Positions 1 to 64,000 of a stretch of DNA of 64,000 bases are shown here, piece after piece (positions within the stretch are counted from its first letter, which is position 1; each line of letters opens with the position of its first letter). The stretch is taken from assembly GCF_014200015.1 (NCBI RefSeq), contig NZ_JACHOT010000001.1, positions 1,550,001-1,614,000 on the forward strand, written 5' to 3'. The DNA is from Aminobacter niigataensis (GTDB lineage Bacteria; Pseudomonadota; Alphaproteobacteria; Rhizobiales; Rhizobiaceae). Below the pieces are notes generated by a model that had not been told where the DNA came from, searched no databases, and saw nothing but the letters and a program-made list of their open reading frames with translations. A program made the translations under genes and the position numbers.

Positions 1-397
1 GTACGTTCTTCGGTGCCGACGGCACGCGCATCACTGTTGCCGAAGATCCTGACTACAACAAATTCGGAAATGGCGCCGACGACCTCTGGTATGTCAGGTT
101 TGATATTTCGGGGCGCGGAGCAGTTTACAATCAGCTGGGGCAATTTCAGCGATATGAAGACGTTAGTGCGTTTTCTGGATATATGGGCGGAACGACGATA
201 GGCGTTGGAAACACTGGGTTTTACTGGGAAAACGTAGTCAATGGGACATATTGGCTGGGCAAAAATAGTGTTCTCTATTCAGCCAATATGAGCGGATCCA
301 ACTTCGGACAGGCAATCAACTAGGTAATGCTACAGACAACGCCGAAGCCGACATCGATGTCCACACGACAACGGTCAGGCTGAATTACCGGCTTTGA
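1..397 (+). pseudogene. Broken tail of a probable outer-membrane beta-barrel protein (partial)
   Basis: The reading frame that starts at base 3 is open from the window edge to a TAG at 321-323. It encodes about 106 residues rich in Gly, Asn, Tyr and Phe in an alternating pattern, ending NFGQAIN. A second frame, from about 323 to a TGA at 395-397, ends TTTVRLNYRL, which resembles the terminal beta-strand signature of outer-membrane barrels (last residue often Phe). The two frames overlap at the first stop, so one frameshift would join them into a single C-terminus. The start lies outside the window. Calling it a barrel is inference from composition and the final strand only; two separate fragments is the alternative. 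Confidence 0.4.
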
Positions 398-436
398 GGG
401 GTACACACTCCCCTAGCCCCGGCCTCGCGGGTTTTT
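397..436 (+). terminator. Possible weak hairpin terminator after the broken barrel gene
   Basis: Directly after the stop at 395-397 there is a 5-bp inverted repeat, AGGGG...CCCCT (397-414). A second short GC hairpin (417-431) follows and ends in five T residues at 432-436. Stems are short, so termination strength is doubtful. Confidence 0.3.
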
Positions 437-514
437 GCTTGCACCTGAAATGCAATAGCCTCGCCGGCCGGAGCCCGCGGGCGAATGAGCGTCAGGCGCG
501 TCGCAACGTGCGTG

Positions 515-693
515 CTGCGCAAGAGCGTCCAGGAGCTGCTGGGCCATCGCGACGTCGCGACCACCACCAAATATGCCATGCGATGAAAGAAGACGTGCGT
601 GCTGCGCTGGAAGCAACCAGCCCCACGAAAAGTCCCACAACGAGTGCAGCGACAGATCAGAATGCATTGGATTCTTTGAATAAAGCGCGCTGA
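515..693 (+). pseudogene. Tyrosine integrase C-terminal fragment, frameshifted
   Basis: Frame 2 reads RKSVQELLGHRDVATTTKYA, the box II region of tyrosine recombinases, with the LGH motif and the catalytic Tyr in TTxxYAH-type context. It then hits TGA at 584-586. The next frame continues as HAMKEDVRAALEAT and a polar tail to TGA at 691-693, which is the expected sequence after the catalytic Tyr. A single deleted base near 577 explains the break. Nothing recognisable of the N-terminal or Arg/Lys catalytic region remains upstream, so this is a dead fragment. It points at the truncated tRNA-Pro 13 bases away. Confidence 0.75.
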
Positions 694-705
694 GAGACTA
701 TACCG

Positions 706-742
706 CCCAGTCAAGTGCGCTACCCGGCTGCGCTACACTCCG
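706..742 (-). pseudogene. Truncated tRNA-Pro(GGG), 5' 37 nt only
   Basis: The minus strand reads CGGAGTG, then TA, a D arm GCGC-AGCCGGGTA-GCGC, A, CTTGA and CTGGG. That is the acceptor 5' strand, D arm, anticodon 5' strand and loop bases through anticodon GGG. The next bases do not resemble the 3' anticodon strand, T arm or acceptor 3' strand. The gene is therefore cut exactly after the anticodon, a known crossover position for tRNA-targeting integrases. It cannot make a tRNA; another tRNA-Pro copy must serve the cell. Identification of the 5' half is strong; the mechanism is inferred. Confidence 0.75.
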
Positions 743-866
743 GACCGGTCGCGATGTATCTTGATAATGGCGTCCTGGTCAACCCAATTCGGCGGCTTTC
801 CCGCCAAACTTCTCCATCGCCAGGCAAGATATTGATGCCGCTGGCCAAAATCCCAGTGGAGCCGTT

Positions 867-1406
867 TCAGCGCACCTGATCGAGCAGCCGCTTGCACTCG
901 AGAAGGTCGAACAAGGCCTCCTGCAGCAGGGCGCGATTGTCACGGGAAAGCTTGCCGCTGTCGGCGGCAACGGGCCCGTCATCGTCGCCCTTGCCAAGCC
1001 CGAAGAAACGGCGGCTCGGCTTGGCCCGAGCCTCGCCGACCAGCATCTCCTCGTCGGCGCCGCGCGGCTGAGCTGCGGGCGTCATCGGTGCTTCGGCCTG
1101 CTTGCGCTGTGCGATCGCCTCGACAGCCTTCATGTCGCCGCTGCCGACCGCGACGAGGAACTGGTTGCCGTTGTCGCGCAACAGCTTCTGCACGCCCTTG
1201 ATGGTGTAGCCCTGCTCGTAGAGCATGTGCCGAATGCCCTTGATGAGCTCGACATCCTGCGGCCGGTAATAGCGGCGGCCACCACCGCGCTTCATCGGCT
1301 TGATCTGGGTGAAACGCGTCTCCCAGAAGCGCAGCACGTGCTGCGGCAGGTCGAGGTCTTCGGCCACTTCGCTTATGGTGCGGAAGGCGTCGGGGCTCTT
1401 GTCCAT
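867..1406 (-). CDS. MerR-family transcriptional regulator
   Basis: This 179-aa protein has an N-terminal MerR-type winged helix: [20 protein letters not shown], a [12 protein letters not shown] wing, and [19 protein letters not shown], at about residues 10-80. No effector-binding Cys cluster is visible. The remainder is low-complexity linker and a short amphipathic C-terminal helix ([19 protein letters not shown]). A MerR gene in this position, just downstream of ihfA, is common in rhizobia. I chose ATG 1406; a GTG three codons upstream (1415) is possible. The ligand and targets are unknown. It sits 114 bp downstream of ihfA on the same strand and may be cotranscribed with it. Confidence 0.85.
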
Positions 1407-1520
1407 GGTCGCCACTTTCGCAAAAACGATTCGTGATTCATTTCAGCGGTTTGCGCGGCAACATTCAAGCCCGGTGCGAATCACGCACCAGGCTTTCAAC
1501 CGTTTAGAGCGAGGTATTCG

Positions 1521-1844
1521 CTATTTGGCGGCTTTCGACTTGCCGTTCTGGTGAGCCCGCAGGATACGGCTCTTGAGCACGTTGGACGCCTTGAAGGTCA
1601 TCACCCGGCGCGGCAGGATCGGCACTTCTTCGCCGGTCTTGGGGTTGCGGCCGACACGTTCGTTCTTGTCGCGGACATGAAATGTGGCGAAAGACGACAA
1701 TTTGACTGTCTCGCCGCGCACGATCGCTTCGCAGATTTCGTCGAGAACCGTTTCGACCAGTTGCGCCGATTCGGTGCGCGAAAGGCCGACTTTCCGGTAG
1801 ACGGATTCAGCGAGGTCGGCACGCGTAAGTGTCTTTCCCCCCAT
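1521..1844 (-). CDS. ihfA: Integration host factor subunit alpha
   Basis: This 107-aa HU/IHF-fold DNA-bending protein starts [20 protein letters not shown] and carries the beta-arm region [14 protein letters not shown] followed by RRVMTFKAS, diagnostic of IHF-alpha. With IhfB it makes sharp DNA bends used in replication, recombination and sigma-54 promoters. ATG 1844 is preferred over an upstream TTG (1856), because the GAGGA ribosome site (about 12 nt from the ATG) abuts the TTG. The C-terminal tail is basic and Lys/Ala rich. It lies 131 bp downstream of fabH, in the usual alphaproteobacterial order plsX-fabH-ihfA. Confidence 0.93.
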
Positions 1845-1975
1845 GCGACGGTCCAATCCTCAAAAATCTGAAATTCAGCAAACGCGGCGGAGGTTAAGTA
1901 ATTGATCCGTCAAGGTCAAGGACCGATGCCATGACCTTGGGGCGGACGCCATACGGGCTTGCCGAGGCGCCGAAA

Positions 1976-2947
1976 TCACCACCTGAGAAGGACGGCACCC
2001 CAGGTAAAGCCACCGCCCATGGCTTCAAGCATGACGAGATCGCCCTTCTTGATGCGGCCGTCGGCAACGGCGGTGGAAAGCGCCAGCGGCACCGAGGCGG
2101 CGGATGTGTTGCCATGGAGATGCACGGTGACCACGGCCTTGTCTTCGGCGATGCCGAGTTTCTTGGCCGAGGCATCGATGATGCGCTTGTTGGCCTGATG
2201 CGGCACGAACCAGTCGAGCGTGTCGGCAGAAACGCCGGTCTGGGCAAAAACGTCCTCGATCACGTCGGTGATCATGCCGACTGCGTGCTTGAAGACTTCG
2301 CGTCCTTCCATCTTGAGATGGCCGACCGTGCCGGTCGTCGACGGCCCGCCGTCGACATAGAGCTTGTCCTTGTGGGTACCGTCGGAGCGCAGGCTGGCCG
2401 CCAGAACGCCACGGTCGGCGATAGTGCCCTGCCCTTCCTCGGCCTCGAGCACCAGCGCACCGGCACCATCGCCGAACAGCACGCAGGTCGAGCGGTCGCT
2501 CCAGTCAAGGATGCGCGAGAAGGTCTCGGAACCAATGACCAGGACGCGCTTGGCAAGACCGCCCTTGATGTAGAGGTCGGCAGTCGTGACGGCATAGACG
2601 AAGCCGCTGCACACCGCCTGCATGTCGAAAGCGAAACCGTGGCGCATGCCGAGCCGGTTCTGGATCTCGACTGCGGTCGCCGGGAATGTGTTGTTGGGCG
2701 TCGAGGTCGCCAGCACGATCAGGTCGATGTCGTCAGGCGTCAAGCCGGCATTGGCAAGGGCGGCACGGGCGGCCGCCTCGCCCAGCGAGGCCGTCGTTTC
2801 GTCGTCGGCGGCGATATGGCGCTGACGGATGCCGGTGCGCTGGGCGATCCACTCGTCCGAGGTCTCGACCATGCCTTCGAAATCGGCGTTCTTCATGATG
2901 CGGCGGGGCAGCGCCGAACCGATGCCGCGCACAACTGATCTGATCAC
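1976..2947 (-). CDS. fabH: 3-oxoacyl-ACP synthase III (KAS III)
   Basis: This 323-aa condensing enzyme starts fatty acid elongation by joining an acyl-CoA, usually acetyl-CoA, to malonyl-ACP. The thiolase-fold catalytic triad is visible: Cys113 in MQAVCSGF, His250 in [11 protein letters not shown] and Asn280 in LHGNTSAAS, with the glycine-rich C-terminal [11 protein letters not shown]. Length is normal for the family. The start is GTG (2947), preceded by AGGA about 9 nt away. It lies 11 bp downstream of plsX, so both are almost certainly one transcript linking acyl-phosphate and fatty acid synthesis. Substrate preference cannot be read from sequence alone. Confidence 0.95.
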
Positions 2948-2958
2948 TTTGAAAAATC

Positions 2959-4026
2959 CTATTCCTGATCTTCGACCGCAGCAGCGGGGCGCCCCATCTG
3001 AGCATGTGGGTTGCGTGCATGAAACAAATCCAGATCGGCCTCGATGCGGTCGAGCAGCCGGTTCCGGACCATATCATAGGCCATTTCGATGGCGGCAGCG
3101 AAGCCGTCCGCGTCGGCCCCGCCATGGCTCTTCACCACGATCCCGTTGAGGCCGAGGAACACGCCGCCATTGGCGCGACGCACATCCATCTTCTCGCGCA
3201 GGCGGTCGAATGCGCCCTTGGCGAAGATGTAGCCGATCTTGGCCATCAGCGTGCGGCTCATCGCTTCGCGCAGATAGCCGCCAATCTGGCGCGCGGTGCC
3301 TTCGGCGGTCTTGAGCGCGATGTTGCCCGAAAAACCCTCCGTGACAACGACGTCGGTGACGCCCTTGCCGATATCGTCGCCCTCGACGAAGCCCTGGTAG
3401 GTCATCGATGCCATGTTGGCCTCGCGCAGCATGCGTCCGGCTTCCTTGACCTCCTCCTGGCCCTTGATCTCTTCGACGCCGACATTGAGCAGGCCGACGG
3501 TGGGCCGCTCGATGCCGAACAGCGCCCGCGCCATGCCGGTGCCGAGAATGGCGAAATCGATGAGCTGGTGGGCGTCGGCACCGATGGTCGCGCCGACATC
3601 GAGCACCACGCTCTCGCCACGCGTCGTCGGCCAAAGGGCGGCGATCGCCGGCCGATCGATGGTGGCCATGGTGCGCAGGCAGAATTTCGACATCGCCATC
3701 AGCGCGCCGGTATTGCCGGCGGACACGCAGGCATCGGCGGTGTCGGACTTGACCGCCTCGATGGCCTTCCACATCGAGGATTTCCAGCGGCCCTGGCGCA
3801 GCGCCTGGCTGGGCTTGTCGTCCATCCTCACCGCAACCTCGCAGTGAACGAACTCGCTGACGGCGGCCAGCCGCGGATGCTTGGCCAATTCGGGGCGAAC
3901 CACTTCCTCGCGGCCGTAGATGATGAAGCGAATATCGGTGCGCCTGGTGGCGACCTTGGCCAAGGCGGGAATGATCACGGAAGGGCCGTGATCGCCACCC
4001 ATGGCATCAATGGAAATCTTGATCAC
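2959..4026 (-). CDS. plsX: Phosphate acyltransferase PlsX
   Basis: This 355-aa enzyme converts acyl-ACP and phosphate to acyl-phosphate for the PlsX-PlsY phospholipid pathway. Family hallmarks are the N-terminal [23 protein letters not shown], the [10 protein letters not shown] block, [11 protein letters not shown] and [14 protein letters not shown]. It is full length, with a start (ATG 4026) at the canonical [11 protein letters not shown]. The product acts at the inner face of the membrane. It precedes fabH by 11 bp. The DUF177 gene upstream (4132-4686) is on the same strand 105 bp away, the order seen in many proteobacteria. Confidence 0.95.
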
Positions 4027-4131
4027 GCGTCGGTCATCTCACTGTTGGCGTCGCAGGGCAGGCAAAAGTCCGGCGAAAATAGCGGTTCTGGACGACCGCA
4101 CAACCGGGATTACGCGAAACGGCGGGCGTTT

Positions 4132-4686
4132 TCAAAGTTTCTTGGATATGAGGCGGAGCTTTTTCTGGAATTCGCTCTCGATCGGCTCGATGTCGTCGTC
4201 GCCGGAACTGGCGACCGCAGCACCCGTCTTGCGCGGATAAGGATCGATGGCCAGACCGAAGAATTCCTCGGCAAGGGCGCCTGCGTCAATCGTGTCGCCG
4301 GTGAAGGTTTCCGGGCTGTCGGGACCATCGGCATCCAGCAGGATTTCGCCGGCAGAATTGAAGCCCTGCCTGGCAAGCTTGGAATCTTCGGGCAGATAGA
4401 CGCCTTCGATATCCTCGTCGATGGTCGCTTCGACCGGGTCGAGCGTGACGATGCATGCCTGGGTGATCCGAGCCTGCACGCGGCCGCTGACCTTGACGCC
4501 GTTGCGCTTCCATTTGGTGATCAAGAGGTCCGCCTTGTAGCGTTCTACCGACACCAGGTCGTGGGCCTCGGCAAGAGCTGCGCGCTGCGCCGCATCTGCA
4601 TCTACGACAACGGCCATGCCCTTTTGTGGCAGCCGCGCGATGTTGACCGGGAAGGAAACCGGGCTTCGGGTCTCATCAAATTTCAT
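4132..4686 (-). CDS. DUF177 / YceD-family protein
   Basis: This 184-aa cytosolic protein of the DUF177 family contains the conserved block VSGRVQARITQACIVTLDPV near the middle and an acidic segment, with FFGLAIDPYPRK and a basic C-terminus. E. coli YceD lies beside rpmF and has been linked to 23S rRNA processing; plant relatives have the same role. A role in ribosome assembly here is therefore family inference. It sits 12 bp downstream of the cytochrome bc1 chaperone gene and upstream of plsX, the usual alphaproteobacterial order. Confidence 0.85.
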   Translation of the reverse strand: MKFDETRSPVSFPVNIARLPQKGMAVVVDADAAQRAALAEAHDLVSVERYKADLLITKWKRNGVKVSGRVQARITQACIVTLDPVEATIDEDIEGVYLPEDSKLARQGFNSAGEILLDADGPDSPETFTGDTIDAGALAEEFFGLAIDPYPRKTGAAVASSGDDDIEPIESEFQKKLRLISKKL

Positions 4687-4698
4687 GGGTCGCCTCCT

Positions 4699-5241
4699 TC
4701 AGGCTGCCTGCGGCACCGGATATGTCAGTTTGCCGGCACATATATCCTGCGAAGGCAGCTCTGCCAGAGCGCGATTCGCCGCAAAGACATAATCCGCGAG
4801 TTCCGAGGCCTGGGGCCATTCCTTGGCATCCGGACGAACGTTGCGCATCAGCGCCGCAGCAAGGGCCGCATGATCGACTCGCTCGAGCGCGTCCTTGTAG
4901 GACTCAGTGCGGCCGTAGAACATCTTCGCCAGCTTCTTCATGCGCTTGGGCACGCCGACATCGCTGATGCCGAGCTCACGCAGGGAATGATCGACATCGA
5001 GGAAGAACTCGTCGATCAGCTGCTGGGCAATGTCGGCGGAAGCCCCGGTTTCGCCGCGCAGGCGATGCTGGAACAGGAACATGTGCAGGGAAAGCATCTC
5101 GAAACGGCCAAGCGGCGTATCGGGCACGTCCCAGGCGGAATAAAATGGCTCCTGCCGCGCCGCTGCCACGATTCGTGTATAGAGCGCGTCCGTGATGGCG
5201 CGGTTGGCTTGGCGTTCACGGCCAAACAGACGCTGGAACAT
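4699..5241 (-). CDS. Ubiquinol-cytochrome c chaperone (CBP3 family)
   Basis: This 180-aa protein of the CBP3/UQCC1 family (Ubiq_cyt_C_chap) helps assemble cytochrome b of the bc1 complex. Recognisable features are an N-terminal amphipathic helix with AITDALYTRIVAAARQEPFY, the block FEMLSLHMFLFQHRL, and IAQQLIDEFFLDVDHSLRELGISD followed by VPKRMKKLAKMFYGR. No signal peptide is present, as expected for an inner-face assembly factor. It is divergent from bamE, whose start lies 112 bp away, so the two share a promoter region. It is followed at 12 bp by the DUF177 gene. Confidence 0.88.
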   Translation of the reverse strand: MFQRLFGRERQANRAITDALYTRIVAAARQEPFYSAWDVPDTPLGRFEMLSLHMFLFQHRLRGETGASADIAQQLIDEFFLDVDHSLRELGISDVGVPKRMKKLAKMFYGRTESYKDALERVDHAALAAALMRNVRPDAKEWPQASELADYVFAANRALAELPSQDICAGKLTYPVPQAA

Positions 5242-5353
5242 TTGAGGGCGGTCTCCCGGGGACCCGTTTCGCTAAGTGGCCTTGTTGCATCGGCGCGCAA
5301 GCTGGTTTACCGGTTTTGCGGCTTCGCGCAAGCAGAGGCTCTGGCACGACAGG

Positions 5354-5887
5354 ATGGAGTTGTTGTTGCACTCGCTGAAATTCAAGATGCCATTTTCGTT
5401 GCGTCCGGCTGGCGCAGTTTCGCTAATCGTGGCCGCAGCCGCGCTTTCGGCGTGCAACACCTCGAAGACCTTCGGTGACCTGACCCCCAGCGAGACGCTG
5501 ACCCAGGGCTACGTCATCGACCAGCAGTCGATCGATTCCGTGCCCGTTGGTTCCAGCCGCGAGCAGGTCTTGCTTGCGCTGGGCACGCCGTCGACGACAG
5601 CAACCTTCGACAACGAGGTGTTTTATTACATCTCGCAGACGCGCAAGCGCGCCGTCGCCTTCGCCAAGCCCAAGCTTGTCGAACAGCGCGTGCTGGCCGT
5701 CTATTTCGGCGCCGACGGGCGCGTCACCAACATCGCCAACTACGGCATGCAGGATGGCAAGGTGTTCGACTTCATCTCGCGCACGACGCCGACCGGCGGC
5801 AAGGACCAGAACTTCCTCGGCCAGCTGCTTGCAGGCGCGGGCAAGATGGGCTCGAGCGCGGCCAGCAGCATTTTCGGCGGCAGCTAG
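5354..5887 (+). CDS. bamE: Outer membrane protein assembly factor BamE
   Basis: This 177-aa lipoprotein carries a hydrophobic signal ending LSAC (lipobox, Cys about residue 34). The SmpA/OmlA fold follows: VPVGSSREQVLLALGTPS is the conserved start of the domain, then EVFYYISQTRKR and LAVYFGADGRV. BamE is part of the BAM complex that folds beta-barrel proteins into the outer membrane. I chose ATG 5354, just after GACAGG; ATG 5387 gives a shorter signal and is possible, while upstream starts only add residues before the signal peptide. It is divergent from the bc1 chaperone gene and ends at a strong terminator at 5925. Confidence 0.9.
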   Translation: MELLLHSLKFKMPFSLRPAGAVSLIVAAAALSACNTSKTFGDLTPSETLTQGYVIDQQSIDSVPVGSSREQVLLALGTPSTTATFDNEVFYYISQTRKRAVAFAKPKLVEQRVLAVYFGADGRVTNIANYGMQDGKVFDFISRTTPTGGKDQNFLGQLLAGAGKMGSSAASSIFGGS

Positions 5888-5924
5888 GCCCGCACAAGAC
5901 TTTTCAGAAATCTCAGGCAACAGG

Positions 5925-5952
5925 ACCCGCGGGAGCAATCCCGCGGGTTTTT
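5925..5952 (+). terminator. Rho-independent terminator after bamE
   Basis: A perfect 10-bp stem ACCCGCGGGA / TCCCGCGGGT with GCAA tetraloop is followed directly by a T run. It lies 38 bp after the bamE stop and in the sense orientation for bamE. Confidence 0.93.
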
Positions 5953-5976
5953 CTTTGCGCCCACCACCGGCACGCG

Positions 5977-6010
5977 AAAAAACCCCGCCCGCATGGTGCG
6001 CGGACGGGGC
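5977..6010 (-). terminator. Rho-independent terminator after hppA
   Basis: On the minus strand, a GCCCCGTCCGC / GCGGGCGGGG hairpin is followed by TTTTTT. It is placed 48 bp past the hppA stop and back to back with the bamE terminator, so transcription from both sides is insulated. Confidence 0.88.
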
Positions 6011-6057
6011 TGAATCGAGCAGACAGCATCGGCAGGCCAACCGCCTGCCGGGTTTGA

Positions 6058-8205
6058 TCAGCTATGCGCCAGGACGGCGAGCAGCAGGAGCGCGACGATA
6101 TTGGTGATCTTGATCGCCGGGTTCACGGCCGGACCGGCGGTGTCCTTGTAGGGATCGCCGACGGTATCGCCCGTCACCGATGCCTTGTGCGCCTCCGAGC
6201 CCTTCAGGTGCTTGACGCCGTCCTTGTCGGTGAAGCCGTCCTCGAACGACTTCTTGGCGTTGTCCCATGCGCCGCCGCCCGAGGTCATCGAGATGGCCAC
6301 GAACAAGCCGTTGACGATGACGCCGAGAAGCGAAGCGCCGAGGGCCGCGAAAGCCGAGGCCTTGGAACCGGAGATCAGAAGCACGCCGAAATAGACGACC
6401 AGCGGCGCCAGAACCGGCAGCAGCGACGGGATGATCATTTCCTTGATCGCCGCCTTGGTCAGCAAATCGACCGCACGGGCATAGTTGGGCTTTGACGTTC
6501 CCTTCATGATGCCCGGATCCTCGCGGAACTGCTTGCGCACCTCCTCGACGATGGCGCCCGCGGCCCGGCCGACGGCGGTCATGGCGATGCCGCCGAACAG
6601 ATAGGGGATGAGGCCGCCGAAGATCAGGCCGGCGACGACGTAAGGGTTGGAGAGGTCGAACGACACCGTGCCGATATCAGCAAAGTACGGGTACTGCGCA
6701 CTGTTGGCGGCGAAGTACTGCAGATCGTAGCTGTAGGCGGCAAACAGCACCAGCGCGCCGAGACCGGCGGAGCCGATGGCGTAGCCCTTGGTGACAGCCT
6801 TGGTGGTGTTGCCGACCGCGTCGAGCGCGTCGGTGGAATGGCGCACTTCCTTGGGCAGGCCGGCCATTTCGGCAATGCCACCGGCATTGTCGGTGACAGG
6901 GCCGAAGGCATCGAGCGCAACGATCATGCCGGCAAGGCCGAGCATCGTGGTAACCGCGATCGCCGTACCGAACAGGCCGGCAAGCTGGAACGTCGAGATG
7001 ATGCCGCCGACGATGACGATCGCCGGAAGTGCCGTCGATTCGAGCGACACCGCCAGGCCCTGGATGACGTTGGTGCCGTGACCGGTGACCGACGCCTGGG
7101 CGATCGAGTTGACCGGCCGCTTGTTGGTGCCGGTGTAATACTCGGTGATGACGACGATCAGGCCCGTTACCACGAGGCCGACGAGGCCGCAGATGAACAG
7201 GTTCTGGCCCGTAATCAGCACGCCGCCACCGGTGCCGATCTCGCCCCAGCCGACAGTCAGCGACGTCGCCGCCCCAAGACCGACGATGGACAACAGGCCG
7301 GTGACGATCAGCCCCTTGTAGAGGGCGCCCATGATCGAGCCGTTGGAACCGAGCTTGACGAAGAAAGTGCCGATGATCGAGGTGATGATGCAGGCGCCGC
7401 AGATGGCGAGCGGATAGAGCATGACATTGGAAAGCACTTCCGTGCCGCCGAAGAAGATGGCGCCCAGGACCATGGTGGCGACGACGGTCACCGCATAGGT
7501 CTCGAACAGGTCGGCGGCCATGCCGGCACAATCGCCGACATTGTCGCCGACGTTGTCGGCGATGGTGGCCGGGTTGCGCGGATCATCCTCGGGAATTCCA
7601 GCTTCGACCTTGCCGACGAGATCGCCACCAACATCGGCACCCTTGGTGAAGATACCGCCACCGAGACGGGCGAAGATCGAGATCAGCGAGGCGCCAAAGC
7701 CGAGCGCCACGAGCGAATCGATGACAACGCGATCAGCAGGCCCGTAGCCCATCGGGCCGGTGAGAATGAGGTAGTAGACCGAGACACCAAGCAAGGCGAG
7801 GCCGGCAACCAGCATGCCGGTGATGGCGCCCGACTTGAAGGCGATATCGAGGCCGGCGGCGAGGCTGTTGGAGGCGGCCTGGGCGGTACGAACATTCGCG
7901 CGAACCGAGACATGCATGCCGATGAAACCGGCGGCCCCCGAAAGCACTGCACCAATCAAAAAGCCAATCGCCGCGGATGCGGAAAGCAGCCACCAAGCGA
8001 GCAGGAACACGACGACGCCGACGATGGCGATGGTGGTGTATTGGCGCGCCAGATATGCCTGCGCACCTTCCCGGATGGCGGCGGAGATTTCCTGCATGCG
8101 CGCATTGCCCTGATCGGCTGCGAGAACCGACTGAGTCGCCCATATGGCGTAAAGGACAGATAGCAGGCCGCAGGCGATGACGACGTAAAGCATTGTCATT
8201 GCCAA
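6058..8205 (-). CDS. hppA: Proton-translocating membrane pyrophosphatase, K+-independent type
   Basis: This 715-aa integral membrane protein with about 16 predicted transmembrane helices couples pyrophosphate hydrolysis to proton export. The catalytic loop signature is present ([20 protein letters not shown], then [17 protein letters not shown]). The K+-dependence site reads [10 protein letters not shown]: a Lys where K+-dependent enzymes have Ala, which marks the K+-independent H+-pumping subfamily. The C-terminus has the usual [18 protein letters not shown] motif. ATG 8205 begins a hydrophobic first helix. It is a single-gene unit with its own terminator at 5977-6010. Confidence 0.95.
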
Positions 8206-8393
8206 TTCTCTTCCCTGATTGTGCCCGGAATTCCCCTCCCCGGGCTAGTGAACGAGACCGGCAGCCTCTACGCGGTTTCCGGCCCCTGGCGAACAATCCG
8301 AAACAGGGCAGCGAACGTCAAGACATCGCCAAGCTTTTGTCCCGGCTTTCGCTGCCTGCCCCGAATAGGCTGAACTCAAACGACAAATTCAAC

Positions 8394-8888
8394 TCAGGCG
8401 AGATCATGGTCCGGCTGGTTGACGAAGATCAGCACAGCCAGCATCGTCATGTAGAACTTGAATGCGGCCTCCTGGCCGTTCCAGGTGCTGGACTGCCACA
8501 TGGCGAACCACTCACCGCCGACGACCATGAAGCCGAGGAACCAGACAAGGAAACCCATGGTGGCGCCGATGACGACAAAGCCCTTGGCATCGTTGAATTC
8601 CCTGCCGGAACCCTTGCGGGCTTGCCAGAGCTTGAAAGCTGCGACCAGGAACAGCACGCAGGTCAATGCTTCGCCGACAATGATCAGCCAATAACCGGCG
8701 GTCCACAAAGCAGGGCTGGTGATCGAGCGATACATCAGCGCATTGCCCGGAAATGTGGTGTCCATGCTGAGCACATGCTGAACGAAGGCGAAATTGGAGC
8801 CATAGTCAGTGATGTTGCCGAACGCTACAAGGAAGGCGAAGGCCGCGAGGCAAAGGGACATTACGATCTTTGAGAGACGCAAGGTCAT
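8394..8888 (-). CDS. DUF2165 family small membrane protein
   Basis: This 164-aa protein with four predicted transmembrane helices matches the DUF2165 family: an N-terminal TM, the loop YGSNFAFVQHVLSMDTTFPG, W-rich second and third helices, and WFAMWQSSTWNGQEAAFKFY before the last TM. Function is unknown. A strong AGGAG site 9 nt upstream supports ATG 8888. Its start codon shares a CATG with the start of the plus-strand gene at 8887. It lies upstream of hppA with a 188-bp gap. Confidence 0.82.
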   Translation of the reverse strand: MTLRLSKIVMSLCLAAFAFLVAFGNITDYGSNFAFVQHVLSMDTTFPGNALMYRSITSPALWTAGYWLIIVGEALTCVLFLVAAFKLWQARKGSGREFNDAKGFVVIGATMGFLVWFLGFMVVGGEWFAMWQSSTWNGQEAAFKFYMTMLAVLIFVNQPDHDLA

Positions 8889-9198
8889 GGCAAGAACTCC
8901 TGCAGGTCAAACATCGGGGCATCAACCAGATCAATTGCCGAGTCTCGGCAACGATGCAACCGGCCGCCCGGTCAGCATTTCGCTGACAGCGACGGCAAAA
9001 GCATATGTCGGGAAGGCCGGCATCGACGTTGAGCTGGAAGCAATGCGGCTGTCTGCCGACTGTCAGATCGGGGACGTAGTGTCGATATCTTCTGGCGGCA
9101 CCTCGCATGACTTTGCAGTCATGCGCCGCCGTTGGATCGTCGACCGGTCGCGCAGCCGGCTCGAAGTGACACTCGACCACCCCGTTCGCGGGCGGTGA
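8887..9198 (+). CDS. Conserved-looking hypothetical protein (103 aa)
   Basis: I do not recognise this 103-aa protein. It has a polar N-terminus, then a compact beta-rich part including SISLTATAKAYVGKAG, QIGDVVSIS and DFAVMRRRWIVDRSRSRLEV. The size and pattern would fit a small beta-barrel, but that is a guess. ATG 8887 follows AAGG at about 5 nt and overlaps the start of the divergent DUF2165 gene. It ends 4 bp before the stop of the convergent yehW gene. Coding is plausible because the frame fills the gap exactly. Confidence 0.45.
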   Translation: MARTPAGQTSGHQPDQLPSLGNDATGRPVSISLTATAKAYVGKAGIDVELEAMRLSADCQIGDVVSISSGGTSHDFAVMRRRWIVDRSRSRLEVTLDHPVRGR

Positions 9199-9202
9199 AA
9201 CG

Positions 9203-9958
9203 TCAGGCGTTGCGGGCGCCCTGCCCCATGCGCCTGGCAGCCATGCGCTCCAGCGCCGACAGTGCGTCATAGATCAGCACCGCAAGTGCCGCGACGATCA
9301 AGCCGCCCTGCAGGACGAAAGCGAGGTTGTTGGATTGCAGCCCGGCGATGATGACCTCGCCGAGCGTCTTGGCGGCAACTGTCGAGCCGATGGTCGCCGT
9401 GGCAAGGCTGATGACAACGGAAAGCCTGATGCCGGCGAGAATCACCGGCACGCTGAGCGGCAGCTCGATCTTGAGCAGGCGCTGCCAGCCCGTCATGCCC
9501 GCACCTCGCGCCGCCTCGACGACATTGGCCGGAGTGGTGGTCAGCCCAGTCAGCGTGTTCTCGAAGATCGGCAGCAGACCGTAGAGAAACAGCGCGATCA
9601 GGGTTGGCTTCTCGCCAAAGCCGACGGCCGGCACAGCCAGTGCAAGCACCGCCACTGGCGGAAACGTCTGGCCGATATTCACCAGGCTGCGTGACAAAGG
9701 CAGGAATTCGACGCCGGCCGGCCGCGTGACCAGGATGGCGAGCGCAACCGCAACGACGATCGCGGCAGCGGTGGCGATGGCGACCGTGCGCAAATGCTGG
9801 AACGCCAGCGACGAAAGGCTGCCCTGATTGTAGATCGCAGGTGCGCCATTCTGCGTCAGCGGCTTGAGCAACGGCTCGAACCATAGCGGGTTGCTCAGGA
9901 ACGCGACCAACAGGGCCAGCAGGCAAAGCCGCAACAGCAGCGGAATCCAGGCCTTCAT
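9203..9958 (-). CDS. yehW: Osmoprotectant ABC transporter permease (YehW-like)
   Basis: This 251-aa inner-membrane permease has about 6 TM segments and the BPD_transp_1 signature (EAARGAGMTGWQRLLKIELP, the EAA loop contacting the ATPase). It lies last in a four-gene set ordered SBP-permease-ATPase-permease, the same order as E. coli yehZYXW, an uptake system for betaine-type osmoprotectants. Its start overlaps the yehX stop by 4 bp (ATGA), indicating translational coupling. Specificity (glycine betaine, choline or related) is inferred from the family. Confidence 0.85.
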   Translation of the reverse strand: MKAWIPLLLRLCLLALLVAFLSNPLWFEPLLKPLTQNGAPAIYNQGSLSSLAFQHLRTVAIATAAAIVVAVALAILVTRPAGVEFLPLSRSLVNIGQTFPPVAVLALAVPAVGFGEKPTLIALFLYGLLPIFENTLTGLTTTPANVVEAARGAGMTGWQRLLKIELPLSVPVILAGIRLSVVISLATATIGSTVAAKTLGEVIIAGLQSNNLAFVLQGGLIVAALAVLIYDALSALERMAARRMGQGARNA

Positions 9959-10893
9959 TGTGGCCTCGCGGCGCGCTTGACTAGGCCTTGGACTGTCACG
10001 CGCCCGATGGCCGTGCCATCTTCCGATGTCACCGGCATGGCAGCGCGTCCCGACCAGAGGAGTTCGGCGAGCGCGTCGCGCTGGCTCGCCTCGGCAGCTA
10101 TGCCCTCGCCATCGGCACTGCCCGGCTCGACCGCATCGCGGACCTCTCCGAGCGACAGGAGCTTGAAAGGACGGTCGCTGGCCCCGACCAGCGTCTCGAC
10201 GAATCCCGTCGCCGGTTTTGCCAGGATTTCGGCCGGCGATGCGTACTGGATGAGCTTGCCGGCATCCATGACGGCAATGCGGTCGCCCAGATGGACGGCT
10301 TCTTCCATGTCGTGGGTGACGAGGATGATGGTGGTGCCGAAGCGCTTCTGGATCGCCAGCAAATCTTGCTGTGCCTTGGTGCGGATGATCGGATCAAGCG
10401 CACCGAAGGGTTCGTCCATCAAAAGCACGTTGGGTTCGGCAGCAAGCGCGCGGGCGACACCGACGCGCTGCTGCTGGCCGCCCGACAGCTCGTGCGGGTA
10501 GCGCGGACCGAAGGCTGCCGGGTCGAGCTGCAGCAGCGACATCAACTCATCGACCCGGGCCTTGATGCGCGCAGCATCCCAACCGAGAAGCAACGGAACG
10601 GTACCTATGTTCTGCGCCACCGTGCGGTGGGGGAACAGCCCGTTGCCCTGGATGGCGTAGCCGATGCTGCGGCGAAGTTCGTGGCCCGGGACGGAACGGT
10701 TGTCGACACCGTCGAGCTTGATCGTGCCCGACGTGGGCTCCACCAGGCGGTTGATCATGCGCAGAAGCGTAGTCTTGCCGGAGCCCGAAGTGCCGACGAT
10801 GACCGTCAGCGTGTGCGGCTCGATGACCATCGAGACATCGTCAACGACCGCGGCGTCGCCATAGCGCTTGGTGATGTTTTCGATTTCGATCAT
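9955..10893 (-). CDS. yehX: Osmoprotectant ABC transporter ATP-binding protein (YehX-like)
   Basis: This 312-aa ABC ATPase has Walker A GTSGSGKTT, a Q-loop, signature LSGGQQQRV, Walker B VLLMDEP and a switch His (VTHDMEEAVHLGDR). A C-terminal extension resembles the short CBS-like tail of ProV/OpuCA proteins, here partly degenerate. It energises the two flanking permeases for osmoprotectant uptake. It overlaps both neighbours by 4 bp. Confidence 0.9.
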   Translation of the reverse strand: MIEIENITKRYGDAAVVDDVSMVIEPHTLTVIVGTSGSGKTTLLRMINRLVEPTSGTIKLDGVDNRSVPGHELRRSIGYAIQGNGLFPHRTVAQNIGTVPLLLGWDAARIKARVDELMSLLQLDPAAFGPRYPHELSGGQQQRVGVARALAAEPNVLLMDEPFGALDPIIRTKAQQDLLAIQKRFGTTIILVTHDMEEAVHLGDRIAVMDAGKLIQYASPAEILAKPATGFVETLVGASDRPFKLLSLGEVRDAVEPGSADGEGIAAEASQRDALAELLWSGRAAMPVTSEDGTAIGRVTVQGLVKRAARPQ

Positions 10894-12056
10894 GCGGCCA
10901 CCGTCGTGGATCTGCGGGTCGCGACTTGTTCGACCACCGCGTCGAGGATGATGGCAGCGGCAAAGGCCAGCGCCACAGTGGGGACCGCACCGAGCAGCAC
11001 GAGGTCCATTGCCGTCTGGCCAACGCCCTGGAAGACGAAGACGCCGAAGCCGCCACCGCCGATCAGGGCAGCGATGGTGGCAAGGCCGATGTTCTGGACC
11101 AGCACGATGCGTATGCCGGTGAGGATGACGGGAAACGCCAGCGGAAACTCGACGCCCGACAGGCGCTGCCAGCCGGTCATGCCCATGCCGCGCGCCGCAT
11201 CATTGGCAATTCGGGGAACCCCAGCGAGCCCGACGACGGTGTTCGCCACCACGGGAAGCAGCGAATAGAGAAACAGCGCGACGAATGACGGCGCCGCGCC
11301 GATGCCGCGAATGCCGAGCGCTGAAGCGCCGGGAACATTGGCGGCGACCCAGCCAAGCGGCGCGATCAGGATGCCGAACAGCGCGATGGAAGGAATGGTC
11401 TGGACGATGTTGAGCACATTGAGCACGCCCGCGCGCAGCGCTTCGACGCGATGGCACAGGATGCCCAGCGGTATCCCGACCAGCACCGCAGCGGCCAGCG
11501 AGCCGAGCGCCAGCTGGACATGGCGCTTCGCCTCGTTCCAGAAACTGTCGGCACGGTTGGCGTATTCCTTGAGGATCGACAGGCTGTCCCACTGACCCGA
11601 GGCGAGCAGAAGCCAAACCGCAGCGGCGGCAATGCCAAGTACTGCGACGCGCCCGACGGGTGAAAGCTGCAGCCTTGTCAGGACATCAGCGAGCAAAAGG
11701 GTGAAGGCAAAGATCAAGAGCCAAAAACCAGAGGCCGGCGAGATGCGGGCGAAGGTGTTGCCCTCCGGCGTCAGATAGCTGCCGGCATTACCGATCAGCA
11801 GGGCAAGGGAAACCAGGGCAATGGCACTGGCGCCAAGACGCGCGGCCAGCGGCGTCTTGAACAGGGCAACGAGGCCGGCCGCAACCAGGATGACCAGCAG
11901 CACAAGCCCTGCCGGAGACGGCAGAGCCTCGAGAATCGAGCGCGGCTCACCGGCCACGATGCGGTTGGCGCGAAAGGTGGCAAATGGCGCCAAGAAGGCG
12001 CCATAGGCGGTGATCGCGGCGATCACCACGCCCAGCTTGTCGAACCTGATGCCCAC
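10890..12056 (-). CDS. yehY: Osmoprotectant ABC transporter permease with N-terminal TM extension (YehY-like)
   Basis: This 388-aa permease begins with about 5 extra hydrophobic helices (residues 1-170) and ends with a BPD_transp_1 domain bearing the EAA-type loop (NDAARGMGMTGWQRLSGVEFP). The long form matches E. coli YehY (about 385 aa) and distinguishes it from the short YehW permease. The two probably form the heterodimeric membrane part. It starts 58 bp downstream of the binding-protein gene and overlaps the ATPase gene by 4 bp. Confidence 0.87.
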   Translation of the reverse strand: MGIRFDKLGVVIAAITAYGAFLAPFATFRANRIVAGEPRSILEALPSPAGLVLLVILVAAGLVALFKTPLAARLGASAIALVSLALLIGNAGSYLTPEGNTFARISPASGFWLLIFAFTLLLADVLTRLQLSPVGRVAVLGIAAAAVWLLLASGQWDSLSILKEYANRADSFWNEAKRHVQLALGSLAAAVLVGIPLGILCHRVEALRAGVLNVLNIVQTIPSIALFGILIAPLGWVAANVPGASALGIRGIGAAPSFVALFLYSLLPVVANTVVGLAGVPRIANDAARGMGMTGWQRLSGVEFPLAFPVILTGIRIVLVQNIGLATIAALIGGGGFGVFVFQGVGQTAMDLVLLGAVPTVALAFAAAIILDAVVEQVATRRSTTVAA

Positions 12057-12114
12057 TGTCGCGATGCGTCCCCGGTTCCGGCGGCGCGCCTCTGATGAGG
12101 CGCGCCGAGGAAGC

Positions 12115-13026
12115 TTACTTCAGAAAGCCGTTCTTCTTCAGGAAATCTTCGGCAACAGCCTTGGCCGGCTCGCCGCCAACCTGGACGCGGCCGTTGAGCT
12201 CCTGAAGCGTGACGAGGTCGAGCTTTTCGAACACCGGCTTGAGCAGGGTTTCGATCTGTGGGTGCTCCTTGAGAACTGCCTCGCGAATGATCGGGGCCGG
12301 CTGATAGACCGGCTGCACACCCTTGTCGTCGTCGAGCACGACCAGGCCCGATGGAGCGATGCCGCCATCGGTGCCATAGACCATGGCCGCATTGGCGCCG
12401 TTGGTCTGGTTGGCGGCAGCGCCGATGGTGGCGGCCGTGTCGCCGCCCGACAGCGTGATCAACTGCTCGGGCTTGAGCGTGAAGCCGTAAGTCGTCTGGA
12501 ACGCCGGCAATGCGGCGGCCGAATTGACGAACTCGGACGATGCCGCCAGCACGACGGTGCCACCGCCGGCGACGTATTTGCCGAAATCGCTGAGGGTGGC
12601 GAGCTTGTTGGCGTCGGCGAGGTCCTTGCGCAGCGCGATCGCCCAGGTGTTATTGGCCGGCGACGGCGACAGCCAGACGATCTTGTTGGCGTCGTAGTCG
12701 AGCTTCTTGGCGGTTTCGAAGCCCTTGGCGGCATCTTTCCAGACCGGATCATCGGCCTTTTCGAAGAAGAAGCCGGCGTTGCCGGTATATTCGGGATAGA
12801 TGTCGATCTCGCCTGCCGCGATTGCCTTGCGGACGACCGGCGTCGCGCCGAGCTGGATGCGGTCGGTGGTGGCGATGTCGTTGGCGTTGAGCACGGCCTG
12901 GATGATGTTGCCGAGCACGCCGCCTTCGGTGTCGATCTTGGAAGACACGACCACCTGTGCGCTTGCGGCGCTGGTGGCAAGGCCGAGTGCGATTGCCGCT
13001 GCGGCGATTGTTCTGGTCTGACGCAT
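12115..13026 (-). CDS. yehZ: Osmoprotectant ABC transporter substrate-binding protein (OsmF/YehZ-like)
   Basis: This 303-aa periplasmic binding protein of the OpuAC family has an N-terminal signal peptide MRQTRTIAAAAIALGL...ASA, cleaved before QVVVSSK. The motif KIDTEGGVLGNIIQAVLNAN and the block DIYPEYTGNAGFF are typical of OsmF/YehZ binding lobes. ATG 13026 with AAGGGG 8 nt upstream was chosen; a start 16 codons earlier would spoil the signal peptide. It heads the operon yehZ-Y-X-W. The ligand is inferred to be a quaternary amine. Confidence 0.88.
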   Translation of the reverse strand: MRQTRTIAAAAIALGLATSAASAQVVVSSKIDTEGGVLGNIIQAVLNANDIATTDRIQLGATPVVRKAIAAGEIDIYPEYTGNAGFFFEKADDPVWKDAAKGFETAKKLDYDANKIVWLSPSPANNTWAIALRKDLADANKLATLSDFGKYVAGGGTVVLAASSEFVNSAAALPAFQTTYGFTLKPEQLITLSGGDTAATIGAAANQTNGANAAMVYGTDGGIAPSGLVVLDDDKGVQPVYQPAPIIREAVLKEHPQIETLLKPVFEKLDLVTLQELNGRVQVGGEPAKAVAEDFLKKNGFLK

Positions 13027-13182
13027 GGTGAAGCCCCTTCTCGTTGCCGGAATTCGGTGACCGCATATGAGCATGGCGATCCAGCTTCCGTCGGGGCATA
13101 CGATTTCACAATGCGCAGGGGCTGCGCAATATTATTTTGTATTTTGAAGTAATCGCCGGCCTCGATTGCCGACATCCTCCTG

Positions 13183-14385
13183 TCAGGCAGTCCGGCTCCG
13201 GCGCGCGAACGACAGAGTCGCCAGCGCGGCCAAGCAAACCGCGCAGATGGGGAAGACGATCCAGGCGAGCATGTCCCAGCCATAGGCGTTGTAAACTGCG
13301 CCCGACATCAGCGATGCAAGGGCCACCGAGCTGAACAGGATGAAGTCGTGAAAGCCTTGGACCTTGCCCTTTTCCGACGGGCGATAGGCTGTGGACACAA
13401 TGGCGGTCGCGCCAATGAAGCCAAAATTCCAGCCGAGTCCGAGCAGGATGAGTGACGTCCAGAACTGCCAAAGCGCGATGCCCGACAGTGCCACGATGGC
13501 GCAGCCGATCAGCAGCAAGACGCCCAGGCCGACGATGCGCTCAGGGCCAAAGCGCTGGATCAGGCGCCCGGTGAAGAAGCTCGGGCCGAACATTGCCATG
13601 ACATGCCAGGAAATGCCGAGCGTCGCCTCGTCCGGCGAAAATCCGCAGCCGACCATGGCGAGGGGTGCACCGGTCATAACGAAGGTCATCAGGGAATAGG
13701 TACCGACAGCACAGACGAGGGCGGCGGCAAAGCGCGGTTGCGCCAATATCTCGAGCATCGGGCGCGCGTCCGCCTGCGAGGCTTCGGCATGAACGCCGGT
13801 CACTTCCTTCACCCTGAGGAAGGACAGGATGACAGCGCCAACCGCTGCGAGCCCGATAATCGCGGCAAAGGAGCCGGCGAACATCACCGGCGCGAACATT
13901 TCACGCGTGAAAATGACGATCTGTGGCCCGAGGATGGCGGTGACAATGCCGCCGGCCAGCACGAAGGAAATCGCGTTCGCCTTGAATTCGGGCGGCGCGT
14001 TGTCGGCGGCGGCAAAACGGAACTGCTGCACGAAGGCGCTGCCGACGCCGAGCATCAGAAGGCCGAAGACAAACAGCCAGAACTCCGAGCGGAACAGCGC
14101 CAGCGTGGCGATCGCGCCGCCAACGGCGGTGACGGCAGTACCGAACATGAAGCCGCCGCGCTGTCCGAGGCCGCGAATGATCGCGGCAGCGGGAAGCGCA
14201 CCAAGCGCCATGCCGACGCTGAAGCCGGTGATCGGGGCGGTCGCCAGCGACTTGTCGGTGTCGAGGAGGTAGAAGCCGGCCAGGCCGCCAAGCGAGAAGG
14301 CGATCGGTGCGGCGGAGCCGATGATGGCTTGCGATGCGGCGAGGATATATGCTGTCCGCCGCGCTTCGCGTTCGCCACCGGTCAT
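13183..14385 (-). CDS. MFS transporter
   Basis: This 400-aa major facilitator protein has about 12 predicted TM helices. The loop after TM2 ([14 protein letters not shown]) has the MFS motif A-like position but is poorly conserved. The substrate cannot be told. Its start overlaps the nusB stop as ATGA, so it is translationally coupled to the riboflavin/nusB operon; many alphaproteobacteria have thiL in this slot. Export of a flavin-pathway compound is speculative. Confidence 0.85.
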
Positions 14386-14882
14386 AATGCGTCCTTGCCC
14401 TTACCCTCGCCGCGCAGCTTGCGGGAGACACGGTCGAGTACGGCGTTGACGAGCTTGGGCTCGTCGTCGGCGTAGAAGGCCTTGGCGATGTCGACATATT
14501 CCGACACGATCACAGCCACGGGAACGTCCTGGCGCTTCATCAACTCGTAGACACCGGCGCGCAGGATGGCGCGCAGCGTCGAATCGAGGCGCGACAGCGG
14601 CCAATCCTCGGTCAGGGACTGGCGGATCACCGGATCGACGGTCTTCTGGTTCTCCACCACGCCAGCGAGAATGGCGCGGAACCACTGGGCGTCGGCCTCG
14701 CGGTAGAGCGCGCCGTCGACTTCCTTGCCGAGGCGGAAGGCCTCGTATTCCGCGGTGATTTCGAGCAGGCCGCTGCCTGCGACGTCCATCTGGTAGAGCG
14801 CCTGGACGGCCGCAAGACGGGCAGCCCCGCGCTTGTTGGCCTGGCGTGCGGGCGGCTGGGCTTTGTCTTCGGGAGACGTCAC
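14382..14882 (-). CDS. nusB: Transcription antitermination protein NusB
   Basis: This 166-aa all-helical RNA-binding protein has the family start ([20 protein letters not shown]) and the C-terminal [26 protein letters not shown]. With NusE (S10) it binds boxA and promotes rRNA antitermination. A 4-bp overlap with ribH upstream and with the MFS gene downstream places it in the ribH-nusB operon typical of proteobacteria. Slightly long N- and C-terminal polar tails are normal for Rhizobiales. Confidence 0.95.
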
Positions 14883-15343
14883 GACCGTGCAGCTCCGAGT
14901 TTTTCGCGAACTGCGATCATGGTCAGTGCGGCACGCGCGGCAAAGCCGCCCTTGTCGCCTTCATTGCGGCGCGCACGGGCCCAGGCCTGGTCGTCGTTTT
15001 CGACAGTCAGGATGCCGTTGCCGACGCAGATCGATTCCGAAACCGCAAGGTCCATCAAGGCGCGGCAGGACTCGTTGGCAACGATGTCGAAGTGGTAGGT
15101 CTCGCCGCGAATGACGGTGCCGAGGGCGACATAGCCGTCATAATGCGTGCCTTCGTCGTCGGCAGCGTCGAGCGCAAACGAGATAACGGCCGGAATTTCG
15201 AGCGCGCCGGGAACGGTCACCACGTCATAGGATGCACCGGCATCGGCCAAGGCAGACTTGGCGCCGTCCAGCAGCGCGTCTGCGAGGTCGTCGTAAAAGC
15301 GCGCCTCAACAATGAGGAGCTTCAGTTTCTTGTCGTTGGCCAT
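14879..15343 (-). CDS. ribH: 6,7-dimethyl-8-ribityllumazine synthase
   Basis: This 154-aa enzyme is the penultimate step of riboflavin synthesis, joining 5-amino-6-ribitylaminouracil and 3,4-dihydroxy-2-butanone 4-phosphate. Visible active-site blocks are [22 protein letters not shown] (catalytic His) and the C-terminal region with [11 protein letters not shown]. It forms oligomeric shells in the family. It lies 116 bp downstream of ribE and overlaps nusB by 4 bp. Confidence 0.95.
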
Positions 15344-15459
15344 GTCAAATCTCCGGCAGGAGCGGCTGACTTAGGCCGAACCGGATGAGTTCGCAAGCGA
15401 AGTGTTAAGCACTGTGGCAGGAAACCGCTGACCGGCCGACCGGTGGCACGCAGCGTGGC

Positions 15460-16077
15460 TCAGAGCCCTTCCCTGGCAGCGTCGGCAAGGCGTGCCGCAT
15501 AGCGCGCCATGGTGTCGACCTCGAGGTTGACGCGGTCGCCGACGTTGCGCTCGCCCCATGTCGTGACCTGCAGCGAGTGATGAATCAACAGCACGTCGAA
15601 GCGCGTGCCCTCGACCTTGTTGACGGTCAGCGACGTGCCGTCGAGCGCGACCGAGCCCTTGGGAGCAATGAATTTCGCCAGCTCGCGCGGGGCTTCCAGG
15701 CGAAAGCGCACCGCCTCGCCCTCGTCCTCGCGCGCCACGATCTCGGCCATGCCATCCACATGGCCCGACACGATATGGCCGCCGAGTTCGTCACCGATCT
15801 TGAGTGCGCGTTCGAGATTGACCTTGCGACCGGCCGCCCAGTCGCTTGCCGTGGTCAGGCGAAGTGCTTCTTCCCAGGCCTCGACCTCGAACCAGCGGGC
15901 ATTGGACGTGGCTTCGGGCAGCGCCACCACGGTCAGGCAGACGCCGGAGCAGGAAATCGAGGCCCCGATGTCGATTGTCTTCGGGTCGTAGGCGGTGTCG
16001 AAGCGTAAGCGGACGCCCTGGTCGAGCGGTTTTGCAGACGCGACTGTGGCCACGTCGGTGACGATCCCGGTGAACAT
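15460..16077 (-). CDS. ribE: Riboflavin synthase, alpha subunit
   Basis: This 205-aa enzyme dismutates two lumazines to riboflavin. It has two tandem lumazine-binding domains: one begins MFTGIVTDV, the second about residue 100 with HIVSGHVDGMAEI. GASISCSGVCLTV (first) and ALDGTSLTVNKV (second) are the repeat signatures. ATG 16077 overlaps the ribD stop (TGATG) and has AAGGGA upstream, so it is coupled to ribD. A longer in-frame start inside ribD was rejected because FTGIV is the universal N-terminus. Confidence 0.95.
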   Translation of the reverse strand: MFTGIVTDVATVASAKPLDQGVRLRFDTAYDPKTIDIGASISCSGVCLTVVALPEATSNARWFEVEAWEEALRLTTASDWAAGRKVNLERALKIGDELGGHIVSGHVDGMAEIVAREDEGEAVRFRLEAPRELAKFIAPKGSVALDGTSLTVNKVEGTRFDVLLIHHSLQVTTWGERNVGDRVNLEVDTMARYAARLADAAREGL

Positions 16078-17204
16078 CAGATTTCCCTTATCCATTCGGC
16101 GAAGGTGTCCTCGCCGAAGCGAGCTTCGCGCACAAGGCTGAACCCTGCCGGTATATGGTCGCGACCGATGGGGGCCGCAATACCATCCGCCCCGATCGCC
16201 TCCGGACCGGAAAACAGCGCGATCCGGTCGACCAGACCTTCGTCGAGGAAGGCCCGTGCGGTGTCGGCTCCGCCTTCGACGATGATCCGCGACATGCCCT
16301 GATTGGCGAGATCCTCAAGCAGTTCGGGAAGTGCCACGCGGCCGTCATAGGTCTCTGTCGCCAGGAATTTCACGCCCGCGCGCTCGAGTTCGGCCCGGTT
16401 CTTCGGATCGCCTTCCGGGCACGCAGCGACAAACACCGGCACATCATGCGCCGATCGCGCCAGCTTCGACGTCGCCGGCAACCGCGCGAGCCTGTCGAGC
16501 ACGATGCGTGCCGGCGAACGGTTGCGGAGCCCGGGCAAACGCACGGTCAATTCGGGATCGTCGGCAAGTGCGGTGCCGATGCCGACCAGGATGGCATCGA
16601 TTTCGGCGCGCATGACGTGGACCTGGCGGCGGGCGACCTGCCCGGTGATCTCGATCTGTCCCTGGCCGCGCCTGCCGATCATGCCATCGGCGGAAAGCGC
16701 AAGTTTCAGAATCACTTCAGGGCGCTTCCTCAAGGACCGATTCATGTATCCGGCAAGCTGATCGGCGGCCTCGCGGGCAAGCACGCCTTCCTTGACCTCG
16801 ATACCGGCGCCGCGAAGAATGGCGTATCCCCTGCCCGATACGCGCGGATCGGGGTCGCTGGCAGCGCCGACAACACGGGTTATGCCGGCGTTGACGAGCG
16901 CATTGGCACAGGGCGGCGTGCGGCCGTGATGAGCACACGGTTCGAGCGTGACATAGGCGGTGGCGCCCCGCGCAAGGTCGCCGGCTTCGGCCAGAGCTTC
17001 GGCCTCGGCGTGCGGACGGCCGCCGATGGCAGTGACGCCGCGCCCGACGATAACCGGTCCGTTGCCGCCGTCGCGGACAATGAGCGTGCCTACTGCCGGA
17101 TTGGTCGAGGTCAGGCCGAGATTCTTCCGCGAAAGCCTGAGAGCGGCCGCGATGTAGCGGCGGTCGATCCTGTCCTGCTCGGATGCACTCATGTCCCTGG
17201 CCAT
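16077..17204 (-). CDS. ribD: Bifunctional pyrimidine deaminase / reductase RibD
   Basis: This 375-aa fusion performs steps two and three of riboflavin synthesis. The N-terminal deaminase (about 15-150) has the zinc motif HAEAEAL and PCAHHGRTPPCANAL. The C-terminal reductase (about 155-370) has KLALSADGMIG, DDPELTVR and VEGGADTARAFL. Length is typical. The gene follows nrdR by 3 bp and overlaps ribE by 3 bp, forming the nrdR-ribD-ribE unit. Confidence 0.95.
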   Translation of the reverse strand: MARDMSASEQDRIDRRYIAAALRLSRKNLGLTSTNPAVGTLIVRDGGNGPVIVGRGVTAIGGRPHAEAEALAEAGDLARGATAYVTLEPCAHHGRTPPCANALVNAGITRVVGAASDPDPRVSGRGYAILRGAGIEVKEGVLAREAADQLAGYMNRSLRKRPEVILKLALSADGMIGRRGQGQIEITGQVARRQVHVMRAEIDAILVGIGTALADDPELTVRLPGLRNRSPARIVLDRLARLPATSKLARSAHDVPVFVAACPEGDPKNRAELERAGVKFLATETYDGRVALPELLEDLANQGMSRIIVEGGADTARAFLDEGLVDRIALFSGPEAIGADGIAAPIGRDHIPAGFSLVREARFGEDTFAEWIREI

Positions 17205-17207
17205 CGC

Positions 17208-17672
17208 TCAGCCGGCTTCCTCTTCGCCTTTCAACTCGCCCAATACCTCATGGAAGTCCTTGGCCTCGCGGAAATTGCGATAGACCGAAGCGAAGCGCAC
17301 ATAAGCGACATCGTCGAGCGTCTTCAGCGCTTCCATCACAAGGCGGCCGATCTCGCCCGAGGGAACTTCCGTTTCGCCGGAGCTTTCGAGCTGGCGAACG
17401 ATACCGGTCACCGCGCGCTCGATGCGCTCGGGATCGACGTTGCGCTTGCGCACGGCGATCTCGACCGACCGAGCCAGCTTGTCGCGGTCGAACGGCACTT
17501 TGCGGCCGGTCTTCTTGAGCACGACGAGGTCGCGCAGCTGCACGCGCTCGAATGTGGTGAAGCGGCCGCCGCAGACCGGGCAGATGCGCCGCCGGCGGAT
17601 CGCAGCACCGTCCTCGGCCGGACGGGAGTCCTTCACCTGCGTGTCTTCAGACTGGCAATATGGGCAACGCAT
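17208..17672 (-). CDS. nrdR: Transcriptional repressor NrdR
   Basis: This 154-aa regulator has a zinc ribbon ([11 protein letters not shown]...[12 protein letters not shown], four Cys) and an ATP-cone domain from about residue 49 ([16 protein letters not shown]). NrdR senses nucleotide status and represses ribonucleotide reductase genes through NrdR boxes. The glyA-nrdR-ribD arrangement is conserved in alphaproteobacteria. It is 177 bp downstream of glyA and 3 bp upstream of ribD. Confidence 0.95.
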
Positions 17673-17716
17673 CGTTCGGCCTTGTCATTCGAATCCCCGA
17701 CCGGGAAAGGCTTAAA

Positions 17717-17748
17717 GCATGATCCGGAAAAGTGGAAACCGCTTTTGG
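17717..17748 (+). repeat. RIME-like intergenic repeat fragment
   Basis: GCATGATCCGGAAAAGTGG, then AAACCGCTTTTGG, matches the half-palindrome I know as widely dispersed in Rhizobiales intergenic spaces. It lies between glyA and nrdR, upstream of nrdR. A related piece in the opposite orientation occurs at 46606-46640. The family name is from memory, not a search. Confidence 0.55.
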
Positions 17749-17770
17749 CGGCAAGCCCGGCCGAAAAGCA

Positions 17771-17805
17771 GGAGCCCCGTCCCGGACATGCCGGAACGGG
17801 GCTCC
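17771..17805 (-). terminator. Hairpin terminator after glyA
   Basis: A 10-bp stem GGAGCCCCGT / ACGGGGCTCC lies 45 bp past the glyA stop. The downstream minus strand reads TGCTTTTCGG, a weak T tract, so it may terminate partly or act as a processing hairpin between glyA and nrdR. Confidence 0.65.
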
Positions 17806-17849
17806 AAAGTTCTCAAGGGTGGACCAAAGGCCCTCCCCGCATCGGCGAC

Positions 17850-19151
<1,302 letters not shown>

Positions 19152-19282
19152 GGCTGAAGATCCTTAGGTCCGGAGGGGGCATCGGAGAGGTTCGGCGCGC
19201 CATTAACACACTTGACCCTGCGTCGCCACGTTTGGAGCGCGAAATTTCGTGGTCGCTTTGCGCCACAACGTCGCGACAACGA

Positions 19283-19310
19283 AAAAGGCCGCCCCGAAGG
19301 ACGGCCTTTT
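19283..19310 (-). terminator. Rho-independent terminator after ldtP
   Basis: AAAAGGCCG / CGGCCTTTT forms a 9-bp stem with a 10-nt loop, flanked by A on one side and T on the other. On the minus strand it lies 20 bp past the ldtP stop. The run of A residues (plus strand) gives a T tail in the sense direction. Confidence 0.85.
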
Positions 19311-19329
19311 CAAAGTCATTGTCGACGTT

Positions 19330-20583
19330 TCAGAGCGCCGAGGTGATCTGCAGCTCGTCGACCCCGTCGCGGCCATAGATGTCGTCGCGGAACTGAACGA
19401 CGCCATCACCCGTCGACCAGGCCGAGACATAGGTGAAATAAACCGGCACCGGATTGGAGACGGGGACCGGGGTGTTTTCGCCCGACTTGATGGTCTGCTC
19501 GAAATGCTGGCGGCTCCAGCCCGGCGTGTCGCGCAGGATCCAGGTGACGAGGTCGCGGACGTTCTGGACGCGCACGCAGCCCGAGGAATCGAAGCGCATG
19601 AGCTTGTTGAACAGGCTCTGCTGCGGCGTGTCGTGCATGTAGACGCCGTCCGGGCTCGGGAAGTTGATCTTCACCGACGCCATGGCGTTGATGGCACCCG
19701 GGTCCTGGCGGAACAGGTACTTGGCGGCCTCTTCGGTCGACCAGTCGACGGTCATCGGATCGACCTCGCTGCCATCGGGGGCAATGAGGCGGATCTTGTT
19801 GTCCGTCAGGTAATTGGGGTTCTTGCGCATCAGCGGGATGATGTCCTTGCGGACGATCGACACCGGGGCATTCCAGTAGGGATTGACGACGATCTCGTTG
19901 ATCTTGGAATTGACGATCGGCGACTGACGATCGACCTTGCCGACGATCGCGGTGTGGCGCAGAACGACGCGGTCGTCCTCGACGGCCTCGACCTGGGCGG
20001 CCGGAATGTTGACGTTGACATAGCGCTGGCCGAGCGTGCCGGCCTGCGCCTGCAGGCGGCCGAGATTGGTCTCGAGCTGGCCAAGGCGGACCTGGGCGCT
20101 GATGTTCATCGCCGCATAGGTGTACTGGCCCATGACACCGTCGGCCGGCAGGCCGTGACGCGCCTGGAAGCGCTTCAGCGCGGCGTCGACATAGGTATCG
20201 AAGGAGCTGGAGAGGCCGGCGCGCGCCGACAGGTCGCCGGACACCATCAGGCGCTTGCGCAGGACCTCGACATCAGGGTCCTCGACGCCCAGCTTGAGCT
20301 TCTTGGTGGCCGGAACGACCGGCCAGCCGCCCTGGGCTGCTATGTTCTGATACTGGCCGATGGCCTGCTGGGTGTAGGCCACGGTCTGCTGCGAGAACAC
20401 GGGAAGCGTGCTGGCGACCTTGGCCCCCTGGCTCACCTTGGCGTCGAATTCATCGTCCCAGTTGCCGCGCCGCGACGAACCGAGCACTTCGCCGATCACG
20501 TCCTGAGCGCTGGCTGCACCCGAGATGGCTGCCATGGCGATCGCGCCGGCACCGGTGAGAAAGAAACGGCGGCTAGTTTTCAT
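19330..20583 (-). CDS. ldtP: L,D-transpeptidase (LdtP-like)
   Basis: This 417-aa exported peptidoglycan L,D-transpeptidase has a twin-Arg-like signal MKTSRRFFLTGAGAIAMAA cut near ASA. A peptidoglycan-binding domain follows (ALKRFQARHGLPADGVMG, about 140-180). The YkuD catalytic domain has HDTPQQSLF and SSGCVRVQN, with the nucleophilic Cys. I used ATG 20583 with GGGA upstream; earlier ATGs precede the signal peptide. Its neighbour upstream is the MarR regulator LdtR, which controls ldtP in Liberibacter and Sinorhizobium, so the same control is inferred here. Confidence 0.88.
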   Translation of the reverse strand: MKTSRRFFLTGAGAIAMAAISGAASAQDVIGEVLGSSRRGNWDDEFDAKVSQGAKVASTLPVFSQQTVAYTQQAIGQYQNIAAQGGWPVVPATKKLKLGVEDPDVEVLRKRLMVSGDLSARAGLSSSFDTYVDAALKRFQARHGLPADGVMGQYTYAAMNISAQVRLGQLETNLGRLQAQAGTLGQRYVNVNIPAAQVEAVEDDRVVLRHTAIVGKVDRQSPIVNSKINEIVVNPYWNAPVSIVRKDIIPLMRKNPNYLTDNKIRLIAPDGSEVDPMTVDWSTEEAAKYLFRQDPGAINAMASVKINFPSPDGVYMHDTPQQSLFNKLMRFDSSGCVRVQNVRDLVTWILRDTPGWSRQHFEQTIKSGENTPVPVSNPVPVYFTYVSAWSTGDGVVQFRDDIYGRDGVDELQITSAL

Positions 20584-20914
20584 GGACATCCCAGACATAT
20601 TCGCGCAACTCAACCGGCAGGAGATTTCCCGCGACGATATGACGGCCATACTTAACAATTAGCCAACCATAACCCGGCATCACTACGCGTGAAACGCGAC
20701 TTCATTGCACGGGTTGCTGACGGCCGAACAGGCAGATCTGGCGCATCACTGTTGTTCGATAGTCATCCGAATATGGCGGCAACATGGCTGGGCCGCCTTT
20801 GATCGCACCGGCGCGATCCGAAAAAGGAAGAGCCGGTGCATTTCTGCAACCGGCCCTGCGACTGGAGGTCGTTTCCTTTTGGGCGGACTTGCGGCGCCGC
20901 GCGAGCCGTCTTGC
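20584..20914. other. Intergenic region between ldtR and ldtP
   Basis: This 331-bp gap has no credible ORF. It holds the ldtR terminator (20821-20854) and, nearer ldtP, an AT-rich stretch on the minus strand (TAATTGTTAAGTATGG, about 20646-20661) that could carry the ldtP promoter or an LdtR operator. No operator sequence could be assigned with confidence. Confidence 0.5.
20821..20854 (-). terminator. Rho-independent terminator after ldtR
   Basis: On the minus strand GCCGGTTGCA-GAAA-TGCACCGGC folds into a stem with one bulged T. A T-rich tail follows (TCTTCCTTTTT). It lies 60 bp after the ldtR stop. Confidence 0.8.
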
Positions 20915-21430
20915 TTACATGCGATAAGCGATGGTGTCGTTCCAGAAGCGGTCGAGGCGCTGCAGGGCGCGGTTCATCTGCTTGAACTCGTCGGTGTTGA
21001 TGCCGCCGACCTGCTCGATTGAGCCAACGTGACGGTCATAAAGGCCGGCCACGACCTCGGCCACGTCCTGGCCCTTGGGCGTCAGGCTGACGCGGACCGA
21101 GCGACGGTCGATGCGCGAGCGCTGGTGGTTGATGAAGCCGAGCTCGACCAGCTTCTTGAGGTTGTAGGAGACATTCGAGCCGAGATAGTAGCCGCGGGAG
21201 CGCAATTCGCCGGCGGTCAGTTCCGCATTGCCGATGTTGAACAACAGCAGAGCCTGGATCGCATTGATGTCGCTGCGGCCGTTGCGGTCGAACTCATCCT
21301 TGATAACGTCAAGAAGACGGCGATGAAGTCTTTCAACAAGCTGCAGCGATTCCATGTAAAGCGAACGGATCGCTTCGTTACGGTCCTCGGAAACCATGGC
21401 GGGCTTAGCCACCTGACGCGAATTGATCAT
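20915..21430 (-). CDS. ldtR: MarR-family transcriptional regulator LdtR
   Basis: This 171-aa winged-helix regulator has the DNA-binding segment AGELRSRGYYLGSNVSYNLKKL and wing SRIDRRSVRVSLTPKG. The N-terminal dimerisation helix is HRRLLDVIKDEFDRNG. The sequence and its position upstream of an L,D-transpeptidase gene match LdtR, a stress-responsive activator of cell-wall remodelling genes described in Liberibacter and Sinorhizobium. ATG 21430 follows GAGG. The 215-bp region upstream is AT-rich and probably holds its promoter. Confidence 0.88.
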   Translation of the reverse strand: MINSRQVAKPAMVSEDRNEAIRSLYMESLQLVERLHRRLLDVIKDEFDRNGRSDINAIQALLLFNIGNAELTAGELRSRGYYLGSNVSYNLKKLVELGFINHQRSRIDRRSVRVSLTPKGQDVAEVVAGLYDRHVGSIEQVGGINTDEFKQMNRALQRLDRFWNDTIAYRM

Positions 21431-21645
21431 TGTCTTTGCCTCTCTGTTGTCGCCTGGTGACTTTTTTGTTTGTTGTCACCTTGATCGCGAACTTATCGAA
21501 TACCCATAAAATTCGACTTAAACGTCAGGCTTAACAAGGGCTTACCAGCCAGTGGTTTCGAAAGAGGGTTAATGAAAACCCTTCCGAGTAAGAATAATTA
21601 ACCTTGTATTTTATGGAACGTCCGGCAACGCCCTGAAAGCGTTGG

Positions 21646-22068
21646 CTACTGCGCGGAGCGGCGCCGTTTCAGGTGCAGGACAATACGGAACGCCGCGTAA
21701 ATCACAGCCACCGCAATGTGCGAGACGACAATCAGCGGCCGCGAGCCGAACAGATCGGGAAAGCCGGCATACATGACGATCTCGGTGGCCGCGCAAATGA
21801 ACCAGATGACCGGCCCCCAGGATGACAGCATCCACAGGCCGATGGCGGCGAAGGGAAAAAAGACGGAAAGCGTGACAGCCGCAATCTGCCAGTGAATAGG
21901 CATCAGGTCGAAGCGCCAGAGCGGGCCATCGTAGACGCCGATCAGGCGGACCCAATAGAGAATGCCGAACAGCAGGCAGTAGGCCGCAACCACACGCAGG
22001 AACCAGGCGAAGGCGTTTTCCGTGGCCGATGGATGCATTTCGTGGAGACGCCCTGCACTGTCGGTCAC
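21646..22068 (-). CDS. DUF6163-like membrane protein
   Basis: This 140-aa protein with four predicted TM helices starts with GTG overlapping the stop of the upstream gene (GTGA). Helices are FAWFLRVVAAYCLLFGILYW, WQIAAVTLSVFFPFAAIGLW, VIWFICAATEIVMYAGF and IVVSHIAVAVIYAAFRIVL, with a basic C-terminus RRRSAQ. Its function is unknown. I assign DUF6163 from memory of the family in Rhizobiales. Coupling suggests coexpression with the hydrolase. Confidence 0.7.
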   Translation of the reverse strand: MTDSAGRLHEMHPSATENAFAWFLRVVAAYCLLFGILYWVRLIGVYDGPLWRFDLMPIHWQIAAVTLSVFFPFAAIGLWMLSSWGPVIWFICAATEIVMYAGFPDLFGSRPLIVVSHIAVAVIYAAFRIVLHLKRRRSAQ

Positions 22069-23102
22069 AGCGCAAGCTCCCTGTCGCCCAGCGTCTGGAA
22101 ATAGCGGTCGATTTCCGCCGGATCGACATCGGCCAGCCGCGCCGGTTGCCAGACCGGCGTCGAGCCCTTGTCGATGATCGCGGCCCGGATGCCTTCATAA
22201 AAGTCGCGACCGGCAAGCATGCGGTTCAGGATGCGGAACTCCATGCGCATGCAGTCGTCCATCGACATCGTCAGCCCGGCCCTGATCTGCCGGAAGGCGA
22301 CAGCAAGGCTGGTGGGCGAGCGCAATCGCAGGGTTGCGAGAGTCTTTGCCGCGAACTCACTGGTGTCCGCCTCGAGGCTCTCGATGATCTCGGCAAGCGA
22401 TTGCCTGGAGAAATGCAGGGCGATGGCTTCAAGCGTTTCGCGGTCGGTCTCACGCTTGGCCGGGTGGAAAAACCCACGCAGCACCGCCTCCGGCTCGCCT
22501 GTTTCGCAAAGGCGCTCCACGAGCCCGATCTGTCCATCGGCGGCAATGGTGTGCGTGGCCAGACCCGACCAGAGCGCATCGCCATAGCGGATTCGATTGC
22601 CGGTCAGCGCCAGATACATGCCGAAATAGCCGCCAAGGTCGGGCAGCAAATGGCTGCCGCCGACATCGGGAAAAAACCCGATGCCCACTTCAGGCATGGC
22701 GAACTGGGCATTCTCGGTCATCACCCGGTGGGAGCCGTGGAAAGAGATGCCGACGCCGCCACCCATGACGATGCCGTCGATCAGCGAGACATAGGGCTTG
22801 GGAAAGCGCGCGATCTGGGCGTTCAACCGGTACTCGTCGGCAAAGAAGTCGACCGGCGGGCTGCCGGCGCGGCCGGCCTCGTAGATGTGCAAGATGTCGC
22901 CGCCCGCGGAGAAGGCCCTGCCCTCGGCCTTGACGACGACAAGCGCAACGTCGCGGTCGGCCTGCCATGCCTCGAGCGCACGAGACAGCGCGCCGACCAT
23001 TTTGTGGGTCACCGCATTGAGAGCCTTCGGCCGCGTCAGGGTGACGATGCCAGCACTGCCGGTCCGCTCGAAACGGATTTCATCGCCGCCGCCAAAATCC
23101 AT
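22065..23102 (-). CDS. 3-hydroxyisobutyryl-CoA hydrolase / enoyl-CoA hydratase family
   Basis: This 345-aa crotonase-fold enzyme has the oxyanion-hole regions FSAGGDI and DGIVMGGGVGISF. The subfamily block PEVGIGFFPDVGGSHLLP is characteristic of 3-hydroxyisobutyryl-CoA hydrolases of valine degradation, and the length (about 345 aa rather than 260) fits that group. ATG 23102 has GAGGGA 11 nt upstream; a TTG two codons earlier is possible. It is divergent from hemB across 140 bp. Enoyl-CoA hydratase activity is the alternative. Confidence 0.85.
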   Translation of the reverse strand: MDFGGGDEIRFERTGSAGIVTLTRPKALNAVTHKMVGALSRALEAWQADRDVALVVVKAEGRAFSAGGDILHIYEAGRAGSPPVDFFADEYRLNAQIARFPKPYVSLIDGIVMGGGVGISFHGSHRVMTENAQFAMPEVGIGFFPDVGGSHLLPDLGGYFGMYLALTGNRIRYGDALWSGLATHTIAADGQIGLVERLCETGEPEAVLRGFFHPAKRETDRETLEAIALHFSRQSLAEIIESLEADTSEFAAKTLATLRLRSPTSLAVAFRQIRAGLTMSMDDCMRMEFRILNRMLAGRDFYEGIRAAIIDKGSTPVWQPARLADVDPAEIDRYFQTLGDRELAL

Positions 23103-23242
23103 GTCCAAGAGATTCCCTCACATCGAAACCGCCTGCAGAGCTAATGTGCTGCGCGTGGGTGCGTCAATGCCGCAGGTCCCATCCTGCACCTTGGTCTTGG
23201 GCAAATCGGCATGCTAAAAACTGCACAATCCGGAGACGAGCG

Positions 23243-24270
<1,028 letters not shown>

Positions 24271-24274
<4 letters not shown>

Positions 24275-24288
24275 GGCGGACGCCTCAG
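24271..24288. terminator. Inverted repeat over the hemB stop codon
   Basis: CTGAGGCG-GA-CGCCTCAG is a perfect 8-bp palindrome spanning the hemB stop. No T tract follows, so it is more likely an mRNA 3' stabiliser or weak Rho-independent site. Confidence 0.4.
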
Positions 24289-24324
24289 CTACAACACGCG
24301 CTGAATTTCCTATATCCTGCCTAC

Positions 24325-24621
24325 ATGAACAGGTCCGAGGCGGTCAGGAAACTTCAACAGAACGCCGATGCTATCCGCAGCATGGGCGCGACGTCGCTTT
24401 ACCTGTTTGGTTCGACCGCCCGGAACGAGCAGTCATCCGGCAGCGACCTTGACCTTTTCATCGACTACGAGCCGGGGCGTCGCTTCTCGCTGATCAATCT
24501 GGTCGGGATCAAGCAGTTGCTGGAAGAGACCATGGCCGTCGAAGTGGACGTGACCACCCGAGACAGCCTGCACCCGCAACTCAGGGACGACATCGAACGC
24601 TCAGCCATCCGCGTGTTCTGA
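24325..24621 (+). CDS. mntA: MntA-type nucleotidyltransferase antitoxin
   Basis: This 98-aa minimal nucleotidyltransferase has the signature LFGSTARNEQSSGSDLDLF (GS followed by DxD). A third acidic residue is likely in VEVDVTTR. In characterised MntA-HepT pairs the antitoxin adenylylates a Tyr of the HEPN toxin to silence it. Its TGA overlaps the ATG of the next gene by one base (TGATG), the usual tight pairing. It sits as a two-gene insert between hemB and the RDD gene, otherwise core loci. Confidence 0.85.
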   Translation: MNRSEAVRKLQQNADAIRSMGATSLYLFGSTARNEQSSGSDLDLFIDYEPGRRFSLINLVGIKQLLEETMAVEVDVTTRDSLHPQLRDDIERSAIRVF

Positions 24622-24977
24622 TGGTCCGGCGCAAGATCGGTCCCATCCTGGCAGAAATTCTCGATGCACTCGATGGCATCGAGGCTGCGACCGCCAACAA
24701 GACGCTTCAAGACTTCCAGGACAACTGGCTGCTGAAGCACGGCGTGCAACGCGGCATCGAAATCATCTCGGAAGCTGCACGGCATTTGCCCGACGAACTC
24801 TTCGAACGTGCCCCAGAAGTACCGTGGAAACAGATTCGCGGGATCGGAAACGTGCTCAGACATGAATATCACAAGATTGCGGATCCAATCGTTTGGGCGG
24901 TGGTTACCGACCACCTACCGAACTTGCGCAGCGCCGTTCAGCGTCTGATAGCCGACCTCGGCACCGACGAATCTTGA
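24621..24977 (+). CDS. hepT: HepT-like HEPN toxin (DUF86)
   Basis: This 118-aa helical HEPN protein partners the upstream nucleotidyltransferase. The active region reads WKQIRGIGNVLRHEYHKI. The His-x-Tyr end of the HEPN RNase motif (RX4-6H, then Tyr as the AMPylation site) is present. However, the Arg that usually follows the Gly-Met pair is Gly, and Arg lies just before the His, so the motif is shifted. Whether it is still an RNase cannot be told from sequence. Translation is coupled to mntA. Confidence 0.85.
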   Translation: MVRRKIGPILAEILDALDGIEAATANKTLQDFQDNWLLKHGVQRGIEIISEAARHLPDELFERAPEVPWKQIRGIGNVLRHEYHKIADPIVWAVVTDHLPNLRSAVQRLIADLGTDES

Positions 24978-25043
24978 ATTCGCGTGTCGATTTCCCCATT
25001 TGCAAAGCTGCGCGGGCAATCTTGCCCGCCTATCGAGGGCACA

Positions 25044-25514
25044 ATGACCGCACGCGTTCTGGACGGCGAAATCATCACCAGCAGGCTGGAGGACTCGCGC
25101 GCCTATGACGGCGTGCGGACGCGCCGGGTGCTGGCGTTCCTGGTCGACTATCTGATCGTCGGCCTGCTGCTGATTCCGTTTGCCATCATCGTCTTCTTTC
25201 TCGGGATCCTGACGCTCGGCCTCGGCTGGGCGCTGTTCGGCATCCTCGGCCCGGCAGTGGCACTGCTCTATGTCTGGACGACCCTCGGCGGCCCGAACCA
25301 GGCGACTACCGGCATGCGAATCATGGGCATCCGACTCGACCGCCTCGACGGCAGGCCGGTGGACGGCCTCCTGGCCATCGTGCATTCGGTGCTTTTCTGG
25401 GCCGGCAACGTGGTTTTGACGCCACTTGTCCTGCTGGTTTCGCTGTTTTCCGACCGCAAGCGCACGCTGCACGACCTGCTGCTTGGCACCGTTGTCAGCC
25501 GCAGCGACAGCTGA
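25044..25514 (+). CDS. RDD-family membrane protein
   Basis: This 156-aa protein has the RDD domain: R-R-V-L-A-F-L-V-D-Y-L-I-V opens TM1 with the Arg/Asp pair, then GMRIMGIRLDRLDG and DRKRTLHDLLLGTVV close it. About 3 TM helices are predicted. Function is not defined; some RDD proteins help ion or compatible-solute tolerance. ATG 25044 follows GAGGG. In rhizobia it is commonly near hemB and bpt. Confidence 0.85.
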   Translation: MTARVLDGEIITSRLEDSRAYDGVRTRRVLAFLVDYLIVGLLLIPFAIIVFFLGILTLGLGWALFGILGPAVALLYVWTTLGGPNQATTGMRIMGIRLDRLDGRPVDGLLAIVHSVLFWAGNVVLTPLVLLVSLFSDRKRTLHDLLLGTVVSRSDS

Positions 25515-25654
25515 AATTGCCATTCGCCGAGTCAAAACGGGCATTTGCGCCAAAATGTGAAGGCAAAGAATCCACTTACCTCCACATTCATGTTGAATTT
25601 TTCGCGGGTAGCGCCAAGCTAGGGAACATTGATTGGGAGTCTTCCTGACGCTCG

Positions 25655-26410
25655 ATGACGCAGCATCCTACCCATTCCCCGCAATTCTTCCTGACGGCGC
25701 CTTCCCCATGCCCCTATCTTGAAGGGCAATTCGAGCGGAAGGTCTTCACCCATCTGGTCGGCGACAAGGCCCCGGAAATGAACGACCTGCTGACCCAGGG
25801 TGGTTTCCGGCGTTCGCAGAACATCGCCTATCGGCCAGCCTGCGAAACCTGCAGGGCGTGCGTCTCCGTCCGCATCCTGGCCCAGGAATTCAAGGCGACG
25901 CGCAACATGCGCCGCGTGATCGAGCGCAATTCCGACATTGTCGGCGCCATGCATGACGCCGAGCCCTCGACCGAACAATATTCGCTGTTCCGCAGCTATC
26001 TCGACGCCCGCCACCGCAGGGGCGGCATGTCCGACATGACCGTGCTCGACTACGCGATGATGGTCGAGGACACCCATGTCGACACCAAGGTGATCGAATA
26101 TCGCCGCCGTGGCCCCGACACCTTCATTACCGGTCAGGGCCAGGGCGAACTGATGGCCGTGGCGCTGACCGACCAGATGGCCGACGGCCTGTCGATGGTC
26201 TATTCCTACTACAATCCTGAAATGGACGAACGGTCGCTTGGCACCTTCATGATCCTCGATCATATTGCCCGCGCCCGCACCATGGGCCTGCCCCACGTCT
26301 ATCTTGGATACTGGGTCAATGGGTCGCGCAAGATGAACTATAAGGTACGCTTCACCCCTCAGGAGCATCTCGGCATGAAAGGCTGGGAGCGCTTCGAAGG
26401 CGACATCTGA
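25655..26410 (+). CDS. bpt: Leucyltransferase Bpt (Asp/Glu N-end rule)
   Basis: This 251-aa aminoacyl-tRNA-protein transferase of the ATE/Bpt fold conjugates Leu to proteins with N-terminal Asp or Glu, marking them for ClpAP via ClpS. The Cys motif [14 protein letters not shown] and [12 protein letters not shown] is present, and the C-terminal block has [11 protein letters not shown] and [10 protein letters not shown]. The bacterial length and N-terminus (PQFFLTAP) favour Bpt over eukaryotic Ate1. Confidence 0.92.
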
Positions 26411-26462
26411 GCACGTCCGGCCCGTTTTCCACGCTGCCGTAGACCATCTGGCAGGGAAAATC

Positions 26463-27362
26463 GTGGCAAGCACTCATTCCAATCATTCCAAGGGCCTGTT
26501 GCTGACTGCGATAGGCGGTATGGCGCTGACAGTCGACATTCCACTGATCAAGCTCGCCGACGGCAATCACTGGTCGATCCTGCTGATGCGGAGCGGCGTG
26601 ACGTTCCTGGCTGCCATCGTCATCTGGTTGGTCTGGCGCTCGTTCAGCCGCAACGCGCCGCAACTCATCCCTGGCCGGGCCGGGCTGGTTGTCGCCGTCC
26701 TCTACGGCATCGGCTCGATCGCGTTCGTCACCGCCGTATACAACACCTCGACGGCCAACCTGGTGTTCATCCTGGCCTTCAACACCGTGTTTGCAGCTGT
26801 GTTGTCGTGGATTTTTCTCAGGGAGTGGCCGCGCCCGGTGACCATGCTCGCCATGCTGGCCATGGTCGGCGGCGTGCTGATCATCGTCGGCAGCTCGATC
26901 GGCACCGGCCACCTGTTCGGCGACCTGATGGCCGTTGTCTCGGCTTTCTGCATTGCCTCGGCCATTACCATTTCGCGTTCCAGCGGCAAGGACATGGGCT
27001 TCACGGCACTCGTCGGCGTTCTCCTGCCCTGCCTGCTCGCCGCCTACATGGTCTCGAGAACCGGCTTTCAGATTGAGGCGCCATGGTGGATCATCTTCAA
27101 CGGCGCAGTGATCATGCCGATCTCGTTCTTCTGTCTCGCCAACGGCCCGAAATACATTTCCGGCCCGGAAGTGGCGATGTTCTACCTGCTCGAGACGGTG
27201 CTTGCGCCGATCTGGGTCTGGATGATCTTTGCCGAGGTGCCGACACACAACAGCCTGATCGGCGGAGCGATCCTGATCGTCACGCTCGTCGCCCACTCGG
27301 CCTGGCAGCTTTCGGAAAGCCGCAAGCGCAGGGCAAGCGCGGCAGTTCAGCAGGCAGCATGA
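26463..27362 (+). CDS. EamA/DMT-family transporter
   Basis: This 299-aa protein with 10 predicted TM helices in two EamA repeats (the drug/metabolite transporter family) has family cues in TANLVFILAFNTVFAAVLSW and PEVAMFYLLETVLAPIWVW. The substrate is not predictable. The start is GTG 26463 with AGGGA 6 nt upstream. It faces the AI-2E transporter gene tail to tail, with 18 bp between stops occupied by a near-palindrome. Confidence 0.85.
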   Translation: MASTHSNHSKGLLLTAIGGMALTVDIPLIKLADGNHWSILLMRSGVTFLAAIVIWLVWRSFSRNAPQLIPGRAGLVVAVLYGIGSIAFVTAVYNTSTANLVFILAFNTVFAAVLSWIFLREWPRPVTMLAMLAMVGGVLIIVGSSIGTGHLFGDLMAVVSAFCIASAITISRSSGKDMGFTALVGVLLPCLLAAYMVSRTGFQIEAPWWIIFNGAVIMPISFFCLANGPKYISGPEVAMFYLLETVLAPIWVWMIFAEVPTHNSLIGGAILIVTLVAHSAWQLSESRKRRASAAVQQAA

Positions 27363-27365
27363 AGC

Positions 27366-27389
27366 GCAGGCCTAGGGCCCCTAGCCTGC
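27366..27389. terminator. Near-palindrome between convergent genes
   Basis: GCAGGCCTAGGG / CCCCTAGCCTGC forms a nearly perfect 24-nt inverted repeat between the stops of the EamA and AI-2E genes. It overlaps the last codons of the latter. It has no T tract, so bidirectional pausing or mRNA end protection is only plausible. Confidence 0.4.
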
Positions 27390-28604
27390 CTGCGTTCGCT
27401 TGGCCGGGGGCAGGCCCTCGCTGACGGCTTCAATGGTGCGCGGCGCCCCCGCTTCGGGCAGCACGTTGGCCGCAATCGCCGCCGCCTCGTCGTTCAGCTC
27501 GATCTCGCGAATCCATTCGCGCCAGATCGCGACCAGCAGCGCCATCAGCACCGGGCCGATGAACAGGCCGAGCAGGCCCATCGTCTTGACGCCGCCGATG
27601 AGACCGAAAAAGGTCGGCAAGAAGGGCAGCTTGATGGGCCCTCCGACCAGCCTTGGCCTCAGCGTCTTGTCAACGATGAAGAGTTCGATTGAGCCCCAGC
27701 AAAACAGCGCCACACCAGCGACTGGCGAGCCACTGGCAACCAGATAGACCGAGACCAGCGTGAACGACAAAGGCGCCCCGCCAGGAATGAGCGCCATGAA
27801 CCCGGTGATGACGCCGAGCGTGACCGGCGAGGGAACACCGGCGACCCAGTAGGCCAAGCCAAGAACGACGCCCTCACCTATGGCGATCACCGTCATGCCC
27901 ATGACGGTGGCGCTGATCGTCTTGGGAACGACGCGCGAGATGCGCTCCCAGCGCATCGGCAGGATACGCTCGCCCAGCCGGTCGAGCTGCGCGACGAAGG
28001 ATTCGCCGTCGCGATAGGTGAAGAACAGGGCGATCAGCATGAACAGCAGCGTCAGCATGATACCGAAGGCGCTGCCACCGGCAGCAAGCACGCCGCGGTA
28101 GATGCTGCCGATATTGGCGCCGCTGACGAGCTGGATCAGTTCACCGATGGAACCGGGATGACCAACATAGCGGGTCCATTGCTCGTTGAGCCATTCGCCG
28201 ACGACCGGGAGATTGTTGATCCATTCCGGCGTCGCTGCGCCATGGCGGTTGGTCTCGAGCGCCCAGCCGAACCACTCGCGGATCTCATTGACCGCATAGG
28301 TCGCGGCAAAGGAGATCGGCACCACCAGGAAGGCAACGATGAACAGGAGCGCCAGCGTCGCACCGACAGTCCTGTTGCCGTCAACCGCCGCAAGAAGCCT
28401 TCGATAGAGCGGCCAGCTGGCGAATGCGATGACGAGTGCGGCCAGAACAGGGACCAGGAAGCCGTGAAAGAAATAGATGCCTGCGGCAACGATCAGCACC
28501 AGCAGCCAGCGCGCCGCCGACAAGGGCGGCACAAGGGCCGCGCGCATCGGCTGGGACGGGCCGAACAGCCTCGGCTCTCGCTCCGGTTTGCGGGATTCAG
28601 TCAC
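27381..28604 (-). CDS. AI-2E family transporter (TqsA/PerM family)
   Basis: This 407-aa membrane protein with about 8 TM helices has a soluble periplasmic-type insert in the middle (GWALETNRHGAATPEW to NIGSIYRG) and a C-terminal PGGAPLSFTLVSVYLV region, which fits the AI-2E exporter family (YdiK/YhhT). Members export autoinducer-2 or cations; the substrate here is unknown. I chose GTG 28604 with AAGG upstream; TTG 28610 is equally possible. It is 140 bp downstream of parC. Confidence 0.85.
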   Translation of the reverse strand: MTESRKPEREPRLFGPSQPMRAALVPPLSAARWLLVLIVAAGIYFFHGFLVPVLAALVIAFASWPLYRRLLAAVDGNRTVGATLALLFIVAFLVVPISFAATYAVNEIREWFGWALETNRHGAATPEWINNLPVVGEWLNEQWTRYVGHPGSIGELIQLVSGANIGSIYRGVLAAGGSAFGIMLTLLFMLIALFFTYRDGESFVAQLDRLGERILPMRWERISRVVPKTISATVMGMTVIAIGEGVVLGLAYWVAGVPSPVTLGVITGFMALIPGGAPLSFTLVSVYLVASGSPVAGVALFCWGSIELFIVDKTLRPRLVGGPIKLPFLPTFFGLIGGVKTMGLLGLFIGPVLMALLVAIWREWIREIELNDEAAAIAANVLPEAGAPRTIEAVSEGLPPAKRTQAG

Positions 28605-28744
28605 TTTCAAGGGCCTTGATCTCCTCGGCCCTGAAGTGGACCCGATTGGACACCCGGCGCCGCTTTACGACGCCGATGGGAAGATCATAGAGGCTTATGC
28701 GAGGCAGCGCACGAAAACTTTGCCGCACTGCCGCATTCGAGACG

Positions 28745-31051
28745 CTAGCCAAAGCGGCCGGTGCGTGGGAAGCCTTTCGGCACCATGCGTCCGGCCGTGG
28801 CGCGCGTTCCGATCCACTCGACCAGTTCCTCTCGTGACCGGGTGAAGGTTCGGTCTGCGGAATCCAGCCAGCTCAAGCCGCTCTCCATCGTGAAGGTCTT
28901 CACGTCGAGCACGCCGCCATCCTTGTACTTCTGCAGCCTGACGCCCTTGCCGCGCGTCATCTCGGGGATCTGCTCGAGCGGGAACACCAGCATCTTCCGG
29001 TTCTCGCCGACGATGGCGAGATGATCACCCGCAAGCGCGATACAGCGCTTGGCTTCATCCGGCGTCTTGACGTTCATCACCTGCTTGCCCTTGCGGGTGT
29101 TGGCGACAACCTCTTCCTCGGGAACCGTGAAGCCATTGCCCTCGTGGCTGACCAGCAGCAGCTTGCGCTTGGGCTCATGGACGAAGGCGGTGACGATGTC
29201 CTGGTCGTTGTCCATGTCGACGATGATGCGGATCGGCTCGCCATGGCCACGGCCGCCCGGCAGGCGGTCAGCGCCAATGGTGTAGAACTTGCCGCCTGTC
29301 GTGAAGACCAGGATCTTGTCGGTCGTCTGGGCGTGGAGGGCCAGCTTGAGGCTGTCGCCTTCCTTGAAGGTGAGCTGCCCGAAGTCGGCCAGATGCCCCT
29401 TCATCGCTCGCAGCCAGCCCTTCTCCGAGACGACGACCGTGACCGGCTCCTTCTCGATCATCGCGTGCGCGATGTCGGTGAGGTCGTGGTCGGGGGCTTC
29501 GGCAAAGACGGTGCGGCGACGGCCGAGCTCGGTTTCGGGACCGTAGTGCTTGCGGACCTCGCTCACTTCCCACTTGATCGTCGACCACTGCTTGGCATCG
29601 GAAGCGAGCAGCGCTTCGATCTGCTTCTTCTCGGTGCTGAGCGCGTCGAACTCCTTGCGGATCTCGAATTCCTCGAGCTTGCGCAGGGCCCGCAGGCGCA
29701 TGTTCAGGATGGCTTCGGCCTGGGTATCGGTCAGATCCCAGCGCGCCATCATCACCCGCTTGGGCTCATCCTCCTCACGGATGATGCGGATCACCTCGTC
29801 GATGTTGAGGTAGGCAATGAGATAGCCGCCGAGAATATCAAGGCGCTTCTCGATTTCGCCGAGGCGGAACTTCGATCGACGAACCAGCACCTCGCGGCGA
29901 TGGTCCAGCCATTCGCGCAACACGCTCTTGAGCGACAGCACGTTCGGCACCTTGCCGCGTGACAGCACGTTCATGTTGAGCGGGAACCGGCTCTCGAGCT
30001 CGGTGAGCTTGAACAGCGATTCCATCAACAGGCCCGGGTCGACCGTACGGCTCTTGGGCACGAGTACGACACGAATGTCCTCGGCGCTTTCGTCGCGGAT
30101 GTCTTCGAGCAGCGGCAGCTTGCGGGCGATCAAAAGCTCGGCGATCTTTTCGATCAAACGCGACTTCTGCACACCATAGGGGATTTCAGTGACAACGAGG
30201 TTCCAGGTGCCCCTGCCCTGATCCTCCTGCTGCCACATGGCGCGCATGCGGAAGCCGCCACGCCCGGTCTCGTAGGCGTTGACGATGGAAGCCCAGTCAT
30301 CATCGACACTGCCGCCGGTGGGGAAATCGGGGCCGCGCACCTTGCAGTTCAGGCGCAGCTCTGGATCGTCCTTGATGCGATCCCATTCGCCCGGCGAGGT
30401 CATCAGGTCGGTAACTGAAGCGTCGGGATTGTCGATGAGGTAGAGGGCAGCGCTGCACAGCTCTGCGGCATTGTGCGGCGGGATCGAGGTCGCCATGCCG
30501 ACGGCGATGCCGGACGAGCCGTTGGCAAGCAGATTGGGGAACGCGCCCGGCAGGACGACAGGTTCTTCGTCTTCCTCGTTGTAGGTCGGGCGATAATCGA
30601 CGGCGTCCTCGGTGATGCCCTCGAGCAACGACACCGAGACCTCGGTCATGCGCGCTTCGGTGTAACGCATGGCCGCGGCGCTATCGCCGTCGATGTTACC
30701 GAAATTGCCCTGCCCGTCGACGAGGGGGTAGCGGACGGAGAAATCCTGCGCCAGACGCACCAGCGCGTCGTAGATCGACTGGTCGCCATGCGGGTGGAAC
30801 TTGCCCATCACCTCGCCGACGATACGGGCGCATTTGGCGAAACCCTGGTCGGGATTGAGCCGCAGCAGCCGCATGGCATGCATGATGCGGCGATGGACCG
30901 GCTTCAGTCCGTCGCGCACATCCGGCAAGGCCCGGTGCATGATGGTCGACAGCGCATAGGCCAGATAGCGCTCTTCGAGCGCCTTCTTCAGGTCGACCGG
31001 TTCAATATTGTCGCCACCGTCATTTCCAGGCGGCAAAAGCCCTTTTCCCAT
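28745..31051 (-). CDS. parC: DNA topoisomerase IV subunit A
   Basis: This 768-aa type II topoisomerase subunit A decatenates chromosomes with ParE. The catalytic Tyr is in [11 protein letters not shown]. The quinolone region reads [17 protein letters not shown], with Gln at the position of E. coli ParC Ser80 and Asp at Glu84. That residue choice is read directly; any drug effect is not claimed. A beta-pinwheel C-terminal domain follows (residues about 500-750). No parE gene lies nearby, normal for this group. ATG 31051. Confidence 0.95.
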
Positions 31052-31320
31052 GGGTTTGGACTAGCGGAACGGGTGATTCGCGACAAGCCTTATCGGCAAA
31101 AGCAAGGGGCGACACAGTCGCCCGGATGAGACAAATTTTTGCGCTCGCTAAAGTAGCAATTGCGCGATCATCTTGCCGTTCACCATTTTTGCGCGTGTTG
31201 CATTGCAGCGATTGCCTTTTGCGCCGAATTGCGGCCAATGTGGCGAGAATGCCTTTTTCCAGTCCAGTTCCTGACGGACAGGATATGGCGTGAACGATTC
31301 CTCACAAGTCTCAGGGAACC
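31052..31320. other. Divergent intergenic region upstream of parC
   Basis: This 269-bp gap separates parC (minus) from the exported-protein gene (plus). It holds a perfect 7-bp hairpin at 31107-31123 and AT-rich stretches that may carry both promoters. No ORF with a ribosome site is credible. Confidence 0.4.
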
Positions 31321-32517
31321 ATGATGACGCAATACCGCTCTGCATTCAGCAAGCTCGCTCTATCGACCTTTCTCTTCACGCTTCCGCTCAATGCAGCACT
31401 GGCCCAGGACGCGACCGCGGTAGCCGAAAGGCTCAAGGCCGTCCTGGCAGCCCAGAACCTGACGCTCAGCTGGACCAGCGTGTCGGGCGACGCCTCCGAG
31501 ACCGTGCTTGAAGGGACAAGCATCGCGATGGCCGGGGAAGACAAGCCGGTTTCCGTCGGCAAGGTCACGCTTGGCGGCATTACCGAGGAGAATGGCGGCT
31601 ACAAGATCGAGACCCTCAGCACAGAGGCCTACAGCCTCACCGAAGGTACCACCAAGGTCGATGTCAGCCCGCTGACCATCGGCAATGTGTCGCTGCCGGC
31701 CGAAGGCTCGACCGATCCGCTGGCATCGTTCCTGATGTACGAGACCGCCAATCTCGACAACGTCAGCGTCAAGATCGGCGACAAGCAAGCCTTCCAGATG
31801 ACCAACTTCGCGGCGGAGGTGACGCCTCCGGCCGACGGCAACGCCATGGAATTCACCGGTTCGGCAGAGAAATTCACCGCCGACCTCAGCCTCGTCGAAG
31901 ACCCGCAGTCGAAGGCTGCGATCGACGCGCTCGGCTACCAGAACATCAGCGGCGACTTTCAGCTGGCTGGCACCTGGCAGCCGACCGACGGCCGCATGGC
32001 GCTGTCGAACTACGACATCACCGTCGACGACGCCGGTACACTCGGCATGACCTTCGACCTCGGCGGCTACACCGTCGATTTCCTCAAGTCGGTGCAGGAC
32101 CTGCAGAAGAAGATGGCCGACCAGCCGGAAGGCACCGACAACTCGGCTCAGGGCCTCGCCATGCTCGGCCTGATGCAGCAGCTCACCTTCAACGGTGCGA
32201 CCGTGCGCTTCGACGACGATTCGGTGACCAACAAGGTTCTCGAATATATCGGCAAGCAGCAGGGCATGTCAGCCAAGGACATCGCCAACCAGGCCAAGGC
32301 GATCGTGCCGTTCATGCTGATGGAACTCAACAATCCGGAACTGGCAGCGCAGGTGACGGCAGCCGTGACCGCCTATCTCGACAACCCCAAGTCGCTTGAG
32401 ATCGCAGCCAAGCCCGCCTCGCCGGTTCCGTTCGCCCTGCTGGCGGCCAGCGGCATGTCCAACCCCAAGGAACTGCCCAAGACGCTCGGCCTGACGGTTA
32501 CGGCCAACCAGGATTGA
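31321..32517 (+). CDS. Exported hypothetical protein
   Basis: This 398-aa protein has a clear Sec signal peptide (LALSTFLFTLPLNAALAQD, cleavage after ALA). The mature protein is acidic, Thr/Ser/Gly rich and largely beta-predicted, e.g. KVTLGGITEENGGYKIETL, like a periplasmic or surface-associated solvent-exposed fold. It resembles DUF2125/DUF945-type periplasmic proteins in feel, but I cannot assign a family. ATG 31321 follows AGGGAACC; ATG 31324 is also possible. A strong bidirectional terminator follows. Confidence 0.75.
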   Translation: MMTQYRSAFSKLALSTFLFTLPLNAALAQDATAVAERLKAVLAAQNLTLSWTSVSGDASETVLEGTSIAMAGEDKPVSVGKVTLGGITEENGGYKIETLSTEAYSLTEGTTKVDVSPLTIGNVSLPAEGSTDPLASFLMYETANLDNVSVKIGDKQAFQMTNFAAEVTPPADGNAMEFTGSAEKFTADLSLVEDPQSKAAIDALGYQNISGDFQLAGTWQPTDGRMALSNYDITVDDAGTLGMTFDLGGYTVDFLKSVQDLQKKMADQPEGTDNSAQGLAMLGLMQQLTFNGATVRFDDDSVTNKVLEYIGKQQGMSAKDIANQAKAIVPFMLMELNNPELAAQVTAAVTAYLDNPKSLEIAAKPASPVPFALLAASGMSNPKELPKTLGLTVTANQD

Positions 32518-32540
32518 TCCTTGGCAAGACGGCCAAACGG

Positions 32541-32571
32541 AAAAAGCCCGGCAGCGATGCCGGGCTTTTTT
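32541..32571. terminator. Bidirectional Rho-independent terminator
   Basis: AAAAAGCCCGGCA-GCGA-TGCCGGGCTTTTT gives a perfect 13-bp stem, A-rich on one side and T-rich on the other. It sits between the exported-protein gene (plus) and aspS (minus) and can stop both. Confidence 0.95.
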
Positions 32572-32603
32572 GTTGAATCGAAAGAGTCGCTTGCGCGGGC
32601 CTC

Positions 32604-34394
32604 TTAAGCTTCTTTCTTGGCCACGGCGACGCGCAGCGACAGCTCGCGCAGCTGCTGCGGCGAGGCTTCGGCAGGCGCATTCATCAGCAAGTCCTGCGCC
32701 TGCTGGTTCATCGGGAACAGCGTCACTTCACGCAGGTTCTTCGCACCGACAAGAAGCATGATCACGCGGTCGACGCCCGCAGCCATGCCGCCATGCGGCG
32801 GGGCGCCGTACTGGAAGGCGCGGTAGAGACCACCGAACTGCTCCTCGACCTCTTCACGCGACTTGCCGGTCAGCTCAAACGCCTTGACCATCAGCTCGGG
32901 CAACTGGTTTCGGATCGAACCGGATGCGATTTCGAAGCCGTTGCAGACCATGTCGTACTGATAGGCCTTGATGGTGAGCGGGTCCTGGTTGTTCAACGCA
33001 TCCAGGCCGCCCTGCGGCATCGAGAACGGGTTGTGGGCGAAATCGATCTTCTTTTCGTCTTCCAGCCATTCGTAGAACGGGAAGTCGATGATCCAGCACA
33101 GCTCGAAACGCTCGCGGTCGACGAGGTTCAGCTCCTCGCCGGCGCGGGTGCGGGCAGCACCGGCAAACGAGACGAACTTCTTGGGATCGCCGGCAACGAA
33201 GAAAGCGGCGTCACCATCCGACAGGCCAAGCTGTTGGCGGATCGCCTCGGTGCGCTCTTCACCGATATTCTTGGCGATGGGACCAGCGCCTTCGAGCTTG
33301 TCGCCTTCCTTGCGCCAGAAGATGTAGCCGAGACCCGGCTGGCCCTCGCCCTGGGCCCAGGAGTTCATGCGGTCGCAGAATGCGCGCGAACCACCGGTCC
33401 TGGCCGGGATGGCCCAGACCTCGACCTTCGGGTTGGCGGCGATCATGCCTGCGAACACCTTGAAGCCCGAACCGTCGAAATGCTCTGTGACGGCCTGGAT
33501 CTCGATCGGGTTGCGCAAGTCAGGCTTGTCGGTGCCATAGGTGCGCAGCGCGGTGTCGTAAGGAATGCGGCGGAACTGCTGCGTCACCGGCTTGCCGTCG
33601 GCAAACTTCTCGAACACGCCGCGCATCACCGGCTCCATCGTGTTCCAGACGTCTTCCTGGGTCACGAAGCTCATTTCGAGGTCGAGCTGGTAGAATTCGC
33701 CCGGCAGGCGGTCGGCGCGCGGGTCTTCGTCGCGGAAGCAAGGCGCGATCTGGAAATAGCGATCGAAGCCGGCGACCATCAGAAGCTGCTTGTACTGCTG
33801 CGGTGCCTGCGGCAGGGCGAAGAACTTGCCCGGATGGATGCGCGAAGGCACCAGGAAGTCGCGTGCACCTTCAGGCGACGATGCCGTCAGGATCGGCGTC
33901 GAATACTCGGTGAAACCCTCATCGGTCATGCGCGCGCGCATTTCGGCGATGATCTTGGTGCGGGCCACGATGTTCTTGTGCAGCGTCTCGCGGCGCAGGT
34001 CGAGGAAGCGATACTTGAGACGGATGTCCTCGGGGTATTCGGGTTCGCCGAACACCGGCAGCGGCAATTCCTTGGACTGCGACAAGACCTCGATCTCGCC
34101 GGCGAAAACCTCGATCTCACCGGTTGGCAGGTTGCCGTTGACGGCCTCGGCCATGCGCGCCTTGACCTCGCCATCGACGCGGATGACCCACTCGCCACGG
34201 ACGGTCTCGGCGACCTTGAAGGCCGGCGAATCGGGATCGGCGACGATCTGGGTCAGGCCGTAGTGGTCGCGCATGTCGATGAACAGCAGGCCGCCGTGAT
34301 CTCGCACGCGATGCACCCAGCCGGACAGGCGGACGGCGGAACCGACGTCGGATTTCCTCAATTGAGCGCAGGTGTGGCTGCGGTAACGGTGCAT
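32604..34394 (-). CDS. aspS: Aspartyl-tRNA synthetase
   Basis: This 596-aa class II synthetase has an N-terminal OB anticodon-binding fold ([20 protein letters not shown]), motif 2 [15 protein letters not shown], a bacterial GAD insertion (about 290-410) and motif 3 GVDRVIML near the C-terminus. It charges tRNA-Asp; whether it also charges tRNA-Asn (non-discriminating, as in many alphaproteobacteria) is not decided here. ATG 34394 starts [16 protein letters not shown], the normal N-terminus; a 28-codon upstream extension is rejected. Confidence 0.95.
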
Positions 34395-34543
34395 GGCAAA
34401 TATTCCGGTTCGGGCTGTTGTCATACGGCGTCGAGGCGTCCGATGCGCCCGGGCCGAAATTTGGCGGGAAAAGCGCATGGGTGCCCGGTTTTGTCAAGGT
34501 AAAGCCACCGGTTCGGGCGGTTCCGCTACGCAGAACGCACCAG

Positions 34544-34960
34544 TTAAAGGCGCTTCTTCAGCCAGACGCGCGAATGGCCTGCCGGATAGTCATCGATACG
34601 GCCGAACTCCTCATAGCCCAGCCGCTTGTAAAACTCCGGCGCCTGAAAGGTGTACGAATCGAGATGAACGCCGACGCAACCCCTTTGCCTGGCGACCTCT
34701 TCGGCCCTGCCAAGCAACTGCACGCCGAGACCCCGGTTGCGATGTTTCGAGCTGATCCAGAGCCATTCCACGAAAAGCCACGAATATTCGGACGAGCCCT
34801 TCAATCCGCCAGCGAGCGAAGCGTCCTCGTCGCGCGCGACGATCCACAAATCCTGCTCATTGTGGGGCCCCGCCGTCTCGTAGTTGTAGGCGTTCAGGCC
34901 TTCGCCGATCAGCTGTGCTGTCTCCCGATCGATGCTCGTGCTGACCGTCAGTGTCGTCAT
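34544..34960 (-). CDS. GNAT-family N-acetyltransferase
   Basis: This 138-aa Gcn5-related acetyltransferase has the acetyl-CoA loop SKHRNRGLGVQLLGRAE (R/Q-x-x-G-x-G/A) and a C-terminal FYKRLGYEEFG motif. The substrate is unknown. ATG 34960 with GGGAG 7 nt upstream is preferred to the adjacent ATG 34963; longer starts add unlike residues. Confidence 0.85.
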   Translation of the reverse strand: MTTLTVSTSIDRETAQLIGEGLNAYNYETAGPHNEQDLWIVARDEDASLAGGLKGSSEYSWLFVEWLWISSKHRNRGLGVQLLGRAEEVARQRGCVGVHLDSYTFQAPEFYKRLGYEEFGRIDDYPAGHSRVWLKKRL

Positions 34961-35124
34961 CATCAGCTCCCGCTCTCGCCATCCGTCGGGACGACAGGCG
35001 CGCAAGCTAACCGTCTCGGCGCTCGACACGTTGGCGCAGCCGGCGGAATATGTCGCGCCAGTGGCCAACTGGCATTGACCGAATGGCCTAACTATAGCCA
35101 ACTCACCTTTTCTCGCGTTGCCGA

Positions 35125-36369
35125 ATGTCCTCCATACGTCCCCTCATCCCGCTTCTGATCACCGCCGGCATCCTGCTCGGCGGCAACGGCCTGCAAAGCA
35201 CCTTGATTGCGTTGCGCGGGGCGCAGGAGGGCTTTTCGGCATCGACCATCGGGCTGATGGGCACCTTCTACTTCATGGGGTTCCTGCTCGGCTGTATCTT
35301 CATCACCCGCATCATGAAGGCCGTCGGCTATGTCCGGGCCTTCGCGGCGCTGGCAGCCATCGCTGCCGCCGCAACATTGATGCTGGTGCTGGTCATCGAC
35401 CCGGTGATGTGGTCGCTCATCCGTTTCGCCACGGGCTTCTGCTTCGCCGGGCTGTTCACGGTGATGGAGAGCTGGCTCAACTCGGGCGTCTCCAACCATG
35501 ACAGGGCCCGAGTGCTCGCCATCTACCGCATCATCGACATCGCTTCGGTGACCGGCGCGCAGTTCATGATCCCGGTGTTCGGCGCCGGCGGCTTCACCAT
35601 CTTCGCCATCATGTCGATCATGATCACGCTGTCGCTGGTGCCGGTGTCGCTCGGCGACCGCTCCAACCCGACGCCGCCGGAGGACGTCAAGCTCGACTTG
35701 AAGCGCGCCTGGCGCATCTCGCCGCTCGGTAGCATCGGCTGCATCTTCGTCGGCGTCACCAACAGCGCGTTCCGGACGCTGAGCCCGATCTACGCCGAAC
35801 AGATAGGCCTGTCGGTCACCGACGTCGTCACCTTCGTCAGTGTCGGCATCATCGGCGGCGCGCTGGTCCAGTACCCCCTCGGCTACATGTCCGACCTGTG
35901 GGATCGCCGCAAGGTGCTGCTTGTCACCACCGTCGGCGCGATGACCTCGGCGCTGATGCTGGTTTTCCTTGCAGGCAATTCGCCGCTGGCCAACTTCGTA
36001 CTGATCTTCATCTTCGGCTCGTTCGCCATGCCGCTCTATTCGCTGTCGGCGGCGCACGCCAACGACCGGGCGGAAAAGGGCGAGTTCGTGCTGATCAACG
36101 CCGCACTGATGCTGTTCTACTCGGTCGGCGCGATCGCGGGTCCGTTAGTGGCCTCGATCGTCATGGAACAGTTTGGACCACATGCGCTTTTCAGTTTCAG
36201 CGCAGCCGTCTACGTCGCGTTCGTGGCGGTTATCGTTTATCGCATGGGATCGCGCTCGCCGGTGCCGGCCGGCCGGCGCGGCCGCTTCATCGCCTTGCTG
36301 CGGACGTCGCCGATTTTCGCCCGCCTAGCCGGGCGAAATGGCCCAACGAATGGTTCGGATGCCGACTAG
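35125..36369 (+). CDS. MFS transporter (YcaD-like)
   Basis: This 414-aa protein has 12 predicted TM helices. The half following TM2 has TRIMKAVGYVRAF; GYMSDLWDRRKVLL gives the inter-domain motif A copy. The motif-like MESWLNSGVSNHDRARVLAIY resembles the YcaD/MFS_1 type. The substrate is unknown. It ends 85 bp before rnd on the same strand. Confidence 0.85.
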   Translation: MSSIRPLIPLLITAGILLGGNGLQSTLIALRGAQEGFSASTIGLMGTFYFMGFLLGCIFITRIMKAVGYVRAFAALAAIAAAATLMLVLVIDPVMWSLIRFATGFCFAGLFTVMESWLNSGVSNHDRARVLAIYRIIDIASVTGAQFMIPVFGAGGFTIFAIMSIMITLSLVPVSLGDRSNPTPPEDVKLDLKRAWRISPLGSIGCIFVGVTNSAFRTLSPIYAEQIGLSVTDVVTFVSVGIIGGALVQYPLGYMSDLWDRRKVLLVTTVGAMTSALMLVFLAGNSPLANFVLIFIFGSFAMPLYSLSAAHANDRAEKGEFVLINAALMLFYSVGAIAGPLVASIVMEQFGPHALFSFSAAVYVAFVAVIVYRMGSRSPVPAGRRGRFIALLRTSPIFARLAGRNGPTNGSDAD

Positions 36370-36454
36370 ACTTCCTCTCCGGATGCGGCAATCGCTTGAC
36401 GAATGCCCGCTCGACTGAAATGGAAAGACAACGCGTTCTGATAAAAGCAATATT

Positions 36455-37612
36455 ATGCATGTAATAACGACCCAGGACGAACTCGATACCGCCGTTGCCG
36501 CTCTCGAAAAATCCAACTTCGTCACGGTCGACACCGAGTTCATTCGCGAAACCACTTTCTGGCCCGAGCTCTGCCTGATCCAGATGGCAGCGCCTGGCGT
36601 TTCGGCGCTGGTCGATCCGCTGGCGCCTGGGCTCGACCTCAAGCCGTTCTTCGACCTGATGGCCAACGAGGCCGTGACCAAGGTCTTCCATGCCGCGCGG
36701 CAAGACATCGAAATCGTCTTCCATCTCGGCGGACTGATCCCTCACCCTGTTTTCGACACGCAGGTGGCGGCCATGGTCTGCGGCTTCGGCGACAGCGTCT
36801 CCTACGAGCAGATCGTCCAGAAGGTCACCGGCGGCCGCATCGACAAGTCATCGCGCTTCACCGACTGGCGCCACAGGCCGCTGTCGGAAAAGCAACTCGA
36901 ATATGCGCTGGCCGACGTCACCCACCTGATCGATGTCTACCAACATCTCGTCACAGAGCTCGAGCGCGAAGGCCGCGCGCACTGGCTGAACGAAGAGATG
37001 GAAGTGCTGACCTCGCGGGCAACCTACGATCCGCACCCGGAAGACGCCTGGAAGCGGCTGAAGATGCGCCTGCGCAAACCGCAGGAACTGGCCATCGTGC
37101 AGGCCGTCGCCGCCTGGCGCGAGCGCGAGGCGCGCGAACGCAACGTGCCGCGCGGGCGCGTGCTCAAGGACGACGCGATCTACGAGATCGCCCAGCAGGC
37201 GCCGCGCGACACCACGGCGCTGTCGCGGCTGCGCACCACGCCCAAGGGCTGGGAGCGCTCCTCGTCGGCAACCGCCCTGCTAGCCGTTGTCAACGCGGCG
37301 CTCGAAATACCGCGCGACCAGATGCCCAAGCTGCCCAAGACCTTCCAGCCACCTGAGGGCTCGAGCGCGGCCGCCGAACTGCTCAAGGTGCTGCTGCGCC
37401 TGGTCTCGGAAAAAGAAGGCGTGGCGCCCAAGGTGCTTGCTTCGGGCGACGACATCGACCGTATCGCCGCCGAAGGTGAGGCCGCCGACGTCCCTGCCCT
37501 TCAGGGCTGGCGCCGCTCGGTGTTCGGCGAAACCGCTCTCAAGCTGGTGCGCGGCGAAATCGCCATCCGTTTCGACAAGCGCAAGATCGCAGTGTTCGAG
37601 ATCGAAGCCTGA
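36455..37612 (+). CDS. rnd: Ribonuclease D
   Basis: This 385-aa DEDDy 3'-5' exonuclease trims tRNA precursors and other RNAs. ExoI VTVDTEFIRE, ExoII HAARQDIEIVF and ExoIII QLEYALADVTHLIDVY provide the four acidic residues and the Tyr. A helical HRDC domain (about 205-290) follows for RNA binding. It is convergent with the MAPEG gene, with stops 19 bp apart. Confidence 0.94.
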   Translation: MHVITTQDELDTAVAALEKSNFVTVDTEFIRETTFWPELCLIQMAAPGVSALVDPLAPGLDLKPFFDLMANEAVTKVFHAARQDIEIVFHLGGLIPHPVFDTQVAAMVCGFGDSVSYEQIVQKVTGGRIDKSSRFTDWRHRPLSEKQLEYALADVTHLIDVYQHLVTELEREGRAHWLNEEMEVLTSRATYDPHPEDAWKRLKMRLRKPQELAIVQAVAAWREREARERNVPRGRVLKDDAIYEIAQQAPRDTTALSRLRTTPKGWERSSSATALLAVVNAALEIPRDQMPKLPKTFQPPEGSSAAAELLKVLLRLVSEKEGVAPKVLASGDDIDRIAAEGEAADVPALQGWRRSVFGETALKLVRGEIAIRFDKRKIAVFEIEA

Positions 37613-37631
37613 ACGGCCTGATCGGCGCGGC

Positions 37632-38057
37632 TCAGACCGCGCCGGCAAGATGCAGCGCGAACCAGATCCACAGCAGCCCAAGTACCAGCCAGCCCAGAAT
37701 GAAGGCCAGGCTGCGAAGCCTGACCCGGTTGGCGGTCAGGTGAACCCACGCGTGCGCATAACGTGTCGCCACGAACAGCCAGGCCAGCCCGACACTGACA
37801 AATGACGCGCCGTCGGTCACGTAGAGTGCCAGGCACGCTGTGTAGAATAGCACCGGCAGTTCGAACTGGTTGCTGGTGTTGTTGGCGGCGGTGACGCTCA
37901 ACTCCGGCTCGGCGACGCGTGTCTTGAACTGGTTCACACGCGCCTCGCCGGCACGCACCGCCTGCCTGCGCCGCAGGCCCAGCACGACATAGACGATGTA
38001 GACCAAAAGAACCTGCGAGAGCATCGGCCAGAAAATAGCGGTCTGGTTCACAAGCAT
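37632..38057 (-). CDS. MAPEG-family membrane protein
   Basis: This 141-aa protein with four TM helices has the MAPEG signature AANNTSNQFELPVLFYTACL (conserved N-x-x-E-N-x-P-like block in loop 2). The family comprises glutathione-dependent or eicosanoid-type membrane enzymes; bacterial members are mostly uncharacterised. It is convergent with rnd. Confidence 0.85.
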   Translation of the reverse strand: MLVNQTAIFWPMLSQVLLVYIVYVVLGLRRRQAVRAGEARVNQFKTRVAEPELSVTAANNTSNQFELPVLFYTACLALYVTDGASFVSVGLAWLFVATRYAHAWVHLTANRVRLRSLAFILGWLVLGLLWIWFALHLAGAV

Positions 38058-38163
38058 AACCTCAAGAAAAATGATCGACTAATCTGACCATCAATTGCTG
38101 CACTCCATTTCTGCTTAATGGAGAATTTACGGATCATGATCGAAACTGTGCTGCAGCAGTTCA

Positions 38164-39279
38164 ATGGTCGACCGAAACATGATGCTCCCTGCAACCGCCA
38201 ATCGCTACCAACCTGCTCTAGCAGTCATCCAAGCCGGAACCTATGCCCGTGAACGCGCAATGCGCGAGGATGCGCAGGCTGCGGGGGGCATGAAGCCGCT
38301 CGGCGACATGGCCCAGACTGCGCCGGCCCGCCCGAAAGACATGCAGGCCATCAACGAGTATTACTTCGGCATCAGCCTGACGCCGATGGAAGTGATGTTC
38401 TCGATGGTCGAGAGGGCCGTCGACTTTCTCAACGACAAGCTGGGTGTGGGCAGCGACGGCGACCCCAAAGCCGTCGAAGCCGGCAACAAGTGGCGTGAAG
38501 AAGCGCTGATCAAGAATGTCGGCGTCGGTTCGGGGGACGACTTCCGGATCCCGAAACCCGGCGAGAACGGCGTTACCTTCCGGGCTGTTGCCAAACTCGT
38601 CCTGGAGAAATTCAAGACCGAATTTCTGGCAGGCGACGGCGACCTCAGAAAGGCGCTGGAGGATGCGGCAGGCTTCCGTCTGGACGGGATGAGCGCAGTC
38701 GATCTGTTCAAGGCATTCGCGGAACCGGAAAGCGACGCCGCGCGGAGGGTGTATGACGCGGTGTCGGAAGGCCTTGCCGGCCAGGCCGGCAGCAAGGTTT
38801 CGCAGCGCTTGGAAGCGGCAACGTCCGGGGCCAAGTCGGTCGAAGAGACCCTCGCCGACCAAAAAGGGTCTTCAATCGACGTCGTCGACAAGGAAACGAT
38901 TGCCGAGGACCTGAAGGCTGTCCGGACAGCCGAAGCGAAGGAAAAGCTCGACGAAGCAGCAGCCATTCCCGAGAAGATCAGAGACGCCCTCGAGGAAATT
39001 CAGGCCGGCAAGGACACGTCCGGCACGGACAGTTCGCAGGCGGCCTTGGCAATAGTCCAGGCCCTAAGCGGGATGAGCGAAACCGTGTCGTCCCCGGCAA
39101 CTGGCCAGGATGCCCCCGAGATGGAACTGGACCTGTCCGGCATCGCCAGGGACGCTGCCAAGGAAGACCACGACGAGGGCACCAAGGGGGAAGCCCTGCG
39201 TGGGCTGCTTGCGCAATACCTCGAACTCATCGACGCATCGGACATCGACAAGAAACAGAAATTGTCCATTCGGCTATAG
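38164..39279 (+). CDS. Hypothetical acidic protein (371 aa)
   Basis: I do not recognise this 371-aa protein. It has no signal peptide or TM segment. The N-terminal 100 residues include INEYYFGISLTPMEVMFSMV. The second half (about 210-300) is rich in Ala, Glu, Lys and Asp, predicted helical and possibly coiled, ending with LLAQYLELIDASDID. ATG 38164 has a weak ribosome site; ATG 38179/38182 is possible. It is convergent with the 39284 gene (stops 4 bp apart). Role unknown. Confidence 0.7.
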   Translation: MVDRNMMLPATANRYQPALAVIQAGTYARERAMREDAQAAGGMKPLGDMAQTAPARPKDMQAINEYYFGISLTPMEVMFSMVERAVDFLNDKLGVGSDGDPKAVEAGNKWREEALIKNVGVGSGDDFRIPKPGENGVTFRAVAKLVLEKFKTEFLAGDGDLRKALEDAAGFRLDGMSAVDLFKAFAEPESDAARRVYDAVSEGLAGQAGSKVSQRLEAATSGAKSVEETLADQKGSSIDVVDKETIAEDLKAVRTAEAKEKLDEAAAIPEKIRDALEEIQAGKDTSGTDSSQAALAIVQALSGMSETVSSPATGQDAPEMELDLSGIARDAAKEDHDEGTKGEALRGLLAQYLELIDASDIDKKQKLSIRL

Positions 39280-39283
39280 CCGA

Positions 39284-41517
<2,234 letters not shown>

Positions 41518-41644
41518 TCATCGTGCCGACTGGACCGCACGGGCCGCATGTGTTGGCTGCGGACAGGCTGCCGCATCCATGTTAACGGTCGGATCGGACG
41601 GCGGCCTGGCTGCCGGCAGATGCAGACGCCACTGCGGAAAGTCC

Positions 41645-43054
41645 GTGAACAGAACCACCCCGCTCATCCTTGCCGTCGCCCTGTTCATGGAGAACATGGA
41701 CTCGACCGTCATCGCCACCTCGCTGCCGGCGATCGCGACCGACATCGGCACGAGCCCGATCGCGCTCAAGCTGGCGCTGACGGCCTATCTCGTTTCGCTC
41801 GCCATATTCATCCCGATCAGCGCCTGGATGGCCGACCGTTTCGGCGCCAAGCTGGTCTTCCGCGTCGCCATCGGCGTTTTCATGCTGGGTTCGGTCGCCT
41901 GCGCCATCTCGGGGTCGCTCGGCGAATTCGTGCTCGCGCGCTTCCTGCAAGGCATGGGCGGTTCGATGATGACGCCGGTAGCGCGGCTGGTTCTGGTCCG
42001 CACCACCGAAAAGAGCGGCCTGGTGGCGGCAATGGCAACGCTAACCATCCCAGCACTCGTCGGTCCGCTCATCGGCCCGCCGGTCGGCGGCTTCATCACC
42101 ACCTTCTTCGCCTGGCACTGGATTTTCCTGATCAACATTCCTATCGGCGCGCTGGGCATCTGGCTGTCGGGGCGCTTCCTGCCCGAGATTGCGCCGGAGG
42201 CAACGCGACCGATCGACGTGCCCGGCTTCTTCCTGTCGGCCATCGCTGCCTCAGGCGTGGTCTTCGGCCTGTCGGTGGTCAGCTTGCCGGCGCTGCCGCC
42301 TGTCGTCGGCGTCGTCACCATTGCCGTTGGCCTTACCGCAGCGCTGCTCTACATCCGCCACGCACGCCGGACGCCCTACCCGCTGCTTGAACTCAAACTC
42401 TTCGCCAATCCGGTCTTCCGCACGGCGATTGTCGGCGGCTCGCTGTTCCGCGTCGGTGTCGGCGCGGCGCCGTTCCTCTTGCCGCTGCTGTTCCAGCTCG
42501 GCTTCGGGCTGTCGCCATTCCAGTCGGGCATGATCACCTTCGCCACCGCAGCGGGAGCGCTGTCGATGAAGTTCGTCGCGCCGAAGATCCTGAAGAGCAT
42601 GGGGTTCCGCACGGTGCTGACGGTCGCTTCGGTGGTTTCAGCCGGCCTGATGGCGGCCAATGCGCTGTTCACATCCCAGACGCCCTATCTCGTGATCCTT
42701 CTGGTGCTGTTCCTGTCAGGTTTCCTGCGGTCCTTGTTCTTCACCTCGTCGAACGCGCTGGTCTTTGCCGACATCGAGACCGCCCAGAGCGGCCAGGCAA
42801 CCGCCATCTCGGCCGTTGCCCAGCAGACCTCGGTGGCGCTCGGCGTGGCAGTCGGCGGCGGCGCGCTCGAAATATGGTCGCTGGCCACCGGCCAGGCGAT
42901 CGGCGGGGCCGGCTTCACCTTCGCGTTCCTGACAGTCGCACTGATTTCGGGACTGCCGGCTTTCATGTACGCACGCATGGCGGCCGATGCCGGCGGCTCG
43001 GTTTCCGGCCACCGCCTGCGTCAGCACGAGGCCGACGAGCCGCAGCAGCTATGA
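41645..43054 (+). CDS. DHA2-family MFS multidrug transporter (EmrB/QacA-like)
   Basis: This 469-aa MFS protein starts in [22 protein letters not shown], the DHA2 motif D1 that identifies EmrB/QacA-type drug:H+ antiporters, and has 13-14 predicted TMs. The usual [10 protein letters not shown] and [11 protein letters not shown] (motif C) follow. GTG 41645 after GGAAAG is the likely start. It is convergent with rlmE, overlapping it by 6 bp. Substrates are not predictable. Confidence 0.87.
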
Positions 43055-43768
43055 GGCGTCAGGCTCGGACCTGCCCTTGAAATCCTTGGCAAGCAAATAG
43101 AGCTCGGCCGATTCATCGCGCGAGGCCGGTGGCTTGACGTGATGGACGGTGCGGAAATTCTGCTTGAGCAGGGTCAGCAGCTCTGCCTCGGTGCCACCCT
43201 GGAAGGTCTTGGCCAGGAAATGGCCACCGGGCTTCAGTACCGAAATGGCGAAATCGGCAGCAACCTCGCAGAGATGCATGGTGCGGATGTGATCGGTGCG
43301 CCGGTGCCCCGTCGTCGGCGCCGCCATGTCGGACAGCACCAGATCAGGCGCGCCGCCGAGCGCCTCGGACAGGCGTGCCGGGGCGGCATCGTCGAGGAAA
43401 TCCATCAGCAGCACGGGCGCTCCGGGCACCGCATCCATTTCGAGATAGTCGATGCCGACGACATGCGGCTTTTCCGCCGTCGAGTTGGTGCGGGCGGCCG
43501 CCACCTGGCACCAGCCACCGGGTGCGGCACCGAGGTCGATGACCTTCATGCCCGTCTTCAACAGATGATGTTTGTCGTCGATCTCGATCAGCTTATAGGC
43601 GGCGCGCGAGCGGTAGCCGTCGGCCTTCGAGCGCTGGACGTAGGGGTCGTTCATATGGCGCTCGAGCCAGCGGCGCGACGATTCCTTGAGGCCGTGCTTC
43701 TTCTTGATCTTGGTGCGCAGCACGCGCGTCGCGCCCGCTCCTACCGCTGGTTTTGGTTTCTTGGTCAT
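43049..43768 (-). CDS. rlmE: 23S rRNA (uridine-2'-O-)-methyltransferase RlmE/FtsJ
   Basis: This 239-aa FtsJ methyltransferase modifies U2552 of 23S rRNA in the A loop. The SAM site [13 protein letters not shown] and the K-D-K-E catalytic set ([31 protein letters not shown]) are present. A basic N-terminal extension of about 35 aa is usual in Rhizobiales. ATG 43768 overlaps the stop of the upstream phosphatase (ATGA). Longer reading-frame extension upstream lies inside that gene and is not real. Confidence 0.94.
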
Positions 43769-45117
43769 GTACGCTGTCCGTTCCGCCAGTTGCGGCGCCA
43801 CACGCCGTCGTCGGCCATCAATTCGCTCAAAATGCCCTCGCGCAAGCCACGATCGGCGACGCGCAGCCGTTCCGACGGCCAGACCGCCCGAATCGCTTCC
43901 AGGATGGCGCAGCCGGCCAGGACCAGGTCGGCGCGGTCGGCGCCGATGCAGGGATTGGCCACGCGCTGCTGGAAATCCCAGCCGAGCACTTTTTCGACCA
44001 TGCGGTCGACGCTGGTTCCGTCCATCCACAGTCCGTCGACGCGGCGGCGGTCGTAGCGGTCGAGTTCGAGATGCACGCCGGCGAGCGTGGTGACCGTGCC
44101 CGAGGTGCCCAGCAGGTGGAATTTCGGGCTCGACACGACATGGGCCAGGCGGTCGCGCCCGTCGAACGAACGCAGGCGGGTGGCAACATCCTCGACCATC
44201 GCAGCAAAGATCTCGCGCGTCACCGTGCGGCCGCCGAAGCGCTCGGCGAGCGAAACCACCCCGACCGGCAGCGACGTCCACGAGACGATATGATTCGCCA
44301 GCCGCGGCGAGCGATGGCGCGAAACGTCGATCAGGGCGATCTCGGAGGAGCCACCGCCAATGTCGAACAACACGACCCCGTCGGTGTCGCGCTCGACCAG
44401 CGAGCCGCATCCCGAAACAGCCAGCCGCGCTTCCGTCTGGCGGTCGATGATCTCGAGCTTGAGGCCTGCCTCACGCTCGACGCGATCAATGAACTCCGCA
44501 CCATTCGCGGCCGAACGGCAGGCCTCGGTGGCGATCAGGCGCGCTTTCTTGATCTTGCGGTTGCGCAGCTTGTCGCTGCAGACCTTGAGCGCCTCGACCG
44601 CCCTGTCCATGGCCGCCTGGCCGAGCCGACCGGACGCCGAGAGGCCCTCGCCCAGCCGCACGATGCGCGAGAAGGCGTCGATGACGCGAAACTGGCCCGG
44701 CCTTCCCGGCACAGCCACCAGCAGCCGGCAATTGTTGGTGCCAAGGTCGAGCGCCGCAAAGACCGGCAGGTCCGACACCGGCATGCGGCGCGGCTGTTCG
44801 GCCACCTCCGGCCTTGCGACCGGGTTGCTTGGCTTCAGAGAAACCGCTGGCCCGGCCACGGGTACTGTGGACTCCGCCGGCTTGCCGCCGGCCGCAAGCT
44901 GAACGCCGTCGCGCGCAAAAACCTTGCGGCCGCGGCGGCGCTTACGCCTTTTCCTGGTCTTGCCTTTTGGTTGCGCGGCGTCCCCATTGCCGTGACCGTT
45001 GACCGGTCGCACGGCGGCCTGACGGCCCGGTCGGGGAGCTTCCCCGCCATGACGCGACGGACCATCCCCGGAGACACCCGCATCCGACGCGCTGACGTCG
45101 GCTTCGCGGTCCTTCAC
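43765..45117 (-). CDS. Exopolyphosphatase / pppGpp phosphohydrolase family with basic N-terminal extension
   Basis: This 450-aa protein has a Ppx/GppA actin-like ATPase fold: phosphate-1 [11 protein letters not shown] (about residues 121-131), the middle block [13 protein letters not shown] and [12 protein letters not shown], then [13 protein letters not shown]. Before it lies a roughly 115-residue low-complexity tail with an Arg/Lys cluster ([13 protein letters not shown]). GTG 45117 with AGAAGGA upstream is preferred; ATG 45174 would add 19 residues. Translation couples to rlmE. Ppx or GppA specificity is not resolved. Confidence 0.85.
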
Positions 45118-45418
45118 CCTGCAATTTCCTTCTGGCGCCGCGCGAACCCTTCGGACGCTGCACGCGCATATCATCTTGTGTTGGCGCCAGACTATCAGTG
45201 CGGGACCCGATCACCAAGGCCCGCCGGCGCTGAAATTTGGCCGGCGCGTCCCGGCCTCGCCGCGTGGCCGGCTGCATCGCTATCGAAAATCACGGGTCGG
45301 GTTGAATAGCCGGCTTCGATGAGGCAAAGCTGAAGGACGAGCCGGTCATGCGAGCGGACGCATTGCCACAACGAGGAACTGAAACGCCAGACCGAAAGGA
45401 ACGGGCAAGCGCTCCTGC
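45118..45418. other. Divergent intergenic region
   Basis: This gap separates the phosphatase gene (minus) from the flippase-like gene (plus). No ORF with a ribosome site was seen. It probably holds both promoters; I cannot assign boxes. Confidence 0.4.
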
Positions 45419-46363
45419 ATGAGAATCAAAGACTTCATCTGGCCCGTCATCGGGCTCGGCGCCGTCGCCGTTTCTGCCTGGCTGCTCTATCACGAATGGC
45501 GCGAAATCTCCCTCGACGATGTGTGGAGCGGCCTGACCGCCATCCCCTTCCACGGCTGGATACTCGCCGCGATCAGCTCCATCGTCGCCTATGGCGCGCT
45601 GGCCGGCTATGACCACATAGCGCTGCTGCATATCGGCAAGCGCGTGTCGTGGTTCTTCGTCACCGTCTGCTCCTTCACCACCTATGCCCTTTCGCACAAT
45701 ATCGGCGGCTCGGTATTCTCGGGCGCGGTGATCCGCTATCGCGCCTATGCCACCAAGGGGTTGACCGGCCAGGAGGTCGGCGTGCTCGTCGGCATCTGCT
45801 GGTTCACCTTCGTGCTTTCGAGCGTGTTCGTCGGCGGCGTGGTGATTCTGCTCGAGCCGAGCCTGCTCGACCGCTACACCGAGGGCAGCCACGAAGCATG
45901 GTGGATCGCGCTGGGCGTTGCCATGCTGCTTTCGGTCGGCGCCTATGTCTTCGGCAGCTGGCTGCATCTCAAGCCGCTCGCCATCCGCAGCTTCCGCCTG
46001 CACTATCCGGCACTGCCGATCGTGGCACGCCAGCTGATCATCGGCCCGCTGGAAATACTGGCGGCTGCGGCGATCATCTATTTCGTCCTGCCCGCCGAGC
46101 ACAATCCGGGCTACCTGATCGTGCTGGGCATCTTCCTGTTCTCCTTCGCGGTGGCGCAGGCGTCGCACGCGCCGGGCGGACTGGGCGTGCTCGAAGTGGT
46201 GTTTCTCACCGGCCTGTCGGAAATGGACCCGGCGGCGGTGCTGGCAGCACTTCTGGTCTTCAGGCTGTTCTACCTCATCATCCCGCTCATTCTGGGGGTC
46301 ATGGCGGTGCTTGCTTTCGAGCACTCGCAGTTCGGCCGGAGCGCCAACAAGGACGAGGCCTGA
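45419..46363 (+). CDS. YbhN/UPF0104-type membrane protein (MprF-like TM domain)
   Basis: This 314-aa protein with about 8-9 TM segments matches the lysylphosphatidylglycerol synthase TM region/UPF0104 family: LAGYDHIALLHIGKRVSW, ALSHNIGGSVFSGAVIRYRAY and SFAVAQASHAPGGLGVLE are its conserved blocks. No catalytic synthetase domain is attached, so a lipid flippase-like role is only inferred. It is the last core gene before the tRNA-Gln. Confidence 0.85.
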   Translation: MRIKDFIWPVIGLGAVAVSAWLLYHEWREISLDDVWSGLTAIPFHGWILAAISSIVAYGALAGYDHIALLHIGKRVSWFFVTVCSFTTYALSHNIGGSVFSGAVIRYRAYATKGLTGQEVGVLVGICWFTFVLSSVFVGGVVILLEPSLLDRYTEGSHEAWWIALGVAMLLSVGAYVFGSWLHLKPLAIRSFRLHYPALPIVARQLIIGPLEILAAAAIIYFVLPAEHNPGYLIVLGIFLFSFAVAQASHAPGGLGVLEVVFLTGLSEMDPAAVLAALLVFRLFYLIIPLILGVMAVLAFEHSQFGRSANKDEA

Positions 46364-46478
46364 AAACCGAAATTGCCGCAACTGATGGGGTTGACTATTT
46401 TCCGCCGGCGGCTACAAGGCGCGCACAGGTGGCCGCGTCAAACGCGACCCGCCAGCGCCGGACAAGTTTCGGCCATGC

Positions 46479-46552
46479 TGGGGAATAGGTTAACGGTAGA
46501 CCCACGGACTCTGACTCCGTTAGTCCTGGTTCGAATCCAGGTTCCCCAGCCA
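46479..46552 (+). tRNA. tRNA-Gln (anticodon CUG)
   Basis: The acceptor stem TGGGGAA pairs with TTCCCCA, discriminator G, and CCA is encoded (46550-46552). The anticodon stem is ACGGA/TCCGT, loop CTCTGAC giving CUG, and the T arm is CCTGG-TTCGAAT-CCAGG. A U1-A72 end is typical of tRNA-Gln. Core genes end before it and accessory genes start after it, so its 3' end is the likely island attachment site. No second copy of its 3' half was found up to 64000. Confidence 0.95.
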
Positions 46553-46859
46553 ATAGTATTTTTTCTATATTTTTCAATTACTTGCTCAACCGAGCCCTAC
46601 GGTAACCGGAACAGTTTTCCGCATCACTTTTCCGGATCACCGCCGACCTCTCGGAAAGGGACCCGGAGTGCTGCCACGCGGGCAGCCCCATATTTCATCG
46701 ATAATGCTGTGACTGGAGAGGGCGTGCTTCCTTTCCAGCAAATAGAGGCGGCGCAGGCGATGGAATAGGACTGTTCAATGGCAGCAGCCTCAAGATACAT
46801 AGCTGATAAGGGCGAGGGATGCGCGTGTCCGCGCGTCCCGGAGTCATTCGGGGCAGTAT
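46553..46859. other. Island junction, no clear gene
   Basis: This 307-bp stretch follows the tRNA and precedes the nuclease gene. It is AT-rich at first (TTTTTTCTATATTTTTCAAT) and includes a RIME-like repeat fragment. A degraded frame at about 46706-46768 ends in PFQQIEAAQAME, faintly like the end of a zinc-type alcohol dehydrogenase, but is too short to call. Confidence 0.45.
46606..46640 (-). repeat. RIME-like repeat fragment, inverted
   Basis: TTTTCCGCATCACTTTTCCG with flanks is the inverse of the dispersed Rhizobiales palindrome also found at 17717. It lies at the left end of the island. Confidence 0.5.
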
Positions 46860-48068
46860 ATGAGCGATACGCACGCAAATCTCTTGCTTAGTCTTTTTCA
46901 ATGGCGCCCCTCCGACAAAAGGATCTCTGCGGAGAACTTTCTGACAGAAGCCTTTGTCTACTGCCTACGCGTGAACGTGGAGCTTCGCAAAAGCTGGCTC
47001 GATAATATTCTCGGCCAGGCAATAAGCGACGCCGACTTCGTCATCACTACGCGCGCTTCGCATCTCGACGACGAGCGGGCATCGACGATCTATCCTGATA
47101 TCGACATCCGAGGGACTCTTGCATCCGGCGAGGGTTTCACGGTGCTTGTTGAGGTGAAGTGGGGAGCCCCATACAGCAAGGAGCAGATTGGCAAGTATGA
47201 TCGGCTCCTAGCGAGCGCAGAAAACCCCCACCTCGTGTTCATAAGCCCGAGCGCAATGGATTGTCGTCGGGCGGAAGGCGACTCTGAGTCACTCACCTCG
47301 ACATTTCGAGCGGTCCGATGGGATCAGCTATTTTCCTATCTGTCCGCCAGCTCCGACGGTTGCCGAGCGACGCGCGAATTGCTGGAATTCATGGACCAAC
47401 AGGGTCTGAGCCCGCAGGAGCCGATTTCTCAAAGCTTGCTCGGTCAGTATCTAGCGACCAAACACTTCACGAAGCGGCTTTGGCGCTACTGCGAAAAGCT
47501 GATGAACGAATTCGATTGGGATTTCCTTCCGAAGTACTACCAAGCGCCGGAGGTGCAGTCGGTAAAGGAACAGTATGGACGTGTGGCGATTGTCTTCATG
47601 CGGTCCGGATGGAACGGGACAATAACGATTGGCTTTCTCTACTCGAACCATGACCACAAGGTGAAATTTGCCGACGGCAGTGACAACAGCGTCGACTTGA
47701 TGATGCGCATCGAATCCTTTTCGAACGTCGACGGACGCGACGAGGTGGTTTCCATACTCCGTAGAAAGGTCGCAGAGGCCAGGAAGGCCGGTGGTGTCGT
47801 CCATGTTGCCAGTGGAAGCAGCAAAGAGAACGGACACACACTTTATATCTCGCAGAAAAGCCTCCAGGAATACCTGGCCGACGACAGTGAACTTAATCAG
47901 CTCGCGGCAATGCACCAACAAATCAAAGACTGGTCTAAAGCTTTGTTTCGGGATGGGGAGCTTGAAGTCGCCCTCAATCGCCTCGATGCGCAGCAACCAC
48001 AGGAGTTGACCGCCACCCTGTCGGCACGAATCGACGGGCTGGCCGAGGCCCTCCCGGCGGATCGCTAG
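46860..48068 (+). CDS. PD-(D/E)XK nuclease family protein
   Basis: This 402-aa protein has the core of a PD-(D/E)XK nuclease in its first third: ENFLTEAFVY (Glu25), YPDIDIRG (Asp80), VLVEVKWG (Glu98-x-Lys100) and QIGKYDRLL (Gln109). This PDDEXK_4 pattern is common in phage-defence proteins. The remaining 280 residues are of unknown fold and may sense or bind partners. It is a single gene, first in the island, with no obvious partner except the downstream HTH genes on the other strand. Confidence 0.8.
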   Translation: MSDTHANLLLSLFQWRPSDKRISAENFLTEAFVYCLRVNVELRKSWLDNILGQAISDADFVITTRASHLDDERASTIYPDIDIRGTLASGEGFTVLVEVKWGAPYSKEQIGKYDRLLASAENPHLVFISPSAMDCRRAEGDSESLTSTFRAVRWDQLFSYLSASSDGCRATRELLEFMDQQGLSPQEPISQSLLGQYLATKHFTKRLWRYCEKLMNEFDWDFLPKYYQAPEVQSVKEQYGRVAIVFMRSGWNGTITIGFLYSNHDHKVKFADGSDNSVDLMMRIESFSNVDGRDEVVSILRRKVAEARKAGGVVHVASGSSKENGHTLYISQKSLQEYLADDSELNQLAAMHQQIKDWSKALFRDGELEVALNRLDAQQPQELTATLSARIDGLAEALPADR

Positions 48069-48247
48069 TGCCGCTGTGGAGCCCCCGCGAGGCAGCGGAG
48101 CTACTTGCGGCCGAAAATCGGCTTCCAGTCGGACCAAGTTGGAAGTATCCGAGACTCGCAAAAATGGACACAGCCTGGAGCGGGGATGGGGAACGGCAGC
48201 GATCCTAGGGATCGGCCGTCCACACCCACCAAAGGACTGAGAAGAGA

Positions 48248-48628
48248 CTATGCGGAAGCCTGAGGCTTGGCCAATGCCCGCACAAGACGCCTGGCCGTCG
48301 CATTCGGCTCAGAGACATGGCCCTCAGCTGCTGACCGAATTTCATGGAGCCACTTCTGCTCCTCATTCGTCATGGACGCGCCGAACATGCGTTCGAACAG
48401 GCAAATCGCCTCCTCATCGTAGAACTGGCGCGCGGCCAAGCGGAAGAGCTGCCGTGCATCAACACCGAGAACCAAGGCAACCTCCTCCACCCGATCAAGG
48501 GGAAGCTTGACGTCTCCGCGGAGGATCATCTGGAAGAGAGAACCTGCCAAGAAACTTTCCGGAGGAACCGGCACTTCCGACATCCGACCGCTAAGGAAAG
48601 AAACGAGGCTAGAGGCACGGCTGGTCAT
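48248..48628 (-). CDS. Small HTH (XRE-like) protein
   Basis: This 126-aa protein has a helix-turn-helix like Cro/CI: SLFQMILRGDVKLPLDRVEE, then VALVLGVDARQLFRLAARQF. The N-terminal half supplies the first helices. AGGAG lies 7 nt before ATG 48628, and a TATAAA-type box is upstream. It is related to the protein encoded at 48905 (KLxL...VAxxLxxDxRQx alignment). It could be an antitoxin or island regulator; there is no toxin beside it that I can identify. Confidence 0.7.
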   Translation of the reverse strand: MTSRASSLVSFLSGRMSEVPVPPESFLAGSLFQMILRGDVKLPLDRVEEVALVLGVDARQLFRLAARQFYDEEAICLFERMFGASMTNEEQKWLHEIRSAAEGHVSEPNATARRLVRALAKPQASA

Positions 48629-48904
48629 TGATCACTCCTGCGCTTGTGTAGATGCATCATTTATAGCGCGCGAGAGTCGGGGCAGCTTAACTCCCATCGA
48701 CCTGCCTCGAGGGTGTCGTGGCGCTGACAGCCCGTACCGATAGCCAACCTAAGGAAAAGCCCGCCCAATCACCCGCCATGATTGACATCGACACCTAAGC
48801 ATCTGACCTTGTTATGGAAGTGGCTGGTGGCACGCAAAAAGGGCAACTCTGCGCGAAAAGGTGCCGGTCGGTTGCGCCCGGCTTGATCAGCGACATAGCG
48901 CTCA

Positions 48905-49162
48905 TCAAGGTTCCGAGGCTGGCTTCCCTCTCTTCTGCGACCTCATATGCCTTTGAAACAAAGACATTATCTGACTGTCATGTTCCTGCGCGAGGCACAT
49001 CATGAGGATCTGCCGCTCATCGAGTTGCAGGGCTTTTGCAACGCGCGGAACCTGCCAAAGATTTAGCTTTGAGAAGCCTGCCAAGTATGAACCGAATGAC
49101 GACTTTGTAGTGAAGCCCGCAAGTTTCATGAACTCAGGCCTCTTGAGGCCTAGTTCAGCCAT
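48905..49162 (-). CDS. Small HTH (XRE-like) protein, amber-truncated N-terminus
   Basis: This 85-aa protein is related to the 48248 product: FGSYLAGFSKLNLWQVPRVA and KALQLDERQILMMCLAQ correspond to its HTH. An in-frame ATG at 49213, overlapping the stop of the upstream gene, reads MSNPEARIALA and then a TAG (49180-49178). It continues in frame to ATG 49162. So the original start was probably lost to a nonsense codon, leaving a shorter protein or a pseudogene. Coexpressed with the DUF2293-like gene upstream. Confidence 0.6.
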   Translation of the reverse strand: MAELGLKRPEFMKLAGFTTKSSFGSYLAGFSKLNLWQVPRVAKALQLDERQILMMCLAQEHDSQIMSLFQRHMRSQKRGKPASEP

Positions 49163-49205
49163 CCGATTGGCAATTAGCTATGCAAGGGCAATTCGAGCTT
49201 CCGGG

Positions 49206-49529
49206 TTAGACATCGCCTACCTCCTGCGCTTGCTTTGTCTTGACCGCTCCGGACCTTCTCCTCCAGACTCTCAGCATCACATCGATACGCGGTTGAACAC
49301 GAGCGCGAGCCTCCAGTCGGTCCATACCCTGCAAGAGCAACGTGTCGTAGTCTGTCATCTCGTGACGGAGAAAATTCTGCATTGTTATGCCGACGGCCTT
49401 GCCCAGCCGTGCATCCCGCCACTCTTTCTGAGCAACTTCGAGGGCAAAATAAGCAACCGCGAAATCAGGGCAGCCGGGATGATTTTGACGAATATGCCGT
49501 TCTATGGCATCGACAGGGAAAGTGCGCAC
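49206..49529 (-). CDS. DUF2293-like hypothetical protein
   Basis: This 107-aa protein ends HEMTDYDTLLLQGMDRLEAR, then VQPRIDVMLRVWRRR, which looks like the conserved end of DUF2293 (HxxTDYDxLLxxGxxRxxAR...VxxVLxxW). That assignment is from memory. GTG 49529 follows GAGGAG at 6 nt. It is the first gene of a two-gene unit with the small HTH gene. A TATAAG box and an AAGTAA/TTACTT inverted repeat lie upstream. Confidence 0.6.
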   Translation of the reverse strand: MRTFPVDAIERHIRQNHPGCPDFAVAYFALEVAQKEWRDARLGKAVGITMQNFLRHEMTDYDTLLLQGMDRLEARARVQPRIDVMLRVWRRRSGAVKTKQAQEVGDV

Positions 49530-50488
49530 ACCGTGCTCCTCATCGGCGAAGGAGCGCCCTTATAGTGCATCCAAAAATTTGAAGTAAAATAAGGTATTGC
49601 TTACTTTCGACAGTTATTCACAGCTCGTTCGAACGGGTATTCGCCACATCCAACTGCGCCCGGTTCGATCTCTGCGGAACTTTCGCCGCATGCTGATAAT
49701 GCCCGCTTCCTGGGGAGTGGCCTTGAGTAGTTGCGAGCCTTGTTTGACTCGAGAAGCGAAGCCCTAGGGAAACTGGCGCTGCTGATAGGGATGCCTTTTG
49801 CACCCGAGGACTTCCGGCGAATGTATCCTCCTCAGCCAGTAGCATGCTTCGGAACTTCGCCTTCACCTTGAGAAGGGCGCGAGCCACCTTTTCCGAAAGC
49901 TACCTTTACATAATACCTTGACAGCCCCTGCCCTATGTAAAGGTCGGTCGCTGTTTCGGGCCAAAATGACAATTCTGCGCAAGGCAAATGTAAAGGTTGG
50001 CTACCCAGAAGCCCTGCATTTCCGGGCGGAACCTTGACAAAACTTTCCGTTTTCTTGACAAAAATGCCCGTTTTCAGAGTTTGCTGGAAAACGTAAAGGT
50101 TCGCATAGCCCTCTCGCAGAATGCATCACAAGAAAGGTCATGGATCGCGCCTCACCGACATGCTCCTGCATCAATAGTTGCGTGCAGACCTTGATCCGAC
50201 ACGCTCAACAATTGACCTAGACGAGCGGAAGCGCTGACGGATCAACTCGAAAACATATCCAGGCTGGGGCACGTCGAAGCGATAAATACTCATTCAAGGG
50301 CAGCTCTATTAGAAGCGCCCGCATGCCGAAGGGCTCTCAAATCGGCCAGAACTGAACGTTTGGCGGTGTGTAGCTGCGGAATGGAAGGAGGCTAAAAACA
50401 GAGAACCGCTGATGTCCGTGCAGTGACCTGGCCGTGAAGCCTCCTTTGGTAACAGGGCTGACCACCTGCATGGCCAGCCCTGTCTACA
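49530..50488. other. Non-coding block with iteron-like repeats
   Basis: This stretch of nearly 1 kb shows no credible ORF. It is AT-richer than its surroundings and holds four ATGTAAAGGT-like copies plus three CTTGACA copies at 49902-50100. An operator-like AAGTAA...TTACTT repeat lies at 49582-49606, near the DUF2293 gene promoter. It could be a replication origin or a regulatory hub for the neighbouring genes. Confidence 0.55.
49902..50100. repeat. Iteron-like direct and inverted repeats (ATGTAAAGGT)
   Basis: ATGTAAAGGT is found at 49935-49944 and 49988-49997. ACGTAAAGGT (one mismatch) is at 50091-50100, and the inverse ACCTTTACAT at 49902-49911. CTTGACA occurs at about 49917, 50033 and 50054. 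Spacing is irregular, unlike a tight iteron array, but repeat number in a small area is striking. Confidence 0.55.
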
Positions 50489-50920
50489 TCAAATCGAAAT
50501 TGCCGCAAGCTCGCGCCGGACACGGGTAACTTCATCGGCAACATCGTAGCTGTCGATCATCATTTCCAGCTCGTAGCGGATGCGATCGACATTCGCGATT
50601 GCGGCGTTGACGTTTCCGCGGAAGATCTTCTGCTTGTCCGTCAACTCGTCCCAATCATCTTCATCAGCGACGATGTTGGTCAGACTATCCCGGATGATGA
50701 CATCACCGCCCGGATAGGTGTCAGGATAATGCCCTGCGGCCTTGCGCAAAAGCGCCGCCTCTACGGGATCGTTGTCGTCCGCTTCCCTTGCAAGGAGCTC
50801 ATAGAGCCGACGGATCGACATCACGAAGCCCGAGGCACCGAACTGCTTCGCGAGCTCATCCGGATACGGAAGGCTAAAGTTGGCCATATTCATCGACGGG
50901 ACGGCGGGCGTGCTGCTCAT
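50489..50920 (-). CDS. Hypothetical acidic protein (143 aa)
   Basis: I do not recognise this 143-aa, strongly acidic, helical protein; segments include YPDELAKQFGASGFVMSIRR, LADEDDWDELTDKQK-like acidic stretches and a C-terminal coiled helix ending VTRVRRELAAISI. A strong AAGGAG lies 9 nt before ATG 50920. A short basic ORF precedes it by 22 bp. It is divergent from the replication-like gene and could be a control protein for it, which is speculative. Confidence 0.65.
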   Translation of the reverse strand: MSSTPAVPSMNMANFSLPYPDELAKQFGASGFVMSIRRLYELLAREADDNDPVEAALLRKAAGHYPDTYPGGDVIIRDSLTNIVADEDDWDELTDKQKIFRGNVNAAIANVDRIRYELEMMIDSYDVADEVTRVRRELAAISI

Positions 50921-50942
50921 GATAAAATCTCCTTCTTGAGCT

Positions 50943-51050
50943 TTAGGGATCGCCGGGCAATCGGCGTCCTAGTTTGCTCAAGGGAGATTGATGGCTCTTG
51001 CTCCGCTTCACCTTCTTATTTGCTGCTGCCAAGCATTGACCGCCCATCAT
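50943..51050 (-). CDS. Small basic ORF, 35 aa, upstream of the 143-aa gene
   Basis: From ATG 51050 this ORF encodes 35 residues with basic segments ANKKVKRSKSHQ and SKLGRRLPGD, stopping 22 bp before the next start. It has GGGAG 6 nt upstream and a TATAAT box beyond. It may be a leader peptide or a small DNA-binding peptide. The length is too short for homology. Confidence 0.4.
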   Translation of the reverse strand: MMGGQCLAAANKKVKRSKSHQSPLSKLGRRLPGDP

Positions 51051-51086
51051 GATCATCTCCCGCTTTATGCTTTGCTTCTGCGGAGA

Positions 51087-51092
51087 ATTATA
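51087..51092 (-). promoter_or_regulatory. Putative -10 box
   Basis: A consensus TATAAT on the minus strand lies about 37 bp upstream of the 35-aa ORF start. No clear -35 hexamer is present at 17 bp, so this is tentative. Confidence 0.35.
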
Positions 51093-51228
51093 GCGTTCTG
51101 CCGTAGCAACCGCATCGACGTTGCGGCTTATCTGCAACAGACAGTGTTGTCTGAAGCATCCTCCGGGATGCGGACGCCGGTTCGACGGCCCAACGATCCT
51201 TTTTCGTCCAACCCGAATCTGCTTAGGC

Positions 51229-52518
51229 ATGCTGGCCCTGGATGGATTGCGCTCGGCTCGTGTCACCGGTCTATCTGAAATGCCATGGCACACGGAGGTT
51301 GACCTGCAACACGACGTCATCTTGTATCGGAATAGAGAACTCACAGATCCGGTCACACTGACATATGCCGAGAAGACGCTCAGGCGCTCACAGGCGCGCT
51401 TCGTCAACCGCGCTGCACTGACCCCGCAGATTGATCTAGGAAGCTACCAGTGCAACGCTGTAATCGATTGGATAGATATCTATTTCGAACTCTCGCGACG
51501 CACTCAGTATTGGAAACTGAACGACCGCATCGAGAAGCTGACTGGCCGGAAGGAATTCCCAGAAGCCTTGGACCTCGGGGAAGGCAAAACGGCAACGTGC
51601 TACAAGCTGCGCGTCCAGGAGCCAGATCTTGGAGCCGTCCGGAAGGTGCTGGACGACCTCGAGAGCGTATATGGCCTTGCAAAGCCCGTGGGCATTCGCG
51701 GGATCGAAATCAGTCTCGACTTCTACCCGAAATCGCCGAGCGAGGATGCTCGAGCCAGGATGCATGGAGTTCTGGTCCGGCACTTCTTTCCTTCGACACG
51801 CATCTTGAAGAGCAGCAGGATGTGGCCGCGGTTCATGCCGGGGAGCGTCGAGAAAACTGACTATACGGTGAGCCGCAACGATAGCGATAGCAGCCTCGAC
51901 ATCGGAGGCCGCATGACACCCGGAATGGATCGCCAGGCACTTTACGGCTCAACCTATTATGTCGGTGAACGCGATGACCCGAGAGCCTTCTGGCGCATTC
52001 AGAACAAGGTGCTGGATAAGCAGAACAAGGCTGCAGGCACCTGGGATGAGCTGCCGGATGACAAGAAGCGGGCCCGGATTGAGGTGACGCTCGGACGTGA
52101 GGGCTGCCGAGAGATAGGGCTGGAACAATTCAGCGATCTTGAAACACTGAAGATCACGCGCCTCCAGAAAGGCTTCTTCCAATTCATGAAGCCGACTTTC
52201 GCGATCGTCCGGCCTGGAAGTGCGCGACCTGGATCAGCGGCAGTCAAACGAAAGGTCGAGGAATACCGGAAGGAAAGGTTCCTGAACGCAGGGGTACTCG
52301 GACTCCAGATCCGGGAAGATGCGAAAGAGGAGCTGCGTGCGTTGGAAATGCCAACCATCAGAAGATGGCACAGAATGAGCGGAACCAAGATGCCGCTCAA
52401 ACTGAGAGCGGGCGCCGGCGCGTACGGAACGATGATCGCGTACGAAGAGCTGACGAGGATGGTGGAGCGAGCGCTGGCTGGGCTTCAGAGGGAAGTAAGA
52501 GGAGAGATGAGTGAGTAG
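51229..52518 (+). CDS. Replication-initiator-like protein (Rep_trans-type)
   Basis: This 429-aa protein shares pattern features with replication initiation factors of the Rep_trans type: GIRGIEISLDF in mid-protein, then YGSTYYVGERDDPRAFWRIQ (the family has a YxGxRxS...R-x-YxK stretch), and ARIEVTLGREGCREIG. A C-terminal basic region follows. The likeness is weak and from memory, not search. ATG 51229 is preferred over a TTG 36 codons earlier; ATG 51280 is possible. Adjacent iteron-like DNA supports a replication role. Confidence 0.5.
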   Translation: MLALDGLRSARVTGLSEMPWHTEVDLQHDVILYRNRELTDPVTLTYAEKTLRRSQARFVNRAALTPQIDLGSYQCNAVIDWIDIYFELSRRTQYWKLNDRIEKLTGRKEFPEALDLGEGKTATCYKLRVQEPDLGAVRKVLDDLESVYGLAKPVGIRGIEISLDFYPKSPSEDARARMHGVLVRHFFPSTRILKSSRMWPRFMPGSVEKTDYTVSRNDSDSSLDIGGRMTPGMDRQALYGSTYYVGERDDPRAFWRIQNKVLDKQNKAAGTWDELPDDKKRARIEVTLGREGCREIGLEQFSDLETLKITRLQKGFFQFMKPTFAIVRPGSARPGSAAVKRKVEEYRKERFLNAGVLGLQIREDAKEELRALEMPTIRRWHRMSGTKMPLKLRAGAGAYGTMIAYEELTRMVERALAGLQREVRGEMSE

Positions 52519-52713
52519 GTCTGGTTAAACTTGGATAGGCTTTGGTATATCAAGTTATTAGGTCCGCCCGCGCTCCGCTCGTCAATGAGGCTCCTAACTC
52601 GGCGCTGCAACTGTTCGCCAGCGTTTAGCGACTCGACATTTCCTCGGGAAAAACTTGCTTCGTCCCGTTCGAAATTGGAGAGAAACGGCAGCCGATCTCC
52701 CAGCCGCGATCGA

Positions 52714-53637
52714 TTATTCATCACTGAAGAAGTCCTCATCTAGCCGCTTGAACTCAACGGCCCGGTAGCCTCGTACCCCGACGTCGTGCTCGATCATAAG
52801 ATCAGCTAGTTCCCGGCCATCTATCAGAATAATCCGCTGTGCGAGATGCTTGACGTAGTCGCGAGCTGGTTGGCTGAAGGTCGAGGTGGTGACGAAGACG
52901 CCTTTCGTGGCGCCGAGGCCGACGAGGCTGCCGACGAAACCGTTGACGTCCGGACGGCCAACCGGATTGCCTGGAACGTAGCGCTTTGCTTGAACGTAAA
53001 TACGGTCGAGGCCGAGACGGTCCTCATTGACGATTCCGTCGACACCCCCATCACCGGAGCGGCCGAGCTGAGCGGCAGCATCTTTGTGGCTACCGCCGTA
53101 GCCCATAGCGACCAGGAGGTCGACGATCAATTGCTCGAAGAAGGTGGGACTGTTCGAAAGAATGCGTTCCAGAAGCTCGTCGCGCAGGGCTGCCGTTAGA
53201 GCGGCATGGGCAGCGTCGATCTGCTCCTCCGGTGTGGTGGTCCCAGGAGTGGCCTCGCTCGGTTTCGCGGATGCGACCTCGTCCTCAGTAAGAACTCCCT
53301 CATTGCGATAGAACTCGCGAAACACCGGCTCACGCATCAGCAGGCTGACGTCGATCCGCTCCGGTGCCGTGGCCAGAAGTGCCCTGCCCTTGTCCGTCGC
53401 GAAGAAGCGGCCACGCGCGGGCGAGGCGATGAGTCCAGCTTTGCTCATGTAGAACTTTGCCCAGTGGATGCGATTGTGCAGCAGGCGCTGGCGCCCGCTC
53501 GGCAAAAGCTGATCCCGCTCCTCCGGCTTCAAACCCAGTTCATCGGCAATGCGCTCGGCAACATCGGCCACTCGCGTTTCACCCTTGGCGGCGAGACGCA
53601 GGACCGGCAGCATGAGTGTCTGGTAATCGGGGATCAT
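52714..53637 (-). CDS. mrr: Mrr-type restriction endonuclease
   Basis: This 307-aa protein has an Mrr winged-helix N-terminus (DYQTLMLPVLRLAAKGETRV, ADELGLKPEERDQLLPSG) and a C-terminal PD-(D/E)XK domain with GRSGDGGVDGIVN (Asp200) and YVQAKRY (Gln216-x-Lys218). Mrr enzymes cut DNA carrying modified bases. It is 50 bp downstream of res, same strand, and probably in the operon. In this context it would be odd because the operon also encodes a DNA methyltransferase. Confidence 0.85.
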   Translation of the reverse strand: MIPDYQTLMLPVLRLAAKGETRVADVAERIADELGLKPEERDQLLPSGRQRLLHNRIHWAKFYMSKAGLIASPARGRFFATDKGRALLATAPERIDVSLLMREPVFREFYRNEGVLTEDEVASAKPSEATPGTTTPEEQIDAAHAALTAALRDELLERILSNSPTFFEQLIVDLLVAMGYGGSHKDAAAQLGRSGDGGVDGIVNEDRLGLDRIYVQAKRYVPGNPVGRPDVNGFVGSLVGLGATKGVFVTTSTFSQPARDYVKHLAQRIILIDGRELADLMIEHDVGVRGYRAVEFKRLDEDFFSDE

Positions 53638-53687
53638 CGCTCATACTGCCAGCGCTAAGGATTGGCGGAGACGGCGAGCCGTAGGGT

Positions 53688-56600
53688 TCATGTGCTCCTC
53701 ACCACATCCATAAGCCTCGAATAATCCGTGACAACGTCATACTTAACCTGATCTGATGTCACATTGCTGCCGATCTCTGTGAAGAACCGTCGCGCGCACT
53801 CGATCTTTGTAGTCTCGAATTCCCGCATCTTCAGCGACGACAGCGTGCCCTTGGTTTCAGCGACGAAGTAAATGTGGCTGACCGAGCCTTCCTTGAACGA
53901 AATCGCCCAGTCTGGATTATAGTCCCCAACCGGGGTCGGGATTGAGAAGCCCCGCGGCAGTTTGGCGTACACGACGATCTCGCTGCTCGTATCCAACTGC
54001 TCGACGAAGCGCCGCTCAGTGTCGGAGTCGAGAAGGGCGTAGTCGTAGACGTGCTTCTTCAGCTTTTCGCTAGCCCTGGAGAAATCCTGAACGGTCTGGC
54101 TCGCGGTGAAGATATCACTCTCGTATCGCTCTGAAACAGCATCATAGGTCAGGCGCTCGATCACCATCGAGGCCTTCTGCTCGATGATCAGGCGTGAGGC
54201 CTCGCTGATGAAGTGCTCGGGGTTCTGTCTGAACTGAGCAAACACACTCGGCTGGATCTTCGACAGGATTTCAGCGATCGTTTGCCGCGTAAGCTGCGTG
54301 GCATCGGCAAGCTTAGCAAGCAGATCGTACTTCACCAGCGATGTGACGGTTTCCGCCTGATAGGTTGCCTGCTCCTTTTCGCGGAAGCTATTGCCATCCC
54401 CGATCGTGTCATAGGTCAGGCCTTCCTGTTGGATCCCACTCGTGACGGTATATTGCAGCGGCGTCACACGAAGATGGCTGTCGAGCGCGCTGACACTTTT
54501 GCGGATCAGTTCACCCGGATCGAACTCAACCCGATAGACGGCCTTCTGGTTGATCCTGCCCCAGAGCTCCTGGAATTCCCTGCGGTGGAAGTTGTCGTTC
54601 AGGGGATTGCTCTTCGAGCGGCGGTCATCCTGCAGCTTCGGCAACTGAAGTTCATTGAACACGCCATCGACGAGCTCTAGTATCTGGTCGGTGTAGGGCT
54701 TCAGATCATCGGGCAGATCCTCAATGGTTCCGCTTTCACGAGCGCGCAGGTATTTTTCGGTGATGTTTTTCTGCCGATCGACATATCCGTTCTGAACCAG
54801 GAAGAACTCGATACCTGCCGCCATGTCTGGCGACACCTCGACAATTCCGCCCTCGGTGTGCAGCACCTTACCCTTGAAATACTCCTCATTCGCCTGGCGC
54901 GGACGTGCCGTGAGCGCCTCGACCATCTCCTTCTGAAGCGCGTCGACGAAGTTCCTGTAGCTCTCGCTGGCGACGACCGTCAGCACGTTGATGTCGTGCA
55001 CCGTCGCAGGACTGTCCATCCGGTCGCCATTCTGGTCGACGCTTAAGCGCAATCCGCGGCCGACTTCCTGTCGACGGGAGATCGTGTTGTCGCTGTGCTT
55101 CAGCATGCACATGACGAAGACGTTCGGGTTGTCCCACCCTTCACGCAGGGCCGAGTGGGAGAAGATGAACCGTGTGGGCTCGCCGAACGAGAGCAGCCGT
55201 TCCTTGTCTTTCAGGATGAGGTCGTAGGCGTCCGGATCCTCGGACTGCCCTTTGTTGTCGCCGGTCCTGGAGACGTCGGGGTCCTTCAGGCGATTGGTCT
55301 TTTTGTCGATCGAGAAATAGCCATTGTGGGTTGTTGCAGCGTCGATGCCGGCCAGATACTTCCGGTAAGCCTCGTTGTCGATCGCCAGTTGTGACAGGTA
55401 TTCCTCCTTCAGGAGCGCATACTCCTCCTCGAAGACGCGGGCATACTCGCCCTTCTCGTCCGCCTGGGCGTAATCGCGATACTTCGCCACCTCATCGATG
55501 AAGAAGAGCGATAGCACCTTGATGCCACGGGAGAAGAGCTGCTTCTCCTTGTCGAAATGTGCCTTGATGGTTTCGCGAATCTGGATGCGGCGAATATCGC
55601 GCTCCGACACGTCTCCATTGGCTTCGCCAGCCTTCAGGATAAAGCCATTCGTGAACTCGACTGTTTCGTTGACAGCATCGATCTGGCTGATCGTGAAACC
55701 GTGATACTGGTCCAGCTCGCCGGACAGCACGAACAGATCGTCGCGAAATTCCAGGCGCCTAAGCTGCCGCTTGATCTCCCCGGAGGCCAGTTTCACCTCA
55801 AGCTCGATGCGAGCGACCGGCGCCCTTTTCGAGATGTCGATGCCTTCGAGATAGAGGTAAGCATTGTTGCCTGCCAGCCCACGGGTGTGGATGCCGCGAA
55901 CGGCGATCTTCTTCACCAGCTTCTGGTTATAGGCATCGAGTGCGTCGAGCCGGTGGATGCGGCTGTGCTGCGTCTTGTGGGTCGCCGAGTAGCGCAGGAT
56001 CATCAGCGGCTTGAACTTTGGCAGCGCCTCCATCGTCGCTGCACCTTCCATCTTCTGCGGCTCGTCGAGGATGATGATCGGTCTGTTCGAGGCGATGACG
56101 TCGATCGGCCTTCGAGACTGGAAATCATCCAGCTCTTCGTAGATGCGGCGGTTATCAGCGCCGCGCGCATTGAACGCCTGGATGTTGATGATCATGACGT
56201 TGATGCTGGCGTCGGACGAAAAGCTCTCCAGCTCATGCAGACGCTTGGAACTGTAGATGAAGAACCGGGCCTTCTTGCCATAGCTTTCTGTGAAATGATC
56301 GGCCGTGATCTCCAGGGACTTTGCAACGCCTTCGCGGATGGCGATGGACGGCACCATGATGATGAATTTCGACCAGCCATACCGCTTGTTCATTTCGAAG
56401 ATGGTCTTGATGTAGCAGTAGGTCTTGCCAGTCCCCGTCTCCATTTCGACGTCGAGATGGATGCGGGTCGCGGCGAGAGCGTCCTTCTTGTAAGCCGCAG
56501 CCACGGCAACGCGCTCACCACGGGTGTTAAAGGTGGTGAAATCGATTAGGGACTGCGACAGGGGCAGGTTCTGGCGACGCTGGACTGTCTGGATGTTCTC

Positions 56601-56789
56601 CAGGATCTGCGGCTCACTGAGAGCAGAGTCAGAATTCTTGAACCCCTCCTCGAACGCGCTTGTCTGTGCCTTGCGACCTGGATCGATCCGGTAGGACAGG
56701 CTATCGTTCTTCGGCTGGCCTGCGAAGCAGTCGACAACCGCATCGACGGCGTTGGTTTGATACGGCTGGACCTTGAACTTGAGCTTCAT
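53688..56789 (-). CDS. res: Type III restriction enzyme, Res subunit
   Basis: This 1033-aa protein has a DEAD/DEAH-type helicase core: Walker [10 protein letters not shown] (about 116-124), ILDEPQKM (DEPQ box at about 242-245, typical of Res) and [18 protein letters not shown] with EVGRGLR (motif VI). The C-terminal nuclease carries NPDWAI (Asp960) and VAETKGT (Glu978-x-Lys980). With Mod it cuts unmodified DNA in an ATP-dependent way. The start is ATG 56789; ribosome site weak. A 127-bp gap separates it from mod. Confidence 0.92.
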
Positions 56790-56916
56790 CGGACGTCGGC
56801 TTTCTTAAATTTCTTTCGTAGCTCTCTTGGGGCTTTCGTAGAATGCTCATGCTTCGTGCTGCCTTCAGCGCCATCCCATTCACAGCGGAGTGAGCACCAA
56901 GTCTGCAAGAGCGGCC

Positions 56917-58782
56917 TCAGATTGCTTTGACGTCGGTGGTTGGGGAAAGCTGGCGGAATATCTGCTCAACATTAATCTTCACAGCATCCGAGACAAAACC
57001 GCTGTCGCGGAATACGACCCGCAGCGGCTCGCGCTTTGCCAGATCCTTGACTAGATCCTCGGAAACACCCTTATCGAAGCAGGCAACCAAGGCATTTTCA
57101 TCCACGAAGAGCACGGTCTTTCCCAGCACCGTCTCGCGGCGGATCGGCAGCGTCAGGTCCACACCCCAGTCAACTAGCACCTGGAACAGTAGGTCCTCGG
57201 CGGCGCGGCCTTCTTTGACGTTGTCGACCATGTCGAGCAAGTTGCCCTGTTTGAGTTCGTCGGCGCGGTAGTAGACGTCCTTCATGTTCGAAGTGTCGAG
57301 TTTTAACACCCGGAAGCCCGTGACTTCGTCGCCCTCAGCCTTGAATTCCTCAACAACGTTGCTTAGGCGAAGCCGTCCCATATCGAAGATAGTTTCCATC
57401 TTGGTTTCGGGGACAGGCAGGGGCTCAGCAATCTGAACACCAATAAAGCGCCGATTGCCGCCGTCCATACGGTTTTGTAGCATGACGGCATGGGCCGTCG
57501 GCGCGCTGCCGGAGAAGAAATCCAACACGATAGCGCCCTCTCCGGGCTTAGTGGCCAATTGAACGATGCGCTGAAGCAACTCCACAGGCTTTACCGAGTT
57601 CAAGACATTTTCGGTATGCTCGAAGGGAACGTATTTAAGAAGTGCTTTCTTGGCATCTTGGGTGTGACCTACGTCATTGTAGAACCAGAGGGTTTGAGGT
57701 GTTCGCCCTGACGAGACCTCAGAAAGAAATTTTTTCACTGCTGGGGAGTTGCTTCCATCTTTTCCCCACCAAATTCGATTGTCTGCATCGAGCTCCAAGA
57801 ATTTCTCTTTGCTGATGCGCCAGTAGGTTCCAGTTGGCGGTCCGGCAATTACCCTGCCGGATGGTGTTGTAAGAGAATAGACGCCCGCATCGTAAGGGTT
57901 GCGCGCGGTCATGTTCTCGGCCTTCCACGGCCCGCGAGGGTCGTTGTCCAAGTTCTTGTAGCGCGCCTCCATCTCGTCCGTGCGAGGTAGAGGGTTGGGG
58001 AACCAAACCTCCTTATTCTTCGCGAACACCAGGATGAAATCATGATCTTCTGAGAACCACTTCGCGGAGTTCTTCGGTGCATAGACCTTCTGCCAGATGA
58101 TTGTAGCGACAAAATTCGAGTCGCCAAAAATCTCGCTTCCCATCTTCCTCAAGCTATCGACCTCGTTGTCGTCGATCGAGACAAAGACGACGCCGTCGTC
58201 TGCGAGAAGGTTCTTGGCCAAGCGCAACCTAGGATACAGCATGGAAAGCCAATCCGAATGGAAACGACCGTTTGCCTCGGTGTTGGCCACGAGCCGCCTG
58301 CCGCCCTCATCCGCCTGCCCAGACAGATTCAGGTAATCCCCTGTTCCCTGTGAGTAATCATCGTCGTAGATGAAATCTCTGCCGGTGTTGTAGGGTGGGT
58401 CGATGTAGATCAATTTCACTCGACCAAGAAGCGACTCTTGAATGACCTTTAGAACCTCAAGGTTGTCGCCTTCGATCAGAAGGTTGTTCGACGCATCGAA
58501 GTCAATGCTCTGGTCTCGGACGGGCCGCAATGTCTTGGCAATCGGCGAATTAGCGGCCAACGCGGCTTCCCGCTTCCCCGGCCAATCCAGCCTGTATCGC
58601 TCCTGCGGTCCCTCCACGATGCTGTCGCTCAATTCCTGCCGAAGCTGATCGAAATCCACGGCCAGACGCAGCTTGCCGGTCACCTCGTCGCGTGCCTCGG
58701 TCACGCAGCCGGGAAACAGGTCGCGGATCTTGGCGATGTTCTCCTGGCTCAGGTCAGGGCTGTGCATCTTCAGCTTTTCCAT
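56917..58782 (-). CDS. mod: Type III DNA methyltransferase, Mod subunit
   Basis: This 621-aa beta-class N6-adenine methyltransferase has DPPYNTG (128-134) before DFFSGSAPTAHA (421-432, the SAM motif FxGxG). A central target-recognition region and C-terminal domain complete a Mod protein. With Res it recognises and modifies a short asymmetric site. A GGGAAGAA site within the end of the upstream small gene supports ATG 58782, 3 bp after that gene, so translation is probably coupled. Confidence 0.92.
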   Translation of the reverse strand: MEKLKMHSPDLSQENIAKIRDLFPGCVTEARDEVTGKLRLAVDFDQLRQELSDSIVEGPQERYRLDWPGKREAALAANSPIAKTLRPVRDQSIDFDASNNLLIEGDNLEVLKVIQESLLGRVKLIYIDPPYNTGRDFIYDDDYSQGTGDYLNLSGQADEGGRRLVANTEANGRFHSDWLSMLYPRLRLAKNLLADDGVVFVSIDDNEVDSLRKMGSEIFGDSNFVATIIWQKVYAPKNSAKWFSEDHDFILVFAKNKEVWFPNPLPRTDEMEARYKNLDNDPRGPWKAENMTARNPYDAGVYSLTTPSGRVIAGPPTGTYWRISKEKFLELDADNRIWWGKDGSNSPAVKKFLSEVSSGRTPQTLWFYNDVGHTQDAKKALLKYVPFEHTENVLNSVKPVELLQRIVQLATKPGEGAIVLDFFSGSAPTAHAVMLQNRMDGGNRRFIGVQIAEPLPVPETKMETIFDMGRLRLSNVVEEFKAEGDEVTGFRVLKLDTSNMKDVYYRADELKQGNLLDMVDNVKEGRAAEDLLFQVLVDWGVDLTLPIRRETVLGKTVLFVDENALVACFDKGVSEDLVKDLAKREPLRVVFRDSGFVSDAVKINVEQIFRQLSPTTDVKAI

Positions 58783-58785
58783 AAA

Positions 58786-59064
58786 TCAATTCTTCCCAAG
58801 TTCTACGACGTCGTACTTCCAGCCTAAATAGCTATAGAGAAAGTCACCCGATCCTTCACGGTCGGTCAGCTTCGCGTGTATCTTAAATACCGTTCCCACG
58901 GGATAATTGCGGCTCTTCGAACATTCAACATGCATCGTGGTTTGAAAACCCTGTCCGGGGCGAGGGCGGATGTGGACGTCTCCATGCAGACCAGACGAGC
59001 TTTGGGGCCTATAACTCTCGACCAGCGCCATCTGATAAGGTTCATTCGACTTCCCCGTCACCAC
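58786..59064 (-). CDS. Small uncharacterised protein in the type III-like operon (92 aa)
   Basis: This 92-aa protein is of unknown family. Visible: NEPYQMALVESYRPQSSSG, HIRPRPGQGFQTTMHVECSK and FKIHAKLTDREGSGDFLYSY, likely a small beta-sheet fold. Its start lies within the end of the DUF4391 gene (23-bp overlap) and its stop 3 bp before mod. So it is firmly part of the operon. I recall similar short genes between DUF4391 and Mod in other loci, but without a search. Confidence 0.75.
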   Translation of the reverse strand: MVTGKSNEPYQMALVESYRPQSSSGLHGDVHIRPRPGQGFQTTMHVECSKSRNYPVGTVFKIHAKLTDREGSGDFLYSYLGWKYDVVELGKN

Positions 59065-59794
59065 CCCCCATCAACCTTCTCAACTCTTCCCTTGCAGCGC
59101 GCAGCTCAGCATTAATCCCCACGCGCTTGTTGAATTGCTTCTCGCGGAACAGCCGAACCTTGATCCGTTCGACCTCGCGGGTCGCTGTCTTGATTGCCTC
59201 CGCCTGGGCGATCCTTTCCTCCAGTGACAGCGGATGCACCACTGGCGCCGCTGCGAACGAAGCCTGCGGGGCTTCCCCAAAGCCGGCTATGGCACCGGGC
59301 ACCAGCCGGACGGTCTGCTCCTCGACCAGGGGGCCGAGAAGCTGTTCGTACAGCGCGCCCATCGTTAGCGCCACGGGGAGCGCTACACGCGGCGCATCAT
59401 CTTTCAGCCATTCGCTATCGAAATAATCGCCCAACACCCATTTCGTGCTATCGGCTTCGCTTGGCCGTTTATAGGCCGCGGCGAGCTTGACCTTGCCGTC
59501 ATGCGCCAGTTCGAACAGCAATGGAAACGGGATAGCACGATCGATAGCGCGCAGCGCGTCAATGCTAAGGGATTTTCCCCGTTGGGTTATCCGGAACACC
59601 TGGATTTCGGTCACCGCCTTCGTCGCGGGCAGATTGATCGTCTCCGGCGCCAGCTTGTGAGACCAGACGATCTGATCGACCTCCCGCACGAACAGGTCCT
59701 TGAGCGCGGCATTGGCGCCCGCATGCTCATAGATCTTGTTCTTGGGGATAACCCGCCCGAAGGCGCTGGCGCGCGGCCAGTCGTAGAGGGTCAC
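59042..59794 (-). CDS. DUF4391 domain protein
   Basis: This 250-aa protein matches DUF4391: YDWPRASAFGRVIPKNKIYE at the start, VREVDQIVWSHKLAPETINL, VTEIQVFRI and LDALRAIDRAIPFPLLFEL in the core. A helical C-terminus carries an EREVERIKVRLF-like coiled segment. DUF4391 genes are known beside SNF2-type helicases and type III-like R-M genes; the function is unknown. It overlaps the helicase stop by 4 bp and the 92-aa gene by 23 bp. Confidence 0.88.
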   Translation of the reverse strand: MTLYDWPRASAFGRVIPKNKIYEHAGANAALKDLFVREVDQIVWSHKLAPETINLPATKAVTEIQVFRITQRGKSLSIDALRAIDRAIPFPLLFELAHDGKVKLAAAYKRPSEADSTKWVLGDYFDSEWLKDDAPRVALPVALTMGALYEQLLGPLVEEQTVRLVPGAIAGFGEAPQASFAAAPVVHPLSLEERIAQAEAIKTATREVERIKVRLFREKQFNKRVGINAELRAAREELRRLMGGGDGEVE

Positions 59795-62700
59795 GAGGCA
59801 CCTCCGTCAACGCGCGGGCCTCCTTCGACGCGCAGGAAGGCGATCAGCTCGAAATCATCCAGCCCCTTGATCGTGTGCGTCAGCGCGGTCGTGCGGCCGC
59901 CGCTGAACAGGCTGTCGATGTCCTTTTCTTCCTTGACCTCGATCATCGAACGGATCGCCTGGCTGAGCAGATCGGAATAGCGCCCCATCTGGCGGCCGTC
60001 TTCGGTCCGCTCGTTGAACAGGCGGCAGACATCCGGGATCGGCTCGGCGCGCCCCTTGCAACTGCTGCGGATCAGATCAAGCAGCCGCTTCACCTCGGTA
60101 TGGTCTGCGACGATCTCGCCTTCGTCATCGATATAGACTAGGTAGAAGGGATGCAGGCGGTTCTGCTGATTGATGTTGACGCTATGGTGCACGTTCTTCA
60201 GCGCGAAGATTACGCCGGGCCGCAGTCCAAGCTCGTCGGCCGCCGGCACGACAGCGTGCATGCCAAACGGCGCGGTTTCCAGGTCACCATGTTCCTTGAC
60301 GTAGTTGAGCAGGTCCATACGAAAATCGTTAAGGCCAAGGTCGGTGATCGAGATGCCGGCCTTCACGTCTTCCAGCTCGATCACCTCTTCCTGCATCCGC
60401 TTGAGCTGTTCCTTGCGATAGGCAATGTCGCTGGACTTGGCGGTCAGCACATTGTCGTCGCCGGTCGCCGTGACGTCGGCGATCACCATGCGGTTTTCAA
60501 CACGCTCCTTGAGATTGATATATTCGTCCAGCGTGATGTCCGGCCAGTAGTTGACGAGCTGGATCTGGTCATTGGGCGAACCGATACGGTCGATACGCCC
60601 GAAACGCTGAATGATCCTCACTGGGTTCCAGTGGATGTCGTAGTTGACCAGAAAGTCGCAGTCCTGCAGGTTCTGGCCTTCTGAGATGCAATCCGTACCG
60701 ATCAGGATATCCAGCTCGGCCGTCTCGTGGGCCAGAACGACAGCCTTTTCCTTCGAGCGTGGCGAAAACAGCGTCAGCACGCTCTGAAAGTCGTAAGCCT
60801 TTTTGAGCGTGGTTTTCGGAGCACTCGAGCCTGTGACCTGGCCCACATGCAGCCCAAGACCATGGGCAAATGGCACTAGGTTCTCGTAGAGGTAATTGGC
60901 AGTGTCGGCAAAGGCCGTGAACACGATGACCTTGCGATTACCGGGATTGAGCGGTTCCGCGACCTTCTGCTCAAGAAGCGAGATCAGGTGCTGAAGTTTG
61001 GCGTCGTCTCCCGGCGCCACCTTGTCCATCGACGCGATCAGGGCTTCGATCAGGGCATGGTCCGCTGCGAGATCGTGCTTCCAGGACGGCAGGTCCATGT
61101 CGCCAAGGCTGATCTGCACCTTCTTGCCAACGGTAAACTCATCGAGCCCGGAGAGGTCATCATCCTCCGGGTCGAAATCGCCCATATCCTCCAGGTGGTC
61201 ACTGATGCTGCCACCACGCCCGGTTGTCTCATACTCGGCAATGGCATCGAGCGCCCGCGCTATGTTGCCGTCCAAAGCTCGCAAGGTGAGGCGGAAGGCT
61301 TCCACGGAGCTTTCGAGGCGCTTGAGGAGGTTCGTCGTCATCAGCGCCTGGAGGCTGCGCTCGCGGTCGGCCTGCCGGAGTTTGCCACGGCCGCCTTCGA
61401 CCTGGGTGTCGTAGATCTCCTCGTACTTCCGGAGCCGGCTTGGCAGGATGTAGCTGATCGGCGCATAGACCGCGAGCTTCAACACCGATAACTGGCCGAA
61501 GATCTCATTCAGACCCATCACATCCGGTCGCTGTGTGATCGGGCAATGGAACGACAGTGGCTTGCGGCGCTGGGGAAACTTGCCGATGTCCCTCGTGTCG
61601 TAGAAGGTCTCGATATGCTTGCGCGACCGGGCAATAGTCACGGCATCCAGTAGTTCGAAGAAGTCGAAGTCCAGCGTCTTTAGGATTGTGGCAGCGGTTC
61701 GCTCGTCTGGCGGCAGCGCCGACCATTCGTTAAATGCCTTCTGGGCGCGCCGAAAGATCTCCTCAATGCTGGTCTGCGATTTCAGGCTCTTGCTGAGTGT
61801 GTCCGACTGCCCTTCATAGGCGAGAGCGAGCTGATTACGTAGATCGTTGAAGCGGTTGTTCACCGGCGTCGCCGAGAGCATCAGCACCTTGGTCTTCACG
61901 CCCGCGCGGATGACCTTGTTCATCAGCTTCTGGTAACGGGTCTCGCGATCCTTGAAGACGTCGTTGTTCCGGAAATTGTGGGATTCATCGATCACCACGA
62001 GATCGTAATTGCCCCAGTTAACCCGGTTCAGCGGAATTCCGAACGATTCACCCGACGTGCGCGACAAATCGGTATGGCAGAGCACGTCATAATTGAAGCG
62101 ATCCTTGGCGAAGATGTTGGTGGTGAGATTGGTGTTGTAGTTCCGCCAGTTGTCGGCCAGCTTCTTCGGGCAAAGCACCAGCACCGACTTGTTGCGTAGT
62201 TCGTAATATTTGACGACGGCAAGGGCTGTGAACGTCTTTCCAAGACCTACCGAGTCCGCCAGGATGCAACCGTTATAGGTCTCCAACTTGTTGATGATCC
62301 CCGTCGCCGCGTCCCGCTGGTAGTTGAACAGCTTGTTCCAGACGATGCTCTCCTGATAGCCGGTCAGGTCGTTCGGCAGGACGTCCTCGCTGATGTCCTC
62401 GAGGAACTCGCGGAAGATATTGTAGAGCATCAGAAAATAGACGCGTTCCGGAGCATTTTCCTGGTAGACAGCCTCGATGTGGTCGCGGATGTCGTCCGTG
62501 ACGTCCTTCAGCTTGTCGGCGTCATTCCAGATTTGATTGAAAAGCTGAAGATAGACCCCGGCATGGACCGGCTCATCCATCCGGGTCACAAAGTTTGAGA
62601 CAGCGTTGCCTTTCTGATAGCCAAGGTCGACGGCCGTGAATCCGCTGATCGGCATATAGGCAACGGCCGCAGCGCCGTTGTCCACATGGGCAAACGGCTG

Positions 62701-63081
62701 CATAGCTGCCTGCGTCGCGTTAGACTTAAACCGCGCCTTCTTCCGGATCCATTCCGCGCACTCCCGCGCCACAGCACGCTGGGTCAGTTTGTTGCGGAGT
62801 TTGATCTCGAACTCGGTGCCATATAGGCTGCTCTCCAGGCTGGCCTTCGGGATGAAGAACTCACGTTTCTCCTTCCGCAGTCGATCCGTTGCATCCGTCG
62901 CGACAAAAGTGGGCGACGTAAAAATGAACTGCAGACTATCTATCTTCGAAAGTTCAGACTTCAGCGCCTCGAAAGCGTAAATCGAGAAGCAGGACGCGGC
63001 AATTTTGACGCGCGAGCCGCGAGTAAGCGTTTCCTTCAGGTCATCACCAAGCAGTCGCGAAGTGTTGTCGAGAATCTTCAT
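59791..63081 (-). CDS. SNF2-type helicase with N-terminal PLD-like domain
   Basis: This 1096-aa protein heads the operon. Residues about 1-160 look like a phospholipase D-like fold (VKIAASCFSIYAFEAL, LQFIFTSPTF), yet a canonical HxKxxxxD is not visible. The SF2 core has Walker A ADSVGLGKT (275-283), DESH (365-368), SAT (403-405) and QRFGRIDRIG (825-834). It would move along or remodel DNA, in concert with the downstream Mod/Res set. A C-terminal extension of about 250 residues is unassigned. Promoter candidates upstream are weak. Confidence 0.88.
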   Translation of the reverse strand: MKILDNTSRLLGDDLKETLTRGSRVKIAASCFSIYAFEALKSELSKIDSLQFIFTSPTFVATDATDRLRKEKREFFIPKASLESSLYGTEFEIKLRNKLTQRAVARECAEWIRKKARFKSNATQAAMQPFAHVDNGAAAVAYMPISGFTAVDLGYQKGNAVSNFVTRMDEPVHAGVYLQLFNQIWNDADKLKDVTDDIRDHIEAVYQENAPERVYFLMLYNIFREFLEDISEDVLPNDLTGYQESIVWNKLFNYQRDAATGIINKLETYNGCILADSVGLGKTFTALAVVKYYELRNKSVLVLCPKKLADNWRNYNTNLTTNIFAKDRFNYDVLCHTDLSRTSGESFGIPLNRVNWGNYDLVVIDESHNFRNNDVFKDRETRYQKLMNKVIRAGVKTKVLMLSATPVNNRFNDLRNQLALAYEGQSDTLSKSLKSQTSIEEIFRRAQKAFNEWSALPPDERTAATILKTLDFDFFELLDAVTIARSRKHIETFYDTRDIGKFPQRRKPLSFHCPITQRPDVMGLNEIFGQLSVLKLAVYAPISYILPSRLRKYEEIYDTQVEGGRGKLRQADRERSLQALMTTNLLKRLESSVEAFRLTLRALDGNIARALDAIAEYETTGRGGSISDHLEDMGDFDPEDDDLSGLDEFTVGKKVQISLGDMDLPSWKHDLAADHALIEALIASMDKVAPGDDAKLQHLISLLEQKVAEPLNPGNRKVIVFTAFADTANYLYENLVPFAHGLGLHVGQVTGSSAPKTTLKKAYDFQSVLTLFSPRSKEKAVVLAHETAELDILIGTDCISEGQNLQDCDFLVNYDIHWNPVRIIQRFGRIDRIGSPNDQIQLVNYWPDITLDEYINLKERVENRMVIADVTATGDDNVLTAKSSDIAYRKEQLKRMQEEVIELEDVKAGISITDLGLNDFRMDLLNYVKEHGDLETAPFGMHAVVPAADELGLRPGVIFALKNVHHSVNINQQNRLHPFYLVYIDDEGEIVADHTEVKRLLDLIRSSCKGRAEPIPDVCRLFNERTEDGRQMGRYSDLLSQAIRSMIEVKEEKDIDSLFSGGRTTALTHTIKGLDDFELIAFLRVEGGPRVDGGAS

Positions 63082-63259
63082 AAGGACCCGTATGGACGCT
63101 GTTAAAGCTCAAAAGTAATCAGGTATCATTGCCTAACTGCATCGACGATTTGTGTCTACATTGCCAGCTGATTAAGGTCTCCCTAAAAGCACTCCCGACC
63201 AACTCCAGGCCCTAAAGAAGATCGTTAACGGTGATAAGCGATAAAGAAAAAGGCACACG
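63082..63259. other. Upstream region of the defence operon
   Basis: This gap of 178 bp between the integrase stop and the helicase start is relatively AT-rich. On the minus strand a TGATAC box about 50-55 bp upstream of the helicase ATG could be part of its promoter, but no good -35 is paired. No sign of a terminator for the integrase was seen. Confidence 0.35.
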
Positions 63260-64000
63260 TCAACCTGCTCCGATTTCGGTCCTTAAATGATCCAGCGTTA
63301 ATCCGGGATAGGCAATCGAGTTGATGAGTTCGACCCTTTGATCAAGCATGCCCTGCGGCAACGTACCGTAACGCTGGGTCATCGTGCCTGCGGTATGTCC
63401 TAGAATGAAGCCAAACTGCTCGTCCAAGTAGCCCGCGCGTCGCAGGGCGTCTGCTGCCCCGTGCCGAAAACTGTATAGGGAAAGACCGCGGCCTTCCTTT
63501 AACCCGATCTTCGTCAGATAACGGGGAAAATCGCGACTGAAATCAGCGATCATCTGCCCGCGCTCGTTGCGCCCGGCACTTGGGAAAAGCCGCATTTCTC
63601 CACCTTGCTTCATTTCAGCCTGGTAACGCAGGAAACCAAGCTGCACGAGCTCGGGGTGGATAGGAACCACTCGCATAGATCCATCAGTCTTGACGCTTTT
63701 GTCCCCATCCCCTTCGGTAGTGATGTGCATGATCCAGTGCCCATGTTCCTGACGTACATCATCAATGGCGAGCTGAGCGACCTCCCCCGGCCGAGCCCCG
63801 GAGAAGAGCATAACAAGCGGCACCCAGTAACGATGGTCGCGGATTTGCATGTTTCCGGACTTGCTCCAAAAGCGAGGGGCCTCATGCGATTGACACCCAG
63901 TAAAGAACGGGGATCTAAAAAGCGCGTTCATCTCTTCGACGGTGAACGGCTTCGTTGTCTTATCCTTCGATTTCTTCAAAAACATGTCTGACGCTGGATT
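63260..64000 (-). CDS. Tyrosine recombinase/integrase, N-terminus beyond the window
   Basis: The frame is open through the right edge, giving the C-terminal 246 residues of a phage-type integrase. Catalytic positions visible: Arg in FSGARPGEVAQL, SLYSFRHGAAD (Arg of HxxR, with Tyr at the usual first His), LGHTAGTMTQRYG (His and the nucleophilic Tyr). The true start lies outside, so the Met at 63985 is internal. It is on the same strand as the defence operon but upstream. It may mobilise the island. Confidence 0.88.
   Translation of the reverse strand, partial: NPASDMFLKKSKDKTTKPFTVEEMNALFRSPFFTGCQSHEAPRFWSKSGNMQIRDHRYWVPLVMLFSGARPGEVAQLAIDDVRQEHGHWIMHITTEGDGDKSVKTDGSMRVVPIHPELVQLGFLRYQAEMKQGGEMRLFPSAGRNERGQMIADFSRDFPRYLTKIGLKEGRGLSLYSFRHGAADALRRAGYLDEQFGFILGHTAGTMTQRYGTLPQGMLDQRVELINSIAYPGLTLDHLRTEIGAG

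Follow-up and report, generated by a model that had tools for sequence, protein, structure and literature searches.

A mobile type III restriction-modification locus in Aminobacter niigataensis with a SNF2-type motor and a DUF4391 protein as probable additional subunits

Introduction

Type III restriction-modification (R-M) is usually regarded as a two-subunit system, and its hallmark is ATP-dependent cleavage that requires two inversely oriented unmethylated sites. SauUSI, which acts in methylation-linked defence, combines a PLD domain with an SF2/SNF2 motor. DISARM is defined by the DrmA/DrmB genes, accompanied by drmC and a methylase; we take DUF1998 to be the DrmB-type family. EcoP15I is made up of Mod and Res alone, and the C-terminal domain (CTD) of its Mod contacts Res extensively (PMC4490356). 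The BREX-related BR type 2 systems use an HKD+Snf2 helicase in methylation-linked defence, the HKD nuclease being the effector, and also have DUF499 and DUF3780 (PMC12839542). Hma includes an m5C methylase, HmaB, and an ATPase, HmaC (PMC8565338).

Results

The operon lies in an island inserted in a tRNA gene

The window analysed here is a stretch of 64,000 nucleotides from Aminobacter niigataensis. Six open reading frames, all on the minus strand, are present between positions 52714 and 63081. In gene order, they encode a PLD-fold/SNF2 translocase of 1096 aa (59791-63081), a DUF4391 protein of 250 aa (PF14335; 59042-59794) whose start shares 4 bp with the helicase stop, a 92-aa accessory protein (p92; 58786-59064), the type III amino-methyltransferase Mod (56917-58782), the type III helicase-endonuclease Res (53688-56789), and an accessory Mrr-type methyl-directed (type IV) endonuclease (52714-53637). 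The computed spacings (−4, −23, +3, +127 and +50 bp) agree with the preliminary description of this DNA, which had reported six same-strand genes with two overlaps (4 and 23 bp) and one 3-bp gap. A scan for promoters and terminators was uninformative (3 and 7 sites vs 4.2 and 10.6 expected).

The operon is part of an 18.7-kb island inserted in a tRNA-Gln gene (46479-46552), and the empty site was found in a relative. An 18-bp att repeat (46536-46553) lies at the 3' end of the tRNA gene, and its second copy lies 1.2 kb beyond the window end, at 65182 when the numbering is continued. The tyrosine integrase of the island (minus strand, 608 aa in all) occupies 63260-64000 and continues beyond the window to about 65086.

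Mod and Res are of the type III class

The Pfam matches were N6_N4_Mtase (PF01555) for Mod and ResIII plus RE_endonuc for Res, and the closest PDB matches were EcoP15I Res (4zcf_C, E 6.6e-71) for Res and 6k0w and 4zcf_A for Mod. Mod from the window carries the DPPYNT motif. Among the Mods of clade a, this motif was found in 62/63 and a loose F-x-G-S pattern in 50/63, with a variable block between them. Walker A and the DEPQ box were present in 63/63 Res sequences and PD...E(T/S)KG in 61/63; all three occur in Res from the window, the last one as PD...ETKG. The pair therefore shows the features of the type III class: a beta-class amino-methyltransferase with the recognition domain between its motifs, and a Res with an SF2 motor and a C-terminal PD-(D/E)XK nuclease.

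The motor has lost the PLD catalytic motif

The product of the first gene had been called a SNF2/PLD-like helicase. The SNF2 part of this name holds, given that the motor motifs are intact and that the best solved-structure matches are SNF2 enzymes, including RapA and ISW1; the PLD part does not hold at the level of the catalytic motif, nor of a Pfam PLD match, which was absent from the window helicase as well as from those of loci L174, L043 and L175. The catalytic columns of the PLD domain contain neither H nor K, and HxK was found in 0/97 aligned sequences from DUF4391 loci, a set that counts some copies twice and takes in a stray second helicase (the first of the L163 copies). This rules out an active HKD nuclease and leaves the motor without a recognised nuclease. 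In the four relatives from loci lacking DUF4391, HxK...GSSN is intact (4/4; in L171 it was found by pattern, the alignment having a gap at the HxK columns), Pfam PLDc_2 scores above its cut-off (4/4), and an Eco57I/type IIG-like methylase gene adjoins the helicase in 3/4 loci. The predicted model of the window helicase is of middling confidence (pLDDT 72).

A search with PADLOC models, which the preliminary description had proposed, succeeded for the helicase, a full-length match to PDLC01075 'HKD+Snf2' (E 3e-127), and not for DUF4391, which no model in the PADLOC or NCBIfam libraries matches. The window DUF4391 protein matches PF14335 with an E value of 3.9e-51, and its predicted structure shows an alpha/beta core followed by C-terminal helices. 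The fold search returned 488 matches with E values up to 10, none of them at or below 0.001, and thus no PDB relative; the profile against PDB sequences gave three matches (best E 0.21). Since no fold relative was obtained, the structure does not suggest a role. DUF4391 is hardly mentioned by name in the literature searched, and it provides a handle for finding these loci.

Four genes form a conserved unit

The order PLD/SNF2-DUF4391-Mod-Res was exact in 76/79 loci with enough flank (at least 3.7 kb upstream and 6.5 kb downstream of DUF4391; loci with short flanks were removed, as were duplicates, taken to be those with the same DUF4391 score and the same length). In the 81-locus spacing set, which keeps duplicates, the helicase-DUF4391 junction had a median of −4 bp and was of 20 bp or less in 78/81 loci; long insertions had entered at DUF4391-Mod (12/81) and Mod-Res (23/81), but rarely between helicase and DUF4391 (2/81). 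The same four genes were also found on E. coli and Acinetobacter plasmids, in an Erysipelothrix phage and on two gut phage contigs, while a scan of viral_contigs with the Erysipelothrix DUF4391 gave one pattern match and no relative. The 80 loci from genome_contigs are the best 80 of 274 by likeness to the window DUF4391, obtained with one peptide pattern, and therefore over-represent one clade and the Alphaproteobacteria. In one phylum sample of 398 genomes, drawn evenly, 23 had DUF4391, 24 had a member of the helicase family and 20 had both; in the three DUF4391-only genomes, the gene was at a contig end.

Exceptions were few: L050 has a DUF4391 copy with neither Mod nor Res in the 9.6 kb downstream of it, the helicase is missing from the DUF4391-Mod-Res locus L118, and L092 lacks Res. 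The motor-DUF4391 pair was rarely seen without Mod-Res. The preliminary description had considered that the helicase-DUF4391 and mod-res genes might occur mostly apart in other genomes, as two neighbours; this is not so, because the four genes keep their order, plasmid and phage records also carry them, and the pair is rarely without Mod-Res. A chance neighbourhood of the pair and Mod-Res was rejected on these data, and the motor, DUF4391, Mod and Res very probably constitute one functional system in distant bacterial groups.

Mod-Res does occur without the pair. Res of the same family was detected in 43/398 genomes, 21 of these 43 without DUF4391, six of the latter resting on weak hits (E 1e-71 to 1e-97). 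No motor-DUF4391 pair accompanied Mod-Res in five loci whose visible upstream sequence exceeded 6 kb; the annotation behind the pair-less loci covered 14/17 chosen stretches. In the Res tree, the four-gene form is present in each of the two deep branches of a single Res family, and the unlinked Res sequences are scattered, with at least four label changes after removal of doubtful rows (36 rows; L217, L218 and L220, with 601, 435 and 0 bases visible upstream of Mod, were omitted). An earlier tree with 39 rows (of 91), in which these three counted as unlinked, gave six forced changes. The placement of the long branches L222, L224 and L225 is unsure. Since pair-less Mod-Res loci exist and are spread over the tree, the pair does not seem to be needed for restriction as such, and these loci suggest that Mod-Res alone may suffice for type III restriction.

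The recognition half of Mod is exchanged while the remaining parts co-diverge

Mod contains a variable recognition part (about 231-410; the variable block between the motifs in the clade a Mods spans about 221-420) and a C-terminal part (471-621). Across the window and 62 loci of a single clade (incomplete loci and seven of the other clade were dropped), divergence of Mod 471-621 correlated with that of Res (r 0.77, 0/2000 permutations) and of the helicase (r 0.71, 0/2000 permutations), whereas for Mod 1-230 and Res r was only 0.12. Where two Res were at least 90% identical, the recognition parts were less than 40% identical in 127/148 pairs. The recognition half of Mod is thus freely swapped, and the Mod CTD, Res, the motor and DUF4391 co-diverge; for linked genes, part of this co-divergence is mere co-inheritance.

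p92 and Mrr lie outside the conserved core

The 92-aa protein had been described as conserved-looking, and it is indeed a real gene product, since two other loci carry homologues (81% and 66% identity), it matches the PHROG 38296 family (E 1.2e-23), and it has relatives in phages and plasmids. Among the 80 genome_contigs loci, it is annotated in one and tblastn finds it in two; a tblastn of the collected loci located it only in the window's genome, L092 and L116, which rejects p92 as a core part. Elsewhere it follows a DUF1156-DUF499 pair (L180), an annotated DNA methylase (L182) or a GIY-YIG nuclease gene (L179), or lies away from any methylase (L181), among apparent phage head genes, as judged by eye (L183), or among acyl-CoA dehydrogenase genes (L184). 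L181, L183 and L184 contradict its use as a marker of methylase loci. Mrr from the window has Mrr_N/Mrr_cat Pfam matches; a relative was present in only 7/80 loci, directly after Res in 5/7, and it was likewise rejected as a core part. By these distributions, both genes are accessories. Hence, the earlier proposal of one distinct system stands for the helicase and DUF4391 with Mod-Res, conserved across unrelated genomes, and fails for the 92-aa gene and Mrr, which are rare in the loci. Together with Schlafen/AlbA, RhuM, zeta-like, GmrSD, HNH and Fic genes, they may be exchangeable extras inside or beside the operon.

Discussion

By homology with EcoP15I, for which this scheme is established, Mod would recognise and methylate a short site, and Res, docked on Mod, would move along the DNA and cut if that site lacks methylation. 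The SNF2 protein and DUF4391, produced by coupled translation, may assemble into a dsDNA translocase devoid of an active nuclease and docked on the Res/Mod-C-terminal side. Such a translocase could aid restriction whatever the recognition sequence, for instance by clearing protein roadblocks; alternatively, it might activate Res and so dispense with the encounter of two converging enzymes that is usually required. From the loss of the PLD motif and a co-divergence that spares the recognition half of Mod, we infer that the pair acts on Res and the Mod C terminus in a sequence-independent manner; the defence function, physical contact and helper role are likewise inferred. That the pair acts there rather than separately seems probable; that its role is positive falls just short of an even chance. 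A mobile type III R-M-based defence with two extra core subunits, the pair helping restriction, is a reading for and against which we find the case evenly balanced.

Two other roles for the pair have to be weighed. The motor and DUF4391 could be a separate sensor-effector, like the helicase-nuclease pair HamAB or like SauUSI, that uses Mod methylation as a self mark, so that Res restriction and pair-mediated killing would be parallel layers. A helicase with a small partner is indeed a known stand-alone defence, as in Hachiman HamAB (PMC12278908), and the methylase adjoining three of the four relatives that lack DUF4391 and keep the PLD motif implies that this helicase family can serve as a methylase effector; nevertheless, the catalytic residues are lost in every aligned sequence from DUF4391 loci and the pair is seldom without Mod and Res, which makes this alternative unlikely. 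Somewhat less likely still is a brake, in which the SNF2 protein strips Res-Mod from host DNA (restriction alleviation) and so permits movement of the locus and swaps of Mod specificity without host death. The top structural matches of the motor, SNF2 enzymes such as RapA and ISW1, remodel protein-nucleic-acid complexes, the recognition parts are often swapped in a mobile locus, and Mod-Res is able to do without the pair, all of which fit; stand-alone type III systems within the same Res family do without the pair, however, so a brake is not required.

It is very improbable that the locus consists of two functionally unlinked defence neighbours transferred together as a cassette. Defence genes tend to cluster, and this locus travels on a mobile island here and on plasmids and phages elsewhere, but the order and the median 4-bp overlap are kept across distant groups, long insertions rarely separate helicase from DUF4391, and the pair hardly occurs by itself. 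Returning to a pair that helps Res and Mod, a bolder version is possible, although we hold it only tentatively: the DUF4391-linked SNF2 protein would be an ancient third type III motor, a former PLD enzyme turned pseudonuclease, and with DUF4391 a fixed subunit of a Res/Mod-CTD chassis. It might alter type III triggering (e.g., single-site cutting, or cutting beyond a roadblock), with recognition modules plugged into the chassis and exchanged, as are additional toxins or nucleases. With a SNF2 motor that is nuclease-dead and linked to Res, type III triggering would become accessible to simple genetics. As far as we could see, the third and fourth subunits, motor and DUF4391, are unstudied; in a literature search conducted mostly at the level of titles and abstract openings, we recognised no publication naming this gene set.

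Regarding known systems, a kinship with helicase-methylase-ATPase loci had been suggested. The locus shares with Hma a helicase beside a methylase, but Mod is an N6/N4 amino-methyltransferase and none of the six genes encodes a separate ATPase, so this suggestion has to be dropped. With DISARM (DrmD) it has in common a SNF2 helicase and a methylase; the six genes include no DrmA/DrmB (DUF1998-type), and the match of the window helicase to DrmD is partial, at 156.7 bits where the cut-off is 610; membership is rejected. A DrmD-type helicase does stand directly before Mod-Res in L222 and L225. BREX or BR membership is rejected in the same manner, as Pfam finds no PglZ or DUF499 ATPase among the six genes; nor did the scan of these genes find the DUF499/DUF3780 of BR type 2. 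BR type 2 and SauUSI share the PLD domain and SF2/SNF2 motor with the window protein, which is without their HKD nuclease. The full-length match to PADLOC PDLC01075 (C3a139) indicates that the motor family had already been noticed by the authors of PADLOC, although the HKD of its name is lost in the DUF4391-linked branch. On gene content, the locus is a type III R-M variant and not Hma, DISARM or BREX: it has Mod and Res with the expected motifs in common with EcoP15I and EcoP1I, and adds two core genes, the PLD/SNF2 motor and DUF4391. In contrast to the usual two-subunit picture, this four-gene form of type III occurs on plasmids and in phage genomes as well as in a chromosomal island.

The operon and the island that carries it

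The operon comprises six genes on the minus strand (63081 to 52714), and the measured spacings in operon order (−4, −23, +3, +127 and +50 bp) bear out the preliminary description of 4-bp and 23-bp overlaps followed by a 3-bp gap. The first gene encodes a PLD/SNF2 helicase of 1096 aa that matches the PADLOC model 'HKD+Snf2' over the whole protein, and the second a 250-aa DUF4391 protein (Pfam DUF4391). These are followed by the gene for a 92-aa protein (58786–59064), and by those for Mod (621 aa; PADLOC MTase_III, Pfam N6_N4_Mtase), Res (1033 aa; PADLOC REase_III, Pfam ResIII and RE_endonuc) and Mrr (307 aa; PADLOC mREase_IV, Pfam Mrr_N and Mrr_cat). The proposed search with family models was informative for the helicase, Mod, Res and Mrr, but the scans with PADLOC and NCBIfam families gave no match for DUF4391 or the 92-aa protein.

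An exact 18-bp copy of the 3′ end of the tRNA-Gln gene (46479–46552) is located at 65182, 1.2 kb beyond the window and just past the gene for a 608-aa tyrosine integrase. The site is empty in G586, a genome of the same genus, where the left flank meets the right flank, matched over its first 330 bases, and the two overlap by the 18 bp at an intact tRNA-Gln; the integrase was not found in the 7-kb stretch of G586 around this site. The att repeat and the intact empty site define an integrated island of 18.7 kb (46536–64000 and on to 65199), more than half of which is the six-gene operon. Its G+C content is 56%, versus 63% on either side. The island also encodes a 402-aa protein at its tRNA end (46860–48068, plus strand) with a weak PD-(D/E)XK match (PDDEXK_4) below the cut-off, a DUF2293 protein (49206–49529, minus strand) and a 465-aa ORF (51121–52518, plus strand) with no Pfam match.

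Conservation of the four-gene order

DUF4391 was detected in 8 of 199 genomes of the same family, including that of the window, and all 7 others carry helicase, DUF4391, Mod and Res in this order on one strand, with varying intervening genes; one of these loci (L015) has a Mod broken into two pieces and a short helicase and Res. The DUF4391 ORF of locus L016 was identified in a separate step. In a phylum sample of 398 genomes, DUF4391 was present in 23, the helicase family (E 1e-40 or better) in 24, and both in 20. The genomes with DUF4391 only (G216, G220 and G449) have the gene at a contig end in all three cases, and G216 retains a helicase tail there; those with the helicase only (G266, G218, G542 and G512; 4/398) carry relatives whose PLD motif is intact. 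Screening 84,980 genomes yielded 274 DUF4391 relatives, of which the best 80 were retained; profile scoring of 110 pooled loci left 104 different ones, 84 of them complete. Exactly these four genes in order were observed in 76 of the 79 loci with enough flank. The exceptions are L092, which lacks Res, L118, which lacks the helicase, and L116, which is complete and has an extra Mod fragment upstream. Locus L050, excluded from the 79 because its upstream sequence is insufficient, has DUF4391 with no Mod or Res within 9.6 kb downstream; it may be the remains of a locus, or DUF4391 put to another use. Here (L050:2-1373), DUF4391 is followed by a 173-aa protein that starts like the zeta-toxin-like P-loop protein of locus L046.

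The same ordered set of four is carried by an IncFIB-typed E. coli plasmid (L174), by two Acinetobacter plasmids (L176, whose Mod is split by an IS, and L244), by the Erysipelothrix phage phi1605 (L175) and by two contigs of human gut phages (L241 and L242); a Listeria phage contig (L243) has only about half of a helicase. Overall, the helicase matches 14 of 50,697 phage records, 3 of which cover at least 80% of it; among 72,556 plasmid records, 41 contain DUF4391. DNA resembling the L174 set is present in 10 of 5426 complete E. coli genomes, and 9 of the 10 matching records are plasmids. On the 112-kb L174 plasmid the set lies 2 kb past repA (L174:1-21128); annotated genes for DNA polymerase III alpha and a 5′-3′ exonuclease suggest that this is a phage-plasmid. 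In phi1605 (L175:1-21246), according to the depositors' annotation, the set lies between site-specific recombinase genes, near macrolide-efflux genes.

Mod-Res is found without the pair. The Res family (PDLC03647, E 1e-60 or better) was detected in 43 of the 398 genomes, 22 with DUF4391 and 21 without it (6 of the 21 by weak matches), and 22 of the 23 DUF4391 genomes carry it. The helicase–DUF4391 pair is absent from five Mod-Res loci with more than 6 kb of upstream sequence (L216, which has a short Mod, L223, which has a short Res, L219, L221 and L224), and was not seen in L217, L218 and L220, where less than 1 kb is covered; L215 has Res alone. In L222 (1632-9961) and L225 (1144-8998) a DrmD-type SNF2 helicase (PADLOC E 3e-212 and 8e-198, respectively) directly precedes Mod-Res with no DUF4391; this is a second SNF2 helicase type that has joined Mod-Res. 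A WYL-family gene adjoins the L225 genes. In Res trees, DUF4391-linked sequences occur in both deep branches, intermingled with unlinked ones, with at least 6 label changes among 39 sequences and at least 4 among 36 (three doubtful rows removed). The unlinked loci and the mixed trees indicate that Mod-Res can exist without the pair, which in turn is seldom found apart from Mod-Res. The preliminary description had proposed a single machine, or two neighbours if the pair and Mod-Res occurred mostly apart in other genomes; the neighbourhood comparison that it called for favors one unit, with the order kept on chromosomes, plasmids and phages.

This does not extend to the 92-aa gene, which was thought to be part of the machine and belongs to an exchangeable accessory class. 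Relatives of its product (PHROG 38296; loci L179-L184) are encoded in a Klebsiella phage among genes that look head-like, on two plasmids after a DUF1156–DUF499 pair or a DNA methylase, and among unrelated genes. An insertion larger than 200 bp is present at the helicase–DUF4391 junction in 2 of 81 loci, at the DUF4391–Mod junction in 12 and at the Mod–Res junction in 23. Among the products encoded in these insertions are a Schlafen/AlbA_2 protein (18 of 80 genome_contigs loci), RhuM (also PADLOC candidate PDC-S05), a zeta-toxin-like P-loop protein, GmrSD, HNH, Fic, DUF2130 and a weakly SMC-like protein.

The helicase and DUF4391 proteins

The four helicase relatives without DUF4391 (L170–L173) have a PLD nuclease motif (HxK...GSSN) in an N-terminal domain that matches Pfam PLDc_2 above the cut-off. 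Among 97 aligned helicases from DUF4391 loci, none has H or K at the catalytic PLD columns, and in 95 a glutamine follows the column of the lost histidine; no Pfam PLDc match was obtained for the helicases of the window, L174, L043 or L175. All SNF2 motor motifs that were looked for are present in 63/63 helicases. Judged from these residues, the DUF4391-linked motor is a pseudonuclease. A large Eco57I/type IIG-like methylase gene adjoins three of the four PLD-intact helicases, and we infer that a methylase-serving helicase-nuclease may have lost its nuclease once joined to a Res with its own. The loci L170 (8954-16237), L171 (3914-10804) and L173 (4644-11406), with 'HKD+Snf2' helicases beside Eco57I/type IIG-ISP-like methylase genes, resemble a further system made up of a helicase-nuclease and a methylase. 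For the window's helicase, the AlphaFold model (mean pLDDT 72) has as top PDB matches RapA and ISW1, SNF2 enzymes that remodel protein–nucleic-acid complexes.

The predicted model of DUF4391 (pLDDT 88.7) combines an alpha/beta core of some 140 residues with long helices at the C-terminus, and matched no solved structure at E 0.001 or better. Across 23 diverse members, seven residues (in window numbering P7, K18, W44, E63, P91, K109 and Y149) never vary. The helicase–DUF4391 junction has a median of −4 bp and is 20 bp or less in 78 of 81 loci; this overlap of the DUF4391 start with the helicase stop points to translational coupling, and the two proteins probably form a complex.

Co-divergence with Res and exchange of Mod parts

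Pairwise distances were compared across the 63 loci belonging to the clade of the window. Those for the C-terminal part of Mod (471–621) correlate with Res distances at r 0.77 and with helicase distances at r 0.71; in both cases 0 of 2000 permutations reached the observed value. Since Mod lies between DUF4391 and Res, its N-terminal half provides a built-in control for linkage as such, and it hardly tracks Res: the correlation was 0.12 for the N-terminal 230 residues (141/2000 permutations as high) and 0.13 for the recognition part (28/2000). Helicase and DUF4391 correlate with Res at r 0.83 and 0.80 (62 clade loci). Recognition parts were less than 40% identical in 127 of 148 locus pairs with Res at least 90% identical, and among the 53 pairs whose recognition parts share at least 70% identity, 13 have Res below 80%. 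Compared with L090, the window has 92% identity in Res, 96% in the helicase and 21% in the recognition part; with L091, the values are 92%, 95% and 98%. In phase-variable type III systems, Mod recognition domains are swapped beside a constant Res. Most simply, the helicase, DUF4391, Res and the Mod CTD would together be a chassis with an exchangeable recognition module, implying that the pair works regardless of the recognition sequence.

Proposed mechanism and relation to known systems

The mechanism that seems most likely from these comparisons is one in which Mod would mark self and Res would restrict unmarked DNA, with the SNF2–DUF4391 pair docking on Res and the Mod CTD and aiding restriction as a translocase without a nuclease of its own. 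Extensive contacts between the Mod CTD and Res are described for EcoP15I (PMC4490356). Two other roles for the pair seem less likely than this docked aid to restriction: a parallel effector acting beside Mod-Res, or a brake that strips Res from host DNA.

The helicase family has been noticed before, since a PADLOC model exists, and DUF4391 is named in one paper of the literature covered, on the host range of an epibiont. That literature, which did not extend to most subscription journals or to any supplements, yielded no account of the four-gene set. The suggested kinship with Hma (helicase-methylase-ATPase) loci was contradicted by the features tested, which also led us to reject membership in DISARM and BREX. 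By homology, the four-gene locus belongs to type III R-M, with two additional core subunits.
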